A stretch of DNA of 64,000 nt from positions 2,618,501 through 2,682,500 of the forward strand of contig NZ_CP108455.1 of assembly GCF_036241575.1 (NCBI RefSeq). Direction: 5' to 3'. The DNA comes from Streptomyces sp. NBC_01267. GTDB taxonomy: Bacteria; Actinomycetota; Actinomycetes; Streptomycetales; Streptomycetaceae. Positions 1-64,000 of the stretch are shown here, one piece after another. The number at the start of each line of letters is the position of its first letter. Position 1 is the stretch's first letter. The translations under genes were made by a program, and so were the position numbers. Below the pieces are notes generated by a model that had not been told where the DNA came from, ran no database searches, and saw nothing but the letters and a program-made list of their open reading frames with translations.

Positions 1-105
1 GTCGACCTCGGCCTGCTCACCGCCACCAGCGTGTGGATGGCCGAACAGCTGGGCCGCCCCAGCCCGTCCCGCACCGTACGCGCCCTCTCCCACCAGGAGC
101 AGTGA
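1..105 (+). CDS. Hydroxymethylglutaryl-CoA lyase, C-terminal fragment
   Basis: The first 34 codons are open from the window edge to a TGA at 103-105. They encode the stretch VDLGLLTATSVWMAEQLGRP and a short tail, which looks like the C-terminus of HMG-CoA lyase. That enzyme cleaves HMG-CoA to acetoacetate and acetyl-CoA at the end of leucine breakdown. The next gene starts 3 bases after the stop and encodes an acyl-CoA dehydrogenase, the usual partner in the actinobacterial leucine/isovalerate operon. Only the tail is visible, so the call leans on this context and a short match. The start lies outside the window. Confidence 0.6.
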   Translation, partial: VDLGLLTATSVWMAEQLGRPSPSRTVRALSHQEQ

Positions 106-108
106 ACG

Positions 109-1266
109 ATGGACCACCGTCTGAGTACCGAGCACGAAGAACTCCGCCGCACGGTCGAGGCGTTCGCGCACGACGTGATCGCCCCGAAGATCGGCGACCT
201 CTACGAGCGGCACGAGTTCCCGTACGAGATCGTCCGCGAGATGGGCCGGATGGGCCTGTTCGGGCTGCCGTTCCCGGAGGAGTACGGCGGGATGGGCGGC
301 GACTACCTCGCCCTGGGCATCGCCCTGGAGGAGCTGGCCCGCGTCGACTCCTCGGTCGCGATCACCCTGGAGGCGGGCGTCTCGCTGGGCGCGATGCCGG
401 TGTTCCGCTTCGGCACGGAGGAGCAGAAGCAGGAGTGGCTGCCGCGGATGTGCGCGGGCGAGATCCTGGGCGCGTTCGGCCTGACCGAGCCGGAGTGCGG
501 CTCGGACGCGGGCGGCACCCGGACGACGGCCGTGCGCGACGGTGACGACTGGGTGATCAACGGCTCCAAGTGCTTCATCACCAACTCCGGTACGGACATC
601 ACCGGCCTGGTCACGGTCACCGCGGTCACCGGCCGCAAGCCGGACGGCCGCCCGCAGATCTCCTCGATCATCGTCCCGTCGGGCACTCCTGGTTTCACGG
701 TGGCGGCCCCGTACTCGAAGGTCGGCTGGAACTCCTCGGACACCCGCGAGCTGTCGTTCTCCGACGTCCGGGTCCCCGCGGCGAACCTGCTCGGCGAGGA
801 GGGCCGCGGCTACGCCCAGTTCCTGCGCATCCTCGACGAGGGCCGGGTCGCGATCTCCGCCCTGGCCACGGGCCTGGCGCAGGGCTGCGTGGACGAGTCC
901 CTGGCGTACGCGAAGCAGCGCCACGCGTTCGGCCGCCCGATCGGCGACAACCAGGCCATCCAGTTCAAGATCGCGGACATGGAGATGAAGGCCCACACGG
1001 CGCGCGTCTCGTGGCGGGACGCGGCATCACGGCTGGTGAGCGGCGACCCGTTCAAGAAGGAAGCGGCGCTGGCGAAGCTGTACTCGTCGACGGTGGCGGT
1101 GGACAACGCCCGCGACGCGACGCAGATCCACGGCGGGTACGGCTTCATGAACGAGTACCCGGTGGCGCGGATGTGGCGTGACTCCAAGATCCTGGAGATC
1201 GGCGAGGGCACGAGCGAGGTGCAGCGGATGCTGATCGCACGGGAGTTGGGGCTGCCCGCGGGGTGA
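109..1266 (+). CDS. acdH: Acyl-CoA dehydrogenase (AcdH-like)
   Basis: This 385-residue FAD enzyme has the standard length and architecture of short/branched-chain acyl-CoA dehydrogenases: an N-terminal helical domain, a middle beta domain around residues 120-225 (FGLTEPECGSDAGG, then WVINGSKCFITN), and a C-terminal helical domain. The signature ATQIHGGYGFMNEYPVARMWRD is present in pieces, and the catalytic glutamate lies in the EIGEGTSEVQR segment near the end. It oxidises an acyl-CoA, probably isovaleryl- or another branched-chain acyl-CoA, in leucine/valine catabolism. The start ATG lies 3 bases after the preceding HMG-CoA lyase stop, so the two are probably co-transcribed. In S. coelicolor the gene next to the des locus is acdH (from memory); the symbol rests on that synteny. 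Confidence 0.85.
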   Translation: MDHRLSTEHEELRRTVEAFAHDVIAPKIGDLYERHEFPYEIVREMGRMGLFGLPFPEEYGGMGGDYLALGIALEELARVDSSVAITLEAGVSLGAMPVFRFGTEEQKQEWLPRMCAGEILGAFGLTEPECGSDAGGTRTTAVRDGDDWVINGSKCFITNSGTDITGLVTVTAVTGRKPDGRPQISSIIVPSGTPGFTVAAPYSKVGWNSSDTRELSFSDVRVPAANLLGEEGRGYAQFLRILDEGRVAISALATGLAQGCVDESLAYAKQRHAFGRPIGDNQAIQFKIADMEMKAHTARVSWRDAASRLVSGDPFKKEAALAKLYSSTVAVDNARDATQIHGGYGFMNEYPVARMWRDSKILEIGEGTSEVQRMLIARELGLPAG

Positions 1267-1337
1267 GCGACCAGGCTGAGGGTGGCTCGGCGCGGGTGTG
1301 AACGCGGGCACGGGGCACGGGGTGCGGGCGTGAACGC

Positions 1338-1382
1338 GGGTACGGAGTGGGCGGCGCCGGATCGGCGGCCCACCCCGTACCC
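1338..1382. terminator. Bidirectional terminator between acdH and GH3 gene
   Basis: A 15-base inverted repeat (1338-1352 against 1368-1382, one mismatch) lies between two convergent genes, so it can serve both. There is no long T-tract, which is usual in Streptomyces. Two imperfect copies of a GCGGGYGTGAACGCGGGYACGG unit lie just before it (about 1292-1346). Confidence 0.55.
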
Positions 1383-1401
1383 CTCCCCCCGCGCCGGTAC
1401 G

Positions 1402-4400
1402 TCAGTTGATGGCTTCGGCGAAGATGTGCAGTTGCGGGTTGTTGGGCAGGGTCACGTACTTGACGGTCTTCCCGCCGGTGAGCGGTACGGACGCCGCGTA
1501 CAGGCTGACCTTGTGGTCCGCGGGTTTGGTACTGCCCGGCGGACGGTTCCAGTGCGCGGCGGTGGCCACCAGCGTGCAGCCGTCGGTGGCCGCGTTGCTG
1601 TACCAGTCCGCGACGTCCAGCGTCGAGGTCGATGTGCTGCCGTCGGTGTAGGTGACGGCGACCGTGCCGGTCTGGCTGCCGTTGGTGCCCACGGTCAGGA
1701 ACGACAGCTGCGAGCCGCTGCCGGAGTCCGCGACGACCTGCCGGTGGGCGGTGACCGCGTCTGCCCGGCCGGCGGGGACATCGGGCCAGGTGAGGGAGGC
1801 GCCCATGGCGGTCACCTGGCTGCCCGGCGTGATACCCACCGAGGCCAGGGCCTGCTGGGAGAAGCTGTAGCCCACTCCGTCCAGGTTGCCCGGCGTCTGG
1901 TCCGCGTCATCGGTGACGCCCACCGTGTCGCGGGCGGCTGCCAGGTCGGCGTAGGCGACCTGGACGGCTGCGCTGCCGGTGCCCGCGGGCAGGTTCTCCG
2001 AGCCCCGGTAGCCGGTTCGGGCGGTCAGCTTCACCTCGCCGCCCTTCGCCGTGGCGTCCACCCGCACCTGCCACTCCGTCGAGACGGACTCCCCGGCCCG
2101 CACCGTGTGGAAGGTGGCGGAAGTGACGGCCTTCTTCGTCCAGCCGGCGGGGACGGTCAGTTCGGTGGCGGCCTCCTTCACCTCCTGCGTCGACCTGTTG
2201 GTGAATGTGGTGGTCACGGACTGGGTGGATCCGCCGGTCACCGCGTCCGGGGCGGTCACCTTCGTGTAGCGCGGTCCGCTGGTCCTGGTGACGGTGAAGG
2301 TGTCCGACAGCGGAAGATTCCGCGAGGAGTCGCCGGCCTGGAGGGTGTACGTGCCGGTGCCGAGCGTCCAGGCCTGGGCGTCGGTGTTCCAGTACGACGC
2401 GTCCTGTGCGGAGATCTCGAAGGTGACCCGCTTCGTCCGGTGCGCCCTGAGGTCCACCTTCTGGAATCCCTTGAGCTGACGCGCCGGTTCCCCGGTGGAG
2501 GACGGCGCGCTCAGGTAGAGCTGGGCGACGTCGGCCCCTCGGCGGCTGCCGGTGTTGGTGACGTCCACACTCGCCCGGAGTGTCCCGCCGTCGGTCAGCT
2601 TCTGTCCGACGTGCAGGTGGGAGTAGCGGAACGAGGTGTACGAGAGTCCGTACCCGAACGGGAACAGCGGTGTCAGCTTCTTGGCGTCGTACCAGCGGTA
2701 GCCGACATCGAGGCCCTCGGAGTACTGGACCTTGCCCCCGGTGCCGGGCCACTGCGCCGAGGTCGAGGCCGGGACCTGGTCGAGGGACGTGGGGAAGGTG
2801 ACCGGCAGCTTCCCGGACGGATTCACATCGCCGAACAGGAGTTCCGCGATGGCATGGCCCGCCTCCTGACCCGGGTACCAGGCCTCCAGGACTCCCCTGA
2901 CCTCGTTCAGCCAGGGCATCGTGACGGCCGAACCGGTATTGAGCACCACCACGGTGTCGGGGTTCGCCGCGGCCACCGCGCTGATGAGCTTGTTCTGGTC
3001 ACCGGGCAGATCGATGTCCGCCAGGTCGCTGCCCTCGGACTCGAAGTCGTTGGCATACACGACCGCGACATCCGACTTCTTCGCGAGCGCGACCGCCTGG
3101 TCGATCAGCGGGCCGTCGTCCGGCCGGGTCCAGCCGAGATCGACCCTGTCCCCACCGCCGCGCTGGTAGTAGTCGACCTCCACCTGGATCGCCTTGCCCG
3201 CGGTCAGGTCGGCCTTCGCGGTCTCCGTGGCGCCCCCTCCCTGGTCCCGCCAGTTGTCGATCACCTGCTTGCCGTCGATGAAGAGGCGGCTGCCGTCGTC
3301 GCTGGTCAGTCCGAAGGTGTACGTGCCGGTCACCGGCGGGGTGATCGTCCCGGTCCAGCTGGCCGAGAAGTTCGTCGCGGGGACGCCCTTCGCGGGCGCC
3401 GCCCCTCTCCAGTTGAAGTCGACCTGGGGGTCGGTCCGGGTGGCCGCCGGCGGGCCCGTGAGCGTGGTGTTCGGGTAGTAGTCGCCCTGCAGACCGTGCC
3501 CCGTCCCCGACGGCGGGGTGAGGAAGGAGGTGTCGATGGGCGGCAGCGCCCCCGAGGGCCCCAGGCCGCCCTGTGCGTAGGTGACGGTGGCCTGCGAACC
3601 GGCGCGCGCCTTGATGCCCTGGTAGGGGGTGACCGTACCGGTGCCTGCGACAGCGGCGCTGCCGCCTCCCGCGGTCATGGTGTCCGTGCCCGCACCGTCG
3701 CCGATCACCGCGATCGACTTCACCCTGCCCGTGTCCAGCGGCAGGACCTTCTGTGCGTTCTTCAGCAGGACGGTGCCCGCCTCGGCCGTCTTCTTCGCGA
3801 CATCGACGTGGGCCGGGGTGGACGCCTCGGCGCCGGGGGTGTCCGGGGAGGGATGGTCGAACAGACCGAAGCGGAACTGTTCGCGCATGATGCGGGTGAC
3901 CATGTCGTCGACCCGGCTCTGTGGCACCTGGCCCTGCTCCACCGCCGTCTTGAGCGCGGCCCCGAAGTACTGGTTGTCGGGCATCTCCATGTCCATCCCC
4001 GCGTTGGCCGAGGCAACCGTGCTGTGGGTGCCGCCCCAGTCCGAGGTGATGAACCCCTGGAATCCGAAGTCCTTCTTGAGGATGCCGTTCAGGTACGAGT
4101 TCTCGCAGGCGTACGTGCCGTTGACGGACGAGTAGGAGCACATCGCCGACGCCGGATGTGCCTGGTCGACGATCGCGCCGAAGGCACTGGCGTAGATCTC
4201 CCGCACCGTACGGTCATCGATGACAACGTTATCGGCCGGGGTGTTGCGGCTGGTCTCCTGGTTGTAGACCGCCCAGTGCTTGACCTGGGCCATCACGCCC
4301 TGGCCCTGGATGCCCTCGATGTCGGCGGCGCCCATCCGGCCGGTGAGATACGGGTCTTCGCTGTACGACTCGAAGGACCTGCCCCAGCGCGGGTCGCGCA

Positions 4401-4884
4401 CGATGTTGACCGTCGGACCCAGGTCGACGTCGACCCCCTTGGTCTTGTCCTCGGCGCCGATCACCGTCCCGTAGGACTTCGCGACCGAGGGGTCGAAGGA
4501 GGCGGCGATGCCGGCCGCCGCGGGCAGCTGGGTCGTGGTGGCCATCCGGACGCCGGTCGGCCCGTCCTGCAACTTCAGCGCGGGGATGCACAGCCTGCTG
4601 TTGCCGGGGACGTAGCCGGTGTACGCCGAGACCACCCCGCCCTTCACCATCGCGATCTTCTCGTCGAGGGTCATCCGGGAGACGACGTCAGCCACCCGGG
4701 AGTTCACCGGTGCGTTCGAACCCACCCAGGGGCAGTCGGCGTTCGGGCCGTCCGCCGAGCGCTGTGCGGCCTGCGCCGCACCCGTAGGCGACACGGCGAG
4801 TCCCGCGATGGCGGCGGCTGCGGCGAGCAGCACCGTCGCCGTTCTGGAGCGACGTAACAGGGCCAGGCGTTTCGCTGGGAACAT
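1402..4884 (-). CDS. Secreted GH3 beta-glucosidase with PA14 insert
   Basis: The 1160-residue protein begins with an Arg-rich n-region, an Ala/Leu/Val-rich hydrophobic core and a likely AQA-A cleavage site near residue 40, so it is probably exported. A GH3 N-domain follows, with the nucleophile aspartate in the FITSDWGG motif (about D282). The GH3 C-domain is interrupted by a PA14 carbohydrate-binding module (roughly residues 465-600, starting at GLQGDYYPN). A fibronectin-III-like domain follows, then NPCBM/NEW3-type beta domains at the C-terminus. PA14-bearing GH3 enzymes usually act on beta-glucosides or other plant or fungal oligosaccharides; the substrate cannot be read here. The ATG at 4884 has an AAGGAG five bases upstream (4890-4895). 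An in-frame start at 4917 lacks one and would spoil the signal peptide. Confidence 0.88.
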   Translation of the reverse strand: MFPAKRLALLRRSRTATVLLAAAAAIAGLAVSPTGAAQAAQRSADGPNADCPWVGSNAPVNSRVADVVSRMTLDEKIAMVKGGVVSAYTGYVPGNSRLCIPALKLQDGPTGVRMATTTQLPAAAGIAASFDPSVAKSYGTVIGAEDKTKGVDVDLGPTVNIVRDPRWGRSFESYSEDPYLTGRMGAADIEGIQGQGVMAQVKHWAVYNQETSRNTPADNVVIDDRTVREIYASAFGAIVDQAHPASAMCSYSSVNGTYACENSYLNGILKKDFGFQGFITSDWGGTHSTVASANAGMDMEMPDNQYFGAALKTAVEQGQVPQSRVDDMVTRIMREQFRFGLFDHPSPDTPGAEASTPAHVDVAKKTAEAGTVLLKNAQKVLPLDTGRVKSIAVIGDGAGTDTMTAGGGSAAVAGTGTVTPYQGIKARAGSQATVTYAQGGLGPSGALPPIDTSFLTPPSGTGHGLQGDYYPNTTLTGPPAATRTDPQVDFNWRGAAPAKGVPATNFSASWTGTITPPVTGTYTFGLTSDDGSRLFIDGKQVIDNWRDQGGGATETAKADLTAGKAIQVEVDYYQRGGGDRVDLGWTRPDDGPLIDQAVALAKKSDVAVVYANDFESEGSDLADIDLPGDQNKLISAVAAANPDTVVVLNTGSAVTMPWLNEVRGVLEAWYPGQEAGHAIAELLFGDVNPSGKLPVTFPTSLDQVPASTSAQWPGTGGKVQYSEGLDVGYRWYDAKKLTPLFPFGYGLSYTSFRYSHLHVGQKLTDGGTLRASVDVTNTGSRRGADVAQLYLSAPSSTGEPARQLKGFQKVDLRAHRTKRVTFEISAQDASYWNTDAQAWTLGTGTYTLQAGDSSRNLPLSDTFTVTRTSGPRYTKVTAPDAVTGGSTQSVTTTFTNRSTQEVKEAATELTVPAGWTKKAVTSATFHTVRAGESVSTEWQVRVDATAKGGEVKLTARTGYRGSENLPAGTGSAAVQVAYADLAAARDTVGVTDDADQTPGNLDGVGYSFSQQALASVGITPGSQVTAMGASLTWPDVPAGRADAVTAHRQVVADSGSGSQLSFLTVGTNGSQTGTVAVTYTDGSTSTSTLDVADWYSNAATDGCTLVATAAHWNRPPGSTKPADHKVSLYAASVPLTGGKTVKYVTLPNNPQLHIFAEAIN

Positions 4885-5259
4885 CACAACTCCTTGGTCG
4901 ACACCGCAGGCCGTCATGGGCGAGCGGGCGTGAAGTACGGCATCGGGGCCGTCCGCACGAGTTCAACGAGTTCAACTGTTCAACGAGTTCAACGAGCTCT
5001 GCGAGGGTGAAGCTATGCCCCGGAGGACACAGCCGCCAGCGATGTGCGGGTACGGATTCCCGCCTCGCGGACCGACCCGGCTGCTGCGGTTCGGCCCGGC
5101 TGCCGCGTTCCGGCTGCCGACCCGGGCCCGCTGCGCTCGTCGAGGTCGTCCCGCTCGCCGCGTCACCAGCTCCTCGGTCCGGCATCCTATATGCACCGAT
5201 ATCATGCGTTCCGACCGAACCCGCCGGGACCTGGGGCCCGCGTACGGAAGAGGACGCCC
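4885..5259. promoter_or_regulatory. Divergent promoter region with four GTTCAAC heptamers
   Basis: This 375-base gap lies between the divergent GH3 and LLM-hemerythrin genes. It holds four direct copies of GTTCAAC at 4961, 4970, 4978 and 4987 (spacing 9, 8 and 9), which read GTTGAAC on the GH3 strand. This may be an iterated operator, or several TTGAAC -35-like elements. I see no convincing small gene. No regulator of the GH3 gene is encoded beside it. Confidence 0.4.
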
Positions 5260-6777
5260 ATGCCCGACCACGGACACGACCTGCGCTTCGGCGCCTTCCT
5301 CACCCCCACCGCGAAAGGCCACGGCGAGGTGGTACGTCTGGCACGCCTCGCCGACGACATCGGTCTGGACCTCATCGGCGTCCAGGACCACCCCTACCAG
5401 CCGACGTTCCTCGACACCTGGACCCTGCTGACCCACCTCGCGGCCCGCACCGAACGTGTCACTCTCTTCCCGCACGTCGCCAACCTGCCGCTGCGCCCGC
5501 CGGCCGTCCTGGCCCGGTCCGCCGCCACCCTGGACATCCTCAGCGGCGGCCGGGCCGAACTCGGCATCGGTGCCGGTGCCTTCCAGGACGCGATCGCCTC
5601 ACTCGGCGGACCGCGCCGCACGCCGGCCGATGCCGTCGACGCCCTGGAGGAAGCCGTAGCGGTGATCCGTGCGTTGTGGGCCCCCGGACCCGCCGTACAC
5701 GTACCGGGCCGTCACTACCGGCTCGACGGAGCCCGCCCGGGGCCCTTTCCCGTCCACCCTCTCGGCATCTGGATCGGCGCGTACAAGAGGCGCATGCTGG
5801 AACTCACCGGCCGTCTCGGTGACGGCTGGCTCCCCTCCGCGGCCTACGCACCCCCGGGTGATCTCGCGGAGATGAGCCGGACCCTCGACGACGCCGCCCG
5901 CGCCGCAGGCCGTTCCCCCGACCGGATCCGGCGGATCTACACCGTCGGCGGGCGCTTCTCCCGCCTCGCCTCGGACCGGTTCCTCGACGGGCCTCCCGAA
6001 CAGTGGGCCCGCGAGCTGACCGAACTCGCCCTCACCCACGGCATCAGCGGCTTCGTCCTCGCCCCGGGAGCCGACGCCGAGCGCGAACTGCGCACCTTCA
6101 CCGAAGAGGTGGCGCCACGGGTACGGGAGGCGACCGCCGCCGCACGTGACGCGCGGCGGCCCACCACGGAGACACCACCCGCAGCGGCGGCTTCCGGTGC
6201 TCCCACGAGGGCGCCGGAGGACGTCGACCTCTGGTCGTCCGACCCCCTGGACGAGGCGACCCGCCCCCGGGCTCCCAAGCACCAGCCGGGTCCGGCCCTG
6301 GGGAACACCGGCGCCCGGCTCACCCTCATCCACGACAACCTGCGTGCCGAGATGCGGCAGATCGCCGACGCCGTCTCCCAGGTCGCCGCAGGACAGCGGG
6401 ACGCCGCCGCCGCCCGCTCGATGATCAACAGCCTCACGCTGCGGCAGAACTACTGGACCCTCGGTTCCTTCTGCACCGCCTACAGCCGCACCCTCACCAC
6501 GCACCACACCATCGAGGACCAGTACATGTTCCCCGAACTGCGGGAGAAGCAGGCGTCCCTGACTCCCGTGGTGGAGCGGCTGGAGCACGAGCACGAGATC
6601 ATCGCCGAGACCCTGGCCCGGCTGGACGCCGCCCTGGTCACCCTCGTGCAGGACGAGGGCCACATCAGCGAGGTCCAGGACCTGACCGATGTGCTGGGGC
6701 GCATCCTCCTCTCCCACCTCGGCTACGAGGAGGAGGAACTGGTGGAGCCGCTGGACCGGCTCGGCATCAACGTCTGA
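5260..6777 (+). CDS. LLM-class F420/flavin oxidoreductase fused to hemerythrin HHE domain
   Basis: The 505-residue protein joins two domains. Residues 1 to about 290 are a luciferase-like (LLM) TIM-barrel oxidoreductase, starting LRFGAFLTPTAKGHGEVVRL and containing DLIGVQDHPYQPTFLDTW and the GGRAELGIGAGAF segment. A proline/charge-rich linker (about 300-345) leads to a hemerythrin-like four-helix domain (about 350-500). The probable iron ligands there are H in LIHDN, HxxxE in HHTIEDQ, H in EHEHEII, and HxxxxE in HLGYEEEE. LLM enzymes use F420 or FMN; a non-heme di-iron HHE domain senses or binds O2, NO or iron. The ATG at 5260 follows GAAGAGGA at 7-base spacing. In-frame starts further upstream (5044, 5191) have no good ribosome-binding site and would add an atypical Arg/Pro-rich leader. 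Confidence 0.85.
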   Translation: MPDHGHDLRFGAFLTPTAKGHGEVVRLARLADDIGLDLIGVQDHPYQPTFLDTWTLLTHLAARTERVTLFPHVANLPLRPPAVLARSAATLDILSGGRAELGIGAGAFQDAIASLGGPRRTPADAVDALEEAVAVIRALWAPGPAVHVPGRHYRLDGARPGPFPVHPLGIWIGAYKRRMLELTGRLGDGWLPSAAYAPPGDLAEMSRTLDDAARAAGRSPDRIRRIYTVGGRFSRLASDRFLDGPPEQWARELTELALTHGISGFVLAPGADAERELRTFTEEVAPRVREATAAARDARRPTTETPPAAAASGAPTRAPEDVDLWSSDPLDEATRPRAPKHQPGPALGNTGARLTLIHDNLRAEMRQIADAVSQVAAGQRDAAAARSMINSLTLRQNYWTLGSFCTAYSRTLTTHHTIEDQYMFPELREKQASLTPVVERLEHEHEIIAETLARLDAALVTLVQDEGHISEVQDLTDVLGRILLSHLGYEEEELVEPLDRLGINV

Positions 6778-6828
6778 CCCGACCGGCAGTTGCTCGACGA
6801 CGCGCCGCGCACCCCACGAACCCGGGCG

Positions 6829-7020
6829 TTACGGCGTCCACGCGTCGCGCTGTACGGCTGACACGGAGGAGGCCCGGGCGGACCGCTCCACCGCGACGTA
6901 GAGAGGGCCGTCCGGGGCCAAGAAGCGCTGCTGCCGACGCAGTCGTGCCCTGATACGGTGCTCCGCCTCCTCACCAGTTGCGATCTCGGAGAACAACGCG
7001 CGGGCGTACAGCCGGGGGCG
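6829..7020 (-). pseudogene. Relic of a DUF5753 (Scr1/XRE-type) regulator
   Basis: Read on the minus strand, this stretch gives RLYARALFSEIATGEEAEHR, then an Arg-rich RARLRRQQRFL and LYVAVERSARASS. This matches the core of the DUF5753 domain found behind XRE helix-turn-helix domains in Streptomyces regulators (pattern YARAL, EEVERRVRARLxRQ, then a hydrophobic strand). There is no helix-turn-helix domain upstream and no continuation downstream, and the frame stops at 6829. It is best read as a decayed gene fragment lying in the gap between two plus-strand genes. Family assignment is by eye. Confidence 0.5.
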
Positions 7021-7108
7021 CCTCCCACCCCCGGTGGAGACGGGTTTCCACCCGCGTTCCACCCACGGGCTGAAGGATTACGGGGCCGCGAGGCGAATAG
7101 TCGAAGTC

Positions 7109-7660
7109 ATGACGCTCACTGACTGGATCATCGACATCGCACTCCTCCTCATCGTCTTCCGCCAGCTGCGGGAGGAGCGGCTCAGGGCCCGTACGGTGCT
7201 GCTGCCGCTGGCCATCATCGGCTGGACGGCCATCAGCTACCTCGACGACATCCCGACCGCCGGCAACGACGTGACGCTGGCCGTGGTGTTCGCCGCCGTG
7301 GGTATCGCCTTCGGCCTCGTGTCCGGCCTGCTGACCCGGGTCCGTTACGCGGACGGACATGCGCGGATCAAGGCCACCGCCGGCGCGGCGGGGCTGTGGG
7401 TGCTCAGTATGGGATTCCGGCTGGCTTTCGCCGTCTGGTCCAGCCACCCCTCCGGCGCCGCACACGTCGCGCACTTCTCCGCCGCCCACGACATCACCAG
7501 CGGCCAGGCGTGGGTGGTGGCTCTCGTCCTGATGGCCTTCGGTGAGGTCATCGTCCGCATGGGTACGATCGTCGTCCGGGGCGGGCTCCTCGTCGCGCGC
7601 AACAAGCAGCACGAGCAGGCCTCCGCCCTGACGGCGCCCCGTACCGACGTCCACATCTGA
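7109..7660 (+). CDS. Small integral membrane protein, unknown function
   Basis: The 183-residue product starts MTLTDWIIDIALLLIVFRQL and has about five hydrophobic segments separated by short charged loops (REERLRARTV, RVRYADGHARIK). It ends in a hydrophilic tail (ARNKQHEQASALTAPRTDVH). I recognise no catalytic motif. The gene lies 91 bases upstream of a histidine kinase on the same strand, so it may be co-transcribed or supply a membrane input, but nothing in the sequence proves that. The ATG at 7109 was preferred over an in-frame start at 7034 because the extra 25 residues are hydrophilic and lie in the decayed gap. Confidence 0.7.
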   Translation: MTLTDWIIDIALLLIVFRQLREERLRARTVLLPLAIIGWTAISYLDDIPTAGNDVTLAVVFAAVGIAFGLVSGLLTRVRYADGHARIKATAGAAGLWVLSMGFRLAFAVWSSHPSGAAHVAHFSAAHDITSGQAWVVALVLMAFGEVIVRMGTIVVRGGLLVARNKQHEQASALTAPRTDVHI

Positions 7661-7751
7661 CCGGGCGGCACGGCACGTACGAATCGATGACCCGAGGAAC
7701 AGGTTCCGTGCCGGAGGCTGTGAAGCGGCCGGCGGCGAACGGAGTACGGGG

Positions 7752-8897
7752 ATGATGAGCAAACAGCGGTGGACCGGTCCGGTGGACCGGGCGATGCTCG
7801 ACCGGCACAGCCTGATCGGCGCGACGACCCTGGTGATCTGCATGGCGATCTCCGTGGTCGCGGCCCACGGCACGACCCTCAAGATCGTCGTCGCCGTACT
7901 CGGGGTCCTCGCCGAGCTGGGCATGGTGCTGGGCCGGCGGGTCCTGCCGTCCCCCCTGGGCGCGCTCGGCGCGACGCTCGCCATTGCCACCGGGCTCGCG
8001 ATCACGCTCCTGGCGCCGAGTGGGCTCGGATCGGTCCCGGTGCTGGCGGGCACGTCCGTCCTGCCCCTGCGCCTTCCGGCGGGGCCGGTGCGCCACGCGG
8101 GGGTCGGGGTGGTCTCGGTCGCGTTCGGGATCTCGATCCTGGTGGTCACCGGCAGTCCGGCCGGGCTACTGGCGGGCGTGGGGGCCTGGTTCATGGCCGA
8201 CCGGTCCGTGGAGCACGCCGCCCTCCAGGCCGAGCGGGACCGGGCCGTCGCGCTGCTGGCCGAGGTGGAGGCGTCCCGGCAGGCGCTGCAGGAGGCGGCG
8301 GCCGTCGAGGAACGCAGCCGTATCGCCAGGGAGATGCACGATGTCCTCGCGCACAGCCTCGCCGGTCTGTCCGTGCAGTTGCAGGCCGTGCGGGCGATCG
8401 CGAACCGGGAGGGCTCCCCCGCCGTGCTGACCGGCCCGCTCGACCGGGCCGCGGAACTCGCCCGCGAGGGCGTCCAGGAGGCGCGCGCCGCTGTCGGTGC
8501 GCTGCGCGTCGCGCCGCTTCGGGGGGTGGACGACCTCAAGGGGCTGGTCGGCGGGTTTCCCGGCGAGGCGCACCTGTGGACCACCGGTCGGGCCCGCCCG
8601 CTCCGCCCCGAGGCGGGCCACGCGGTGTACCGGGGAGTGCAGGAGGCCATGACGAACGCGGCACGCTATGCGACCGGGAGCCCCATCGAGGTGGAAGTGG
8701 CGTGGGCAGAGCGGGAGTTGCGGGTGGCTGTCCGCGACCAGGGGCTGCCGCCCGGCCGCGCCCTCTCGGGCGTGAAGGGGAGCGGCACCGGTCTGGCGAG
8801 CATGGCCGAGCGGATCGAAGCGGTCGGCGGGTCGCTGTCCGCGGGGCCCGCACCCGGCGGGACGGGCTGGCAGATCGAGATGCGCGTACCGGTCTGA
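7752..8897 (+). CDS. Membrane sensor histidine kinase, NarL-partner type
   Basis: This 381-residue kinase has four or five N-terminal membrane segments (residues 20-150) and a coiled-coil stretch (about 155-190). The HisKA_3 dimerisation/phosphoacceptor region follows, with the phospho-histidine in RIAREMHDVLAHSLAGL (about H196). The HATPase domain carries the N-box EAMTNAARYA and the G-box GSGTGLASMAERI. It has no large extracellular sensor loop, so it probably senses within the membrane. Kinases of this group pair with LuxR/NarL-type response regulators, and one lies downstream at 9098. Two adjacent ATGs (7752 and 7755) are possible starts; GGGG lies upstream. Confidence 0.88.
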   Translation: MMSKQRWTGPVDRAMLDRHSLIGATTLVICMAISVVAAHGTTLKIVVAVLGVLAELGMVLGRRVLPSPLGALGATLAIATGLAITLLAPSGLGSVPVLAGTSVLPLRLPAGPVRHAGVGVVSVAFGISILVVTGSPAGLLAGVGAWFMADRSVEHAALQAERDRAVALLAEVEASRQALQEAAAVEERSRIAREMHDVLAHSLAGLSVQLQAVRAIANREGSPAVLTGPLDRAAELAREGVQEARAAVGALRVAPLRGVDDLKGLVGGFPGEAHLWTTGRARPLRPEAGHAVYRGVQEAMTNAARYATGSPIEVEVAWAERELRVAVRDQGLPPGRALSGVKGSGTGLASMAERIEAVGGSLSAGPAPGGTGWQIEMRVPV

Positions 8898-9097
8898 GGG
8901 ATCGGCGGCGGCGGTGCGGACCGTACGGCTTCCCCTGTCCGTCACGGCCCCCGGTACGGACCGCCCGGTACGCAGAAGGGCGTGCAGGCGGCACGGTGGC
9001 GGCGAACGGCACCGGGGGGCAAGGAAGATGAGGGCGTGAAGACACGTGAGTACATCGGTCGGCGTCCCGGCGCCGCACACGGGCGGAAGGCGGACGG

Positions 9098-9796
9098 GTG
9101 ACGATTCGGGTGCTGGTGGCGGACGACCAGGCAGTGGTGCGGGACGGCGTCGTACTGCTGCTGTCGCAGGCCGACGACATGGAGGTGGTCGGCCAGGCGG
9201 GTGACGGGCACGAGGCCGTGCGGCTGGCCTCGGAGTCGCGGCCCGACGTCGCCATCGTCGACCTGCGGATGCCGGGGCTGGCCGGAGCCGAGGTGACAGC
9301 CCGGGTCGTCCGGGCGGACATCGGGGTACGGGTGCTCATCCTGACCACGTACGCGGACGACGACGCGGTGATGCCGGCGCTGCGGGCGGGCGCGGCCGGG
9401 TACCTGACCAAGGACGCCACCGGCGAGGCGCTGCTCGCCGCGGTCCGCGACGTGGCGGCGGGACACACCGTCCTGGACCCCGCGGTCCAGCGCCGACTGG
9501 TCCAACTGGTCGTCAGCGAGCCGGAATCCACCGTGCCGCTGCCCCCGGCCGGGCCCGCTCCCGAGGCCGGGATCCCGGCCGAGGCCGAGGGCCTCACCCG
9601 GCGGGAGGTCGATGTCGTCCGACTGGTGGCACAGGGACTCAACAACCGCCAGGTGGCCAGGGACATGGTGGTCAGCCAGTCGACGGTCAAGACGCACCTC
9701 AACCATGTCCTCGCCAAACTGGCCCTGGAGGACCGCGGCGCGCTGATCGCCTGGGCCTGGCGGTACGGGCTGGCCGACAGGACCGGCGACCGGTAG
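9098..9796 (+). CDS. NarL/LuxR-family response regulator
   Basis: The 232-residue protein has a receiver domain (about 1-120) with the acidic pair DD at residues 9-10, the phospho-acceptor Asp in VAIVDLRMPG (about D55) and the conserved Lys in GYLTKDA. A LuxR-type helix-turn-helix (about 165-225; LTRREVDVVRLVAQGLNNRQ, then SQSTVKTHLNHVLAKL) follows. It starts with GTG at 9098 behind GGCGGAAGG. The kinase gene 200 bases upstream is the presumed partner. That gap is longer than the usual overlap for such pairs, so it may contain a promoter for the regulator. The regulated genes are unknown. Confidence 0.88.
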   Translation: MTIRVLVADDQAVVRDGVVLLLSQADDMEVVGQAGDGHEAVRLASESRPDVAIVDLRMPGLAGAEVTARVVRADIGVRVLILTTYADDDAVMPALRAGAAGYLTKDATGEALLAAVRDVAAGHTVLDPAVQRRLVQLVVSEPESTVPLPPAGPAPEAGIPAEAEGLTRREVDVVRLVAQGLNNRQVARDMVVSQSTVKTHLNHVLAKLALEDRGALIAWAWRYGLADRTGDR

Positions 9797-9884
9797 GGCG
9801 CCGACCGATCGTGCCGTGGTCCGGCACGGGTGACGTCGCCGGAGCGGGGCCGTCACCCCGTACGTCGACCGCCCCCTGGACACT

Positions 9885-9909
9885 AGGTCAGGTTAGGCTA
9901 ACCTGACCT
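9885..9909. promoter_or_regulatory. Iron box (DmdR1/IdeR operator) upstream of desE
   Basis: A near-perfect 25-base palindrome contains the 19-mer TCAGGTTAGGCTAACCTGA (9888-9906). It closely matches the DmdR/IdeR iron-box consensus TTAGGTTAGGCTCACCTAA. It lies 59 bases upstream of the desE start, so ferrous-iron-loaded DmdR1 is expected to repress desEF when iron is plentiful. Confidence 0.88.
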
Positions 9910-9967
9910 GAAGCTGCCCAGCGGCCACACCCCGGCACGTACGGAAAACGGAAAGCAGAGCCCCGCC

Positions 9968-10996
9968 ATGCCCCACGCCCGCTCTTCCCACCCCTCCCGC
10001 CGCAACTTCCTCGCCGCGACCGGCGTCATCGGTATCGGTGCGGCCCTCACCGCCTGCGGCAGCAGCGATTCGAAGAGCGCGGGCTCTGCGAAATCCGACT
10101 CCGGGCCCTGGACGTTCAAGGACGACCGCGGCATCACCGTCAAGGCCGCGTCCACGCCCAGGAAGATCGTCGCCTTCACCGGCACCGCCGCCGCCCTGCA
10201 CGACTTCGGCGTGGAGGTCACAGCCGTCTTCGGGCCGACGAAGACCAAGGACGGCAAGGCCGACGTGCAGGCCGGTGATCTCGACGTGAACAAGGTCGAG
10301 ATACTCGGCAACGTCTGGGGCGAGTTCAACGTCGAGAAGTACGCGGCGCTCGGCCCCGAACTGCTGATCACCGGCATGTACGACAAGGGCGCGCTCTGGT
10401 ACGTCCCCGACGAGTCCAAGTCCAAGATCCTCAAGCTCGCCCCCAGCGTCGCCCTGATGGTCGCGCGCACCACGATGCCCGCCGCGCTCCAGCGCCACGC
10501 CGAGCTGGCCGCGTCCCTCGGCGCCGACCTCAAGGCCAAGAAGGTCACCGACGCGAAGGCCCGCTTCGAGAAGGCCGCGGCCCGGTTGCGTGCCGCCGCC
10601 AAGGCGAACCCGAAGATCAAGGTCCTGATCGGCTCGGCCAGCGCCGACCTGCTGTACATCTCGACACCCGAACCGTCCGCGGACCTGCGGTACTTCAAGG
10701 AGCTGGGCGTCAACATCGTCGTCCCGGACAAGGTCGACAAGAGCGGCTGGTTCGAGAGCCTGAGCTGGGAGAACGCCGACAAGTACCCGGCCGACATCAT
10801 CATGATGGACAACCGCACCTCGGCGGTCCAGCCCTCCGCGCTGAAGTCCAAGCCGACCTGGGGCGAGCTGCCCGCGGTCAAGGCCGGGCAGGTCATCCCG
10901 CGCTCCACGACCGACCCGATCTTCTCCTACGACAAGTGCGCCCCGGCCCTGGACGCCCTGGCCGCGGCGATCGAGAACGCGAAGAAGGTCAGCTGA
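9968..10996 (+). CDS. desE: Ferrioxamine ABC transporter substrate-binding lipoprotein DesE
   Basis: The 342-residue protein carries a twin-arginine-like SRRNFLAAT motif followed by a hydrophobic stretch and the lipobox LTAC, so it is probably exported by Tat and lipid-anchored. The rest is a class III (FepB/FhuD-like) siderophore-binding fold, with TPRKIVAFTGTAAALHDFGV near the N-terminus and the long connecting helix around residues 170-210. DesE binds ferric desferrioxamines for uptake; no permease or ATPase is encoded beside it. It opens the desEF transcription unit downstream of an iron box, and desF begins 3 bases after its stop. The order desE-desF-desABCD matches the known S. coelicolor locus. 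Confidence 0.9.
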   Translation: MPHARSSHPSRRNFLAATGVIGIGAALTACGSSDSKSAGSAKSDSGPWTFKDDRGITVKAASTPRKIVAFTGTAAALHDFGVEVTAVFGPTKTKDGKADVQAGDLDVNKVEILGNVWGEFNVEKYAALGPELLITGMYDKGALWYVPDESKSKILKLAPSVALMVARTTMPAALQRHAELAASLGADLKAKKVTDAKARFEKAAARLRAAAKANPKIKVLIGSASADLLYISTPEPSADLRYFKELGVNIVVPDKVDKSGWFESLSWENADKYPADIIMMDNRTSAVQPSALKSKPTWGELPAVKAGQVIPRSTTDPIFSYDKCAPALDALAAAIENAKKVS

Positions 10997-10999
10997 CCC

Positions 11000-11848
11000 A
11001 TGACGACGGCTGTGTCCGCCCCGTTCCGTTTCTTCGGCCTGCATGTCGTACGGACCCGGCGGCTCAGCCCGTCGATGGCCCGGATCACCTTCGGGGGCGA
11101 GGACCTCAGGGGCTTCGCCGCCGGGGGGCGCGACCAGAGCCTCTCGCTCTTCCTGCCGCGTCCCGGGCAGTACGAACCCGTACTGCCGGCCGGCGACAAC
11201 TGGTTCGCCGAATGGCGGGCGCTGCCCGACGGCGTACGGGCCGTGATGCGCTCGTACACCGTCCGCGAGCAACGCCACGACCCCGACGAGGTCGACATCG
11301 ACTTCGCTCTGCACGGGCCGGCATCAGCTGCTGACACGGCGGATGTCGGCCCTGCCTGTCGTTGGGCCCGACAGGCCGCGCCGGGGCAGCGGGTGCGCGT
11401 ACTGGGGCCCGCGACGAGCGAGAACACCGCCGTCCGCTTCCAGCCGCCCCCCGGCACCGACTCGGTGCTGATCTGGGCCGACGAGACCGCGCTGCCCGCC
11501 GCGTCGGCCATCCTGGAGTGGCTGCCCGCCGGCACCAGGGCGCGGGTCTGGCTGGAGGTCCAGCACGCCGGTGACCGGCTGGCGCTCGACACCGCCGCCG
11601 ACGCCCGGATCACCTGGCTGGTACGGGACGAGGGCGCCCCCTCGGCGGCCGATGCCGTGCGTGCGGCGGAGTTGCCCGGCGCCCGCCCGTACGCCTGGAT
11701 CGCGGGCGAGTCCGGTGCGGTGCGGGAACTGCGCCGCCATCTGGTGCGCGAGCGTCAACTCGACCGCAGGCACGTCACGTTCGTCGGCTACTGGCGGCGT
11801 GGGCTCAGTGACGAGCAGGTGAGGGCGGCTGCCGCGGAAGCGGCCTGA
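11000..11848 (+). CDS. desF: Siderophore-interacting protein / ferric-siderophore reductase DesF
   Basis: The 282-residue protein belongs to the ViuB/SIP flavoprotein family. It has an FAD-binding barrel with the MRSYTVREQR motif (the RxYT(V/I)R signature) followed by DIDFALHG, and a C-terminal SIP NAD(P)H-binding-like domain (WADETALPAASAILEWLPAG, then YAWIAGESGAVRELRRHLV and VTFVGYWRRG). Such enzymes reduce Fe(III) in the imported siderophore complex to release iron in the cytoplasm. The ATG lies 3 bases after the desE stop, so the two are almost certainly co-transcribed. A 174-base gap with a second iron box separates it from desA. Confidence 0.88.
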   Translation: MTTAVSAPFRFFGLHVVRTRRLSPSMARITFGGEDLRGFAAGGRDQSLSLFLPRPGQYEPVLPAGDNWFAEWRALPDGVRAVMRSYTVREQRHDPDEVDIDFALHGPASAADTADVGPACRWARQAAPGQRVRVLGPATSENTAVRFQPPPGTDSVLIWADETALPAASAILEWLPAGTRARVWLEVQHAGDRLALDTAADARITWLVRDEGAPSAADAVRAAELPGARPYAWIAGESGAVRELRRHLVRERQLDRRHVTFVGYWRRGLSDEQVRAAAAEAA

Positions 11849-11941
11849 GAGACAGACACGGCCGCCGGTTCGAGAGAGGCACCACGCCGGCTGGAGAGAC
11901 ACCCCCGCCGGGGGGAGGGCTCATTGCGACGCAGAGTTTAG

Positions 11942-11960
11942 TTAGGTTAGGCTCACCTAA
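11942..11960. promoter_or_regulatory. Iron box upstream of desABCD
   Basis: The sequence TTAGGTTAGGCTCACCTAA is an exact copy of the 19-base iron-box consensus, flanked by extra symmetric bases (TTAG before, CTA after). It lies 62 bases before the desA ATG and gives the biosynthetic operon its own iron control by DmdR1, independent of the desE box. Confidence 0.92.
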
Positions 11961-12022
11961 CTACGACGTCGCAGTGCCGCTCTCCCCCCTCTGTCGTTTC
12001 TCCCCCTTCCGGAGGACTGCCC

Positions 12023-13462
12023 ATGCGCTCACACCTGCTCAACGACACCACCGCGGAGCAGTACCGCCGCACTGCGACCGCAGCAGTCGAGCGGGTGGCG
12101 GCCCAACTCGCCTCCACCACAAGACCGTTCTCCGGCATCTCGCCCCAGGAGCTCTCCCCCGCCCTGGCCGCCGTCGACCTGGACCGGCCTCTCGGCAGTT
12201 CGGGCGCCGCCCTCGACGAGCTGGAGACCCTCTATCTGCGGGACGCCGTCTACTTCCACCACCCCCGCTACCTCGCCCACCTCAACTGCCCGGTCGTCAT
12301 CCCGGCCGTGACCGCCGAGGCCGTGCTCTCCGCCGTCAACTCCTCCCTGGACACCTGGGACCAGAGCGCGGGCGGCACCCTGATCGAGCAGCGTCTCGTC
12401 GACTGGACGGCGGGCCGCATCGGCTACGGCCCCGCCGCCGACGGCGTGTTCACCAGCGGCGGTTCGCAGTCCAACCTCCAGGCCCTGCTGCTGGCCCGCG
12501 AGGAGGCGAAAGCCCAAGACCCCTCCGTACTCAGGGTGTTCACGTCCGAGTGCAGCCACTTCAGCGTCCAGAAGTCCGCGAAACTGCTCGGCCTGCCGCC
12601 CGAGGCGGTCGTCCCGATCCCCTGTGACCGGGAGAAGCGCATGCGGACCGTCGTACTCGCCCGGGAGCTGGAGCGCTGCCGCGCCGAGGGCGCCGTCCCC
12701 ATGGCGGTCGTCGCCACCGCGGGGACCACCGACTTCGGTTCCATCGACCCGCTGCCCGAGATCGCCGCGCTCTGCGCGCAGTACGGCACCTGGCTGCACG
12801 TCGACGCGGCGTACGGCTGCGGGCTGCTCGTCTCGCGCAGGCGCGCCCGCCTCGACGGCATCGAGCACGCCGACTCGGTGACGGTGGACTACCACAAGTC
12901 CTTCTTCCAGCCGGTGAGTTCGAGCGCCCTGGTGGTGCGTGACGGGGCCACCCTGCGGCACGCCACGTACCACGCCGACTACCTCAACCCGCGCTCCGCC
13001 GCCGAGGCCCGGATCCCGAACCAGGTGGACAAGTCCCTCCAGACGACCCGCCGCTTCGACGCGCTGAAACTGTGGATGACGCTGCGGGTGATGGGCGCCG
13101 ACGGGGTCGGGCAGCTCTTCGACGAGGTGGTGGATCTCGCGGAGGAGGGCTGGAAGCTGCTCGTCGCCGACCCGCGCTTCGACGTGGCCGTGGAGCCGCA
13201 GCTCTCCACGCTCGTCTTCCGCTTCGTCCCGTCCGACATCACCGGTCCGGCGCTCATCGACCGCGCCAACCAGTACGCCCGTAAGGCGCTGTTCGCCTCG
13301 GGTGAGGCCGTCGTGGCGGGGACGACCGTCAACGGCCGCGCGTACCTCAAGTTCACCCTGCTCAACCCCGAGACCACCGTCGACGACATCGCCGCCGTGC
13401 TCGAACTCCTCGCCGACCACGCCGGCCAGTACCTGGGAGAGACCCTTGTCCACGCCTCCTGA
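12023..13462 (+). CDS. desA: Lysine decarboxylase DesA (PLP-dependent)
   Basis: This 479-residue group II PLP decarboxylase makes cadaverine from lysine, the first step of desferrioxamine synthesis. Visible features are the substrate/PLP region [49 protein letters not shown] (the PLP-interacting Asp/Ala strand) and the Schiff-base lysine in [14 protein letters not shown]. Its length fits the family. The ATG at 12023 has a GGAGGA seven bases upstream. The downstream desB overlaps its 3' end, so the operon is translationally coupled. Confidence 0.93.
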
Positions 13463-14756
13463 TCCCCAGCGGGTCCACGAATTCGCCCCGGATCCCCAGC
13501 GGATCCACGACTTCATCGCGATCGGTCTCGGACCGTTCAACCTGGGGCTCGCCTGCCTGACCGAGCCCGTCGACGGACTGGACGGGCTCTTCCTGGAGTC
13601 CAAGCCGGACTTCGACTGGCACAGCGGGATGTTCCTGGAGGGCGCCACCCTCCAGACCCCGTTCCTCTCCGACCTGGTGACGCTGGCCGACCCCACCTCC
13701 CCGTACTCCTTCCTCAACTACCTCAAGGAATCGGGGCGGTTGTACTCCTTCTACATCCGCGAGAGTTTCTATCCCCTGCGCGAGGAGTTCAACGACTACT
13801 GCCGCTGGGCCGCCGCGAAACTCCCCACGGTCCGCTTCGGGGAATCGGTCACCGAAGTGACGTACGAGGAACAGGACGCGGTGTACGCGGTACGGACCGC
13901 GACCGGCGCCACCCACCGGGGCCGCAGGCTCGTCCTCGGCACCGGGACGCCCGCGTACATCCCGGAGTCCTGCCGCGGCATCGGCGGCGACCTGATCCAC
14001 AACTCCCGTTACCTGGAGGCGAAAGAGAGCCTCCAGGCCAAGGAGTCCATCACCGTGGTGGGCAGCGGACAGAGCGCGGCCGAGATCTACCACGACCTGC
14101 TCCAGGACATCGACACCCACGGCTACGCGCTGAACTGGGTCACCCGCTCCCCCCGCTTCTTCCCGCTGGAGTACACCAAGCTCACGCTGGAGATGACCTC
14201 GCCGGAGTACGTGGACTACTTCCACGCCCTGCCCGCGGGGACCCGCGACCGGCTCAACGCGTCGCAGAAGAACCTCTACAAGGGCATCAACTCCGAGCTG
14301 ATCGACGCCATCTTCGACCTGCTGTACGCGAAGAACCGGCGCGGCCCGGTGCCGACCCGGCTGATGACCAACACCTCGCTGGAGAGCGCCCGTCACGACC
14401 ACGGCACCTACACGCTGGGGCTGCGCCAGGAGGAGCAGGGGAAGGACTTCACCCTCGCCACCCAGGGGCTGGTCCTCGCCACCGGCTACCGGTACCAGGT
14501 GCCGGAGTTCCTGGCGCCGGTGCGCGACCGGATCCGGTGGGACGAGCAGGGGCGGTTCGACGTCCGGCGCAACTACAGCATCGACGCGGACCGCACGCTC
14601 TACGTCCAGAACGCCGAGCTGCACACCCACGGGTTCACCGCCCCCGACCTGGGAATGGCCGCGTACCGCAACGCGTGCATCATCCGCGAGCTGCTCGACG
14701 GCCAGGAGTACTACCCGGTCGAGAAGACCATCGCTTTCCAGGAGTTCGCAGCATGA
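13446..14756 (+). CDS. desB: Cadaverine N-monooxygenase DesB
   Basis: This 436-residue flavin N-hydroxylating monooxygenase (IucD/SidA type) converts cadaverine to N-hydroxycadaverine. The FAD motif is [16 protein letters not shown] and the NADPH motif is [18 protein letters not shown]. The C-terminal signature LVLATGYRY is also present. The likely start is TTG at 13446, behind GGGAGAG (13434-13440), 17 bases inside desA; there is no better ATG or GTG. An 11-residue unit is duplicated at the N-terminus ([10 protein letters not shown] then [10 protein letters not shown]), just ahead of the FAD motif. Its stop overlaps the desC start as ATGA. Confidence 0.92.
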
Positions 14757-15292
14757 CCGCGCTCGCCACCGATCAGTTCACCTTCCGTCCGCTGGATCCC
14801 GGCTCCGACGCCGGGCTGGTGCACGGCTGGGTCACGCACCCCAAGGCCGCCTTCTGGCTGATGGGGGACGCGAGTCCGGCGGACGTCGAGCGGGAGTACC
14901 GGTCCATCGCGGCGGCCGAGCACCACGACGCGTTCATCGGGCTCCACCGGGGCGTCCCCGCGTTCCTGATGGAGCGTTACGACCCGGCGCACGTCGAGCT
15001 GAAGGGGCTGTACGAGGCGGAGCCCGGCGATGTCGGCATGCACTTCCTCGTCGCGCCGGCCGACACCCCGGTCCACGGCTTCACCCGCGCGGTGATCACG
15101 GCGGTGATGACGGAACTGTTCGCGGATCCGGCGACGCGCAGGGTGGTGGTGGAACCCGACGTACGCAACGAAGCGGTCCACGCCCTCAACCGCGCCGTCG
15201 GCTTCGAGACCGTGCGCGAGATCCAGAAGCCCGAGAAGACCGCCTGTCTCTCCATATGCACCCGCGCCGCGTTCGAAGGAGGCCGTCGATGA
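14753..15292 (+). CDS. desC: N-hydroxycadaverine acyltransferase DesC
   Basis: The 179-residue protein is a GNAT-like acyltransferase of the IucB/RhbD siderophore type. It transfers a succinyl or acetyl group to N-hydroxycadaverine to make the hydroxamate building block. Visible landmarks are [36 protein letters not shown], a catalytic-region histidine in VGMHFLVAP, and [18 protein letters not shown] with VGFE near the C-terminus. It starts at an ATG overlapping the desB stop (ATGA) and ends overlapping desD in the same way. Confidence 0.92.
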
Positions 15293-17040
15293 CCTCGCAT
15301 CTCACCCCCGTACTCTGGGCGCAGGCCGAACGGCTCCTTGTCCGCAAGGCGCTGGCGGAGTTCTCGCACGAGCGGCTGCTGTCCCCACAGCCGCTCGGCG
15401 AGAACACCTACGCGGTACGCAGTGACGACGGAGCGACCGAGTACCGCTTCACCGCCCGCCTCCGCGCCCTCGACCACTGGCAGATCCCCGCCGAGTCCGT
15501 CACCCGGCACCGCGGCGACGCCGAACTCCCGCTGGACGCGCTGGAGTTCTTCGTCGAACTGCGGGACACCCTGGGGCTGAGCGAGACGGTCCTGCCGGTC
15601 TACCTGGAGGAGATCTCCTCCACCCTCTCCGGTACGGCGTACAAACTCACCAAGGAACCGGTCACGTCGGCCGAGCTGGCCACGTCCGAATTCCAGGCCA
15701 TCGAGACCGGGATGACGGAGGGACACCCCTGCTTCGTCGCCAACAACGGGCGGCTGGGCTTCGGTTCGGACGAGTACCTCGCCTACGCGCCGGAGGCCGC
15801 GAACCCGGTCCGGCTGATCTGGCTGGCCGCCCGCCGCGACCACGCCACCTTCACCTCGGGCGCCGGACTCGACTACGCGTCGCTGATCCGCTCGGAGCTG
15901 GGCGAGGAGACACTGCGCAGGTTCGCGGAGACCATGGCCGGTCTCGGGCTCGACCTCGACGCGTACCTCCTCATACCGGTCCACCCCTGGCAGTGGTGGA
16001 ACAAACTGTCCGTCACCTTCGCCGCCGAGGTGGCCCAGCAGCGCCTCGTCCCGCTCGGGCCCGGCGACGACACGTACCTCGCGCAGCAGTCGATCCGTAC
16101 CTTCTTCAACACGAGCGACCCGGCGAAGTACTACGTCAAAACGGCCCTCTCGGTGCTCAACATGGGTTTCATGCGCGGGCTCTCCGCCGCGTACATGGAG
16201 GCCACACCCGCCATCAACGACTGGCTCGCCCAGCTCGTCGGGAACGACCCGGTGCTGAAGGCCACCGGGCTGACGGTCATCCGCGAGCGGGCGGCCGTCG
16301 GCTACCACCACCGGCCGTACGAGGCGGCGACCCGGAAGGGTTCGCCGTACCGCAAGATGCTCGCCGCGCTCTGGCGCGAGAGCCCGGTGCCCACGCTGGA
16401 GCCGGGCCGGCGCCTCGCCACCATGGCCTCGCTGCTGCACACCGACCGGGCCGGGGCGTCCTTCGCCGGGGCGCTGATCACCGAGTCGGGCCTGGCGCCC
16501 GCCGTCTGGCTGCGCCGCTACCTCGACGCGTACCTCACCCCGCTGCTGCACAGCTTCTACGCCTACGGCCTGGTCTACATGCCGCACGGCGAGAACGTGA
16601 TCCTGGTGATCGAGGACGGCGTGGTGCGCCGGGCGGTCTACAAGGACATCGCCGAGGAGATCGCGGTCATGGACCCGGAGACGGCGCTGCCGCCGGAGGT
16701 GGAGCGCATCCGGGTGGACGTCCCGGACGACATGCAGCTCCTGTCGATCTTCACGGACGTCTTCGACTGCTTCTTCCGCTTCCTCAACGCGACGCTGGCC
16801 GCCGAGGGCGTCCTGGACGAGGACACGTTCTGGGCGACGGTCGGCGACTGTGTACGGGAGTACCAGGCGTCACAGCCCCAGCTGGCCGATAAGTTCCGCC
16901 GGTACGACATGTTCGCGCCGGAGTTCGCACTGTCCTGCCTCAACCGGCTCCAGCTCCGGGACAACCAGCAGATGGTGGACCTCCAGGACCCCTCGGGCGC
17001 TCTCCAGCTCGTCGGGGCCCTGAAGAACCCCCTCGCGTAG
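15289..17040 (+). CDS. desD: Desferrioxamine synthetase DesD (NIS synthetase)
   Basis: This 583-residue IucA/IucC-family NRPS-independent siderophore synthetase uses ATP to join and macrocyclise N-hydroxy-N-succinylcadaverine units into desferrioxamine E or its linear relatives. Family motifs seen are GHPCFVANNGRLGF (the ATP-binding KTSR region equivalent), LIPVHPWQWWN, QSIRTFF, VKTALSVLNMGF and YGLVYMPHGENVILV, the last near the catalytic core. The ATG at 15289 overlaps the desC stop and has GAAGGAGG (15275-15282) upstream. It is the last gene of the operon, and a strong hairpin follows at 17064. Confidence 0.93.
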   Translation: MTSHLTPVLWAQAERLLVRKALAEFSHERLLSPQPLGENTYAVRSDDGATEYRFTARLRALDHWQIPAESVTRHRGDAELPLDALEFFVELRDTLGLSETVLPVYLEEISSTLSGTAYKLTKEPVTSAELATSEFQAIETGMTEGHPCFVANNGRLGFGSDEYLAYAPEAANPVRLIWLAARRDHATFTSGAGLDYASLIRSELGEETLRRFAETMAGLGLDLDAYLLIPVHPWQWWNKLSVTFAAEVAQQRLVPLGPGDDTYLAQQSIRTFFNTSDPAKYYVKTALSVLNMGFMRGLSAAYMEATPAINDWLAQLVGNDPVLKATGLTVIRERAAVGYHHRPYEAATRKGSPYRKMLAALWRESPVPTLEPGRRLATMASLLHTDRAGASFAGALITESGLAPAVWLRRYLDAYLTPLLHSFYAYGLVYMPHGENVILVIEDGVVRRAVYKDIAEEIAVMDPETALPPEVERIRVDVPDDMQLLSIFTDVFDCFFRFLNATLAAEGVLDEDTFWATVGDCVREYQASQPQLADKFRRYDMFAPEFALSCLNRLQLRDNQQMVDLQDPSGALQLVGALKNPLA

Positions 17041-17063
17041 CCGGCTCCGGCCCGCGAGGGACC

Positions 17064-17093
17064 GGCGCCCGGAGAACGGTCTCTCCGGGCGCC
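17064..17093 (+). terminator. Terminator of desABCD
   Basis: A perfect 12-base stem (17064-17075 with 17082-17093) and 6-base loop begins 24 bases after the desD stop. It should insulate the iron-regulated operon from the glmS unit. Confidence 0.75.
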
Positions 17094-17120
17094 CATCACT
17101 CACTCTCATGGCCCAGACCT

Positions 17121-17170
17121 GCCCGATATCGGGCAGAAATCTTGCAAAAGGTCAGCGCCCGACCCAATAT
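17121..17170 (+). promoter_or_regulatory. Promoter and palindrome in front of the glmS unit
   Basis: TTGCAA (17142-17147) and CAATAT (17165-17170) are separated by exactly 17 bases, a good housekeeping-type promoter. A perfect 14-base palindrome GCCCGATATCGGGC (17121-17134) lies just upstream and could be an operator. The predicted transcript start falls at about 17177, on the GTG of the next gene, implying a leaderless mRNA. Confidence 0.5.
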
Positions 17171-17176
17171 CGACGG

Positions 17177-17452
17177 GTGCTCGCATCCCGTCCGTCGTAC
17201 GACGACCTCATCGACCACCTGGTGCGCAGCACCGCGCTGCAGCGCGGCGAGGCCGCCCGGGTGGTTCTCGACGTGCTGGCCTACTTCGACGAGACGACGG
17301 AGGAGTTCGTCCGCCGCCGCCATCGCGAGCTGAAGTCCCGCGGACTGACGAACCCGGACATTTTCGAGCAGATCTCGGTCGAGTTGCCTCATCGTGCGGT
17401 GGCACCGCCCGAGCTCTCCCTGCGGCAGCTGCGCCGCATGATCTACGGCTAG
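17177..17452 (+). CDS. Small conserved-looking protein upstream of glmS
   Basis: The 91-residue product (SRPSYDDLIDHLVRSTALQR near the start, then VVLDVLAYFDETTEEFVRRR and LRQLRRMIYG at the end) looks helical, is rich in Arg and Glu, and has no membrane segment or signal peptide. I do not recognise the family. It ends 15 bases before glmS, so the two are probably one transcript and it may relate to aminosugar metabolism. The GTG at 17177 is favoured because a promoter predicts transcription starting there. An in-frame ATG at 17108 would place the first 23 codons over the palindrome and promoter. Confidence 0.65.
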   Translation: MLASRPSYDDLIDHLVRSTALQRGEAARVVLDVLAYFDETTEEFVRRRHRELKSRGLTNPDIFEQISVELPHRAVAPPELSLRQLRRMIYG

Positions 17453-17467
17453 GACTCAAGGAGCGAT

Positions 17468-19285
17468 ATGTGCGGAATCGTCGGGTACATCGGCAAGCGT
17501 GATGTGGCACCGCTGCTGCTGGAAGGCCTGCAGCGACTGGAGTACCGGGGTTACGACTCCGCGGGCGTCGTCATCTCCTCGCCCAAGGCCCCCGCGCTGA
17601 AGATGGTCAAGGCCAAGGGCCGCGTCCGCGACCTGGAGGCCCGGGTCCCCAAGCGCTTCGCGGGGACGACCGGCATCGCCCACACCCGCTGGGCCACCCA
17701 CGGCGCCCCGAGCGATGCGAACGCGCATCCGCACCTGGACACGGAGAACAAGGTCGCCGTCGTCCACAACGGCATCGTCGACAACGCCTCCGAGCTGCGC
17801 GCCCGCCTGAACGCCGAAGGCGTCGAGTTCCTGTCCGAGACCGACACCGAGGTACTGACCCACCTCGTCGCCCGCTCCCGCGCGGAGACGCTGGAGGAGA
17901 AGGTCCGCGAAGCGCTGCGGGTCGTCGAGGGCACGTACGGCATCGCGGTGATGCACGCCGACTTCCCGGACCGCATCGTCGTCGCCCGCAACGGCTCCCC
18001 CGTCGTCCTCGGCATCGGCGAGAAGGAGATGTTCGTCGCCTCCGACGTGGCGGCCCTCGTCTCGCACACCCGCCAGGTCGTCACCCTCGACGACGGCGAG
18101 ATGGCCACCCTCAAGGCCGACGACTTCCGTACGTACACGACCGAGGGGTCCACCACCTCGTCGACGCCGACCACCGTGGAGTGGGAGGCCGAGTCGTACG
18201 ACATGGGCGGCCACGACACGTACATGCACAAGGAGATCTCCGAGCAGCCCGAGGCCGTGGACCGGGTGCTGCGCGGCCGGATCGACGACCGGTTCTCCAC
18301 CGTGCACCTGGGCGGGCTGAACCTGGACGCCCGGGACGCGCGGGGCGTACGCCGGGTGAAGATCCTCGGCTGCGGCACCTCGTACCACGCGGGCCAGATC
18401 GGTGCGCAGCTGATCGAGGAGCTGGCCCGCATCCCCGCGGACGCCGAGCCGGCCTCGGAGTTCCGCTACCGCAACCCGGTGGTGGACCCCGACACGCTGT
18501 ACGTGGCGGTGTCCCAGTCCGGCGAGACGTACGACGTGCTGGCCGCGGTGCAGGAGCTGAAGCGCAAGGGCGCCCGGGTGCTCGGCGTGGTGAACGTGGT
18601 CGGCTCGGCCATCGCGCGCGAGACCGACGGCGGGGTGTACGTGCACGCCGGGCCGGAGGTCTGTGTCGTCTCCACCAAGTGCTTCACCAACACGGTGGTC
18701 TCCTTCGCGCTGCTCGCCCTGCACCTGGGCCGGATCCGCGACCTGTCGGTGGCGGACGGCAAGCGGATCATCGCGGGGCTGCGGAAGCTGCCCGGCCAGA
18801 TCTCCGAGATCCTGGACGGCGAGAGCGAGATCGAGAAGCTGGCGGTGGACTACGCCGACGCCAGGTCGATGATGTTCATCGGCCGGGTGCGCGGCTACCC
18901 GGTCGCCAGGGAGGCCTCGCTGAAGCTCAAGGAGGTCTCGTACATCCATGCCGAGGCCTACCCCGCCTCGGAGTTGAAGCACGGCCCGCTCGCACTGATC
19001 GAACCGGCGATGCCGACGGTCGCGATCGTCCCGGACGACGACCTGCTGGAGAAGAACCGGGCCGCGCTGGAGGAGATCAAGGCGCGGGACGGACGGATCC
19101 TCGCGGTCGCGCACCAGGAGCAGCCGAAGGCGGACCACACGATCGTGGTGCCCAAGAACGAGGACGAGCTTGACCCGATCCTGATGGGGATCCCACTGCA
19201 ACTGCTCGCCTACCACACGGCGTTGAAGCTGGGCCGCGACATCGACAAGCCGCGGAACCTGGCGAAGTCGGTGACGGTCGAGTAG
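17468..19285 (+). CDS. glmS: Glucosamine-6-phosphate synthase (isomerising)
   Basis: The 605-residue enzyme converts fructose-6-phosphate and glutamine to glucosamine-6-phosphate, the first step towards UDP-GlcNAc for peptidoglycan. It starts MCGIVGYIG, and Cys after removal of Met is the N-terminal nucleophile of the glutaminase domain (about 1-220, with HTRWATHGAP and VVHNGIVDN). Two SIS sugar-isomerase domains follow (about 285-430 and 455-595), with CGTSYHAG, SQSGETYDV and the C-terminal KSVTVE. AAGGAG precedes the ATG. Streptomyces often have more than one glmS; this copy lies near the des and adpA genes, as in S. coelicolor (from memory). No glmS ribozyme-like element is visible. Confidence 0.93.
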   Translation: MCGIVGYIGKRDVAPLLLEGLQRLEYRGYDSAGVVISSPKAPALKMVKAKGRVRDLEARVPKRFAGTTGIAHTRWATHGAPSDANAHPHLDTENKVAVVHNGIVDNASELRARLNAEGVEFLSETDTEVLTHLVARSRAETLEEKVREALRVVEGTYGIAVMHADFPDRIVVARNGSPVVLGIGEKEMFVASDVAALVSHTRQVVTLDDGEMATLKADDFRTYTTEGSTTSSTPTTVEWEAESYDMGGHDTYMHKEISEQPEAVDRVLRGRIDDRFSTVHLGGLNLDARDARGVRRVKILGCGTSYHAGQIGAQLIEELARIPADAEPASEFRYRNPVVDPDTLYVAVSQSGETYDVLAAVQELKRKGARVLGVVNVVGSAIARETDGGVYVHAGPEVCVVSTKCFTNTVVSFALLALHLGRIRDLSVADGKRIIAGLRKLPGQISEILDGESEIEKLAVDYADARSMMFIGRVRGYPVAREASLKLKEVSYIHAEAYPASELKHGPLALIEPAMPTVAIVPDDDLLEKNRAALEEIKARDGRILAVAHQEQPKADHTIVVPKNEDELDPILMGIPLQLLAYHTALKLGRDIDKPRNLAKSVTVE

Positions 19286-19304
19286 GAATCCACGGAACGA
19301 AGCC

Positions 19305-19336
19305 TGCCCCGGTACGCGACCGCGCGTACCGGGGCA
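19305..19336 (+). terminator. Terminator of glmS
   Basis: A perfect 14-base stem (19305-19318 with 19323-19336) with a 4-base loop begins 20 bases after the glmS stop. Confidence 0.8.
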
Positions 19337-19426
19337 GCTTGCGTACGAGGGACCACACGTACGGGGACGCCGTACGGACAGCGGTAGTTGACGCCCCATC
19401 AACCGCTGGATGCGGGGCGTGCGGCT

Positions 19427-19948
19427 TCAGGGAATGACGATCACCGGGCGCTGGGCACGCCGCGCGAGCCGTCCGGCCACCGAGCCGAAGATCCGCCCGA
19501 CGATCCCGTGGGTCGAGCCCACCACGATCGCGTCGGCCGAGTACTCCCGGCCTACCTCCTCCAGCTCGTGGCAGATGTCACCGCCGCGCTCGACGAGGAT
19601 CCAGGGCACCTCGGCCAGGTAGTCCGCACAGGCCAGTTCGAGGCCGAGCACTTCGGTCCGGTGATCCGGCACGTCCACGAAGACCGGGGGTTCGCACCCC
19701 GCCCAGACCGTGGTCGGCAGCCGGTTGGCGACATGGACGATGATCAGCCCCGAGCCGAGGCGTACGGCCATGCCGATGGCATACGCGAGTGCCCGCTCAC
19801 TGGAGGTCGATCCGTCGAAACCGACGACGACCCCGTGCCTGAAAGCGGGATCACATGCGTGACGTGGTTCTTCCGCCGCATGGAGTTCGGCCGAGGGATC
19901 GGCGACCTGCTTGCGGTCCGCGGGTTCAGAGAATTCGTAACCGGCCAT
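19427..19948 (-). CDS. Universal stress protein (UspA family, single domain)
   Basis: The 173-residue protein has a roughly 38-residue acidic N-terminal extension, then one Usp domain: HGVVVGFDGSTSSERALAYA at the start and the ATP-binding loop VVGSTHGIVGRIFGSVAGRL near the end (G-x2-G-x9-G-S pattern). Such proteins bind ATP and are induced by starvation, hypoxia or dormancy. It stands alone, convergent with glmS and divergent from adpA. A 15-base unit CGGTGGAGCTGTGTC is directly repeated about 47-78 bases upstream of its start (19995-20009, 20012-20026). Confidence 0.85.
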   Translation of the reverse strand: MAGYEFSEPADRKQVADPSAELHAAEEPRHACDPAFRHGVVVGFDGSTSSERALAYAIGMAVRLGSGLIIVHVANRLPTTVWAGCEPPVFVDVPDHRTEVLGLELACADYLAEVPWILVERGGDICHELEEVGREYSADAIVVGSTHGIVGRIFGSVAGRLARRAQRPVIVIP

Positions 19949-20883
19949 GGGTATCTCGGCGAAGAAGATCCTCTTGGGAGGGAACGGCAGTTGGCGGTGG
20001 AGCTGTGTCTCCGGTGGAGCTGTGTCCGGGAATCATCTTCCCAAGCCCATACCCTCCAGAGTACGGCGACACTCCTTTCCTGCCCACTGCCCGCCGATCC
20101 AGTCCGGCGTTCCAGGGAGCATGCCCGAGCAGGCCGGGAAATGGCAATGCCCGTTGGCATCTACAGTTTCCCACTCCGCCGGAGGACTCCGCCTCCCGGA
20201 CTCCCGTCCGGCTTCCGGAGCGCTTGAGTCCGGCTTGAGGGCGGCTCGCGCCCGGCTCAAGAAGTGCGGCGGTTCGGGGGTCGCACACCGGGCCGCTCCC
20301 CCGGCGCGCCGCTTCCGCCGCGCACCGGCTGTCACCGTGCCTGCCACCGTGCCGGCCGGAGCCGCGTCGCGGCCGGATCGGACCCCTCGGAGAGCGGTTC
20401 CCGGCGGCGCCGGGCGGGCGATCGGGGCCGGGAGCGCACCAGGGCGGCTGTCACACCGGGCGGAGTGCGCCGGTTGACTGACTGATTCGCACGCACACGC
20501 CCGTTGGTTTTCAGCCAACTTATGTGCACCACCCCGACCTTGGCGGAACGGTACGCCAACCCCGGTGCCACCAGGGAAGAAAGGACCAACGGTGGCTCCC
20601 GCACCCTACGGGGACGGGCCATGCGCGTGACGCCCACTTCCCTGGGGGCTTCTTGAGTGAAACGCTTCGTGATCGAATGCTTCGCGCCAAGTTGCCTTGT
20701 CGACATAGTGCCGTCGGGCGAACTTGTCACGCCGGCACCACGGAACACAGTAGATTCGATCATGGGTAGGACGGCGGGGGATCTCGTTCTGGACCGAGGG
20801 GCCGTGACGATTAGAGGCAGTGTGCAGGAGCGACAGTCCCGACAAGAACAGGGAGCCGCGAGCACCGAGGGGGGCTTAGCACC
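19949..20883. promoter_or_regulatory. Long non-coding interval and adpA leader
   Basis: About 935 bases separate the divergent usp and adpA starts. Open frames here are short, overlap each other on both strands and lack credible starts, so I call none. Base composition falls below that of the flanking genes between about 20490 and 20770, as expected for a promoter region. A small hairpin GTTGG(7)CCAAC lies at 20505-20521. The adpA ribosome-binding site is the GGGGGG run at about 20870-20875. In other Streptomyces adpA has a long, heavily regulated upstream region (ArpA, AdpA itself), but I could not pick those sites out with confidence. Confidence 0.5.
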
Positions 20884-22083
20884 ATGAGCCAGGGCCAGGA
20901 CTCCAGCGCCACGACGGAGACCGCAAGAAAGCTTTCCGGGCGTCGCCGCAAGGAGATCGTCTCGGTGCTGCTCTTCAGCGGCGGCCCCATATTCGAGAGT
21001 TCCATTCCGCTCTCGGTCTTCGGTATCGACCGGCAGGACGCCGGAGTTCCCCGATACCGACTACTCGTGAGCGCGGGCGAGGACGGCCCGTTGCGCACGA
21101 CGGGTGGACTCGAACTCACCGCGCCGTACGGGCTGGAGGCGATCAGCCGGGCGGGCACCGTCGTCGTACCGGCATGGCGTTCGATCACCTCGCCGCCACC
21201 GCCCGAGGCACTTGACGCCCTGCGCCGGGCCCACGAGGAGGGCGCGCGCATCGTCGGCCTGTGCACCGGCGCGTTCGTGCTGGCCGCGGCAGGACTGCTC
21301 GACGGCCGGCCCGCGACGACGCACTGGATGTACGCGCCGACGCTCGCGAAGCGCTATCCGTCGGTGCACGTCGATCCGCGTGAGCTCTTCGTCGACGACG
21401 GCGACGTGCTGACCTCGGCCGGGACCGCGGCCGGGATCGACCTGTGCCTGCACATCGTCCGTACGGACCACGGCACCGACGCGGCAGGGGCGCTGGCCAG
21501 ACGGCTGGTGGTGCCTCCGCGCAGGACCGGCGGGCAGGAGCGCTACCTCGACCGGTCTTTACCCGAGGAGATCGGCTCCGACCCCCTCGCGGAGGTCGTG
21601 GCCTGGGCCCTGGAGCATCTCCACGAGCAGTTCGACGTGGAGACCCTGGCCGCGCGCGCCTACATGAGCCGCCGTACGTTCGACCGCCGCTTCCGCTCAC
21701 TGACCGGCAGTGCGCCGCTCCAGTGGCTGATCACCCAGCGGGTGCTCCAGGCGCAGCGGCTGCTGGAGACCTCCGACTACTCGGTGGACGAGGTCGCGGG
21801 CCGCTGCGGCTTCCGGTCGCCGGTCGCGTTGCGCGGCCACTTCCGGCGCCAGCTGGGTTCGTCCCCGGCCGCGTACCGGACGGCGTACCGGGCCCGGAGG
21901 CCGCAGAGCCCCGAGCCCCCCGTGGTGGCCGACGCGGTACCGCAGGCCCGCCGGACCCCCGCCGCGAGCCAGGTGTCGGGCCCTCCGGCCGCCTCACCGG
22001 CCCTCCCCGACCCCGGAAAGCCGGGCTCGGACCTGTACGCCCCCGGACGCCCCACGGTGCCCGGACAGCGGAGCGCGACGTAG
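20884..22083 (+). CDS. adpA: Global developmental regulator AdpA
   Basis: The 399-residue AraC/XylS-family regulator controls aerial mycelium and secondary metabolism. It has a DJ-1/PfpI-like (GATase1) dimerisation domain (about residues 25-215; VVPAWRSITSPPPPEALDAL, then GLCTGAFVLAAAGLLDGR and THWMYAPTL), a linker, and two AraC helix-turn-helix motifs (about 232-330; LAARAYMSRRTFDRRFRSLT, then VDEVAGRCGF and ALRGHFRRQLG). The tail is Pro/Ala-rich. Codon 226 (21559-21561), in the linker, is TTA, so translation should depend on the bldA tRNA as in other AdpA genes. Oligoribonuclease (ornA) follows, the known neighbour. Confidence 0.95.
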   Translation: MSQGQDSSATTETARKLSGRRRKEIVSVLLFSGGPIFESSIPLSVFGIDRQDAGVPRYRLLVSAGEDGPLRTTGGLELTAPYGLEAISRAGTVVVPAWRSITSPPPPEALDALRRAHEEGARIVGLCTGAFVLAAAGLLDGRPATTHWMYAPTLAKRYPSVHVDPRELFVDDGDVLTSAGTAAGIDLCLHIVRTDHGTDAAGALARRLVVPPRRTGGQERYLDRSLPEEIGSDPLAEVVAWALEHLHEQFDVETLAARAYMSRRTFDRRFRSLTGSAPLQWLITQRVLQAQRLLETSDYSVDEVAGRCGFRSPVALRGHFRRQLGSSPAAYRTAYRARRPQSPEPPVVADAVPQARRTPAASQVSGPPAASPALPDPGKPGSDLYAPGRPTVPGQRSAT

Positions 22084-22123
22084 GAGCGTGCCGCCCGGCC
22101 CCGACGGGCCGGGCGGCACGCTC
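22084..22123 (+). terminator. Terminator of adpA
   Basis: A perfect 18-base stem (22084-22101 with 22106-22123) and 4-base loop starts directly after the adpA stop. Its position between adpA and ornA suggests ornA has its own promoter. Confidence 0.85.
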
Positions 22124-22194
22124 TCGTACCGGTCGGGCCCGCCCGTTCGTACCGCTCGGCCGCCTCTTGTACCGACCGGTCTAAGGTGGGGCCC

Positions 22195-22797
22195 ATGAAC
22201 GATCGCATGGTGTGGATCGACTGCGAGATGACCGGGCTCTCGTTGACGGACGACGCACTCATTGAGGTGGCCGCACTGGTCACCGACTCGGAGCTGAACG
22301 TGCTCGGTGAAGGGGTGGACATCGTGATCCGCCCGCCCGCCGAAGCCCTGGAAACCATGCCCGACGTGGTGCGGAAGATGCACACCTCGTCGGGCCTCCT
22401 CGACGAGCTCGCCGGGGGCACGACGCTGGCCGACGCCGAGGCGCAGGTGCTGGCGTACGTACGCGAGCACGTCAAGGAGTCGGGCAAGGCCCCGCTGTGC
22501 GGGAACTCGGTCGGTACCGACCGGGGCTTCCTGCTGCGGGACATGGCCCAGCTGGAGGGCTTCCTCCACTACCGGATCGTCGATGTCTCGTCGATCAAGG
22601 AGCTGTCCCGGCGCTGGTACCCGCGGGCGTACTTCAACAGCCCGGAGAAGAACGGCAACCACCGGGCGCTGGCGGACATCCGTGAATCCATCGCGGAGCT
22701 GCGCTACTACCGGGAGGCGGTCTTCGTACCGCAGCCGGGGCCGGACTCGGACACCGCGAAGAAGATCGCGGCGAAGTACGTCCTGCCTGCGGATTAG
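22195..22797 (+). CDS. orn: Oligoribonuclease
   Basis: This 200-residue DEDDh 3'-5' exonuclease degrades 2-5-base RNA fragments and the pGpG left from c-di-GMP breakdown. The motifs are [11 protein letters not shown] (Exo I, catalytic D and E), [12 protein letters not shown] (Exo II) and the Exo III region [14 protein letters not shown]. Size and motif spacing are typical. The ATG at 22195 follows AAGGTGGGG; a GTG at 22186 is possible but would overlap that site. In S. griseus and S. coelicolor orn is the gene after adpA and is needed for normal growth and aerial mycelium. Confidence 0.95.
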
Positions 22798-22890
22798 GAC
22801 CTTCCGGGACCCGCCGGAAAAGGCGGGAGCGAGCACCCTCCCGGACCCTGTACACTTTTTCTCGGCCGGTCGGAAACGACAACGGTCGTG

Positions 22891-22963
22891 GTGGGTATAG
22901 CTCAGACGGTAGAGCACCTGGTTGTGGTCCAGGATGTCGCGGGTTCGAGTCCCGTTACTCACC
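22891..22963 (+). tRNA. tRNA-His (GTG anticodon)
   Basis: A full cloverleaf can be drawn: acceptor GTGGGTA pairs with TACTCAC, the anticodon stem CCTGG/CCAGG encloses TTGTGGT with anticodon GTG (22924-22926), and the T-arm has GGGTTCGAGTCCC. The base before (G, 22890) can pair with the discriminator C, the tRNA-His hallmark G-1:C73. CCA is not fully encoded. A TACACT -10-like element lies at 22851. Confidence 0.93.
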
Positions 22964-22971
22964 CTGTTGGA

Positions 22972-23008
22972 ACTGAGGCCCGGCTTGCGCGAGCAGCCGG
23001 GCCTCAGT
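22972..23008 (+). terminator. Terminator of tRNA-His
   Basis: A perfect 14-base stem (22972-22985 with 22995-23008) with a 9-base loop lies just behind the tRNA. It also lies beyond the end of the convergent cebR gene, so it may act on both. Confidence 0.8.
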
Positions 23009-23096
23009 CGTACCCCCGTGCACTCCCCACGCGCCGCTCGACGCCTGGGTCAGGGACCGGGGAGTGCCGGACGTCCGACTCCCCGGCCGCCCCGCC

Positions 23097-24143
23097 TCAC
23101 GAACTGAGCCGGGGCACCAGATCCGTCGGGAGCACCACCTGCGTCCGCTCGACGGCGTCCGCCCCCGCGCGGCGGGCGGCGATCTCCGCGAGCAGCAGCC
23201 GGGCCATGGCCCGGCCCATGTCCTCGATCGGCTGGCGCACGCTCGTCAGCGGCGGGTCCATGTGACGGGCGATCACCGAATCGTCGAACCCCACCAGGGC
23301 GACGTCCTCGGGCACCCGCAGACCGCGCTCGCGCAGCACCTGGCGGGCGCCCGCCGCCATCACGTCGGACGCGGCGAAGACGGCGTCCAGGTCCGGCCGG
23401 CGTTCGAGCAGCAGCTCCATGCCGCGCCGGCCGCCCTCCTCGGTGAAGTCGGCCTGCGCGACGAGCGCCTCGTCGCTGTCGACGCCCGCGGCGGCGACGG
23501 CCCTGCGGTAGCCGTCGAGGCGGCACTGCGCGCCGTACACATCGAGCGGCCCGGTGATCGTCGCGATGACGCGCCTGCCACGGGAGACCAGGTGCCCCAC
23601 GGCGCTGCGCGCGCCCTGGTAGTTGTCCGAGTCGACGGACGGGAGCGTCTCCCGGTCGGAGCGCCGACCGCTGACCACGGCCGGGATGGCGAGCTGTTCC
23701 AGCAGGTCGGGCAGGGGATCGTCGGCGTGCACGGAGACCAGCAGCACCCCGTCCACCCGGTGCGCGGCGAGGTACTGGGCGAGCCGGTCGCGCTCGCGGT
23801 CGCTGCCGACCAGGGTGAGCAGCAGCTGCATCTCGGTGTCGGCGAGCGCCGCGCCCACGCCCCGGACGATGTCCGAGAAGTACGGCTCGGCGAAGAAGCG
23901 GGTCTCCGGCTCGGGGACGACCAGGGCGATGGCGTCCGTACGGTTCCCGGCGAGTGCGCGGGCCGCGCGGTTGGGTACGTAGCCCAGCTCGGCCACGGCC
24001 GCTTCGACGGCCTCGCGGGTCTGCGCGCTGACCCGGGGTGAGCCGTTGATGACACGTGAGGCCGTGCCGCGCCCTACGCCGGCCCGTGCCGCGACCTCTT
24101 CGAGCGTGGGCCGCCCGCCGCTCCGTACTCGCGCTGCCGCCAT
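23097..24143 (-). CDS. cebR: LacI-family repressor CebR (cello-oligosaccharide utilisation)
   Basis: The 348-residue LacI/GalR regulator has an N-terminal helix-turn-helix (residues 10-35; TLEEVAARAGVGRGTASRVI, then a hinge ending ELGYVPNRAARALAG) and a periplasmic-binding-like sugar-sensing domain. CebR represses cebEFG-bglC until cellobiose or cellotriose releases it. Three CebR-type palindromes are found around this locus, one of them 115 bases upstream of this gene, suggesting autoregulation. The ATG has GGGAGG upstream. It is transcribed in the same direction as, and downstream of, bglC. Confidence 0.85.
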   Translation of the reverse strand: MAAARVRSGGRPTLEEVAARAGVGRGTASRVINGSPRVSAQTREAVEAAVAELGYVPNRAARALAGNRTDAIALVVPEPETRFFAEPYFSDIVRGVGAALADTEMQLLLTLVGSDRERDRLAQYLAAHRVDGVLLVSVHADDPLPDLLEQLAIPAVVSGRRSDRETLPSVDSDNYQGARSAVGHLVSRGRRVIATITGPLDVYGAQCRLDGYRRAVAAAGVDSDEALVAQADFTEEGGRRGMELLLERRPDLDAVFAASDVMAAGARQVLRERGLRVPEDVALVGFDDSVIARHMDPPLTSVRQPIEDMGRAMARLLLAEIAARRAGADAVERTQVVLPTDLVPRLSS

Positions 24144-24257
24144 GGCTGCCTCCCGTTCGCGGTCAATTTCTCACAGTCGGATAAACCGAGCCAAGTCCGG
24201 TCCCCGGCTCCCCCGACGTGCACCGGGGCCGCGTACCGCTTCGGTCGCACCAGTCTA

Positions 24258-24271
24258 TGGGAGCGCTCCCA
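24258..24271. promoter_or_regulatory. CebR operator upstream of cebR
   Basis: Perfect 14-base palindrome TGGGAGCGCTCCCA, the published CebR consensus. It lies between bglC and cebR, 115 bases before the cebR start, so it probably controls a cebR promoter. Confidence 0.85.
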
Positions 24272-24434
24272 ATCCATGGGGCGGGGCGGCCCGCCGGACG
24301 TCCCGTTCCCGAACGCGGACATCCCGTTCCCGAACGCCGGAGACCCGGCGCGAAGGCCGGGTCTCGTGAGGATGAGCGTGACTGGAGCGGATCGGTTCGG
24401 TTCGGTTCAGGCAGGGGCAGGGGCAGGGGCAGGG

Positions 24435-25910
24435 CTATCCCGCGTCGGTGGCCGGGGGCAGCGCGTGGCGGCGGATCACGTCGGCGTACCAGTGCGCGCT
24501 CGCCTTGGGGATCCGGCGCTGCGACGCGTAGTCCACGTAGACCGCGCCGAAGCGCTTCGAATACCCGTACCCCCACTCGAAGTTGTCCATCAGGGACCAC
24601 AGGAAGTAGCCCCGGACATCGGCGCCGTCGGCCACGGCCCGCTGCACGGCGGCGAGATGGCCGTGCAGGTAGTCGATCCGCTCGGGGTCCGCGACCCGGC
24701 CCTCGGGGGACACGTAGTCGTCGAAGGCAGCGCCGTTCTCGGTGACCATCAGCGGCAGGCCGGGGTGGTCCCGGGTCACGTCCATGAGCAGGCTGTACAG
24801 CCCGTCGGGGTCGATCGCCCAGTTCATCGCGGTGCGCTTCTTCCCCTCCGCGAGGTGGAAGGCGACGTGCTCGGAGCCGGTCCACGGCGAGTGGTCGCTG
24901 TTGCCGTGGCCGTCGTCGCGGGTGTCACCGGCACCGGAGACGGGCGCGGAAACCAGTGTCGGGGTGTAGTAGTTGACGCCCAGCACGTCGACGGGGCGGG
25001 AGATGGTGGTCAGGTCGCCGTCGTGCACCAGCTCCGACCAGTCGACCAGGCGCGAGGTGTCGGCGATCAGGTCCTCCGGGTAGGCGCCGTTCAGGATCGG
25101 CCCGGTGAAGATCCGGTTGCCGACCCCGTCGATCCGGCGGGCGGCGTCGGCGTCGGCCTCGCTGCCGGTCAGCGGACGGACCTGGTGCAGATTGAGGGTG
25201 ACCGAGACCTGCGCGGCAGCGGGGAGTTGACCGCGCAGGACCTCGACCGCCCGGCCATGGGCGAGGTTGAGATGGTGGGCCGCCCGGAGCGTGGCACCCG
25301 GCTCGGTGCGTCCGGGGGCGTGCACTCCGGAGCCGTAGCCGAGGAAGGCGGAGCACCACGGCTCGTTGAGCGTGGTCCACATGCCGACCCGGTCGCCGAG
25401 GGCTCCGGCCATGATGGCGGCGTAGTCGGTGAACCGGTCCGCGGTGGCGCGGGCGGGCCAGCCACCCGCGTCCTCCAACTCCTGCGGCAGGTCCCAGTGG
25501 TAGAGGGTGGCGACCGGGGCGATGCCCGCTTCGAGCAGTTCGTCGACGAGCCTGCGGTAGAAGTCCAGACCGCGCTCCACGGCCGGGCCGCGGCCGGTGG
25601 GCTGGACCCGCGACCAGGAGACGGAGAAGCGGTAGGCCTTCAGCCCCAGCTGCTTCATCAGGGCCACGTCGCCGCGGTAGCGGTGGTAGTGGTCGGCGGC
25701 GATGTCTCCGGTGTCGCCGTTGCGGACCTTGCCGGGGGTACGGCTGAAGGTGTCCCAGATGGAGGGCGTGCGGCCGTCCTCGGCGGCGGCGCCCTCGACC
25801 TGGTAGGCGGCGGTGGCGGCGCCCCAGACGAACCCGGTGGGGAATCCGGTCGGGGGGGCCGTCGTCTCGGGAGCCTGTTTCGGGGTGGTGTCGGATCGTA
25901 CGGCAGTCAT
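24435..25910 (-). CDS. bglC: GH1 beta-glucosidase BglC
   Basis: The 491-residue family GH1 enzyme hydrolyses imported cellobiose and cellotriose to glucose. Catalytic residues are visible: the acid/base Glu in TTLNEP (about E183) and the nucleophile Glu in VTENGAAF (about E391). The N-terminal [20 protein letters not shown] is diagnostic. There is no signal peptide, so it is cytoplasmic. The ATG at 25910 immediately follows a CebR palindrome that overlaps the only Shine-Dalgarno-like bases; an in-frame start at 26030 would add a proline-rich leader. It lies 242 bases downstream of cebG on the same strand. Confidence 0.92.
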
Positions 25911-25911
25911 G

Positions 25912-25925
25912 CGGGAGCGCTCCCA
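25912..25925. promoter_or_regulatory. CebR operator abutting the bglC start codon
   Basis: TGGGAGCGCTCCCG on the bglC strand matches the CebR palindrome at 13 of 14 positions and ends one base before the bglC ATG. Its GGGAG half is also the likely Shine-Dalgarno sequence, so repressor site and ribosome-binding site coincide. Confidence 0.75.
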
Positions 25926-26152
25926 GAGGTCGGCGAACACGGGCTGTTGAGCAGGGGCTGTACGAGGTGGTTGTACGGAGTGGGCCGGACGGCGTGGTTG
26001 TACGGGGGTGGGGCGGACGGGACAGGGCACGGGGCGGACTCCCCCGCCCGCCCGTACGGCCTGTGGTCAGGCACAGGCCGTACGGGCAGTACCGGGGCCC
26101 GTGCCTGAGGCGGCCGGGTGGAAGCGGGCGGGCCGGGACGGGTGACGGGGTC

Positions 26153-27070
26153 TCACCCCTTCACGGCGCCCGACATGATGCCCCCCACGATCCGCTTGCC
26201 GAAGAACACGAACACCACGAGCAGCGGCAGCGTGCTGATCAGCGCGCCCGCCATCACGATGCTCTGGTCGGGCGTGAAGGAGGCGTTCAGCTGGCCGAGG
26301 GCCACCTGAAGGGTCGGGTTCTGCTGGTTCAGCGCGAGGTAGGGCCAGAAGAAGTCGTTCCACGACTGCACGAAGGTGAGCATCCCGAGCACCATCATCG
26401 CGGGGCGCGCCACCGGCAGCACCACGCTCAGCACGATGCGGAAGTTGTTCGCCCCGTCCAGTTTGGCCGCCTCGACGAGTTCGTACGGCAGCGCCTCCAG
26501 CAGGTACTGCCGCATGAAGAACACCCCGAAGGCGCTCACCAGGGTCGGGAAGATCACCGACTGGAGATTTCCGCCCCAGCCGAGGTCGGACATCATCATG
26601 AACAGCGGGACGACGCTGAGCTGCGGCGGAACGGTCAGCGTGGCGATGACCGCGGTCATCAGCCAGCCGCGCCCCCGGAAGCGCATCTTGGCGAAGGCGT
26701 ATCCGGCGAGGGTGCAGAAGAAGAGCGTCGCCGTGGTGATGCAGGAGGAGACGATGATGCTGTTGACGATCGCCTTGCCGAGGTGGGCCTGGTTCCAGGC
26801 CGCGTCGAGGTTGTGCAGCAGCCGCCCGCCGGGCAGGAACGGTGGCGTGGTGTTCAGTACTTCGTCCTGGGTGTGGGACGCGGCCACCAGGGTCCAGTAC
26901 AGCGGCAGGATCGAACCGATGCCGACGACGATCAGTGCGATGTAGGCGAAGGGGCCACCCTTCATCTGCTGGCCGGCTCGCTCCTTGAACCGGCCGGGTT
27001 TGGGGGGCGTACCGGTCGCGGCCTGCCGGACGCGGAGGTCCGGGGCGTCGGTGGGGCTGGTCATGGTCAT
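26153..27070 (-). CDS. cebG: Cello-oligosaccharide ABC transporter permease CebG
   Basis: The 305-residue MalG-type inner-membrane permease has six predicted membrane segments and the EAA cytoplasmic loop ELVEAAKLDGANNFRIVLSV, which docks on an ATPase. A hydrophilic N-terminal tail of about 35 residues precedes the first segment. ATG codons at 27070 and 27064 are both possible starts. It follows cebF by 15 bases. No ATPase gene is in this operon, as expected, because Streptomyces sugar importers of this type share the ATPase MsiK encoded elsewhere. Confidence 0.87.
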   Translation of the reverse strand: MTMTSPTDAPDLRVRQAATGTPPKPGRFKERAGQQMKGGPFAYIALIVVGIGSILPLYWTLVAASHTQDEVLNTTPPFLPGGRLLHNLDAAWNQAHLGKAIVNSIIVSSCITTATLFFCTLAGYAFAKMRFRGRGWLMTAVIATLTVPPQLSVVPLFMMMSDLGWGGNLQSVIFPTLVSAFGVFFMRQYLLEALPYELVEAAKLDGANNFRIVLSVVLPVARPAMMVLGMLTFVQSWNDFFWPYLALNQQNPTLQVALGQLNASFTPDQSIVMAGALISTLPLLVVFVFFGKRIVGGIMSGAVKG

Positions 27071-27085
27071 GGATATCGCTCCCGG

Positions 27086-28078
27086 TCAGGCCGCGGACTT
27101 GCGGACGAAGCGGCCGATGAGCCAGTTGATCGCGGCGATGAGCAGCAGCAGCACGAGCATCGCCCAGGCCACTGCGGCGGCCGGACCGAGATGTCCCAGG
27201 TTCCAGCCGTAGTTGTAGAGGTAGATACTGAGCGTCTCGTACTGGTTCTCCGTGCCGCCGGTCGCTCCGATGGCGCCGCCCTGCAGCAGCAGCGGCTCGC
27301 CGAACAGCTGCATGGAGCCGATGGTCGAGATGACGATCGTGAAGAGGATCGTCGGCCGCAGGGAGGGGATGGTCACCTTGCGGAACTGCTGCCAGCGTGA
27401 GGCGCCGTCGATGGACGCGGCCTCGTACAGATCGGTCGGTACGGCCTGCATCGCGGCGAGATAGATCAGCGTGTTGTAGCCCGTCCAGCGCCAGATCACG
27501 ATGACGGAGATGGCGATCTTCGAAGTCCAGTGCCCGTTGGCCCAGTTGGTGTGGCCGAGACCGATGAAGTGCAGCAGCCAGTTCAGCACGCCGCCGTCGG
27601 CCCGGAAGACCAGGGCGAAGACGAGAGCGGCGGAGGCGACCGAGGTGGCGTACGGGGTGAGGATGAGCGTCCGGAAGAAGGTACTGGCCCGCAGTTTGTA
27701 GTTCAGCAGATGGGCGAGGCCCAGCGCGACCAGCAGCTGCGGGACGGTCGACATGACGCCGATCAGGAAGGTGTTGCTGACCGCCGTCCAGAATTCGGAG
27801 TCCTGAAGGATCTTCGAGAAGTTGTCCCAGCCGACCCACTGCATCTGGTCCAGGCCGGTCATCTCCACCCGGTGCATGGCGATCCAGCCGGTGTAGACGA
27901 GCGGGTAGAGGCCGAAGGCCCCGAAGACGAGGAAGAAGGGGGCGATGTAGGCGTAGGGCGATGCCTTGTCGTCGAAGCGCCACAGCCGGCTCCGCCACTT
28001 CTGCCGCTGGGCAGACGTCGGTCCGGAGCTGCGGGGAGGTGGGGCGTGCGTGTCCCGGGTGGGTGTCGAGGTGGCCAC
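27086..28078 (-). CDS. cebF: Cello-oligosaccharide ABC transporter permease CebF
   Basis: The 330-residue MalF-type permease has a long hydrophilic N-terminus, six or more membrane segments (AYIAPFFLVFGAFGLYPLVY is the first) and the EAA motif YEAASIDGASRWQQFRKVTI. It forms the transmembrane pore with CebG for cellobiose and cellotriose uptake. I chose the GTG at 28078 because AAGGA (28089-28093) lies ten bases upstream; an ATG at 28177 gives 33 more Pro/Arg-rich residues but has no ribosome-binding site. Confidence 0.87.
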   Translation of the reverse strand: MATSTPTRDTHAPPPRSSGPTSAQRQKWRSRLWRFDDKASPYAYIAPFFLVFGAFGLYPLVYTGWIAMHRVEMTGLDQMQWVGWDNFSKILQDSEFWTAVSNTFLIGVMSTVPQLLVALGLAHLLNYKLRASTFFRTLILTPYATSVASAALVFALVFRADGGVLNWLLHFIGLGHTNWANGHWTSKIAISVIVIWRWTGYNTLIYLAAMQAVPTDLYEAASIDGASRWQQFRKVTIPSLRPTILFTIVISTIGSMQLFGEPLLLQGGAIGATGGTENQYETLSIYLYNYGWNLGHLGPAAAVAWAMLVLLLLIAAINWLIGRFVRKSAA

Positions 28079-28277
28079 AGGCGGGAGTCCTTCCCTGGGG
28101 TGCGCCGGTCCGGCGCGGTGGGCGGACCGGTCCGGCCCGGTGCGTTGCGGTGCGGCGGTGTCGGAACGCTGGTCCATGTGCGGTGCCCGGCCCCGGGGGT
28201 GTCCGGCCTGGTCGGCCGGGCACCCCCGGGAACCGGCGCTGACGCGGGGGCCCGGAGTCCGCCCGCGTCAGCGGTGC

Positions 28278-29603
28278 TCAGCCGACGGCCTTGTCGATCA
28301 CCTTGATCGCGGCGTTCCAGGCATCGGCGGAACTGGTGTGCCGCTGCTCCATGTTGAGGATCTGCTTGGAGAAGTCGTCCTTGATCACGCCGTCCTTCGG
28401 GCCGAGCACGGCCGCCGGGATGGTCGAGGCTTCGTCCGCGTAGATCTTCCCGATCGGCGCGTCGTTGAAGTACGGCAGCTTCGCGTTCTTGACGTCGGGG
28501 AGCTCCCACGCGCCCTTGTTGGACGGGAAGACGCCGATCGCCTTGAACACCGCGGCCTGCTGCTCCGGCGCGGTCAGCCACTTGACGAGCGCGCTGGCCT
28601 CGGCCACGTGCTTACCGCTCTTGGGGATGGCCAGGAACGAGCCGCCCCAGTTGGCCGAGGTCGTGCCGGGCGCGGTGGTGATGTCCCACTTGCCCTTGTT
28701 GGCCGGGCCCGCGTCGGTCGAGATCTGACCGGCCATCCACGCGGGGCAGGCCACGGTCGCGACGGTGCCCTTGCGCAGCGCGGGGACCCAGGTGTCGGGA
28801 TCGAACTGGGCGAGCCCCTGGGAAAGCTTGCCGGTAGCCGCCTGGGAGGCCAGCCCCCAGGCGTCCTTCACGCTGGCGCTGGTCTCGTAGATCGGCTTGC
28901 CGCTCGCGTCGTAGTACTGCTGCTCGTTCGAACTGACCACGGCGTTGAACATCGCGCTCGCGGAGTCCATGAAGTACGTGCCCGCAGGCGCGTGCTTCTT
29001 GTACTCGTCACCGAGCTGGAGGTAGGCCTTCCAGCCGCCGGCGAGCTTCTTGGCGACGTCTTCGCGGTCGGTCGGCAGACCGGCCCGCTGGAACAGGTCC
29101 TTGTTGTAGCAGAGCGACATCGGGCCGATGTCGGTACCCGCGCCGATCACGGCACCGCTGGAGGTGGTGGCCTGCTTCTCCTTCCAGGACACCCAGTCGT
29201 TGACGTCGATCACCTTGCTGAGGTCGACGAACTGGTCCGCCTTGGTGTCGACGACCTCCTTGATCCGGCCGACCTCAAGACCCTGCACATCGCCGAGACC
29301 ACTGCCCGCGTTCAGCTCCTGGAGCAGCTTGGGGTAGTAGACCTCCTCCTGAGCAGTGGTGTTCTCCTTGACCGTGATGTTCGGGTGCAGCTTGTGGTAC
29401 TGGGCGAAGAGACCGGCTTCCTTGTAGCCGAACTGACCGTAGTCGGCGACGGTGAGCGTGATCTTCCCGTTCGCGTCGGAACTCTTGCCGGAGTCCGAGT
29501 CGCTGCTGCAGCCGGCCAGCAACAGGGCCGTGGCCGTCAGGCCCGTGGTGGCTATGACCGCGGCTCTGCGGCGTCGTCCGCCGACGGTGCGGGTGATACG
29601 CAT
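28278..29603 (-). CDS. cebE: Cellobiose/cellotriose-binding lipoprotein CebE
   Basis: The 441-residue extracellular solute-binding protein (family 1) has an Arg-rich n-region and the lipobox LLAGC (Cys32), so the mature protein is lipid-anchored. The body starts KITLTVADYGQFGYKEAGLF and contains the family pattern WGGSFLAIPKSGKHVAEASA. It captures cello-oligosaccharides for CebFG. The ATG at 29603 follows AAGGAG. A perfect CebR operator lies 106 bases upstream, marking the operon promoter. In pathogenic Streptomyces CebE also takes up plant cellotriose as a virulence cue (established for S. scabiei); nothing here shows pathogenicity. Confidence 0.9.
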   Translation of the reverse strand: MRITRTVGGRRRRAAVIATTGLTATALLLAGCSSDSDSGKSSDANGKITLTVADYGQFGYKEAGLFAQYHKLHPNITVKENTTAQEEVYYPKLLQELNAGSGLGDVQGLEVGRIKEVVDTKADQFVDLSKVIDVNDWVSWKEKQATTSSGAVIGAGTDIGPMSLCYNKDLFQRAGLPTDREDVAKKLAGGWKAYLQLGDEYKKHAPAGTYFMDSASAMFNAVVSSNEQQYYDASGKPIYETSASVKDAWGLASQAATGKLSQGLAQFDPDTWVPALRKGTVATVACPAWMAGQISTDAGPANKGKWDITTAPGTTSANWGGSFLAIPKSGKHVAEASALVKWLTAPEQQAAVFKAIGVFPSNKGAWELPDVKNAKLPYFNDAPIGKIYADEASTIPAAVLGPKDGVIKDDFSKQILNMEQRHTSSADAWNAAIKVIDKAVG

Positions 29604-30159
29604 TCCACTACTCCTTGTTCCAGGGGGGGACTGGCGTTCGTAGACCGTGCGAGGCGAGGGGGGAGGTACGGGCAGTGCTGTACGCACGGGAAACGGGCCC
29701 GTGCGGCATGGGAGCGCTCCCATGCGTCGTTGCCGGAAGGTTGCTTCCTCGGAGGGGTGGGTGTCAAGAGTTGAAGACGGTTCCGTTGCCCGAGCGTGTC
29801 CTGCAAGTCACGAGAACGTGTCCGGCGCGGGCCTTGCCATGACGGGAGGGGCACTCGCGCCGCCGCCCGGAGCTGGTGAATTCCCGCAGGCCAAAGGGGT
29901 GATGACGGTTCGCGCACGCGGCCCTCGCCGGGACAGGCGCACCGGACGCCCCTGGATCGTGCAGGCACCCGGTCCCGCGATGCGGGTGGACCGCCCGGCG
30001 CACGTGCGCGTTCTTCCTCCGAACCCGGGGCGTTGCCGTCCCGCCCCGAGGGGTGCCCGCCTCCGGCCCGCGCGACCCCGGACAGGCTTACCCGAACATC
30101 GCCCGCGCGACCCCGGACAGGCCCTACCCGAACACCGCCCGCGCGACCCCGGACAGGCC
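29604..30159. promoter_or_regulatory. cebE promoter region with CebR operator, then non-coding DNA
   Basis: The 556-base gap contains a perfect CebR palindrome TGGGAGCGCTCCCA at 29709-29722 in front of cebE. Bases 29750-30060 show no convincing gene. From 30067 the tandem repeats described separately run into the 3' end of the next gene. Confidence 0.8.
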
Positions 30160-30173
30160 CTACCCGAACACCG
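30067..30173. repeat. Three 35-36-base tandem repeats spanning a stop codon
   Basis: Copies at 30067-30101 (35 bases), 30102-30137 and 30138-30173 (36 bases) are identical or nearly so. The stop codon of the minus-strand gene at 30160 lies in the last copy. Reading that strand, each copy again presents GTTCGGGTAG (or TAA), so the gene end is present three times in the same frame. Confidence 0.9.
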
Positions 30174-31023
30174 CCCGCGGCGGCGCCGGTGACGCCTGCG
30201 CCCCGGCGTCCGTCACGGCCCGCGCGCCACCCGCGAAGTCCAGCAGCCCGCGTCCCGACTCCACCCGTCCCGCATATCCGTCGCCCGCCACCCGCCGGGT
30301 CAACTCGGCCACCGGGAGGGGCGTACCGGCCGCCACCAGCACCGCGTTCCCGAACCGCTTGCCCCGGAGCACGGTCGGCTCCGCGGCCAGCGCCAGTTCG
30401 GGGAAGACCTCCGCCGCGGTGGCGATCTGGCCGCGCAGGTACGCGAGCGGCGGCCCGTCCGCCAGGTTCGCCGTGTACCAGCCCCCGGGCTTCAGCGTTC
30501 TGCGGACCTCCGCGAGGAATTCCGTACTGGTGAGATGTGCGGGGGTGCGGGTGCCGCTGAAGACGTCGGCCACGACCAGGTCCGCCCAGCCGTCAGGGAT
30601 CTTCGCCAGACCGGCACGGGCGTCGGTGGAGCGGACACGGATGCGCGCCTGCGGGTCCAACGGAAGCTCCCGGCGCACCAGTTGGACCAGCGGCCCGTCG
30701 ATCTCGATGATCTGCTGGGTGGCGCGGGGCCGGGTCGCCGCGACGTACCGGGCGAGGGTGAAGGCACCGCCGCCGAGGTGGACGACGTGCAGCGGCTGCT
30801 TCGGCGGTGCGGCCAGGTCGATGACATGGCCGATCCTGCGCTGGTACTCGAAGGCGAGATACGTCGGGTCGTCGAGGTCCACCTGGGACTGCGGGGCGCC
30901 GTCGATCAACAGCGTCCAGCCGCGCGGCCGGTCACGGTCGGGGCGCAGCTCGGCGACCCCGCCGTCCACCTGCTCGACGACGGTCTCGGGTGCGGAACGG
31001 CCCTGCCGCTTGTTCTTCGCCAC
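30160..31023 (-). CDS. Spermidine-synthase-like SAM-dependent protein
   Basis: The 287-residue protein has the Rossmann-like fold of spermidine synthase/methyltransferases: LHVVHLGGGAFTLARYVAAT (motif I), ATQQIIEIDGPLVQLVRREL (acidic residue after beta-2), DARAGLAKI and WADLVVADVFSGTRTP. The DVFSG sequence stands where true spermidine synthases have the active-site Asp region, so the polyamine role is unproven. Many actinobacterial paralogues of this type have unknown function. The GTG at 31023 has GGGAG close by; an in-frame start at 31056 is possible. The last codons lie in a tandem repeat. Confidence 0.78.
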   Translation of the reverse strand: MAKNKRQGRSAPETVVEQVDGGVAELRPDRDRPRGWTLLIDGAPQSQVDLDDPTYLAFEYQRRIGHVIDLAAPPKQPLHVVHLGGGAFTLARYVAATRPRATQQIIEIDGPLVQLVRRELPLDPQARIRVRSTDARAGLAKIPDGWADLVVADVFSGTRTPAHLTSTEFLAEVRRTLKPGGWYTANLADGPPLAYLRGQIATAAEVFPELALAAEPTVLRGKRFGNAVLVAAGTPLPVAELTRRVAGDGYAGRVESGRGLLDFAGGARAVTDAGAQASPAPPRAVFG

Positions 31024-31080
31024 GCTCCCAGTATCGCCGGGTACGTCCGGGCCCACCGCCGGGCCGGGGGCGCGACGGCG

Positions 31081-31521
31081 TCAGCGGCAGTTGTCGGCCG
31101 CCTCGATCAGCCGCGCCGCCTCGCCGAGCGCCGCCCTGAGGATCGAGGGGTCGGTGACCGGTGCGTCCTTCCCGGGCGGCAGCAGCCAGCCGGTGCCGCG
31201 GACCGGCGGGTCGTGGGGGACCCGCAGCCCCCGGCCGTTGGTCTGCGTACAGGCGCTGCCCGGCATGTCCCAGCTGTAGGCGGTGCCGGGCGGCACCAGG
31301 AATCCGAGGGTGTCGCAGGCGCCGTCGTGCAGCACCGGGCCGACATCGGCCGGGGCTGCGGCCCGGCGCAGGATGTCGACCGCCTCCAGCCCCTGGCGTG
31401 CGGGGACCGTCACCAGGTCACAGGGTTCGGGCGCACCGTCGGGCGGTGCGCTGAACTCCTGACTGGGCCGGTGCTGGGCATTCGTACGCGAACTGCCCGT
31501 CTCGGTGCCGGTCTCCAACAA
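31081..31521 (-). CDS. Hypothetical protein, PrimPol-like fragment
   Basis: The 146-residue product has a variable N-terminus (to about residue 45), then GLEAVDILRRAAAPADVGPV, LGFLVPPGTAYSWDMPGSAC, GRGLRVPHDPP and GTGWLLPPG. The same order of landmarks (GP, PGTA, VPP, WL-P-P) occurs in the PrimPol-like protein at 41854, so both may derive from the N-terminal domain of bifunctional DNA primase/polymerases. No catalytic acidic triad can be pointed to. The start is probably TTG at 31521 or 31518 behind GGAGGGG; an ATG at 31569 is the alternative. It is divergent from the HTH/TPR regulator. Confidence 0.6.
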   Translation of the reverse strand: MLETGTETGSSRTNAQHRPSQEFSAPPDGAPEPCDLVTVPARQGLEAVDILRRAAAPADVGPVLHDGACDTLGFLVPPGTAYSWDMPGSACTQTNGRGLRVPHDPPVRGTGWLLPPGKDAPVTDPSILRAALGEAARLIEAADNCR

Positions 31522-31735
31522 GGCAACCCCTCCTCGTTCTCCGCATGGTTCAACGTCTGCGGGCGTCAAGGGCTACGGCACTGCGCCGCCGTAAAGGATG
31601 GCAGTTCATGGCAAATCGCGGGAGAGATATCCCTTTTGTAGCGAAACCGCCCCTGTGCGGGTCGGCGCAGACGGTACGTTTTGCGCGCCGGAGCGGTCCG
31701 GGCCGGCAGCACCATCCGCCAGAGAGGGCTCGGCC

Positions 31736-33091
31736 ATGGCGACGTCACGGGCAGTACCCAACCCGGCTTTCCGGCAGTTGCGCGGGCAGCGCTCGCCCGG
31801 CGAATTCGCGGCAGCGGTCCGCCGGGCCGCCCGCGAGATCGGCGAGCAAGTAGCGTGCGACGCACGGTACATCGGGCGGGTGGAGGCTGGCGAGATCCGC
31901 TGTCCCAACTACGCGTACGAACGGGTCTTTCTGCACATGTTCCCCGGTTCGACCCTGACGGACCTCGGGTTCTCCGACCGGGAGACGGTACGCGGCCGTG
32001 GTACGCACACCATCTCGGCCGGGCCCCCGTCACCTCACCACACCAGCCAGAACAACGAGGAGAGCGACGTGCTGCGTCGCGCATTCATGGCCGGCGGCTC
32101 CGCTGCGATGACCGCCGTGTCCCTGGGCCTGAGCCCCGGATCCGTACCGTCACCACGCCGGGTCGGCGAGGTGGAGGCCCCACGCCGGGTCGGCGAGGCG
32201 GAGGTCAGCGCCGTCGAAGCGGCCGTACGGCAGATCCGGCTGCTCGACGACCGGCACGGCGCCGACGGTCTCTACCGGCGGGCCGCGCAGCCGCTGCAGG
32301 CCGCGTACGCGCTGCTCGACGCGGGCACGGCCCACCGGGGCGCCGCCGACCGGCTGCACGCGGGCGCGGGTGAACTGGCCATCTCGGTGGGCTGGCTGGC
32401 GCACGACTCGGGCCGTTTCGACGACGCGCGTTCGCACTACGCCGAGGCCCTGGCGACCGCCCGGGTCTCCGGTGATCCCGCGCTGGAGGCGCACGCCTTC
32501 TGCAACACGGCGTTCCTGGCGCGCGACGCGGGGCGTCCGCGGGAGGCGGTGCGGGCCGCGCAGGCCGGGGAACGCGCGGCGAGGCAGCTGTCGTCGCCCC
32601 GGCTGCTCGCGCTGCTGACGCTGCGGGAGGCGGGCGGCTGGGCGGGGCTCGGGGACCGCACGGGCTGCGCGGACACGCTCGGCCGGGCCAAGTCCCTCTT
32701 CGCGCAGGGGCCGTCCGACGACGACCCCGAGTGGATGACCTTCTTCGTCGAGGCCGAGCTGGAGATGCTGGAGGCGCAGTGCTGGTCGACGCTGGGCGAC
32801 TGGCCGCGCGCGGCCCTGCACGCCCAGCGCGCGGCGGATCTCCAGGATCCGCACTTCGCCCGCAATCTGGCCCTCTACCGGGCCCAGCTGGCCGACGATC
32901 TGGTCCGGGCGGGCGCCCCCGACCGGGCGGCGGCGGCCGGGCACCAGGTGCTCGACCTGCTCGACCAGGTCCAGTCGTCGCGGATCCGGGGGATGCTGGC
33001 CGGGACGGCCCGCCGGCTGCTGCCCGCACGCAGGGCGGCCGGCGTACCGGACTTCCTGGAGCGGCACGCGTCCACCCCGCGCCGGGCCTGA
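31736..33091 (+). CDS. HTH regulator with TPR-like repeats (NsdA/NsdB-like)
   Basis: The 451-residue protein starts with an XRE-like helix-turn-helix (about residues 10-75; GEFAAAVRRAAREIGEQVAC, then DARYIGRVEAGEI). A small hydrophobic patch follows (LRRAFMAGGSAAMTAVSLGL), and then about 300 residues of helical TPR-like repeats (for example SHYAEALATARVSGDPALEA). This is the architecture of the Streptomyces regulators NsdA and NsdB, negative regulators of development and antibiotics, so a regulatory role is likely; the exact orthologue is not certain. A nine-residue unit is duplicated around residues 140-155 (PRRVGEVEA, PRRVGEAEV). The ATG at 31736 has AGAGAGGG upstream. Confidence 0.75.
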   Translation: MATSRAVPNPAFRQLRGQRSPGEFAAAVRRAAREIGEQVACDARYIGRVEAGEIRCPNYAYERVFLHMFPGSTLTDLGFSDRETVRGRGTHTISAGPPSPHHTSQNNEESDVLRRAFMAGGSAAMTAVSLGLSPGSVPSPRRVGEVEAPRRVGEAEVSAVEAAVRQIRLLDDRHGADGLYRRAAQPLQAAYALLDAGTAHRGAADRLHAGAGELAISVGWLAHDSGRFDDARSHYAEALATARVSGDPALEAHAFCNTAFLARDAGRPREAVRAAQAGERAARQLSSPRLLALLTLREAGGWAGLGDRTGCADTLGRAKSLFAQGPSDDDPEWMTFFVEAELEMLEAQCWSTLGDWPRAALHAQRAADLQDPHFARNLALYRAQLADDLVRAGAPDRAAAAGHQVLDLLDQVQSSRIRGMLAGTARRLLPARRAAGVPDFLERHASTPRRA

Positions 33092-33173
33092 GGCCCGCCC
33101 GTCTCGTCAGGAATGCGCGCTGCACCCGGAGTTCGTACGGCCTCCGGAGTTCGAGCTACATCCGGAATCCGCG

Positions 33174-33770
33174 CTACCGCTCCAGGTGACCGGTGTCGTT
33201 CCACCGCTCGACCGCGGGCGCGTCGTACGCCCAGCCCAGCACCGACAGGGACGTGGGGGCGAGCCGGACCCGGGCGCCGAAGGTCAGGTCGTACCCCAGC
33301 CAGCGGGCGGCGAGCGCGCGCAGGATGTGGCCGTGCGCGAAGACCAGGACGTCCCGGTCCGCCGAACGGATCCGCTCGATCACCGCGTCCGCGCGGGCGG
33401 TGACATCGGCGACCGACTCCCCCTCGGGCACCCCGTCGCGCCAGATGAACCAGCCGGGACGGATCGTCTGGATCTCGGCGGGGGTGAGCCCCTCGTACGC
33501 CCCGTAGTTCCATTCGAGGAGCGCGTCCCACTCCTCGGCCCGGTCGGCGAACCCGGCCAGCGCGCAGGTCTCGCTCGCCCGCACCAGCGGGCTGGTGAGC
33601 ACTTCGGCGCCCGGCACCGCGTCCCACGGCGGCCGGTGCAGCCGTTCGCCCAGGAGCTTCGCTCCCTGGCGTCCCTCGTCGAGCAGCGGGATGTCCGTCC
33701 TGCCGGTGTGTTTCCCGGACAGGGACCAGGCGGTCTGTCCATGCCGGGCCAGCAGCATGCGGGGTGCCAT
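33174..33770 (-). CDS. Histidine phosphatase (phosphoglycerate-mutase-like)
   Basis: This 198-residue protein of the histidine phosphatase superfamily has the catalytic RHGQT motif at residues 9-13, a second catalytic histidine in [20 protein letters not shown], the proton-donor Glu region [16 protein letters not shown] and the early [15 protein letters not shown] segment. Its size suits a small-molecule or acid phosphatase rather than glycolytic mutase. The substrate cannot be deduced. It stands alone between a plus-strand regulator and a plus-strand PAP2 gene. Confidence 0.87.
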
Positions 33771-33953
33771 GAAGCTCTCTCCTACGGTGCGGTGATGCTG
33801 CTCCCATCATCGCGTACGGGAATCGCGCACCGGATCCGCGAGCAACCCGGCGGAAGGAACCGGCGTCCCCTCTTGAGACAGGGGGCGGCTGAACTGCTCA
33901 TCACACAAGCCCTAAGGTGGGATGCCGGGTGACAGGCCCCGTTTGAAGAGACG

Positions 33954-34907
33954 ATGGAGAGCATTCGGATGCCGTACACCGCGAACCGCACCCGGCCCCG
34001 CTGGTGGACAGAGATCCTGGTGCTCGCTGTCGTCTACACCGCGTACTCCTCGGGCAGGCTGCTCGCCCGGGGCAACACGGAGGACGCGGTCGAGCACGGG
34101 CTCTCGCTGCTCCGGGCCGAGAAGTTCCTGCACATCAACATCGAACACCCGCTGAACAGGCTGTTCACGCACACCCCGGCGCTGGGGATACCCGCCGACT
34201 TCATCTATGCCTCGCTGCACTACGTGGTGACCCCGGGCATCCTGATCTGGCTCTTCCGGCGCCGTCCCGTGCAGTACCGGGTGGCACGCACCTGGTTGAT
34301 GATCTCCACGCTGCTCGGCCTGATCGGCTTCACGCTGGTACCGACGTGCCCGCCACGGCTGCTCGCGCCGGCCGAGGGCTTCGTCGACACGATGGCCCAG
34401 TACAGCTCGTACGGCTGGTGGGGCAGCGAGGCGAGCGCGCCGCGCGGGCTCGGCGGGATGACCAACCAGTTCGCGGCGATGCCCAGCCTGCATGTGGGGT
34501 GGGCGCTGTGGTGCGGGGTGATGCTGTGGCGTTACGGACGTACGCCGCTGACCCGGACGCTGGCCGTGCTCTATCCGCTGACCATCACCTTCGTGGTGAT
34601 GGGGACGGCGAACCACTACCTGCTCGACGCCCTGGCGGGCGTCGCGGTGATGGGTGTCGGACTGCTGCTCACCCGGCCCGCGGTGCAGCTGACCGACCGA
34701 ATACGGGCGCGGTTCTCCTCCGGCACCTCTGACACTCCTGACGTACCGGCCCCGGTTGTCAGTGGCGGATGCAAGACTTCCGCAGGTGAGCGATTCCCCG
34801 GGCAGCGGACCTCCTCCGCCTCAGCAGCCTCCGCGGCCTCCGGAGCGGCCTCAGCCGGTTCCCCGGCCGAAACCGCGGACGACGGCACTCCGACAGCGGC
34901 TCGCTGA
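33954..34907 (+). CDS. PAP2-family membrane phosphatase (AUR1/inositol-phospho-transferase-like)
   Basis: The 317-residue integral membrane protein has about six membrane segments and the PAP2 phosphatase motifs FAAMPSLHVGWALW and TANHYLLDALAG, with two catalytic histidines and an aspartate. The layout (PAP2_3) resembles the AUR1/inositolphosphotransferase branch, which acts on lipid phosphates or phosphatidylinositol-type head groups at the membrane. The last 50 residues are Ser/Ala-rich and overlap the next gene in another frame, so the true end may be poorly conserved. ATGs at 33954 and 33969 are both plausible starts. Confidence 0.8.
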   Translation: MESIRMPYTANRTRPRWWTEILVLAVVYTAYSSGRLLARGNTEDAVEHGLSLLRAEKFLHINIEHPLNRLFTHTPALGIPADFIYASLHYVVTPGILIWLFRRRPVQYRVARTWLMISTLLGLIGFTLVPTCPPRLLAPAEGFVDTMAQYSSYGWWGSEASAPRGLGGMTNQFAAMPSLHVGWALWCGVMLWRYGRTPLTRTLAVLYPLTITFVVMGTANHYLLDALAGVAVMGVGLLLTRPAVQLTDRIRARFSSGTSDTPDVPAPVVSGGCKTSAGERFPGQRTSSASAASAASGAASAGSPAETADDGTPTAAR

Positions 34908-35976
34908 GCTGCGCGGACCGGCCGTCCCGCCACAGCCACTGGACGCCCGCGCACTGGCGGCCCTCGCCGCCAACCCCGGCTGCGAACGGCGCGCGCTGCT
35001 CGACGGCGCCGGGGTGAACAAGACGGTCCTCGCGAAGGCCCTCGGAGCGCCCTCGGCCTTCGGCCAGTCCCAGTTCGCGTTCATGCGGGGCAATGCCTTC
35101 GAGGCCAAGGTCAAGGCGGACGGCGGGGCCGAGCTGATGCGGCTGCTCGCGGAGCGGATGGGCACCGCCGAGCCGGTGGACGTCACGGTCCCGGACCTTT
35201 CAGCGGCGGGGCCCGAGGGCCGGGCCGCCCGTACCGCACTGGCTCTGCGCGAAGCGACCTCGGCGGCTCCGCACGGGGGCTGGACGCTGCTCGACCACCC
35301 CATGCTGGCGCTGGAGGTGGCGGGCTCCCCCGCCTATCTGGAGCCCGACGCGGTGGTCGTGGACCCGGCGGGCCGCTGGACCGTCATCGAGATCAAGTCC
35401 TTCCCGATGATCGACGCGTCGGCGGACGCGGCGAAGGTGGGCGCGGCGGCGCGCCAGTCCGCGGTGTACGTACTGGCGTTGGAGCGGATCGCGGCCCTGG
35501 TCGAGGGCGCTTCGGTGCACGACCGCGTCCTGCTGGTCTGCCCGAAGGACTTCTCCAACCTGCCGACGGCGTCGGCCGTGGACGTACGCAAGCAGCTCTC
35601 CGTCACCCGTCGCCAGCTGGCCCGGCTGACCCGGATCGAGGACATCGCGGCGGCCCTGCCCGAGGGCACCACCTTCGACCCCGGCCTGCCGCCCGGGGAG
35701 CTGACGGCGGCGGTCGAATCGGTGGACGCGGCGTACGCACCGGAGTGCCTGGCCGCGTGCGAACTGGCCTTCCACTGCCGGGAACGGTCGCGCGCGGCGG
35801 GCGCCGTGGAGTCGCTGGGCCGCGGGGTCCGCGGTGAACTCGGCGGCCTGACGACGGTCGACGCGGTGCTGGCCGCGGCCCGGGGCGAAGCGGGTGACCC
35901 GGCGGACCCGACGGTGGCGGCGCTGCGGAGGGCCGCGGCGCTGCGGGCCGAGGCGCTGGGGGGTGCGGCGTGCTGA
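34786..35976 (+). CDS. PD-(D/E)XK nuclease with Cas4/AddB-like Fe-S cysteines
   Basis: This protein of about 396 residues has a proline-rich N-terminus, then the RecB-like nuclease core: GNAFEAK (about E106), LEPDAVVVD (about D188) and WTVIEIKSF (about E202, K204), followed by a QSAVYVLALE helix. One cysteine lies upstream (NPGCERR, about C66) and three downstream (CLAACELAFHC, C-x3-C-x5-C). This one-plus-three arrangement holds a 4Fe-4S cluster in Cas4, Dna2 and AddB. It is first in a same-strand series with an unknown protein and an SF1B helicase. The start is uncertain (GTG 34786, GTG 34762 or TTG 34756), and it overlaps the PAP2 gene. Confidence 0.8.
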   Translation: MSDSPGSGPPPPQQPPRPPERPQPVPRPKPRTTALRQRLAELRGPAVPPQPLDARALAALAANPGCERRALLDGAGVNKTVLAKALGAPSAFGQSQFAFMRGNAFEAKVKADGGAELMRLLAERMGTAEPVDVTVPDLSAAGPEGRAARTALALREATSAAPHGGWTLLDHPMLALEVAGSPAYLEPDAVVVDPAGRWTVIEIKSFPMIDASADAAKVGAAARQSAVYVLALERIAALVEGASVHDRVLLVCPKDFSNLPTASAVDVRKQLSVTRRQLARLTRIEDIAAALPEGTTFDPGLPPGELTAAVESVDAAYAPECLAACELAFHCRERSRAAGAVESLGRGVRGELGGLTTVDAVLAAARGEAGDPADPTVAALRRAAALRAEALGGAAC

Positions 35977-36033
35977 CGCCGCGTGGGTGCGTGCTGACGC
36001 CGCGTGGGTGCTGCGTGCTGACGCCGCGTGGGT
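35971..36033. repeat. Three 18-base units repeated at the nuclease stop codon
   Basis: TGCTGACGCCGCGTGGGT occurs at 35971-35988, 35992-36009 and 36016-36033, with offsets of 21 and 24 bases. The first copy contains the TGA stop of the nuclease gene; because the offsets are multiples of three, the TGA recurs twice more in the same frame. Confidence 0.9.
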
Positions 36034-36129
36034 CCGGTCCTGCTGTTCCCGGGGCGCCGTCCTGTGCGGGCGGGCGGCCGGGTGACGCCGGGAGGACCCG
36101 CGCCGCCGAGCCGCCCCGCGCCACTGATG

Positions 36130-36187
36130 AAACGCGCGCCACCGAGGGAACGCGTGCTGTCGAGGCAACGCGCGCCGCCGAGGAGAC
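36130..36187. repeat. Three degenerate 18-base repeats before the next start
   Basis: Three copies of a degenerate 18-base unit (ACGCGYGCYRYCGAGGVR-like) run up to the start at 36191. The last copy provides the GAGGAG ribosome-binding site. The 214-base gap between nuclease and middle gene is therefore largely two tandem arrays. Confidence 0.7.
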
Positions 36188-36190
36188 CCG

Positions 36191-37801
36191 ATGTCCCTGA
36201 TCACCACGCTGGCCCGGCTGGAGGCCGTCCGGGACGGGCGTGCCCGGCCCACCGCCACCGTGCGCCACCGCCATCTCGCCGAGCACCCGCTCGTCCTCGT
36301 ACCGCTCACCACCGCGGGCGAAGCGGGCGCCCCGCTCGGCGCGCTCGTCGGGACCGATCCCGGGGAGCCCCGGCTGCTGATCGTCGCCCAGCCGCGCGAC
36401 CGGGACCTGCGGTTCGCCTTCCTCGCGGAACTGGCCGAGGCCGTCCTGCCGTACATCGAGGCGTACGCCGACGACGTGGAGGCCGCCGAGCGCTCCGAGG
36501 CGGACCCGGAGACCGGCAAGAAGGTCAAGGTCGAGGTCGAGCTGTGCGCCGATGCCCCGCAGCTGATCGTGCCGGGCCGGGCGGGCATCGACTTCGTACG
36601 GCTCCTCGGGCGCTCGATGCGTTTCCGGCGCACCGCCGAGGAGGACCCGGAGGCGCCCTATCCGGCGCCCCCGCGCGTCCCCCTGCTGGGCCGCTGGATG
36701 ACGCATTTCGGTGAGCGTGCCCGGGTGCCCGGGTCGTCGCTGCTGCTCGCCACGACGGATCTGCTCAACCGCCACTGGGCCACCGGGCAGAGCAGTCTGG
36801 AGGACCAGCACCTGGGCGCGCTGCTCGCCTGGATCGACCCGGGGGCGGGCGAGTCGGGCGCGGAGGCCGCGCTCCGGGCGGAGCTGGAGCGGGACCGGGA
36901 GGGCCAGTTGGTCTGCCCGCCCGCCGGACCGGCCACCGACCCGGCGTTCGACAACGGGCTGCTGGCTCCTGCCGTCGAGCGGTACGACCGGGCCCGTGCG
37001 GCGCTGGCCGCGGCCGAGGACGGACCGGCCGCCGACGACCGGCTCGGTGAACTGACGGCGGCCGAGCGGGAGATCCGCCGGCTGCTGGCCGGACAGCTGC
37101 GCCCCACCTGGGACGCCGTGTGGCGCGGCCTCGGGCTGCTGCGGGAGCTGCCGGAAGGGACCAGGGCGGACGGGCGGTGGACCCGCGACCGCTGGTCGTT
37201 CACCGGCCACCGCGACCGGGTGCGGGCCGGGGAACCCCCACAGCCGCGGCACGACGACGCGGTGACCGCCGCGCAGAAGCTGGCCTCGCGGGAGGCCGCG
37301 CAGACCCAGCTCGACGCCCAGGAGGCGCTGGACGATCCGCTGGTGATGGCGGGGCGGCGGCTCGCGGGCGAGGCGTTCGCCGGTGAGGTGACGGAGGTGG
37401 TGATGGCCTGGAGCGAGTCGAAGCGCCCGAGCCCGCGCCCCTTGATCACGTTCCGCACGGAGGACACCCCCCATCTCGACGGGCGGGCCAAGGTCCACCG
37501 CACGCAGCCGGGCGACCCGCCGAAGACGCAGAGCGCCGAGTTCGTACGGTACGAGGAGGACGGCTCCCTGGTGCTGCGGCTGGTCAACGGCATGGGCCGC
37601 GCCAAGGATCCGGCGCCGGGGACGGTGCCGGAGAAGGGCGACCGGCTGTGCTGGACCCTGTTCGAGCACAGTTCGCGTGGCGGGCCCGAACTGCCCGCCC
37701 AGGAGGACACCCCGTGGACCCACGGCGGGCCACCGGGCGCCACCGGCGCGTCCGAAGGCTCGACGATCCCCGACCCCGTCACCCCGGAGGACCTGCTGTG
37801 A
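36191..37801 (+). CDS. Unknown 536-residue protein between nuclease and helicase
   Basis: I do not recognise a family. The protein has an alpha/beta N-terminal half (HPLVLVPLTTAGEAGAPLGA, then RLLIVAQPRDRDLRFAFLAE), a long charged helical middle (about residues 250-400; ELTAAEREIRRLLAGQLRPT), and a beta-rich C-terminal stretch (about 400-500; FAGEVTEVVMAWSESKRPSP, ITFRTEDTP, LVLRLVNGMG) ending in a Pro/Gly/Glu tail. The beta-rich part could correspond to the 1B barrel that SF1B helicases normally carry, supplied in trans. It starts at an ATG behind GAGGAG. Its stop overlaps the helicase GTG (GTGA), so the two are translationally coupled and probably act together. Confidence 0.8.
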   Translation: MSLITTLARLEAVRDGRARPTATVRHRHLAEHPLVLVPLTTAGEAGAPLGALVGTDPGEPRLLIVAQPRDRDLRFAFLAELAEAVLPYIEAYADDVEAAERSEADPETGKKVKVEVELCADAPQLIVPGRAGIDFVRLLGRSMRFRRTAEEDPEAPYPAPPRVPLLGRWMTHFGERARVPGSSLLLATTDLLNRHWATGQSSLEDQHLGALLAWIDPGAGESGAEAALRAELERDREGQLVCPPAGPATDPAFDNGLLAPAVERYDRARAALAAAEDGPAADDRLGELTAAEREIRRLLAGQLRPTWDAVWRGLGLLRELPEGTRADGRWTRDRWSFTGHRDRVRAGEPPQPRHDDAVTAAQKLASREAAQTQLDAQEALDDPLVMAGRRLAGEAFAGEVTEVVMAWSESKRPSPRPLITFRTEDTPHLDGRAKVHRTQPGDPPKTQSAEFVRYEEDGSLVLRLVNGMGRAKDPAPGTVPEKGDRLCWTLFEHSSRGGPELPAQEDTPWTHGGPPGATGASEGSTIPDPVTPEDLL

Positions 37802-39228
37802 CGACCTTCGACCCCACCACGGCGGCCGGTCCTGCTCCGGCCGGTCCTGCGGTGGCCCGTGCTGCGGTGGCCGATCCGTCGCGTGCCGGCCGTCCCACGG
37901 CGGCGTTCGATCCCGGCGCCGAGGCGGCCCGCGCGACAGCGGCCGTGCTGGACGACACGCTGCACGGCACGGCCCGCGGTGTGGTCGTCGACTCCCCGCC
38001 GGGCGCGGGCAAGTCGACGCTGGTGGTGCGTGCGGCGCGCGAACTGGCCGCGGCGGGGCGGCCCCTGATGGTGGTCGCCCAGACCAACGCCCAGGTCGAC
38101 GACCTGGTGGTCCGGCTCGCCGGGAAGGACCCCGACCTGCCGGTCGGCCGACTGCACAGCAGCGACCCCGACCCGTACGACAAAGCACTCGACGACCTGG
38201 CGAACGTCCGCACCTCGGCCAAGGCGGCCGACCTCGCGGGACTGGACGTGGTGATCTCGACGGCCGCGAAGTGGGCGCACGTCAAAGGCGTCGAGCCGTG
38301 GCGGCACGCGATCGTCGACGAGGCGTACCAGATGCGGTCGGACGCGCTGCTGGCCGTGGCGGGGCTCTTCGAACGGGCGCTGTTCGTGGGCGATCCCGGC
38401 CAGCTCGACCCGTTCAGCGTGGTCGGCGCCGAGCAGTGGGCGGGACTGACGTACGACCCGTCGTCCAGCGCGGTCTCCACGCTCCTGGCCCACAACCCGG
38501 AGCTGCCGCAGCACCGGCTGCCGGTCTCCTGGCGGCTGCCCGCCTCGGCGGCGCCGCTGGTCTCGGACGCGTTCTATCCGTACACGCCCTTCCGTAGCGG
38601 TACGGACCACGGCGACCGGCGGCTGACGTTCGGGGTCGCCTCCGACGGATCGGGCCCGGACCGGGTGCTCGACGAGGCGGCCGAGTCGGGCTGGGGCCTG
38701 CTCGAACTGCCCGCCCGCCACACACCGCGCACGGACCCGGAGGCGGTACGGGCGGTGGCACTGGTGGTCCGCAGGCTGCTGGACCGTGGCGGCGCCGCGG
38801 TGAGTGAGCAGTCGCCGGATCCGGTACCGCTGACCGCGGACCGGATCGCGGTCGGCACCGCCCACCGCGACCAGGCGGCGGCAGTCCGGGCGGCGCTCGC
38901 GGAACTGGGCATCACCGAGGTCGCGGTCGACACGGCGAACCGTCTCCAGGGCCGGGAGTTCGACGTCACGGTGGTTCTGCACCCGCTGTCGGGGCGCCCG
39001 GACGCGACGGCGTTCCACCTGGAGACGGGCCGCCTGTGCGTCCTGACCTCCCGGCACCGGCACGCGTGCATCGTGGTGTGCCGGGAGGGCGTGGCTCAAC
39101 TGCTCGACGAGCACCCCTCGACGGAGCCGGTCCAGCTGGGGGTCACGGTCAAGTTCCCGGACGGCTGGGAGGCGAATCACGCGGTGCTGGCACACCTGGC
39201 GGAGCACCGGGTGCGGTACCGGCCGTAG
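37798..39228 (+). CDS. SF1B (Upf1/Dna2-like) helicase/ATPase
   Basis: The 476-residue P-loop ATPase carries helicase motifs in order: I, VVDSPPGAGKSTLVVRAARE; Ia, VVAQTNAQVDDLV; II, AIVDEAYQM; III, LFVGDPGQLDPF; IV region, LPVSWRLPASAAPLV; V, VDTANRLQGREFDVTVV; VI, LCVLTSRHRHACIVV. This matches the Upf1/Dna2/SMUBP-2 branch of SF1. It is shorter than those enzymes and lacks an obvious 1B barrel. The GTG start overlaps the upstream stop, with CGGAGG at 37785. With the Fe-S nuclease two genes upstream, the set resembles a Dna2 divided over separate polypeptides, suggesting DNA end processing or defence. Confidence 0.85.
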   Translation: MTTFDPTTAAGPAPAGPAVARAAVADPSRAGRPTAAFDPGAEAARATAAVLDDTLHGTARGVVVDSPPGAGKSTLVVRAARELAAAGRPLMVVAQTNAQVDDLVVRLAGKDPDLPVGRLHSSDPDPYDKALDDLANVRTSAKAADLAGLDVVISTAAKWAHVKGVEPWRHAIVDEAYQMRSDALLAVAGLFERALFVGDPGQLDPFSVVGAEQWAGLTYDPSSSAVSTLLAHNPELPQHRLPVSWRLPASAAPLVSDAFYPYTPFRSGTDHGDRRLTFGVASDGSGPDRVLDEAAESGWGLLELPARHTPRTDPEAVRAVALVVRRLLDRGGAAVSEQSPDPVPLTADRIAVGTAHRDQAAAVRAALAELGITEVAVDTANRLQGREFDVTVVLHPLSGRPDATAFHLETGRLCVLTSRHRHACIVVCREGVAQLLDEHPSTEPVQLGVTVKFPDGWEANHAVLAHLAEHRVRYRP

Positions 39229-39230
39229 GA

Positions 39231-39258
39231 GCTGTCCGGCCCTGATGCGCCGGACAGC
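39231..39258. terminator. Terminator between convergent helicase and azoreductase genes
   Basis: A perfect 10-base stem (39231-39240 with 39249-39258) and 8-base loop lies 2 bases after the helicase stop and 27 bases beyond the end of the convergent flavoprotein gene. Confidence 0.65.
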
Positions 39259-39285
39259 CTCATGGTGACCGGACCGGCGGCGGCC

Positions 39286-40044
39286 CTACGGTGTCCGGAC
39301 CGCCGGCCGGGCGACCTCGGCGGCCAGCGCGGTCACCCGGGCGCGGGCCGCCGCCAGCGAGCTCGCCGCCAGCGGCCGGAACCGGGCCAGGTGCGGCACG
39401 AGCCCGGCCAGGGTCATCTCGGCGCTGACGAGACGCAGACCGTCCTCCGCCATGCCCAGCTTGCCGAAGTAGGCCCGCAGGTACGGCGTTTGGAAGTCCC
39501 AGGCCTCCTGCGGGGTGCCCGGACCGTAGGCACCGCCCCGCGTGCTGACCACCACCACCCTGGTACGCCGCAGCAGGCTGTCCCCCGTGTCCGGGTCGGT
39601 GAACGCCCCGGGGAAGCTCACCCGGTCGATCCATGCCTTCAGCGAGGCGGACACCGCGTAGTTGTACATCGGGGCGCCGATCAGCACGGTGTCGGCCGCC
39701 AGCAGTTCGGTGATCAGGGGGCGGGTGAGCGCCCACTCCCGCTTCTCGGCCGGGCTCTCGGTCAGCGCGTCCACTCCGGCCGGCGGGACGAGGCCGTGTT
39801 CTTCCACTCTGCGGCCGAGGGCGCAGTAGGCGCTGTCCAGCGGCGGTACCGGGTCGGCGGCCAGGTCCCTGTACCGGTAGCCGGCCGGGCCGTGCGCTGC
39901 CTGCCAGGTCTCCGCGAACAGTGCGGTCAGCTGCCTGCTGACCGACCCGCCGGAACGGTCGGCACTGGAATCCAGGTGCAGCAAGGACGTCACGGGGCCA
40001 TCTGCCACTACTGGCTCTCCTGTCACTGCTGGTTCTCCTGTCAC
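39286..40044 (-). CDS. FMN-dependent NADH azoreductase / quinone oxidoreductase
   Basis: The roughly 252-residue flavodoxin-like-fold protein matches the AzoR family: LLHLDSSADRSGGSVSRQLT (phosphate-binding loop for FMN), IGAPMYNYAVSASLKAWIDR and VVVSTRGGAYGPGTPQEAWD. Such enzymes use NADH to reduce quinones or azo dyes. The N-terminus is unusual: 18-base units each encode VTGEPx and carry a GTG start plus AGGAG, so initiation could occur at 40062, 40044, 40026 or 40008. I give 40044, the first with a proper ribosome-binding site. It is divergent from an ECF41-type sigma factor, which commonly lies beside an oxidoreductase it controls. Confidence 0.82.
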   Translation of the reverse strand: MTGEPAVTGEPVVADGPVTSLLHLDSSADRSGGSVSRQLTALFAETWQAAHGPAGYRYRDLAADPVPPLDSAYCALGRRVEEHGLVPPAGVDALTESPAEKREWALTRPLITELLAADTVLIGAPMYNYAVSASLKAWIDRVSFPGAFTDPDTGDSLLRRTRVVVVSTRGGAYGPGTPQEAWDFQTPYLRAYFGKLGMAEDGLRLVSAEMTLAGLVPHLARFRPLAASSLAAARARVTALAAEVARPAVRTP

Positions 40045-40062
40045 TCCTGGTTCTCCTGTCAC
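40009..40062. repeat. 18-base tandem repeat carrying SD + GTG and an ECF -35 motif
   Basis: Three consecutive 18-base copies, plus one degenerate copy after them. On the minus strand each reads GTGACAGGAGAACCAGBA, supplying a GTG and an AGGAG eight bases before the next GTG. On the plus strand each contains TGTCAC, the ECF41 -35 core. Confidence 0.88.
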
Positions 40063-40083
40063 TTCGATCAGGTTGCGTTCGTC
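40057..40083 (+). promoter_or_regulatory. ECF41-type promoter of the sigma-factor gene
   Basis: TGTCACT (40057-40063), 16 bases, then CGTC (40080-40083) fits the published ECF41 promoter (TGTCACA, about 16, CGTC). It points at the sigma-factor gene 38 bases downstream, suggesting autoregulation. Its -35 lies in the last repeat of the 18-base array. Confidence 0.7.
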
Positions 40084-40120
40084 ATGAGAGGTGACGGAGC
40101 AGGACGGCGAAAGGTGACCG

Positions 40121-41038
40121 GTGGACGCGCGCGAGGGACTGGCAGAACGATTCGAGGCCCAGCGTGGTCAACTGCGCGCGGTTGCCCACCGGATGCTCGG
40201 CTCGGTGGACGAGGCCGATGACGCCGTGCAGGAGGCATGGCTCCGCCTGGGCCGGGTCGATGCCGGAGAACTGGACAACCTGGCCGGCTGGCTGCGGACA
40301 GTGGTGACTCGCATCTGCCTCGACATGCTGCGTTCCCGCAGGTCACGACGGGAAGACCTGGCCGAGCAGCAAGTACTGGACCATGCGCTCGCCCCCCTCT
40401 CGAACGCGAACACCACTCACGGTGACGGAAGCACTCCGGAGGACGAGGCGCTGCTGGCCGACTCGGTGAGCCGGGCGCTGCTCGTCGTGCTGGACACACT
40501 GGCCCCCGCCGAGCGGATCGCGTTCGTGCTGCACGACATGTTCGCCGTCCCGTTCGAGGAGATCGCGCCCGTCGTGGGACGCACCCAGGGCGCCACGAAG
40601 AAGCTCGCCAGCCGTGCACGGCTGAAGGTGCAGGGCAGTCCCGTGGTCCCGGCGGCCGAACTCGCCCGGCACCGTCGGGTCGTCTCGGCCTTCCTCGCCG
40701 CCGCACGGGCCGGTGACCTCACCGCGATTCTTGCGGTGCTGGCCCCCGATGTGGTGCGCCGTGCCGACCCCAGCGCCTTGCCACCGGGCGGAGCGGCCGA
40801 GGTGCGCGGCGCACGGGCCGTCGCGGAGGGGACAGCGGCGCTCGCCCACCGGTCCCGGCTCGCCGAACCGGCGCTGGTCAACGGCACCGTGGGAGCCGTG
40901 GTGGCCCCGCGGGGCCGCCTGCTGTTCGCGCTGACCTTCACCATCGAGAGTGACAGGATCACCGAGTACGAGGTGATCGCCGACCCCGCCCGGCTCCGGC
41001 GCCTGGACCTCGCCGTCCTCGACCGACCGGGGACGTAG
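40121..41038 (+). CDS. ECF41-type RNA polymerase sigma factor (SigJ-like)
   Basis: The 305-residue sigma factor has region 2 (LRAVAHRMLGSVDEADDAVQ, then WLRTVVTRICLDMLRSRRSR) and region 4 (LDTLAPAERIAFVLHDMFAV, then EEIAPVVGRTQGATKKLASR). A C-terminal SnoaL-like domain of about 120 residues (LARHRRVVSAFLAAARAGDL to the end) takes the place of a separate anti-sigma factor in the ECF41 group. It starts with GTG at 40121 behind AAGG. No anti-sigma gene is present. The divergent flavoprotein is a probable functional partner. Confidence 0.87.
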   Translation: MDAREGLAERFEAQRGQLRAVAHRMLGSVDEADDAVQEAWLRLGRVDAGELDNLAGWLRTVVTRICLDMLRSRRSRREDLAEQQVLDHALAPLSNANTTHGDGSTPEDEALLADSVSRALLVVLDTLAPAERIAFVLHDMFAVPFEEIAPVVGRTQGATKKLASRARLKVQGSPVVPAAELARHRRVVSAFLAAARAGDLTAILAVLAPDVVRRADPSALPPGGAAEVRGARAVAEGTAALAHRSRLAEPALVNGTVGAVVAPRGRLLFALTFTIESDRITEYEVIADPARLRRLDLAVLDRPGT

Positions 41039-41155
41039 GACGTTGTCCTCCCCCGCGGGCCGGGGTAGGAGCCGTACGACGGCGGCGCCGGGGGAGGCCC
41101 CCTTGCGGGGCGCGGGACAATGGACGGTGGTCCGGAACCCGGAACCACGCACTCC

Positions 41156-41215
41156 GGCCCGGCACCGCAACACCGCACAAGCAGTGGCCCGGCACCGCAA
41201 CACCGCACAAGCAGT
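41156..41215. repeat. Perfect 30-base tandem duplication
   Basis: Two identical 30-base copies (41156-41185 and 41186-41215), each ending CACCGCACAAGCAGT. They lie 45-105 bases upstream of the start at 41261, between the sigma factor and a small gene. Confidence 0.95.
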
Positions 41216-41260
41216 ACAGAGCGACGCACAGCAGAGCGACACGCACAGCAGGAGGCACAC

Positions 41261-41602
41261 ATGGCGGAGCCCGAACAGCGCGAGCGCAAACCCCGGCCCG
41301 CACCTCTGCTCTTCGAGCCGTCGGAGGCCGCCGCCGACCCCGAGCACTTCTTCGACCTGGAGTCCATCGAGGACCCCGCGGCCCTCCTCGGCCGGGCGAC
41401 GGAGCTGACGCTGGCCTTCCGTGCCGCGACCGACCGGGCGGTCGAGTTCCAGGCGATGGCCGCTGCCCAGCTCGCCGATCCCCGGCGCTTCGACCGGCTC
41501 ACCACGGCAGACATCGCCGAGCGTGCGCACTGGACCGAGGACTACGCGAAGAAGATGGTGGAGTTCGGCCGGGACCTGCTGCGCGGCGCCCCGCCGTCCT
41601 GA
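41261..41602 (+). CDS. Small helical protein of unknown function
   Basis: The 113-residue protein has an acidic/proline N-terminus and a helical C-terminal half (ATELTLAFRAATDRAVEFQA, then FDRLTTADIAERAHWTEDYA and KKMVEFGRDLL). The last part could be a helix-turn-helix-like unit, but I assign no family. The ATG at 41261 has AGGAGG upstream; an in-frame start at 41120 would read through the 30-base duplication. Its TGA is the first of six CCTGAA-type repeats. It follows the sigma-factor gene on the same strand, 222 bases away, so co-regulation is possible but unproven. Confidence 0.65.
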   Translation: MAEPEQRERKPRPAPLLFEPSEAAADPEHFFDLESIEDPAALLGRATELTLAFRAATDRAVEFQAMAAAQLADPRRFDRLTTADIAERAHWTEDYAKKMVEFGRDLLRGAPPS

Positions 41603-41690
41603 AAGCGCCGCCGTCCTGAAGCCCCGCTGTCCTGAAGCGCCGCCGTCCTGAAGCCCCGCTGTACTGAAGCCCCGCCGTCCTGAAAGCGCC
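41591..41690. repeat. Six 16-17-base repeats centred on a TGA stop
   Basis: CCTGAA-type units (fifth copy ACTGAA) begin at 41598, 41615, 41631, 41647, 41663 and 41679. The first contains the stop of the 41261 gene. Because the period is 16-17, TGA codons fall in all three frames along the array. Confidence 0.9.
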
Positions 41691-41853
41691 GCCGCCGCAA
41701 AGCGGACTCCGAGGCTCCGGCGCCCGTCCCGTGTCATGACTTGGCTTGGCATATGCCCTATGACGGTGCGCAAGATACGCCCTCCCGCCGCCCCTGTCCC
41801 GATTTCCGCCAACCCCCCGGAGCGGAACCGTCCGTGCCGGTAGATCTGTCGGC

Positions 41854-42555
41854 ATGAGCGCATGGCAGCGAAACGACAGCAGCGTGGGAATCCTCTCGAA
41901 CACGGGCGCGAACACAGGCGCGAGCACGGGCGGGGTCCGGGGGTCCGGGGGCCGTTCCCCCGCGGAGTCCTGCCGCGTCCCGCACGACGCGGCAGGACAG
42001 CACGCCACCGCGGTCACCGCCGCCGGAGCGGGCTGGCTCGCCTCGGCGGCGGCGTACCCGCGCACCGCGCTCTCGCTCTGGGAGTCCCGGCCCACCGCCC
42101 CCATCGTGCTGGGCTGCGGCTCGGTCTTCGACGTGGTCAACGTTCCCGCGATCTTCGGCCGCCGGATGCTGGACACCCTGTGGTCGGAGGGCCCCGGGTC
42201 CGGCCCCGTCGCGAGCCATCGCGGCCGGATGCTGCTCTTCACCGCACCGGGCACGGCCCAGCGGCTACCGTCCCTGCTGGAGTGGGAGGAATGGGGCGAA
42301 GCGGTCCCGCCACTGCTCTGTCACGGCGCCGGCGACGCGGTGACCGTACCGCCGCTGACCTCGTCCGTTCGCCGCTCGGGGCCGCGCTGGCTGGTGGCCC
42401 CCGACACCCGGCAGCCCTGGCTCCCGGGACCCGAGGTGGTGCTCTGGGCCTGTGTCCGCGCGGCGCGCGACAAGCCCTCCCCCTCGGTGGGCTTATCGAT
42501 TTTTCCCCGCACCGATCCGGGTGCTAAGGTCTACGACGTCAGCAAGCGCCGCTAG
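41854..42555 (+). CDS. PrimPol-like small protein running into tRNA-Lys
   Basis: The 233-residue product has a Gly/Thr-rich start (GILSNTGANTGASTGG), then WESRPTAPIVLGCGSVFDVV, RMLLFTAPGTAQRLPSLLEW, AVTVPPL, RWLVAPDTRQPWLPGPEVVL and ACVRAARDK. This is the pattern of short Streptomyces proteins annotated as bifunctional DNA primase/polymerase-like; the active-site acids are not evident. The reading frame continues through an AT-rich stretch with an in-frame TTA codon (42493-42495) and ends at TAG 42553-42555, inside the tRNA-Lys gene. The last 25 codons may therefore be tRNA promoter sequence rather than selected coding DNA. Confidence 0.6.
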   Translation: MSAWQRNDSSVGILSNTGANTGASTGGVRGSGGRSPAESCRVPHDAAGQHATAVTAAGAGWLASAAAYPRTALSLWESRPTAPIVLGCGSVFDVVNVPAIFGRRMLDTLWSEGPGSGPVASHRGRMLLFTAPGTAQRLPSLLEWEEWGEAVPPLLCHGAGDAVTVPPLTSSVRRSGPRWLVAPDTRQPWLPGPEVVLWACVRAARDKPSPSVGLSIFPRTDPGAKVYDVSKRR

Positions 42556-42619
42556 CTCAGTTGGTTAGAGCAGCTGACTCTTAATCAGCGGGTCCGGGGT
42601 TCGAGTCCCTGGCGGCGCA
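42546..42619 (+). tRNA. tRNA-Lys (CTT), copy 1
   Basis: 74-base cloverleaf: acceptor GCGCCGC with GCGGCGC, anticodon loop CTCTTAA with CTT, T-arm GGGGTTCGAGTCCCT. Identical in sequence to copies at 56288 and 61729. CCA is not encoded. Confidence 0.96.
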
Positions 42620-42628
42620 CAGACGGGA

Positions 42629-42656
42629 GAAGCCCCTCGCGAAAGCGGGGGGCTTC
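42629..42656 (+). terminator. Terminator of tRNA-Lys copy 1
   Basis: A 12-base stem with one T-G wobble (42629-42640, 42645-42656) and a GAAA tetraloop ends in TTC TTCG. Nearly the same sequence follows copy 2. Confidence 0.85.
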
Positions 42657-42668
42657 TTCGTTGCGCTC

Positions 42669-43949
42669 TCACACAGCGGGTGTGATCTTGATGGTCCACG
42701 CCCCCGACGGCGTACGGTCCGCCACCTCGACCTTCATCCCGTTCCCCGGGACCGTGAACGTCTCACCGACCCCCAGCGGCGCGTCGGCCAGCGGCGGATA
42801 GACCGACTCCCCCCAGCACGCCGACGCGTGCGGATGGGTGTCGAACACCTTGACCGGGCCGTCCCCCGAGGCCGTCTCCCCCTTCACCCGGTAGATCAGC
42901 ACCCCTTCCGTGCAGGCAGCCGTGTCGTTGCCGGTCGCGGTGCGCACCTCCATGGCGATGGCGCTGTCGAGTCCGGTCCGTACGACCGCGAGCCGGGTCC
43001 CCGCCGTGTCCGTGCCGGGCTGCGGCACGTCCTCCAGCGGTTCCAGCGTGAACATCCGGGTGCCGGTGCCCTGCACACAGCCGATCTGCCGCCGGTCCAG
43101 CCAGCCCAGCTTCCACTTGTCCCAGCCGAGGAAATCGGGGGCGAGCCCGAACTGGCTGCCCATGACGTCCCAGTCCCCGACCGAGGTGTCCCAGTCGCCC
43201 TTGTCGTCCGAGGGGCGGTGGTAGAGATCCGGCAGGTCGAAGACGTGCCCGGTCTCGTGGGCGAGGACGTTGTGGTCCGGCGGGTGCTGCTCGAAGCCCG
43301 TGACGAGGCGGCTGATGTCCGTGCCGTCGGCGTGCAGCGGGGTTTCGAGGTTGACGACCTTCGTGGCGTCGGAGTCGACCCCCGGCGCGTCCGGATCGGC
43401 GACCAGGTAGACGACTTCGTACTTCCTGAAGTCCACGGTCGGGTCCGCCGCCGCCACCGCGTCGCGCAGATACGCGTCGCGCCCCTCCTCGCCCCAGTCC
43501 CGTTTCACCGCGTACGCCGAGGCGGGCTTCGGCATCATGATCCACTTCTTCAGCGGGTGCGGGCGCAGGGTGAACTTCCCGTACGACGCCCGGTGGAAGA
43601 AGGTGGTGGTCGCCGGGAAGTAGTCACCCGCCAGCTCCTGGGGCGTGGTGTCCGGCACGGAGCCCGGGAAGGACAGGAAGATCATCACCGCGTCGAGCGT
43701 GCCGACCGGCCGCGTGTAGGCGGAGTTCCAGCTGTCCAGACCGAGCGAGTGGTGGGCATCCGTACGCGGCAGGGCGCACGGCCCCGCGGGCCCCGAGGTC
43801 GCGACGGCGGGCCCCGCGACCAGCGAAGTGGCGGTGAGCGCCAGGAACGAGACGGTCACCGCGGCGGCACGTTTCAGACGTCCCCGGTCCACTCCCCCGG
43901 GTGTCTGCGGACGCTGCACGTCGACCTCCGGGTTCGGGATGCGGGACAC
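42669..43949 (-). CDS. Secreted M6-family-type zinc metalloprotease
   Basis: The roughly 426-residue product has a signal peptide (LKRAAAVTVSFLALTATSLV, then AGPAVATS) and a metalloprotease domain with the zinc motif VLAHETGHVFDLPDLYH (HExxH plus a downstream ligand). The following SVGDWDVMGSQFG is the M6/immune-inhibitor-A-like Met-turn region. It is probably an extracellular protease of the M6-like group common in Streptomyces. The start is uncertain: GTG at 43949 or 43958, or an ATG at 44021; I prefer one near the signal peptide. Its 3' end meets the tRNA-Lys terminator. Confidence 0.83.
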   Translation of the reverse strand: MSRIPNPEVDVQRPQTPGGVDRGRLKRAAAVTVSFLALTATSLVAGPAVATSGPAGPCALPRTDAHHSLGLDSWNSAYTRPVGTLDAVMIFLSFPGSVPDTTPQELAGDYFPATTTFFHRASYGKFTLRPHPLKKWIMMPKPASAYAVKRDWGEEGRDAYLRDAVAAADPTVDFRKYEVVYLVADPDAPGVDSDATKVVNLETPLHADGTDISRLVTGFEQHPPDHNVLAHETGHVFDLPDLYHRPSDDKGDWDTSVGDWDVMGSQFGLAPDFLGWDKWKLGWLDRRQIGCVQGTGTRMFTLEPLEDVPQPGTDTAGTRLAVVRTGLDSAIAMEVRTATGNDTAACTEGVLIYRVKGETASGDGPVKVFDTHPHASACWGESVYPPLADAPLGVGETFTVPGNGMKVEVADRTPSGAWTIKITPAV

Positions 43950-44040
43950 CTGACCCACTCTGTGCCGGTTCGCCCCGTTACGCCCTGTCCAGATGCCCCA
44001 CTGGAGTGACCGACCCGACACCCCGGGCCTTCACGGAAAG

Positions 44041-44053
44041 TCACAACTGGTCA
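44041..44053. promoter_or_regulatory. Candidate BldD box upstream of cdgA
   Basis: TCACAACTGGTCA has both conserved BldD half-sites (TNAC, five bases, GTNA); the middle bases do not fit the full consensus. It lies in the divergent promoter region, about 215 bases before the GTG of the c-di-GMP gene. Confidence 0.4.
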
Positions 44054-44265
44054 TAGAGGAAAGGGCCCGGACCACAGCCGCGCAGAAACGATCACCTTGA
44101 GCACCGGAGTGACCACGGCGCCCCAACAAGGCTGGAACGGTCCTTGCTTCAACCTCTATGATCGGCACACTTTCCCCTGCGGACCACGCCTCCGGCGTTT
44201 CTCCACCGTCCGGCCGACGACCCAGACCTCACCTGTTCAAGACGACTGCACTGCGGGAGCCAGCC

Positions 44266-46074
44266 GTGAGCGGAACCCCTGAAGGGCCGGGTCCGGTGCC
44301 CGCCCCCGTCCGGCCGCCGGTCACAGAGCGTCAGGCCGTCGGCCGGACCGCAGCCGAACTGAGCGACTACCGCGCCGCCTTCAACACCGCCCGGCTCGGC
44401 ATGGCCGTCGTCGACAGCGAAGGCCTGGTCGTCACCGCCAACGACGCCCTCGGCGGACTGCTCGGCGCCGAGCCCGCAGGGCTGAACCGGCAGACCGCGG
44501 CCGACCTGGTGGACCTGGCCACGGACGCCCGGACCTGGCACGCGTACCGCGAAGTGCTCCGGGGCCGCCGCTCCAGCTTCCGCTGCACCCGCAGGCTCAA
44601 GCACGCCGACGGTCACTCGCTCTGGGCCGAGGTCAGCGTCGCGCCGGTCCCCGACAGCTCCCAGGTGCTGCTCTCGGTCGCCGACGTCAGCGACCGGCGC
44701 GAACTCCAGGCGAAACTGCGCCACCTCCAGATGCACGACCCGGTGACCCGGCTGCCGAACCGGGCGCTGTTCTTCGAACGGCTGTCCGCGGCGCTCGACC
44801 TCTCCGCGTACGGGCACGGGAGCACCGCCCGGATCGGGCTCTGCTATCTGGACCTGGACGGTTTCAAGGCGGTCAACGACACCCTCGGCCACCGCTTCGG
44901 CGACCGGCTGCTCGCCGTCGTCGCCTCCCGGCTGACGCACTGCGCCGACCAGCCCGGCTACGGGCGCAGCGGCGGCCATCTGGTGGCCCGGCTCGGCGGT
45001 GACGAGTTCGCCCTGCTCGTCGAGGACTCCTCCGGTACGGAACACCTCGCCGACCTCGCGGGGTCGGTGCTGGCCGCGCTCCAGGAGCCGTTCGACCTGG
45101 GCGGTCAGCGGCTCTCGGTGTCCGCGTCGATCGGAGTGGTGGAGCGGCCGGCGGCGGGCACCAGCGCCACCGGGCTGATGCAGGACGCCGACACCACGCT
45201 GTACTGGGCGAAGGCGGACGGCAAGGCCCGCTGGACGCTGTTCGACCCGGAGCGCAACGCGCACCGGATGACCCGCCAGGCGCTCTCGTCGAAACTGCGG
45301 CCCGCTGTCGAGGGCGGCGAGTTCGTGCTGGAGTACCAGCCGCTGGTGGATCTGGCGGACGGCGCGCTCAAGGGCGTGGAGGCGCTGGTCCGCTGGGACC
45401 ATCCGCAGTTCGGGCGGCTGACGCCCAACCGGTTCATCGGGCTGGCGGAGGAGGACGGCTCGATCGTCCAGCTCGGCGGGTGGGTGCTGCGTACGGCCTG
45501 CCGGCAGGCCAGACAGTGGCAGCTCGACCACCCGGGCGCGCCCCCGCTGTTCGTGAGCGTCAATGTCGCCGTGCGGCAGGTGTGGGACTCCGACCTGGTC
45601 GCCGATGTCGCCGGGGTGCTCGCCGAGACGGGCCTCGCGCCGGAGCTGCTCCAGCTGGAGCTCACCGAGTCGGCGGTGATGGGGTCGGCGGGCCGCCCGT
45701 TGCAGGCGCTCCAGGACCTCAGCGACATGGGTGTGCAGATCGCGATCGACGACTTCGGCACCGGCTACTCGAACCTGGCGTATCTGAGCCGGCTGCCGGT
45801 GTCGGCACTGAAGCTGGACGGGTCCTTCGTCCGCGGGTTCCGCTACGACCAGGGCACCCACCCGAACCCGGCCGACGAGATGATCGTCGAGGCCCTGGTC
45901 CAGCTCGCGCACCGGCTGGGGCTCACGGTCACCGCGGAATGCGTGGAGACGGTGGGCCAGGCGACACGGCTGCGCCGGATCGGGTGCGACACCGGGCAGG
46001 GCTATCTGTACTCGCGGGCGGTGGCGCCGGAGCACATCGGGGCGATGCTCGAAGGCGTACCGCAGCGGGGCTGA
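44266..46074 (+). CDS. cdgA: PAS-GGDEF-EAL cyclic-di-GMP enzyme (CdgA-like)
   Basis: The 602-residue cytoplasmic protein has a PAS domain (about residues 35-145), a diguanylate cyclase domain with an intact GGDEF (244-248 in ARLGGDEFALL) and a phosphodiesterase domain with an intact EAL (372-374 in VEALVRWDHP), plus IDDFGTGYSNLAYL and ECVETVGQA. There is no RxxD inhibitory site before GGDEF. No membrane segment is seen. In S. coelicolor CdgA (SCO2817, from memory) has this architecture in the same chromosomal neighbourhood and controls development through BldD. The GTG at 44266 follows GGGAG; an ATG at 44158 adds 36 residues. Both domains look catalytically competent; which activity dominates cannot be read. 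Confidence 0.87.
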   Translation: MSGTPEGPGPVPAPVRPPVTERQAVGRTAAELSDYRAAFNTARLGMAVVDSEGLVVTANDALGGLLGAEPAGLNRQTAADLVDLATDARTWHAYREVLRGRRSSFRCTRRLKHADGHSLWAEVSVAPVPDSSQVLLSVADVSDRRELQAKLRHLQMHDPVTRLPNRALFFERLSAALDLSAYGHGSTARIGLCYLDLDGFKAVNDTLGHRFGDRLLAVVASRLTHCADQPGYGRSGGHLVARLGGDEFALLVEDSSGTEHLADLAGSVLAALQEPFDLGGQRLSVSASIGVVERPAAGTSATGLMQDADTTLYWAKADGKARWTLFDPERNAHRMTRQALSSKLRPAVEGGEFVLEYQPLVDLADGALKGVEALVRWDHPQFGRLTPNRFIGLAEEDGSIVQLGGWVLRTACRQARQWQLDHPGAPPLFVSVNVAVRQVWDSDLVADVAGVLAETGLAPELLQLELTESAVMGSAGRPLQALQDLSDMGVQIAIDDFGTGYSNLAYLSRLPVSALKLDGSFVRGFRYDQGTHPNPADEMIVEALVQLAHRLGLTVTAECVETVGQATRLRRIGCDTGQGYLYSRAVAPEHIGAMLEGVPQRG

Positions 46075-46135
46075 CGGCCCGCCGGCCGGGGCGACGGTCC
46101 GTGGTCGGCCGGCCGGCGGGCGATGCGGGTACGGA

Positions 46136-46212
46136 TTACCCGGCAGCCCGTAGGCGTCAGGGTTTACCCGGGCAGCCCGTAGACAGCAGGGGTTTACCCG
46201 GGCAGCCCGTAG
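46136..46212. repeat. 28-30-base repeats duplicating a gene end
   Basis: Copies starting at 46136, 46164 and 46194 contain TTACCCGGGCAGCCCGTAG (the first lacks one G). On the minus strand each encodes TAYGLPG-like residues and a TAA stop, so the C-terminus and stop of the next gene appear three times. Confidence 0.88.
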
Positions 46213-47252
46213 GCGTCGGCGATCAGCTCGTACGAACGCAGCCGCGCGTCGCCGCCGTGTGCGTTGGCCGTGATCATCAACTCGTCGGCGCCCGTGCGCT
46301 TCTGGAGGTCGTCGAGACCGGAGCGGACCTCGTCCGCCGTGCCGCTGATGATGTTGTGCAGCCAGCCGTCGACGAACTCGCGCTCCATGGGGGAGAACGA
46401 GTACGCCGCCGCCTCGTCCGGCGTCGGCACGAGCCCCGGGCGGCCGGTGCGCAGCCGGACCATCGAGAGGGCTCCGGAGAGGATCTGCCGGTGGGCCTCC
46501 TTCTCGTCGTCGGCCGCCAGTGCGGCGACGCCGATCAGGGCGTACGGGGCGTCGAGCACCGCCGAGGGCCGGAACGACTCGCGGTAGAGGTCCAGGGCCG
46601 GGATGGTGTTCTGCGCCGAGAAGTGGTGCGCGAAGGCGAACGGCAGCCCGAGCGTCCCGGCCAGCCGGGCACTGAAGCCGGACGAGCCGAGCAGCCAGAT
46701 CGGCGGGCGGCCGACGGGCCCCTGGACCGGGCCCGGTACGGCGTGGATGCGCGCGTACGGGTGGCCGTCCGGGAAGTCGTCGTCCAGGAACCGGGTCAAC
46801 TCGGCCAGCTGCTGCGGGAATTCGTCGGCACCCTCGTGGAGGCGTTCGGACCGGCGGAGCGCGGCTGCGGTGGCGCCGTCGGTGCCGGGTGCCCGCCCGA
46901 GCCCGAGGTCGACCCGGCCCGGAGCCATCGCTTCGAGCGTGCCGAACTGCTCGGCGATCACCAGCGGGGCGTGGTTCGGCAGCATGACCCCGCCGGAGCC
47001 GAGCCGGATGCGGTCGGTGTGCGCGGCGAGGTGCGCGAGCAGCACGGCCGGTGAGGAGGAGGCGACCCCCGGCATGGAGTGGTGCTCGGCCACCCAGTAG
47101 CGGTGGAAGCCGCGGCGCTCGGCGAGCCGGGCGATGTCCACGCCGGTGCGGATGGCCTGGGTCGCGGTGCGGCCCTCGCCCACGGTCACCAGGTCCAGTA
47201 CGGACAGAGGGACGGGGGCGGTTCCGGCCGCCTTGCCTTGAATCGGGTCCAC
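46194..47252 (-). CDS. LLM-class flavin-dependent oxidoreductase
   Basis: The roughly 352-residue luciferase-like monooxygenase starts [20 protein letters not shown] and contains [54 protein letters not shown] and [14 protein letters not shown]. It belongs to the YhbW/alkanal-monooxygenase-like FMN group. Its substrate is unknown; it lies beside a catabolic cluster transcribed in the same direction, which hints at a shared pathway. GTG at 47252 is the preferred start; an in-frame one at 47300 lacks a ribosome-binding site. The stop codon lies in a tandem repeat. Confidence 0.85.
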
Positions 47253-47373
47253 CGCGCTGGAGCCTTTCTCGTTGTCGGCCTGTACAGCTGGCGGAAACAC
47301 GGGGACGCTCTCCGGTTATTCCCCCGGGGCCGGACCCACCGTCGGGAAGGCTCTCGGGAAAGCCTCTGGAGAA

Positions 47374-48093
47374 CTAGGCGCGCCGGGCGAACAGCTTGCC
47401 CAGCTGATCGCTCCAGACCCGGCGCTCGGTCAGCCGCAGTCCTTCCCACACCGATACCTGGTTCGCCGTGAGCACCGGCTTCCCGAGGACCTGCTCCAGT
47501 TCGCGCAGGTACGCCGCGGTGTGCAGCGCCGTGTCCGGCAGCAGGACGACGTCCGCCGACGGGTGGTCGCCCGCCAGCGCCAGTTCCAGCACCTCGTCGC
47601 GGCCCCAGGCGCCGACCTCCTCCGCCGTGACGATCCCGCGGCCCCGGCTCGCGACCACTTCCACGCCCGCCGCCTTGAGGAAGGCGGTGAAGTAGCCGGT
47701 CACGTCCTCCGGGTACGTCGCGGCGACCGCGACCTTCTCGGCGCCCAGGTACTGGATCGCGTTGGTGAAGGCGAACGATGTACTGGACGCGGGCATCCCG
47801 GCGGCCTTGGCCAGGTTCCTGACCTGCTCCCGGGCGCCTTCCCAGCCGTAGACGAAGCTGCCGCTGGTACAGGCCCAGACCACCGACTCGGCCCCGGAGA
47901 GCCGCAGCTCCTCCACCCCCGCGGCGAGCCGCGCGGCGGAGCCCATCTCGATCAGCGCGTCCACCCGGTGGGCGTCCTCACCGATGTCCGTGTGGACAAG
48001 GTGCAGCCTGACGTCCTCGGTCACGAGCAGCTCGAAGCGCTCGTAGTCGTCCTCCGCGGAATGCCCCGGGTAAAGGAACCCGACCGTTGTCAT
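47374..48093 (-). CDS. Maleate isomerase/Asp-Glu racemase-like protein, second Cys missing
   Basis: The 239-residue protein has the Asp/Glu racemase-maleate cis-trans isomerase fold. The first catalytic cysteine is present (VVWACTSGSFVYGWEGA), but where the second is expected there is VVLLPDTALHTAAYL, an Asp. The sequence LGKPVLTANQVSVWEGLRL is typical of the family. Its start overlaps the stop of a paralogue (ATGA), so the two are made together and may form a mixed dimer. Arylmalonate decarboxylase and some isomerases tolerate a single Cys, so activity is possible but different. Confidence 0.8.
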   Translation of the reverse strand: MTTVGFLYPGHSAEDDYERFELLVTEDVRLHLVHTDIGEDAHRVDALIEMGSAARLAAGVEELRLSGAESVVWACTSGSFVYGWEGAREQVRNLAKAAGMPASSTSFAFTNAIQYLGAEKVAVAATYPEDVTGYFTAFLKAAGVEVVASRGRGIVTAEEVGAWGRDEVLELALAGDHPSADVVLLPDTALHTAAYLRELEQVLGKPVLTANQVSVWEGLRLTERRVWSDQLGKLFARRA

Positions 48094-48908
48094 GTCCAGC
48101 CTCCCTGTTCTTCGGGCGGATCTTCTGCCAGTGCGGTGGCGGGCTCGGGAAGCGGCGCGGGTGCGGGTGCGGGCGTCGAGTCGATCAGCAGCCGCTGGTA
48201 CGGGCCGATCGCGAAGGCGCCTATGTGCCGCAGCGCCGCCCACATCGTGACCTGGTTCGCCGAGAGCACCGGCATCCGCAACTCGGCTTCGAGCTGCGGG
48301 ATCACGTCGTACGTCGGGAGGTTGGTGCAGCTGATGAAAAGCGCATCGGCCGCGCCGACCACCGCCTGCCGGGCCATGTCCACCACATCGCGGTACGGGA
48401 CTTTCCAGATACGGCTCGTGAGACCCAGGAAAGCCCGTCCGGTGACCTCTGTCCCGGCTTCGCCGAGGTATTCCTCCAGCGCGGACGTCACAGATTCAGT
48501 GTAGGGCGTGACCAGGGCGATCCGCCGGACGCCGATCTCCCGGACGGCCTCCAGGAGCGCGCCGGACGTGGTGATCGCCGGGATGTCACCGGCGACGGTC
48601 ATGGCCGAGCACATGGCCCGCTCACCCGCCAGTCCGCCGACGAAACTGCCGCTCGCGCAGGCGTACACGACGACCTGCGGCGCCACCGCGCTCAGCGCCC
48701 GGACCGCCTCACCCAGCGTTTCGTGCTCGCTGACCAGCCGGGCGAGGTCGAGCGAGACTTCGACGGGGACGAAGGGGGTACGCGTGAGGTGGAGCGAGAC
48801 ATCGTCCGGCACCCACCGCCACAGTTCCCGGTCGAGCGCGAAGTCGAAGGGGGCGACGACACCCACACCGCGTTGCGGCTGTGGTCCGCCGATAAAGGAG
48901 ATGTCCAT
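48090..48908 (-). CDS. Maleate isomerase/Asp-Glu racemase-like protein, both Cys present
   Basis: The 272-residue paralogue of the neighbouring gene keeps both catalytic cysteines: VVVYACASGSFVGGLAGE and ALFISCTNLPTYDVI. It shares the C-terminal PVLSANQVTMWAALRHIG. A Pro/Ala/Glu tail of about 35 residues is extra. Families with this fold include maleate isomerase, EutA of ectoine utilisation, hydantoin racemase and arylmalonate decarboxylase. The neighbouring amidase, hydroxyacid dehydrogenase and amino-acid-type transporter suggest degradation of a nitrogen-containing dicarboxylate or amide. Confidence 0.82.
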   Translation of the reverse strand: MDISFIGGPQPQRGVGVVAPFDFALDRELWRWVPDDVSLHLTRTPFVPVEVSLDLARLVSEHETLGEAVRALSAVAPQVVVYACASGSFVGGLAGERAMCSAMTVAGDIPAITTSGALLEAVREIGVRRIALVTPYTESVTSALEEYLGEAGTEVTGRAFLGLTSRIWKVPYRDVVDMARQAVVGAADALFISCTNLPTYDVIPQLEAELRMPVLSANQVTMWAALRHIGAFAIGPYQRLLIDSTPAPAPAPLPEPATALAEDPPEEQGGWT

Positions 48909-49060
48909 TGCTGACCCCAGGTGGTGCGTGGGCGAGGCCGTGTTGCTTCTGATGTCGACGGTAGGTTCATGGGGCGATCCCGGTCAATCAACGCATCCCT
49001 GACGTCGCGATGTGCTTACGTGAAGGAAACACGGCCGCTCTCAGCCGAAGGACCGCGCCC

Positions 49061-50020
49061 ATGTCCGAAGCCTCAGTCCCCACCCTTCTCGTACTGGACG
49101 CCGACCCGCCTCCGCGCCTCGGAAAGCTGACCGGCCGGGCGCATGTCGTGCACGCCGGCGCAGAGACCCTGGGCGGTCAACTCCCTTACGCGGACGTCCT
49201 GCTGGTCTGGGACTTCCACTCCGACGCGGTGCGCCGGGCCTGGCCCGGCGAGGGCCCGCGGCCCGGCTGGGTGCACACGGCCAGCGCCGGTGTGGACCAT
49301 CTGCTCTGCCCCGAGCTGGTCGCGTCGGACACCGTGGTGACCAATGCCCGCGGCATCTTCGACCAGCCGATCGCGGAGTACGTCGCGGGTCTCGTCCTCG
49401 CCTTCGCCAAGGACCTCCCCGGCACCCTGGAGCTCCAGCGCCAGCGCCGCTGGCAGCACCGTGAGACCAGGCGGCTGGCCGGCAGCCGGGCGGTCGTCGT
49501 CGGCTCGGGCCCCATCGGCCGGGCCATCGCCGCCACGCTGTCGGCGCTCGGGGTGAAGGTGGCCCTGGTCGGGCGCACCGCGCGCCGCCCGGTGCACGGG
49601 CCCGAGGAGCTGGACCGGCTGCTGCCGCGCGCCGACTGGGTGATCTGCGCGGCCCCGCTCACCGGGACCACCCGTGGCATGTTCGACGCCCACGCCTTCG
49701 GCACGATGCAGCCGTCCGCGCACTTCATCAACGTCGGGCGCGGGGCGCTCGTGGTCGAGGACGATCTCGTCGAGGCGCTCAGGAAGCGCTGGCTGGCGGG
49801 CGCCGCGCTCGATGTGTTCGCCGAGGAGCCGCTGAACGCGGGGAACCGCCTCTGGGACGTCCCCGACCTGCTGATCTCTCCGCACATGAGCGGCGACACC
49901 ATCGGCTGGCGCGACGCTCTCGGCGAGCAGTTCCTGGAGCTCTACGACATGTGGGCGAACGGAAGGCCGCTGCCGAACGTGGTGGACAAGAAACGTGGGT
50001 ACGTCCACACACATGACTGA
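49061..50020 (+). CDS. D-2-hydroxyacid dehydrogenase family protein
   Basis: The 319-residue NAD(P)-dependent enzyme has the nucleotide-binding motif AVVVGSGPIGRAIAATLSAL, the signature HFINVGRGALVVEDDLVEAL with the catalytic Arg, a Glu in VFAEEPLN and the catalytic His in LISPHMSG. It reduces 2-keto acids to D-2-hydroxy acids, or the reverse; the substrate is unknown. The ATG at 49061 follows GAAGGA. It is divergent from the isomerase pair and its stop overlaps the amidase start, so the two enzymes act in one operon. Confidence 0.88.
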   Translation: MSEASVPTLLVLDADPPPRLGKLTGRAHVVHAGAETLGGQLPYADVLLVWDFHSDAVRRAWPGEGPRPGWVHTASAGVDHLLCPELVASDTVVTNARGIFDQPIAEYVAGLVLAFAKDLPGTLELQRQRRWQHRETRRLAGSRAVVVGSGPIGRAIAATLSALGVKVALVGRTARRPVHGPEELDRLLPRADWVICAAPLTGTTRGMFDAHAFGTMQPSAHFINVGRGALVVEDDLVEALRKRWLAGAALDVFAEEPLNAGNRLWDVPDLLISPHMSGDTIGWRDALGEQFLELYDMWANGRPLPNVVDKKRGYVHTHD

Positions 50021-51440
50021 GCTCTGCGATCTGTCTGCCCGTCAACTCGTTGCCGGATACCGGAAGGGCGCCTTCACCCCGGTCGACGCGGCCCGTGCCG
50101 TCCTGGACCGGATCGAGGTGGTGCAGCCAGGAGTGAACGCCTTCGTCCGGGTCGACGCCGGCCCGGCCCTGGCGCAGGCGCGGGCGTCGGCGGCCCGGTG
50201 GAGCGCGGGTGAGCCGCAGGGCCTGCTCGACGGGGTGCCGGTCACGGTCAAGGACATCCTGCTGCTGCACGGGGAGCCGACGCTGCGGGGATCGAGGACC
50301 GTACGGCCGCAGGGCAGGTGGTCCGAGGACGCGCCGTCGGTGGCGCGGCTGCGGGAACACGGTGCGGTCTTCGTCGGCAAGACCGCGACGCCCGAGTTCG
50401 GCTGGAAGGCCGTCACCGACTCGCCGCTGCACGGGGTGACCCGTAACCCGTACGACAGCGCCCGTACCTCCGGCGGCTCCAGCGGCGGCGCCGCGGCGGC
50501 CGTGGCGCTGGGCGCCGGGCCACTGGCGCTGGGGACGGACGGCGGGGGGTCCATCCGCGTACCGGCGTCGTTCTGCGGGGTCTTCGGGCTGAAGCCGACG
50601 TACGGGCGGGTCCCGCTCTATCCGGCCAGCGCCTTCGGGACGCTCGCCCATGTCGGCCCGCTGGCGCGCGACGCGGCCGACGCGGCGCTGATGCTGGACG
50701 TGATCAGCGGTCCCGACCCGCGCGACTGGTCGCAGCTGGCCCCGCCCGCGGGCAGTGTGCGGGACGGGCTGGACGGCGGGGTGAAGGGGCTGCGGATCGC
50801 CTACTCGCCGACCCTGGGCGGCCAGGTCGCCGTCGAGCCGGCGGTCGCGGCGGCGGTCCGTGCGGCGGTGGGGCGGCTCGCGGAACTCGGCGCGTACATC
50901 GAGGAGACGGATCCGGACTTCACGGATCCGGTCGCGGCCTTCCAGACGCTGTGGTTCAGCGGGGCCGCGCGGGTGGCGCAGCACCTGGGCCGGGAGCAGC
51001 GCGCGCTGCTCGATCCCGGGCTGCGGGAGATCGTCGCGGAGGGCGAGCGGTACTCGGCGCTGGACTATCTGGCCGCGGTGGACGTACGGATGGAGCTGGG
51101 CCGGCGCATGGGCCTCTTCCACCAGCGGTACGACCTGCTGGTCACCCCGACCCTGCCGATCACCGCGTTCGAGGCGGGGGTGGAGGCGCCACACGGTTCG
51201 GGGCACCGGCGCTGGACGGGGTGGACGCCGTTCACGTATCCCTTCAACCTGACGCAGCAACCCGCGGCCACGCTGCCGTGCGGGGTGGACGGAGCGGGCC
51301 TGCCGGTCGGGGTGCAGCTGGTGGGGGCGCGGCACGCGGACGCGCTGGTGCTGCGGGCCGCGCATGCGATGTACGGGGCGGGGGTGGCCGCGGAGGTGCC
51401 CTCGGTCACCGGCCGGGCTCCGCTCGGCCCGCCCGCGTAG
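50013..51440 (+). CDS. Amidase-signature-family amidase
   Basis: The 475-residue hydrolase has the Ser-cisSer-Lys triad: Lys in GVPVTVKDILLLHG, the Gly/Ser-rich GGSSGGAAAAVALGAG, and the nucleophile region TDGGGSIRVPASFCGVFGLK. It cleaves amide bonds of small molecules or amino-acid amides. Its ATG lies within the end of the hydroxyacid dehydrogenase (overlap of 8 bases). Degenerate GCGTAGCCCGG-type repeats follow the stop (51436-51500). In this context it may release ammonia or open an amide in the substrate brought in by the downstream transporter. Confidence 0.9.
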   Translation: MTELCDLSARQLVAGYRKGAFTPVDAARAVLDRIEVVQPGVNAFVRVDAGPALAQARASAARWSAGEPQGLLDGVPVTVKDILLLHGEPTLRGSRTVRPQGRWSEDAPSVARLREHGAVFVGKTATPEFGWKAVTDSPLHGVTRNPYDSARTSGGSSGGAAAAVALGAGPLALGTDGGGSIRVPASFCGVFGLKPTYGRVPLYPASAFGTLAHVGPLARDAADAALMLDVISGPDPRDWSQLAPPAGSVRDGLDGGVKGLRIAYSPTLGGQVAVEPAVAAAVRAAVGRLAELGAYIEETDPDFTDPVAAFQTLWFSGAARVAQHLGREQRALLDPGLREIVAEGERYSALDYLAAVDVRMELGRRMGLFHQRYDLLVTPTLPITAFEAGVEAPHGSGHRRWTGWTPFTYPFNLTQQPAATLPCGVDGAGLPVGVQLVGARHADALVLRAAHAMYGAGVAAEVPSVTGRAPLGPPA

Positions 51441-51512
51441 CCCGGCCGCTCAGCCCGGCCCGCGTGGCCCGGCTGCGTAACCCGTCCGGTCAGCCCGGCC
51501 GGCGGAAACCGA

Positions 51513-52016
51513 TCAGCCGGTCCGGCGGAAGCTGAGTGTCTCGCCCAGGGCGCCCGACCGCCAGAGGTCCTGACAGGCCGCCGCCATCCGGTCGAGGCCC
51601 TCGACCACCGTGCCCCACACGATCCCCGGGACCCAGCCGGTGTCCCCGTTGATCAGCAGGTTGTTCCGCTCGTAGAAGAGCGCGAGGTCGACCACCGTCG
51701 TCCGTCCACGGTGGTCGGCCGCCGTCTCGTATCCGTACGCATCCGTGCCCAGCACCGTCTCGGAGAAGGTGAAGTAGCAGAGGTCGCCCGGGACGGGGGT
51801 GACCGTCGGGTTCTCCAGCGGCGGCTCCTGCGGCGCGAAGCCGGGCAGCAGGGCGTAGATCTCGTTCCGGGCGTACTTGGCGTGGTAGACGTCCCCGCCG
51901 AGCGGCAACGCGTCCCACACCGCCGCGCAGGTCACCGGGGCCTTGTCGTCGAGGAGCCGCGCGGTGCAGCTCACGCCGCGCTTGTCGAGGGACAGTTCCA
52001 CGAATCGATCGCTCAT
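51513..52016 (-). CDS. DUF3830 family cyclophilin-like protein
   Basis: The 167-residue protein (RFVELSLDKRGVSCTARLLD, then TCAAVWDALPLGGDVYHAKY and GDLCYFTFSETVLGTDAYGY) matches the DUF3830 family, which has a cyclophilin-like barrel and often accompanies amidase, hydantoinase and racemase genes. Function is unknown. GGGGAG precedes the ATG at 52016. It is convergent with the amidase and divergent from the transporter operon, sharing a 134-base promoter region with ehuB. Confidence 0.75.
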   Translation of the reverse strand: MSDRFVELSLDKRGVSCTARLLDDKAPVTCAAVWDALPLGGDVYHAKYARNEIYALLPGFAPQEPPLENPTVTPVPGDLCYFTFSETVLGTDAYGYETAADHRGRTTVVDLALFYERNNLLINGDTGWVPGIVWGTVVEGLDRMAAACQDLWRSGALGETLSFRRTG

Positions 52017-52150
52017 CTCCCCATGGTTTCCCCCCGGAGGCCCACGCGGTCGAGGCCGACCGGCAAATGGAGGGGCCTCGGACCGACTCGCCGCACGATG
52101 GGCTGAAAATGATCTGCATACCTCGCGCGGAGTCGGGTAGCCGCGCGCCC

Positions 52151-53089
52151 ATGGCTCCACCACCAGGGAACGACTCAGAAAGCACACCAAGACACTCCAT
52201 ACGGTCCATACGTTCCACACCTTCGACACCACCCGTACGACGCCGTTCGCTGCTGCTCGGCGCGGCAGGCCTGAGCGCCGCGGGGGCGCTCGGAGCAGCC
52301 GGGTGCAGCCGGGTGCCTACGGGCGACACGCTCGCCCGCCTCAAGTCGCAGGGCACCGTCCGGCTCGGCATCGCGGGTGAGGTGCCGTACGGCTACATCG
52401 ACGAGCAGGGCGACTTCACCGGCGAAGCGGTGGAACTCGCGAAGATCATCTTCAAACGGCTCGGTGTCGGCCACGTGCAGCCCGTGGCGACCGACTTCGC
52501 CTCGTTGATCCCCGGCCTCAACTCCCAGCAGTTCGACTGCGTTTCGGCCGGGATGTACATCAACAAGGAACGCTGCCAGCAGGTCATCTTCGCCGATCCC
52601 GAGTACCAGATGCTGGACGCCTTCATCGTCCGCAAGGGCAACCCGAAGAACCTGCACAACTACGAGGACTGCGTGCGGGCCAAGGCGAAGTTCGCCACCG
52701 GTACCGCGTACGCCGAGATCGCCTACGCCGTCGCCGCCGGGTACAAGGAGAAGGACATCCAGATCCTCCAGGACCAGGTCGCGGGGCTGAACGCGGTCGA
52801 GTCCGGCCGGGTGGACGTCTTCGCGGGGACCTCCCTGACCGTCCGTGAAGTGGTGAAGAAGAGCCGGAAGGCCGAGGCGACCCCCGCCTTCGCGGCCACC
52901 GTCGACGGCAAGAAGAAGATCGACGGCGGCGGGTTCACCTTCCGCCCCACGGACACCGCGCTCCGTGACGCCTTCAACGTCGAGATCCACAAGATGAAGA
53001 AGAGCGGTGAACTCTTCCGGGTGCTCCGGCCGTTCGGGTTCACCCAGGCGGAGATGACCACGCTGACGGCCAAGGAGCTGTGCGCATGA
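52151..53089 (+). CDS. ehuB: Ehu-type (ectoine/amino-acid) ABC transporter binding lipoprotein
   Basis: The 312-residue family 3 solute-binding protein has a twin-arginine-like RRRSLLLGAAG followed by the lipobox GAAGC, so it is probably a Tat-exported lipoprotein. The body begins GTVRLGIAGEVPYGYIDEQG and includes FDCVSAGMYINKERCQQVIF, a polar-amino-acid-binding pattern that I associate with Streptomyces proteins named EhuB. The order binding protein, permease, permease, ATPase is that of ehuBCDA. The real ligand may be ectoine or another zwitterion or amide. The start is uncertain (ATG 52151 or upstream); its stop overlaps the permease start. Confidence 0.78.
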   Translation: MAPPPGNDSESTPRHSIRSIRSTPSTPPVRRRSLLLGAAGLSAAGALGAAGCSRVPTGDTLARLKSQGTVRLGIAGEVPYGYIDEQGDFTGEAVELAKIIFKRLGVGHVQPVATDFASLIPGLNSQQFDCVSAGMYINKERCQQVIFADPEYQMLDAFIVRKGNPKNLHNYEDCVRAKAKFATGTAYAEIAYAVAAGYKEKDIQILQDQVAGLNAVESGRVDVFAGTSLTVREVVKKSRKAEATPAFAATVDGKKKIDGGGFTFRPTDTALRDAFNVEIHKMKKSGELFRVLRPFGFTQAEMTTLTAKELCA

Positions 53090-53757
53090 CATCGGGACTC
53101 TGGCAGCACTGGGTGCTCCCGGGCATCTGGATCACCATCCAGCTCACCGTGTACAGCGCCGCCCTCGCCGTGGTCGTCGCGTTCGGGATAGGCATGGCCA
53201 GGGCCCACCGCTCACGCGTGGTGCGGTTCCTGGCCGGTTTCTACACCGAGATCTTCCGCGGAACGTCGTCCCTGGTCCTGATGTTCTGGATCTTCTTCGT
53301 CCTGCCGAACCTGGTCGGCTGGGCACTGGTACCCATGTGGGCGGCCGTGCTGGCGCTCGGGCTCTCGTACGGTGCGTACGGGGCCGAGATCGTCCGCGGC
53401 GCGCTGAACGCGGTGGCACCCGCGCAGCGTGAGGCGGGCGTCGCGCTCAACTTCACCCCCTGGCAGCGGATGCGGCTGATCCTGCTGCCGCAGGCGATAC
53501 CCGAGATGATGCCGCCCTTCTCGAATCTGCTGATCGAGCTGCTCAAGGGCACCGCGCTGGTCTCGCTGCTCGGCGTCGGCGACGTGTCGTTCGCCGCCTA
53601 TCTGGTGCGGCTCGCCACCCAGGAGAGCTCGCAGATCTACTCGGTCGTCCTGGCCATCTACTTCGTCATCGCCTTCGTGCTCACCCGTGGGATGCGGGCG
53701 CTCGAACGCAAGACCCGGGCCAATCTCGGCCTCCAGACCACCGGAGGTGCCCGATGA
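53086..53757 (+). CDS. ehuC: Ehu-type ABC transporter permease 1
   Basis: The 223-residue permease of the HisM/polar amino acid group has four or five membrane segments ([20 protein letters not shown] first) and the EAA-type loop [20 protein letters not shown], then [10 protein letters not shown]. The ATG overlaps the binding-protein stop (ATGA) with AAGGAG eight bases before, and its own stop overlaps the next permease start. It forms the membrane channel together with the next gene. Confidence 0.85.
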
Positions 53758-54396
53758 ACAGCTGGGACTGGTCCGCCGTCGGGCACTTCATGCCGCGCTT
53801 CTGGGACGGGCTGCTCACCACCCTCCAGATCCTCGTCCTCGGTTCGGTGCTCTCCTTCGCGCTGGGTCTGGTGTGGGCGCTGGGCTACCGGGTGAAGACG
53901 CGCTTCGTGCGGTGGCCGGTGAACTTCGTCACCGAGTTCATCCGCAACACCCCCCTGCTGGTGCAGCTCTTCTTCCTGTTCTTCGTGCTGCCCGACTGGG
54001 GCATCCAGTTCTCCGCCCTGACCACCGGCACGGTCGCGATCGGGGTGCACTACTCGACGTACACCGCCCAGGTCTACCGGGCCGGCATCGACGCGGTGCC
54101 GGTCGGGCAGTGGGAGGCGGCCACCGCGCTGTCCCTGCCGCTGACCCGTACCTGGACCGCGGTGATCCTGCCGCAGGCGATCCGCCGGGTGCTTCCCGCC
54201 CTCGGCAACTACGTCATCGCGATGCTGAAGGACACCCCTCTCGTGGTCGCGATCAGCGTGCTGGATCTGCTGGGCCAGGCCCGTATGGAGGGCGGCATGA
54301 CCTTCCAGTACAACGAGGCGCTGACCGTCGTCGGCGTCGCCTTCATCGTCATCGCCTATCCGGCATCTCTTCTTGTACGAGCCCTGGAGCGCCGTC

Positions 54397-54407
<11 letters not shown>
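53754..54407 (+). CDS. ehuD: Ehu-type ABC transporter permease 2
   Basis: The 217-residue permease ([20 protein letters not shown] first segment) has the conserved [19 protein letters not shown] and the cytoplasmic loop [20 protein letters not shown], then [13 protein letters not shown]. It is the partner of the preceding permease and starts by ATGA overlap. Its last 11 bases overlap the ATPase gene if that starts at TTG 54397. Confidence 0.85.
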
Positions 54408-55236
<829 letters not shown>

Positions 55237-55400
55237 CCTGATACTCCACGTTCGAATTGTGACTCTGGCATATGCCACGGTGGCGCGCCCCAGTACAGAG
55301 CACCGGTGCGCGCCACCAAGTCATCAACAGCCGCCCCACAACGGTCTCTTGACCGCTATCGTGGTACGCGAGCAAACGGTCACAACCTGTAGGGGGAACC

Positions 55401-56159
55401 GTGGCGCTGAAGCCCGAGCCGACTGCGCCGTTCCATTCGGTGCAGTACGCACTCCGCGTGCTGGAGACCGTCTCCAGATACGGAGGCGGCGTGACCGACA
55501 CCGAGATCGCGCGTGAAACCGGTCTCCCCACCTTCCATCTGTCCGCGCTGCTGCTGATGCTGCGCCGCGAGGGATACGTCGAGCAGATCAGTGACGGCGC
55601 CTACGTCATCGGCGACTCGCTCGTCCTGCTCGGCTCCGGTGCCACCCGCAAGTCGGCCCTGGAGGCCAAGCTCCAGGACACCCTGGCCCGGCTGCGGGAC
55701 TCGGTCGGCGCCGCGGTCTACATCAGCCGGTACATCGACGGCGAGATGAAGATCACCCAGATCGCCGACGGCCCGCTGACACCGGCGGTCCAGGAGTGGG
55801 TGGACTTCCGTTCCTCGGCCCACGCGAGCGCGGCGGGCAAGTGTCTGCTGACCCAGCTCGACCAGAACGGCAGACGCGACCACATCTCCCGCCACAAGAT
55901 CGCCCGGCTCACGTCGAAGACGATCACGAACGAGCGGGTGCTCTTCTCCAAGCTGGACTCCCAGCCGGCGACGGTCCCGGTGCTCGACATCCAGGAGTAC
56001 GCGGTGGGCACGGTCTGCGCGGCGGTGCCGCTGACGGCGGGCGCCGCGGTCGGCTGTCTGGCGCTCTCGCTCCCGATCGAACATGCCCATCGGCTGCGTG
56101 CCGCGGCGGACTCACTGAACCGGCAGGCGGCGCCGGTGGTGCTCTCGCTGGCGATCTGA
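55401..56159 (+). CDS. IclR-family transcriptional regulator
   Basis: The 252-residue regulator has an N-terminal winged helix (HSVQYALRVLETVSRYGGGV, then TDTEIARETGLPTFHLSALL) and the C-terminal effector domain of IclR proteins (DFRSSAHASAAGKCLLTQLD, then YAVGTVCAAVPLTAGAAVGC). It starts with GTG at 55401 behind AGGGGG. It lies after the transporter operon on the same strand, so it is a likely local regulator. The overall sequence also resembles the SsgR-type developmental IclR proteins of Streptomyces (from memory), so a role in sporulation genes cannot be excluded. Confidence 0.87.
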   Translation: MALKPEPTAPFHSVQYALRVLETVSRYGGGVTDTEIARETGLPTFHLSALLLMLRREGYVEQISDGAYVIGDSLVLLGSGATRKSALEAKLQDTLARLRDSVGAAVYISRYIDGEMKITQIADGPLTPAVQEWVDFRSSAHASAAGKCLLTQLDQNGRRDHISRHKIARLTSKTITNERVLFSKLDSQPATVPVLDIQEYAVGTVCAAVPLTAGAAVGCLALSLPIEHAHRLRAAADSLNRQAAPVVLSLAI

Positions 56160-56174
56160 TGCTGCGCGCCCTGT

Positions 56175-56244
56175 GCCGGGCGGTCTCCGCCCGGTGACCT
56201 CGGCCGGTAGCCGGGCGGTCTCCGTCCGGTGATCTCGGCCTGGT
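56175..56244. repeat. 35-base imperfect tandem duplication after the IclR stop
   Basis: Copies at 56175-56209 and 56210-56244 share GCCGGGCGGTCTCC and the following CCGGTGA-CTCGGCC pattern. They lie 15 bases beyond the IclR stop codon and run up to the -35 of the next tRNA promoter. Confidence 0.8.
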
Positions 56245-56273
56245 TTGGAGCACCCCTCCGGACCAGCTACTAT
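56245..56273 (+). promoter_or_regulatory. Promoter of tRNA-Lys copy 2
   Basis: TTGGAG (56245-56250), 17 bases, TACTAT (56268-56273): a good housekeeping sigma promoter 14 bases before the tRNA. Confidence 0.65.
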
Positions 56274-56287
56274 TTCTGAGTCGGCAA

Positions 56288-56361
56288 GCGCCGCTAGCTC
56301 AGTTGGTTAGAGCAGCTGACTCTTAATCAGCGGGTCCGGGGTTCGAGTCCCTGGCGGCGCA
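56288..56361 (+). tRNA. tRNA-Lys (CTT), copy 2
   Basis: Identical to the copies at 42546 and 61729; anticodon loop CTCTTAA. The bases immediately before (GGCAA or AGCAA) and about 40 bases after are also nearly the same as in copy 1. Confidence 0.96.
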
Positions 56362-56370
56362 CAGACGGAA

Positions 56371-56398
56371 GAAGCCCCTCGCGGAAGCGGGGGGCTTC
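56371..56398 (+). terminator. Terminator of tRNA-Lys copy 2
   Basis: 12-base stem (56371-56382, 56387-56398), GGAA loop, T-rich end. It differs from the copy 1 terminator only in the loop. Confidence 0.85.
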
Positions 56399-56416
56399 TT
56401 CGTGTCCGCGGCACAC

Positions 56417-58075
56417 TCAGGCCGGCCCGCCGGGCTCCACTCCCCGCGTTGCGTACTCCGCCAGCAGCTTCGCCACGTCGTCCCCGGTGAGCGCCCGGTA
56501 CTCCCCGTCCGCCCGCTGCCACACCGGATCCGCGCAGCGGAAACCCTCCCTGCGCAGCCCCACCCGGTGCACCTTGTTCGTCGCCGTCACCGGCATCGCC
56601 GGTACGACCCGGACGAACCGCGGCGCCATCTTCGTCCCCAGGTCCGGCTGTTCGCCGAGGAAACGGGCGAAGGCCGCCGGGTCGAAGGTGACGCCCGCAC
56701 GCAGGGCGAGTGCCGCCATGACCTGGTCGCCCGCGACCGGATCGGGTACCGCGTAGACGGCGACGGCCGCCGCGTCCTGCCACCGCGCGAGGATGTTCTC
56801 GATCATCGCGGCGGCCAGGTTCTCGCTGTCGACGCGCAGCCGGTCGTCCGTGCGGCCCGCGAAGTAGAGGAAGCCCTCGGCGTCGCGGAAGAAGAGGTCA
56901 CCGGTCCAGTACCAGCCGCCGCGCCTGCGGTCCGCTTCCGCCGTCTCGTTGCGCCAGTAGCCCTCGAAGGGGTTCGGGCCGCGGTTGACCAGCTCTCCTA
57001 TCGCGGCGGTCCCGTTGGTGAGCCGGCCGCCCCGATCGAAGGCCGCCCGGGGTTTCTCCTCGTACGTCTCGGGGTCGACCACCGCCAGATCGTCGCCGGG
57101 CGCCGCCCTGCCGATCGCTCCCGGCGGGGTGTCGGCGGTCCGCTGGACGGCCGCGCCGCCCTCCGACGACCCGTACCCCTCCACCAGCCGCACGCCGAAC
57201 CGCTCGGCGAAGCGCGCGGCGTCCACCGCCCCCGCCTCCGTGCCGAAACCGGTCCGCAGCCGGTGCGCGCGGTCGTCGGGGTGCTCGGGGGTGGCCAGCA
57301 GGTACTGCACGGCGCGGCCGACATAGGTGAAGTACGTGGCGCCGTACGCCCGTACGTCGTCCAGGAAGCCGGACGCGGAGAACCGGGGGCGCAGGGCGAC
57401 GGACGCACGGCCCGCCAGCGCGGGTGCCCAGTTGGCGATCACCGCGTTGCCGTGGAACATCGGCATGCAGATGTAGTGCACGTCGTCCTCGGTGATCCCG
57501 AAATGGGAGACCAGCGAGGTACCGGCGGCGGCGAGCCGGCCCTGGGTGCAGATCGCGGCCTTGGGCGCGCCGGTGGAACCGGACGTGAAGTAGAGGAGCA
57601 TCCGGCTGGACCGTGAGACGGGGGCCACGGTCGCCTCGCCGGGGACGGCGTCGGCGTACGGGGCGAGCAGCTCCCGGTAGGCGTCCGTGTCGGTGACCAG
57701 GATCCGTACGCCCGGCAGCGCCAGGCCGTCGAGCAGCGGCAGCAGCTCCCGGGAGGTGACCAGTACCCGGCAGTCGGTGTGCACGATGTCGCGGGCCAGT
57801 TCGGCGCCGCGCCGGGTCGGGTTGATCCCGGCCACGGCGGCCCCCGCGAGGGCCGCCGCGCTCAACCACAGGGGGAACTCGGGGGTGTTGTGGAGCAGCA
57901 CCCCCACGTGCGGCTCTGCTCCGGAGGGGAGCAGGTCCACGAGGAGCGCGGCCCGCGCGGCGGCTCCCGAGGCGACCTGGTGATGGCTCAGGACGAGGTC
58001 ATGGGCTCTCAACCCGGGCCGGTGGTCGCCCCATTGCTGCCGCACGAGCTCCGCGAAGGTACCTGCGCTCCTCAT
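56417..58075 (-). CDS. Acyl-CoA synthetase (AMP-forming, FadD-like)
   Basis: This 552-residue ANL-superfamily ligase has the AMP motif LLYFTSGSTGAPKAAICTQG, VEGYGSSEGG, the WYWTGDLFFRDAEGFLYFAG adenylate region, and the catalytic hinge GRTDDRLRVDSENLAA. The expected C-terminal catalytic lysine region is TATNKVHRVGLRREGF. It activates a fatty or other carboxylic acid as a CoA thioester, like mycobacterial FadD17-type enzymes. It stands alone on the minus strand next to a tRNA terminator. The substrate is unknown. Confidence 0.88.
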   Translation of the reverse strand: MRSAGTFAELVRQQWGDHRPGLRAHDLVLSHHQVASGAAARAALLVDLLPSGAEPHVGVLLHNTPEFPLWLSAAALAGAAVAGINPTRRGAELARDIVHTDCRVLVTSRELLPLLDGLALPGVRILVTDTDAYRELLAPYADAVPGEATVAPVSRSSRMLLYFTSGSTGAPKAAICTQGRLAAAGTSLVSHFGITEDDVHYICMPMFHGNAVIANWAPALAGRASVALRPRFSASGFLDDVRAYGATYFTYVGRAVQYLLATPEHPDDRAHRLRTGFGTEAGAVDAARFAERFGVRLVEGYGSSEGGAAVQRTADTPPGAIGRAAPGDDLAVVDPETYEEKPRAAFDRGGRLTNGTAAIGELVNRGPNPFEGYWRNETAEADRRRGGWYWTGDLFFRDAEGFLYFAGRTDDRLRVDSENLAAAMIENILARWQDAAAVAVYAVPDPVAGDQVMAALALRAGVTFDPAAFARFLGEQPDLGTKMAPRFVRVVPAMPVTATNKVHRVGLRREGFRCADPVWQRADGEYRALTGDDVAKLLAEYATRGVEPGGPA

Positions 58076-58144
58076 GGCGCCGCAGATTAACTGACCAGCC
58101 GTCAGAACTGAACGCCCCGGGACGGCCCGGTCAGCGGCGGCCGG

Positions 58145-58744
58145 TCAGAAGTTGACGTCCGAGCACGCGTAGAACGCGTTGCCCGTGTCCGCGATGTTCC
58201 ACACGGCCAGAATCACGTGGTGCCCGGTCTTCTGGGTGGGGATCGTGCCCTGCTGCTCGACGGTGCCGGGCGGCTGCCGGTTGCCGTACGGGACCGTCAT
58301 GAAGGGCTGCGGGTCGAGGTCCGCCCTGGTCAGCGGCTTCGAGTCGTCCCAGCCGTTCTTGGTGATGAAGTACTCGAAGTCGGTCGTGGCGTGCCTGGCT
58401 GTGAACTGCCAGCGGAAGGTGTACCCCTGACCGCCCGTCAGCTGCGTGGTGGGCCACGCGTTCCCGTTCGGGGCCTTCGCGCCGTCCAGCTCACCGAAGG
58501 TGTCGTGCTGGCCGGAACAGATCTTGCCGTCGGCGGGCCCGGCACCGGGGAAGCCCTTGGGGCCCTCGACGCTCTGCGGTTCGTACTGGATGGCACCGCA
58601 GTTGGTGACCGTGCCGTTGGCGCAGAGCTTCTGCCGGCTGATGGGCTGGTCGGTGTATCCGTGGCTGCTGGCGCTGCCGGTGGCGAGCAGGGAGACACCC
58701 GCGACCGCAAGGCCGACCACGGCCGCACCTAGTTTCTTGCGCAT
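58145..58744 (-). CDS. AA10 lytic polysaccharide monooxygenase (chitin-type)
   Basis: The 199-residue secreted protein has a signal peptide ending ATGSASS with mature N-terminal His28 (HGYTDQPISR). His118 (FTARHATTDFEYF) completes the copper histidine brace. The family pattern (NCGAIQYEPQSVEGPKGFPG, WDDSKPLTRADLD, HHVILAVWNIADTGNAFYAC) is that of AA10/CBM33 single-domain enzymes that oxidatively cleave chitin. A DasR-like palindrome 46 bases upstream suggests GlcNAc control. No extra binding module is present. Confidence 0.92.
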   Translation of the reverse strand: MRKKLGAAVVGLAVAGVSLLATGSASSHGYTDQPISRQKLCANGTVTNCGAIQYEPQSVEGPKGFPGAGPADGKICSGQHDTFGELDGAKAPNGNAWPTTQLTGGQGYTFRWQFTARHATTDFEYFITKNGWDDSKPLTRADLDPQPFMTVPYGNRQPPGTVEQQGTIPTQKTGHHVILAVWNIADTGNAFYACSDVNF

Positions 58745-58786
58745 GCTGCACTCCTGTAAGACGTGGGGGAGTTCGATGTGCCGAGC

Positions 58787-58802
58787 TGCGGTCTAGACCA
58801 AG
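58787..58802. promoter_or_regulatory. DasR-responsive element (dre) upstream of the LPMO gene
   Basis: GGTCTAGACC (58790-58799), with A following, is the core of the dre consensus ACTGGTCTAGACCACT. About 12 of 16 positions match. It lies 46 bases upstream of the LPMO ATG, as at other chitinolytic genes repressed by DasR. Confidence 0.65.
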
Positions 58803-58870
58803 GCCCAGAGTATGGATGACAGTTCGCCGTGTCCATATCAATCACAGGTCTGCACCAATTCGGGTGCTCA

Positions 58871-58962
58871 CATCGGACCCCCTTCACGTCGGACAGCACC
58901 TTCACGTCGGACAGCACCTTCACGTCGGACGGCACCTTCACGCCAGGAAGCACCTTCGCGTC
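58871..58962. repeat. Five 18-base tandem repeats at the SPFH stop codon
   Basis: On the minus strand, five units of GTCCGACGTGAAGGTGCT-type sequence follow each other; the first contains the TGA of the upstream gene. The two copies nearest the stop are the most diverged. They fill much of the gap before the LPMO promoter. Confidence 0.9.
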
Positions 58963-60262
58963 AGGAGGCGCCGCCGCGCCCCGCGTAGAAGGCGACCGTC
59001 AGATCCTTGACGAGTGCGTTGCGCTCGTACGCGTCCAGATCGACGAGCCCGCGGGTGGTCAGCCGCGTCACCGTGTCGTCCACGGCGTCGACCACCGCGG
59101 TCAGTACGCCGTCGCGGTGCCGTGCGTCGATCGCCTCGATCCGGCGCAGCCGCATCGCACCGGCCACCTCGGGCGCGTAGTCGATCCTGGTCGGCCGGGC
59201 CGAGAACACCTCGATGCCGACCGCCGCCGTCTCCGCCCTCAGCACCCCGGTCAGCGCGTCACCGACCGCCTCCGCATCACGCAGCGTCGGCGCGTCCTGG
59301 TGGAACGCGTCGGCGGGCAGCTGCGAGAGCACCTGTACCGTCGCCGCCTCCACCAGCTCGCACAGATACGCCTCGTGATCCTGGACGGCGTACGTGGCCC
59401 GCGCCGTGTCCTCGACCTGCCACACCACGAGCACGACGGCCCGCAGCGCGGTGCCGTCCGCGTCCACCACCGGCATCGGCTCGCTGCGCCAGTGCCGCAG
59501 CCGTACGTCGACCGGCCGCCGCAGCAGCAGCGGGCTGGTCCACATCAGCCCGGTCCGCCGCACGCTCCCCCGGTAGGCACCGAAGAGCGAGAGCACCTGG
59601 GCCTGCCCGACCCGTCCGCGCCCGAGCCCGCCGAGGGCCAGCAGCACCAGCGCCGCGAGCAGGAACAGGACCGCGCCCGTGGCGGGGCCCATTCCCTCGT
59701 ACGGAACCGGGTCCCCCGGCAGCAGGGCGGTCAACGGCTCGGGGACCGCTCCGGACCGCCACAGCAGCACCACGATCAGGGCGAGCGCGACGGCCCCGCC
59801 GAGCAGCGCGACCGAGCCCGGCAGCGCGGGCCCGTCCCGCTCCGAGAGATGAGGGTCGACGGGCGGCGCGGGCCTGGCCGGGGCCTCGCCGCGTACCTCC
59901 GTACGGGGCGCCCACGGCTTCCCGGCCGCCCGGCTCGCCGTCGCACCCTGCGCCGCACGCCTGGGCACGCCGGTCGCCGGCACGTCCCCCGGTTCCCTCT
60001 CGCCTCCCTCGTCTCCCGCACCTCTCCCGTCCTGCTCGTACCTCTCGCCCCTCTCGGGGAGGTCGTCGTCGCGGAACAGCAGATGGACCGGGATCTCGAT
60101 CGTCGACTCGTTCATGATGACGGCCGTCCTGCGCATCGACAGCTGCTCCGCCCCAGCCGCCGACTCCTGAGTCATCTGCGCCTGGTTCAGCGGCACTTGA
60201 TCCTCCGCCGGGTCCGCCGGGGAGCCGGTCGCCGCCCCGGGCACCGCTGTGGTCTCGGTCAT
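58961..60262 (-). CDS. SPFH/Band 7 (flotillin-like) membrane protein
   Basis: The 433-residue protein has about 165 hydrophilic N-terminal residues, two membrane segments (SVALLGGAVALALIVVLLWR and ATGAVLFLLAALVLLALGGL), then a prohibitin/SPFH domain (GQAQVLSLFGAYRGSVRRTG, the DVRLRHWRSE strand, AVVLVVWQVEDTARATYAVQ). The C-terminus is helical. SPFH proteins build membrane microdomains and scaffold other membrane proteins. Its ATG overlaps the stop of the upstream cell-wall protein gene (ATGA), so the two are coupled. Its stop lies in an 18-base repeat array. Confidence 0.82.
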   Translation of the reverse strand: MTETTAVPGAATGSPADPAEDQVPLNQAQMTQESAAGAEQLSMRRTAVIMNESTIEIPVHLLFRDDDLPERGERYEQDGRGAGDEGGEREPGDVPATGVPRRAAQGATASRAAGKPWAPRTEVRGEAPARPAPPVDPHLSERDGPALPGSVALLGGAVALALIVVLLWRSGAVPEPLTALLPGDPVPYEGMGPATGAVLFLLAALVLLALGGLGRGRVGQAQVLSLFGAYRGSVRRTGLMWTSPLLLRRPVDVRLRHWRSEPMPVVDADGTALRAVVLVVWQVEDTARATYAVQDHEAYLCELVEAATVQVLSQLPADAFHQDAPTLRDAEAVGDALTGVLRAETAAVGIEVFSARPTRIDYAPEVAGAMRLRRIEAIDARHRDGVLTAVVDAVDDTVTRLTTRGLVDLDAYERNALVKDLTVAFYAGRGGAS

Positions 60263-61554
60263 CCGAACAGTCGCCTCCATGTCTCGGGGCCGGGGTATCC
60301 GTCGGCCGTACTGCCGGTCCATCCCTGGGCCCGCTGGAACGCTTCGACGTTGCGCCGGTCGGCCTCGGTCCACTGCGGCCCGGGCCCCGAGGTGTAGTAC
60401 GTGCCGAAGCCCTTCTTCACCAGCTGCTCTCCGAGCTGCTGCACCTGCGCGTTGCTCTGCCCCGGCCTGAAGTACCGCGCTCCCGGATAGCCGGTGCCGG
60501 TCGCGCCGGTCGCGCCGGACGTGGTGGTCGCACCCGACGTGGTGGTCGCGCCCGACGGAACGGCCGGAACGGCCGAAGGGCTGCCGCCGGTCGGTGCGCC
60601 CGGGATGTTCCTGCCGCCGCCCTTCACCAGCAGGTTCCAGGTGGCGGGCCCCGGCACCCCGTCCGCCTCGGCGCCGCTCCAGCCCTGCGCACGCTGGAAG
60701 GCCCGGGTCGCCTGCCGGTCGGCCTCGCCCCAGCTCGGGTCGGGCCCCGTCCGGTAGAACCGGCTCCCGCCGTGTGCGACGAGCATCCGGCCGAGCCGGG
60801 TGACGTGCGCGCTCTTCGCCCCCTCGCCGAAGGACTTCGCACCGGGATAGCCGGTGGCAGCGGAGGCCGGGCCACCGGCACCGGCCGTCAGCCCCTTGTA
60901 GCGGTAGGGGACGAAGTGGCTGGAGTTGGTCCAGTACGCGTACGGGGTGGGCTGGGCGCGTGCGTGCGGCGGGGTCTCCTCGTACGCCAGGTACGAGGTG
61001 TGCGCGCTGTTCGTCCAGCCGCCGAAGATGGTGACGTGCGAGCCCTTGGTGGGATTCGCCGGGTTGTGGAAGAGCAGGATGTCACCGGGCTGCAGCTCAC
61101 TGGGGTCTATCCGCACCCCGTACTCCGCGATGCTTCCCGTCCACTCGCTGCCGTCCAGCCCCCAGGCCATCGATACATAGCCCGAGCAGTCCTGCCGGTA
61201 CCCGTCCGACCAGTTCTTGTTCATGTCGTACGGGACTGCCGACGACACCCACTTCTCCGCGCGGTCGATGATCGCCGCCCTGGTGGTGGCGGGCAGCTTC
61301 AGCGCCCTGGCCGGTGCGGTGGGTACCCCTTGGGGCCCGCCTCCCGGATCCTCGGCCGCCGCTGTCGCCGCCCCTGTGCCGAGTACCACTCCGGCGGCGG
61401 TGGCGAGGACGAGTGCCCGGCGCACACCGTGTGCCGCGGGGTGTCCGCCGTCCCTGCGGGACAGGGTGCGGAGGGCCGGGCGGCGCCGGGCGGCGCATCC
61501 CGTACATCCGCAGTCGCTCGCAGGTTCGTACTCCTCGAAGACCGGAACCGTCAT
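60259..61554 (-). CDS. NlpC/P60-type secreted protein with two PG-binding repeats
   Basis: The 431-residue protein has an unusual N-terminus with a CxCxxC cluster (SDCGCTGCAARR) before a hydrophobic segment (ALVLATAAGVVLGTGAATAA). An amidase-like domain follows with a catalytic Cys in YRQDCSGYVSMAWGL and His in GSHVTIFGGW (NlpC/P60/CHAP-like). Two peptidoglycan-binding domains come next (RAQGWSGAEADGVPGPATW and RAQGWTGSTADGYPGPETW) with a Thr/Ser/Gly linker containing SGATTTSGATTTSGAT. It probably cuts or binds cell wall. The ATG at 61554 has GGAGGGG upstream; earlier starts at 61593 and 61635 are weaker. The SPFH gene follows by ATGA overlap. Confidence 0.83.
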   Translation of the reverse strand: MTVPVFEEYEPASDCGCTGCAARRRPALRTLSRRDGGHPAAHGVRRALVLATAAGVVLGTGAATAAAEDPGGGPQGVPTAPARALKLPATTRAAIIDRAEKWVSSAVPYDMNKNWSDGYRQDCSGYVSMAWGLDGSEWTGSIAEYGVRIDPSELQPGDILLFHNPANPTKGSHVTIFGGWTNSAHTSYLAYEETPPHARAQPTPYAYWTNSSHFVPYRYKGLTAGAGGPASAATGYPGAKSFGEGAKSAHVTRLGRMLVAHGGSRFYRTGPDPSWGEADRQATRAFQRAQGWSGAEADGVPGPATWNLLVKGGGRNIPGAPTGGSPSAVPAVPSGATTTSGATTTSGATGATGTGYPGARYFRPGQSNAQVQQLGEQLVKKGFGTYYTSGPGPQWTEADRRNVEAFQRAQGWTGSTADGYPGPETWRRLFG

Positions 61555-61728
61555 ACGTGTCCCCTCCGCGTTCAGGAAGATCTGCTGCCGCATCTGCACA
61601 GTCGTCACCTTCTCAACTGTCCGGGCACATCGCATTTTGACGGTTGAAATGGGGAGAAAACGAACATATGACCCGTCGTGAGGTTCTGAGCACCTCTCCG
61701 GGTCCGGTAAAGTTCTCCAGGTCAGCAG

Positions 61729-61802
61729 GCGCCGCTAGCTCAGTTGGTTAGAGCAGCTGACTCTTAATCAGCGGGTCCGGGGTTCGAGTCCCTGGCGGCG
61801 CA
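61729..61802 (+). tRNA. tRNA-Lys (CTT), copy 3
   Basis: Same 74-base sequence as copies 1 and 2. A TAAAGT -10-like element lies at 61708. Its terminator is unrelated to that of the other two. Confidence 0.96.
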
Positions 61803-61810
61803 CGCGATAT

Positions 61811-61844
61811 CCGAAGCCCCGCACCTCACGGTGCGGGGCTTCGG
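61811..61844 (+). terminator. Terminator of tRNA-Lys copy 3
   Basis: A perfect 15-base stem (61811-61825 with 61830-61844) and TCAC loop. Confidence 0.85.
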
Positions 61845-62147
61845 TCGTACGAGGGGCCGGTCCGAGGCTGCTCCCCTGAACGCGACCTGCCGCAACACCG
61901 CCCGGACGTACGGCAGTTGACGCCACACGTGCATCTTCCGGGCCTACGGCTTCCTCCCCCTCACGGTTCGCCTCACGGTTCGCGTCCGGTCGTTCAGCCA
62001 TTCGGCACCGACGGCACGCACCACGCCGGTGAGCACACGGACGGACACCATGCGTGACCACTCCCCGGGGCAGCCACCCGCACATGTGGAGAGGCGCCCG
62101 GCAGTCTGCCGGGCGCCTCTCCACATGTGCGATGTCCAGCCCTCGGC
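61845..62147. other. Non-coding interval between tRNA-Lys and sortase
   Basis: The roughly 300 bases after the tRNA terminator contain no convincing gene on either strand. CCTCACGGTTCG is directly repeated at about 61959-61982, and the strong hairpin at 62081-62129 closes the interval. Confidence 0.6.
62081..62129. terminator. Perfect 23-base hairpin behind the sortase operon
   Basis: 62081-62103 pairs perfectly with 62107-62129 around a 3-base loop. It lies 19 bases beyond the end of the sortase gene. The symmetry allows it to stop transcription from both sides. Confidence 0.85.
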
Positions 62148-62816
62148 TCACCCCTTGGGCACGCCCGTGAGGTAGGCGGAGACGACCACATTCGCGGTGT
62201 ACGCCTGCGCCGTACGGTCGAACGAGCCGCCGCAGGTGATCAGCCTCAGCTCGGCGCGGCCGTGCTCGCGCGGCCCGTACGCCTTCTTCGCGTCGAAGTG
62301 GCTGCGCTGGAAGACCTGGACGTCGTCGACGGTGTACTCGGTGATCGAGCCGTCGGTGGCCGTCACGCGGACCTTCTCCCCCGGGCGGACCGCGCTCAGG
62401 CTGTAGAAGACGGCCTTCCGGGTGTCGGTGTCGACGTGGCCGACCAGCAGTGCGGCACCGACGGCACCCGGGCGGGTACCGCCGTCGAACCAGCCGACGG
62501 TGTTCGGGGTGGCGAACGACGGCGGATCGACGGCCCCGTGACCGTCGAGCCCCCGGGGGACGATCGGGGCGGCGATGCCCACCGAGGGAATCTCCACCCG
62601 CCGCGGCTCCGCGCCCTTGAGGGGATCGTGGGCGGGGGGCAGCCGGACACCCAGCGGGCGGCCGACCGCGGCGACGTCACCGGTCTTCGGCCCCGAGCTG
62701 AGCTCCGGTCCGTTGGTGATCTGACGGCCCCAGAGCCAGAGCCCGAGCAGCAGCACGGCCCAGGCCACACCGGTCAGGAACCGGCCCGCCCCCGGCGAAG
62801 AGCTCCCGGACGCCAT
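62148..62816 (-). CDS. Class F-like sortase
   Basis: The 222-residue protein has one N-terminal membrane segment (FLTGVAWAVLLLGLWLWG) and a sortase barrel with the catalytic triad: His127 in LLVGHVDT, Cys195 in RLITCGG, and Arg201 in FDRTAQ. Class E/F sortases of actinobacteria attach or process surface proteins. It is preceded by a small secreted protein two bases upstream, its probable partner. The function of class F sortases is little known. Confidence 0.88.
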   Translation of the reverse strand: MASGSSSPGAGRFLTGVAWAVLLLGLWLWGRQITNGPELSSGPKTGDVAAVGRPLGVRLPPAHDPLKGAEPRRVEIPSVGIAAPIVPRGLDGHGAVDPPSFATPNTVGWFDGGTRPGAVGAALLVGHVDTDTRKAVFYSLSAVRPGEKVRVTATDGSITEYTVDDVQVFQRSHFDAKKAYGPREHGRAELRLITCGGSFDRTAQAYTANVVVSAYLTGVPKG

Positions 62817-62818
62817 GA

Positions 62819-63364
62819 TCAGGCGTTGTTGCGCCGACGGCGGACGCTACGGCCGGCCACCGCTACGGCGGCGATCCCGGCGAGCACCAGGCCGACGAGG
62901 GTGTGCCGCGTTCCGGGGGCGTCCTCCTGGGCGGCGACCGTGGCGGTCGCACCGCCACCCGCGTGCACGGGCGCGGTGGGCGTGGTGATGGGCATGGGCC
63001 GGTGGCCGTCCTGGTTCTGCCGTACGACGGTGATCCGGCCGGTGACGACGCTGCCCCTGCACTTGACCTGGACGGTGTAGTCCCTGGACTCGGCGTCGGC
63101 GCGGATCCTCGCCTCGGCGTACATGGCGCCTTTGTCGGCGGCGGGTGCGAATTCGGCCCGTGAGTCGAAGGCGTCCGAGGTGCCGAAGGGCTTACCGCTG
63201 CCGCACCGCACTCTGAGGTCCACCTCCTCGCCGGGAGCGATGACGGAAGGGCTGACCGTGACCGTTCCTGAGGACCCCTCGCCCGGTGCGGCGATGGCGG
63301 TCGCGGGCAGCAGGGCAGCCGCAGCCGCCGTGGCGGCACAGAGAGTGATGGATATCAAACGCAT
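62819..63364 (-). CDS. Small surface protein, sortase-linked, no sorting motif seen
   Basis: The 181-residue protein has a signal peptide (ISITLCAATAAAAALLPATA, then IAAPG), one Ig-like beta domain of about 100 residues (GTVTVSPSVIAPGEEVDLRV and DYTVQVKCRGSVVTGRITVV) with two cysteines, and a C-terminal hydrophobic segment (VGLVLAGIAAVAVAG) followed by RRRRNNA. This is the layout of a cell-wall-sorted protein, but no LPXTG or LAXTG-like motif is seen before the membrane segment. It lies two bases before the sortase ATG, so the two are co-transcribed. Confidence 0.8.
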   Translation of the reverse strand: MRLISITLCAATAAAAALLPATAIAAPGEGSSGTVTVSPSVIAPGEEVDLRVRCGSGKPFGTSDAFDSRAEFAPAADKGAMYAEARIRADAESRDYTVQVKCRGSVVTGRITVVRQNQDGHRPMPITTPTAPVHAGGGATATVAAQEDAPGTRHTLVGLVLAGIAAVAVAGRSVRRRRNNA

Positions 63365-63502
63365 GGTGAACCTCCTGTTCGAAGGTTCACGTCTCCGGGC
63401 CCGCTCCGCATCCCGGGCGATCCGTACGGGCGTGCGACCGGGGCTTCGGCCGGTGGCCCGTACGGCTGCGCGCGCGGCGTTCCGTACGGGCCGGTGACCG
63501 GG

Positions 63503-64000
63503 TCAGATCCGGTCGACCAGGTCGGCAATCGAGTTAACGACGGTGGTCGGCCGGTACGGGTAGCGGTCGATGTCGCCCTTCGCGGTCAGGCCGGTGAGCA
63601 CCAGGAAGGTCTCCATCCCGGCCTCCAGTCCCGCGAGTACGTCCGTGTCCATCCGGTCACCGATCATGGCGGAGGTCTCGGAGTGGGCGCCGATGGCGTT
63701 GAGTCCGGTCCGCATCATCAGCGGGTTCGGCTTGCCGACGAAGTACGGGTCCTTGCCGGTGGCCTTGGTGATGAGCGCGGCGACGGACCCGGTGGCGGGC
63801 AGCGCGCCCTCGGGCGACGGGCCGGTGTTGTCGGGGTTGGTGGCGATGAACCGCGCCCCGTTGTTGATCAGGCGGATCGCCTTCGTCAACGCCTCGAACG
63901 AGTAGGTCCGGGTCTCGCCCAGGATCACGAAGTCGGGGTCGGAGTCCGTGAGGACGTAACCGGCTTCGTGCAGCGCCGTGGTCAGCCCGGCCTCACCGAT
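63503..64000 (-). CDS. NagD-type HAD phosphatase, C-terminal part
   Basis: The 165 visible residues run off the window's right edge. They contain the HAD-IIA features KPNPLMMRTGLN (catalytic Lys region) and MIGDRMDTDVLAGLEAGMET (motif IV), with TNPDNTGPSPEGALPATGSV and FLVLTGLT. Enzymes of this group are NagD-like or phosphoglycolate-type phosphatases. The reading frame is open from the edge to the TGA at 63503-63505. The N-terminal nucleophile Asp lies outside the window. Confidence 0.88.
   Translation of the reverse strand: MGEAGLTTALHEAGYVLTDSDPDFVILGETRTYSFEALTKAIRLINNGARFIATNPDNTGPSPEGALPATGSVAALITKATGKDPYFVGKPNPLMMRTGLNAIGAHSETSAMIGDRMDTDVLAGLEAGMETFLVLTGLTAKGDIDRYPYRPTTVVNSIADLVDRI

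Follow-up and report, generated by a model that had tools for sequence, protein, structure and literature searches.

What do three consecutive genes of Streptomyces sp. NBC_01267 do, and do their products act together? The genes lie in the window, by which we mean the whole 64,000-nucleotide stretch of DNA that was analysed, as separate genes on the same strand:

34786..35976, + strand: NUC, a RecB/Cas4/AddB-type PD-(D/E)XK nuclease with a 1+3 cysteine set, 396 aa.
36191..37801, + strand: MID, a protein of no known family, ATG start, 536 aa.
37798..39228, + strand: HEL, a Upf1/Dna2-like SF1B helicase core with domains 1A and 2A, GTG start, 476 aa.

The initial annotation had described a PD-(D/E)XK nuclease with Cas4/AddB-type cysteines, a middle protein without a family and a Upf1/Dna2-type helicase with motifs I–VI, and our analysis confirmed all three. 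MID and HEL overlap as GTGA, and the HEL start lies in this overlap. NUC and MID are 214 nt apart in the window, and in 75 of 117 relatives they overlap by 1–13 nt instead. The start of NUC was assumed to be the GTG at 34786, with TTG at 34756 as the alternative; the assumed start falls within the upstream PAP2 gene (33954–34907).

HEL contains the Walker A motif PPGAGKST, the motifs DEAYQ and GDPGQLDP and a C-terminal arginine motif. The Pfam families AAA_11 and AAA_12 match it with 42.5 and 32.4 bits, each exceeding the cut-off of 27. Residues K72, D174, E175, D199, Q202, R246, Q384, R419 and R421 are conserved in 117/117 rows, and the mean column identity is 60% in divergent relatives (23 rows). 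The best PDB sequence matches are SMUBP-2 and Dna2 (E 5e-8 to 6e-8), and these matches and Pfam alike place HEL nearer to Upf1, IGHMBP2 and Dna2 than to UvrD-type helicases. Because only about 63 residues stand ahead of the Walker A region, the HEL chain has no 1B barrel or stalk. PADLOC, whose systems include Hachiman, Gabija, Wadjet and Shango, gave only weak matches to HEL, none of them convincing (best MkoC, 28.7 bits).

Dna2 unites an Fe-S RecB-type nuclease with a Upf1-like helicase. HEL shares its core motifs with Dna2 and with single-chain Dna2-like proteins (TIGR00376, SMUBP-2-like); it aligns to 70 Dna2-like proteins with a probability of 99.8, and TIGR00376 itself scores 36.8 bits on HEL, far below its cut-off of 348.9. 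Unlike in Dna2, the activities of the trio are on separate chains, the motor has no N-terminal stalk/1B region and an extra family, MID, is present. AddAB, AdnAB and RecBCD likewise combine a helicase with a RecB-type nuclease, and AddB carries the 1+3 cysteine pattern. These enzymes have UvrD-type (SF1A) motors and a nuclease fused to the helicase chain, whereas the motor of the trio is Upf1-like and separate. No nuclease-helicase fusion was found among the loci whose gene order was compared. An apparent MID-HEL fusion in L025 was rejected, as the open frame spanning both genes runs through a stretch of N in the assembly, and so was an apparent HEL-SbcD fusion in L089, where a stop separates the genes.

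The active-site residues of NUC, D188, E202-x-K204 and the QxxxY residues Q224 and Y228, are in place in the window and conserved. All five are intact in 131/131 rows (the window and 130 others) outside the loci linked to pPIWI-RE. The cysteines are C66 and C321-x3-C325-x5-C331. Non-conserved cysteines had been named as a point that would speak against the proposed system; C321, C325 and C331 are kept in 141/141 aligned rows, and C66 in 133/133 rows covering that position, with eight rows not reaching it. NUC is predicted to bind an Fe-S cluster. Cas4, too, is a small nuclease of the RecB type whose cysteines follow the 1+3 pattern; NUC differs in its C-x3-C-x5-C spacing, and no CRISPR genes are found at the window. 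The mean column identity of NUC is 45% in divergent relatives (25 rows). Pfam PDDEXK_1 scores 13.7 bits on the window NUC, under the cut-off of 22, and matches 8 of 25 NUC relatives at E ≤ 0.1 (best E 0.0021); no PADLOC family matches NUC at E ≤ 1. Engineered helical proteins from the PDB that matched the NUC profile were discarded as artefacts, since the matches cover the alanine-rich N-terminal part or short stretches alone.

In pPIWI-linked loci the nuclease has changed. K204 is replaced by R in 10/10 rows (9 distinct loci), E202 by L in seven and D188 by Q in three of the ten, and C321, C325 and C331 are retained. That the cysteines are kept despite the lost catalytic residues indicates a structural role in a complex. 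The extra nuclease of these loci looks able to replace the nuclease part of NUC, judging from the residues lost. Kinship of NUC with this 546-aa PDDEXK_1 nuclease was considered and dropped, since hhalign gave the pair a non-significant probability of 0.4%, even though C66 and the E-x-K motif coincide in the alignment.

MID has no Pfam match above the cut-off, and at E ≤ 1 neither NCBIfam nor PADLOC matches it; its best match to PDB sequences has E 0.57. Its mean column identity is 53% in divergent relatives (51 rows). The C-terminal part (about residues 357–511) is colinear with the stalk/1B region of single-chain Dna2-like helicases, at a score of 16.8 that is not significant against a maximum of 16.4 in 60 shuffles and 17.1 for an unrelated control; MID showed no significant similarity to any helicase part. 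The earlier proposal that the 1B barrel of the helicase comes from MID is therefore not established.

If the three proteins belong together, their genes should travel together, and a lack of co-occurrence had been named as the other point against the proposal. The NUC-MID-HEL order recurs in many genera and is mostly kept, which together with the column identities goes beyond chance. Among 61 genomes searched, MID was found in 44, NUC in 43 and a HEL orthologue (476 bits or more) in 43; as the loci are mutually related, the counts here and below are not independent. The two incomplete trios are both in gapped assemblies, one (G010) with a run of N at the NUC position and the other (G001) 79% complete with MID itself partial. 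The 17 related genomes without MID have no NUC at E ≤ 0.001 and no HEL orthologue (best HEL-like score 29.8 bits). One could still suppose three separate enzymes that share only an operon, with MID unrelated to a helicase and NUC acting alone, and the absence of significant MID similarity to helicase parts would agree with this. So would Micromonospora, in which HEL is located apart from NUC-MID, but HEL is retained elsewhere in 10/10 genomes whose fetched NUC-MID locus is without it (about 36 kb away in G261, split across two contigs in G460, with one stop in G458). Moreover, gapped assemblies aside, no searched genome holds one of the three genes without the others, and the NUC cysteines outlast the catalytic residues. 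We regard separate enzymes as improbable, and a physical NUC-MID-HEL complex is what these patterns would suggest.

Two forms of the trio can be distinguished, the resident form of the window and a rarer, accessory one with a fourth gene, G4. The resident form is present in 37/37 searched genomes of the genus. The trio of the window is flanked by genes for PAP2, a phosphatase, an FMN reductase-like and a sigma factor-like protein; no G4, SbcCD, Wadjet, Shango or pPIWI-RE genes adjoin it, and it is not in a defence island. Downstream of the trio a GGDEF-EAL gene occurs in both Streptomyces (window 44158–46074) and Micromonospora (42% identity), which suggests an old chromosomal locus. These features would suit an enzyme with a housekeeping role in the DNA repair or replication of Streptomyces and related bacteria, such as break resection beside AdnAB or processing of stalled forks, with the accessory copies being island-captured duplicates of little informative value. 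AdnAB is given as the main helicase-nuclease of Streptomyces in the accessible text of PMC5869714. The constant chromosomal surroundings of G4-less copies, with SbcD or pPIWI-RE at 0/38 loci with sufficient flank (ten short or cut loci set aside), point the same way. The trio is nevertheless missing from most of the phylum, a profile search finding it in 14/396 genomes and 3/236 genera (an undercount, as the profile was built from close relatives), and extra copies recur in islands and on plasmids alongside immune genes. We consider a pure housekeeping enzyme rather unlikely. Universal presence within a genus, for its part, is commoner for housekeeping genes than for defence genes and counts against an immune reading.

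The surroundings of the accessory form are different in kind. G4 accompanies the trio in 24/295 genomes of the genus, one of them a weak case. SbcD adjoins 14 of these 24 loci, a pPIWI-RE island with an extra nuclease is found at nine and one locus has neither; among control regions SbcD or pPIWI-RE occurs in 0/20. By Pfam, the pPIWI-RE island and the PDDEXK_1 nuclease adjoin G4. Wadjet genes follow HEL in eight loci, with PADLOC matches to JetA2, JetB2 and JetC2 downstream of HEL in L018; Shango SngB and SngC are matched ahead of G4 in L094, and a Cas3g gene adjoins the trio in L090. On two plasmids SbcC-SbcD, G4-NUC-MID-HEL and JetA-D form a single cluster. Beyond Streptomyces, SbcD lies near 5/50 G4 loci, and pPIWI-RE is in the fetched flanks of 0/50. 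PADLOC matched 153 families from 116 neighbouring proteins (31 loci) versus 34 families from 141 control proteins, a crude count in which models overlap and kinase-type families rank first on either side; it omits six loci (L012, L021, L076, L103, L106, L118). McrBC genes called by eye beside L114 were not upheld: PADLOC matched one gene weakly, to restriction-type families, and the other not at all. The 19 candidate stretches in viral contigs yielded 0 relatives, and phage records gave no match.

The genes found next to some of the other copies support the DNA-processing or defence role first proposed, although the window copy itself stands outside any defence island. Could the target instead be RNA, with HEL unwinding RNA in the manner of Upf1 and with RNA or R-loops as the substrate of NUC? 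The kinship of HEL with Upf1/IGHMBP2/Dna2 and the pPIWI-RE neighbours lean that way, and action on DNA-RNA hybrids is proposed for pPIWI-RE islands in the portion of PMC3702460 available to us. NUC, however, belongs with the RecB/Cas4 nucleases, and the DNA-acting SbcCD and Wadjet are the commoner neighbours, so that an RNA-directed system seems very improbable.

The trio probably represents a component, not described so far, of DNA defence or DNA-end processing in bacteria. The best explanation, to which we give slightly better than even chances, is a split DNA-end-processing helicase-nuclease that has been repeatedly recruited to immunity. HEL would be the ATP-driven motor, NUC an Fe-S-stabilised nuclease cutting the strand fed to it, and MID a scaffold linking the two that perhaps bears the helicase's missing accessory domain. 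The resident form would probably act on broken or foreign linear DNA within the cell. The accessory form would add G4, a predicted DNA-end or partner adaptor, and work as a module of immunity next to a partner system (SbcC/SbcD, Wadjet, Shango or a pPIWI-RE island). That partner might recognise or cut the invader, whereupon the trio would unwind and degrade the ends. The Pfam score of NUC under the cut-off and the non-significant fold link between MID and helicases weigh against this explanation, as does the scarcity of SbcD and the lack of pPIWI-RE in the flanks examined beyond Streptomyces.

Known defence systems offer partial parallels. Hachiman HamAB is a two-part nuclease-helicase complex whose HamA nuclease is released once HamB has detected DNA damage, as far as the accessible text of PMC12278908 describes it; NUC, MID and HEL have no PADLOC Hachiman match at E ≤ 1. 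Wadjet, Shango, the pPIWI-RE island and SbcCD adjoin some of the accessory copies, and their genes differ from the trio. Compared by description, the pPIWI-linked copies may resemble the anti-plasmid systems ApsAB and DdmDE, which pair a helicase and a PD-(D/E)XK nuclease with an Argonaute-like partner (PMC11096173); unlike the trio, these have an SF2 helicase and the nuclease in one chain.

A more elaborate picture, which we hold only tentatively with all its details taken together, is that of an actinobacterial immune machine built from modules, four to six genes in all: NUC-MID-HEL as a split Dna2-like motor-nuclease and G4 as its adaptor, coupled either with SbcCD or with a guide system of the pPIWI-RE kind. 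SbcCD would be the machine's own Mre11-Rad50 pair, and the guide system would bring a replacement nuclease, leaving NUC as an Fe-S scaffold that no longer catalyses. Where Wadjet shares the cluster, it might open circles, after which SbcCD and the trio would destroy the linear products and incoming linear DNA. Such a two-step pathway would be a bacterial counterpart of MRN-Dna2 resection turned immune, and the window copy a domesticated resident form of the machine.

Helicase-nucleases determine whether broken or foreign DNA ends are repaired or destroyed, and a nameless trio in every searched genome of the genus would mark a basic gap in Streptomyces DNA biology. The accessory relatives link the helicase-nuclease to a Rad50-Mre11 pair, a circle-cutting SMC nuclease and a PIWI-type protein. 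Their loci form a natural series with the nuclease subunit alive or dead, with which the fate of DNA after Wadjet or PIWI-RE action becomes directly testable, a question that bears on plasmid and phage entry into antibiotic producers. In the MID tree the accessory Streptomyces copies L019 and L021 are nested within the clade of another family (support 100/99), a placement that fits the expectation for a transferred module.

Three genes on the forward strand of the window, NUC, MID and HEL, make up the trio considered here (L-numbers denote fetched loci with relatives of the trio, and G-numbers denote genomes searched).

34786-35976, + strand, NUC, predicted RecB/Cas4/AddB-type PD-(D/E)XK nuclease
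36191-37801, + strand, MID, 536-residue protein of no known family
37798-39228, + strand, HEL, Upf1/Dna2-like SF1B helicase core

The window sequence confirmed the three genes as the initial annotation had described them, with a GTGA overlap joining the end of MID to the start of HEL. HEL scores above the Pfam cut-offs for both AAA_11 and AAA_12, and MID matched no family in the profile libraries used. NUC has 396 residues and carries the cysteines C66 and C321-x3-C325-x5-C331. Because its Pfam PDDEXK_1 score of 13.7 bits is under the cut-off of 22, and only 8 of 25 NUC relatives gave a PDDEXK_1 match at E ≤ 0.1, the putative nuclease fold was assigned by motifs. All four cysteines are invariant across 25 divergent NUC proteins. 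Among 141 NUC rows, which are not independent (three places were entered twice: L010 = L023, L043 = L151 and L044 = L160), C321, C325 and C331 are present in 141/141 and C66 in 133/133 rows covering that position, the other eight starting downstream of it owing to the gene calls used. The cysteine set noted in the annotation is conserved in both alignments. D188, E202, K204, Q224 and Y228 of NUC are kept in 131/131 rows outside the pPIWI-linked loci, and the nine HEL motif residues tested are kept in 117/117 rows; R386 is variable.

Co-occurrence of the three genes, the other check that the annotation had called for, was found in a sample of the window's genome and 60 relatives (n = 61). MID is present in 44 genomes, NUC in 43 and an HEL orthologue in 43, with the orthologue threshold set at 476 bits or more; any HEL match at E ≤ 0.001 occurs in 48. 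In G010, the sole MID-bearing genome without NUC, the assembly reads as a run of N at the NUC position; in G001, the sole one without HEL, completeness is 79% and MID is itself partial. NUC was found in 0/17 genomes without MID, among which the best HEL-like score is 29.8 bits. Each of the other 36 genomes in the window's genus has MID, and the named MID relatives are from Streptomyces. Phylum-wide, a profile built from close relatives found MID in 14/396 genomes and 3/236 genera; this is an undercount, since MID loci also come from Micromonospora, Actinomadura, Nocardia, Streptosporangium, Dactylosporangium, Frankia, Amycolatopsis, Kibdelosporangium and others.

The order NUC-MID-HEL is kept across the loci examined, with two kinds of exception. 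About 27 Micromonospora loci have NUC-MID without HEL in the fetched flanks; HEL lies elsewhere in 10/10 searched Micromonospora genomes of this kind (about 36 kb off in G261, split over two contigs in G460, with one stop codon in G458). A few loci (L074-L076 and L121) have a gene between MID and HEL. The insert of L075 and L076 encodes a DUF262-like protein, which in L075 scores 118 bits against PADLOC HEC-05. An overlap of 1-13 nt joins NUC and MID in 75/117 loci, and MID and HEL overlap in 35/93.

It had also been proposed that the trio is a split Dna2-like complex in which MID supplies the helicase 1B barrel. HEL has about 63 residues ahead of the Walker A region, compared with some 190 in single-chain Dna2-like proteins. 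When MID and HEL are joined in one profile, its alignment with 70 such proteins runs from MID residue 357 to the HEL end at a probability of 99.8, a score driven by the HEL part. The C-terminal part of MID alone scores 16.8 against Dna2-like proteins, the best of 60 column shuffles 16.4 and an unrelated NUC piece 17.1.

Clustering of neighbour genes revealed a family of about 270 residues, G4, encoded directly upstream of NUC in an accessory form of the trio. It begins with a coiled-coil-like segment and has a conserved middle (L-x-S-L-R-R-D-E-E-R-S-F and R-P-Y-Y-L-C). Neither Pfam nor PDB profiles gave a convincing match, and our guess is a winged-helix or adaptor protein. A translated search found G4 in 77/125 examined loci; it occurs in 24/295 genomes of the window's genus (one a weak partial match) and in 22/394 genomes of the class. 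G4 was not found in the window's genome, and the window copy is of the resident kind.

The accessory sample comprised 24 Streptomyces loci with G4; G637, the weak G010 and G930 matches, and the second copies of G475 and G549 were set aside. SbcD is found in 14 (a 171-residue piece only in L021), a pPIWI-RE island in nine, and neither in L165. None of 20 random control regions from the same or related genomes has SbcD or pPIWI-RE genes; the Fisher value of 3.4e-5 is a guide only, as controls span 13 kb against 14-19 kb for the loci, which also have ancestry in common. L165 (G675) is the most divergent accessory copy of its set (MID about 34%). SbcC and SbcD are transcribed divergently from G4-NUC-MID-HEL in these Streptomyces loci and follow HEL on the same strand in Amycolatopsis and Kibdelosporangium, which implies either two or more origins of the linkage or a rearrangement. 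Wadjet genes lie downstream of HEL in eight loci.

L146 and L147, two plasmids, by RefSeq annotation
L018, by PADLOC
L152, by Pfam DUF2397 and DUF2398
L149 and L167, by 70-83% similarity to plasmid JetA and JetB (another gene separates HEL from JetA in L167)
L019 and L021, by weaker similarity to JetC (31%)

Among proteins chosen by eye before the PADLOC scan, L094 has Shango SngB and SngC ahead of G4, L090 has a Cas3g gene after HEL, and L075 has an Hhe-like gene close to the module. Reviews describe Wadjet as cutting small circular DNA while sparing linear DNA, and DNA ends as the target of Rad50 complexes (SbcCD) (PMC10586767). If these two actions hold here, Wadjet clustered with SbcCD and a helicase-nuclease would cover both circle cutting and end processing.

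A general defence reading is spoken against by the remaining loci. In the fetched flanks of 50 G4 loci outside Streptomyces, SbcD occurs in only five (L017, L018, L020, L089 and L094) and pPIWI-RE in none; neither occurs in the 38 G4-less loci with enough flank; and Actinomadura loci have a constant neighbour set, like chromosomal residents. The resident copy might serve either in immunity or in repair.

In L150 and L159, where the island genes were tested with Pfam (other loci being assigned by similarity), G4 stands beside a protein with pPIWI_RE_X, MID and RNaseH domains, together with a pPIWI_RE_Z protein, a pPIWI_RE_Y and REase protein, and a PDDEXK_1 nuclease. The pPIWI-linked NUC has K204 replaced by R in 10/10 rows (nine loci), E202 by L in seven, D188 by Q in three and Y228 by S in three. 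Because these residues are changed while C321, C325 and C331 are retained, we believe that this NUC may have lost catalysis and kept its Fe-S fold, with the extra nuclease as a possible replacement. A 2013 proposal assigns pPIWI-RE, along with a REase and a DinG helicase, to an RNA-dependent restriction system; the accessible part of that account does not mention NUC, MID or HEL (PMC3702460).

The main helicase-nuclease described in Streptomyces is AdnAB (PMC5869714). No description of the trio was found in the literature searched, which mostly excluded subscription papers and preprints. The trio's parts belong to known superfamilies; MID and G4 are two protein families named by none of the profile libraries used.

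In a midpoint-rooted tree of 66 MID proteins, with one long branch (L044), most copies cluster by genus. Two accessory copies from Streptomyces, L019 and L021, instead fall within the clade of another family, grouped with its member L017 (support 100/99), and this nesting suggests transfer. SbcCD-type accessory copies L161 (G475), L164 (G549), L148 (G515) and L167 (G1009) lie 5-24 kb from a long-contig end; G475 and G549 have a mirrored second copy at the opposite end, an arrangement like that of terminal inverted repeats. On long contigs, copies of the pPIWI type are placed further from the ends than those of the SbcCD type. Three loci have a gene beyond SbcC whose product, about 500-530 residues long, begins with a helix-turn-helix-like segment (L161 16161-17678, L163 1395-2987 and L164 15285-16835); by eye these resemble transposase or integrase genes and could be the sign of a mobile unit.

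Downstream of the trio, the window has a GGDEF-EAL type gene; its Micromonospora counterpart, 42% identical, directly follows NUC-MID.

44158-46074, window
9626-11890, L046
9692-11986, L049
10015-12279, L053

This common neighbour reflects either an ancient gene neighbourhood common to both or a link in function. The window also has three identical tRNA-Lys (CTT) genes within about 19 kb (42546-42620, 56288-56362 and 61729-61803), and a sugar ABC transporter operon at 24435-29723 which we take to resemble the Streptomyces cellobiose (ceb) locus.
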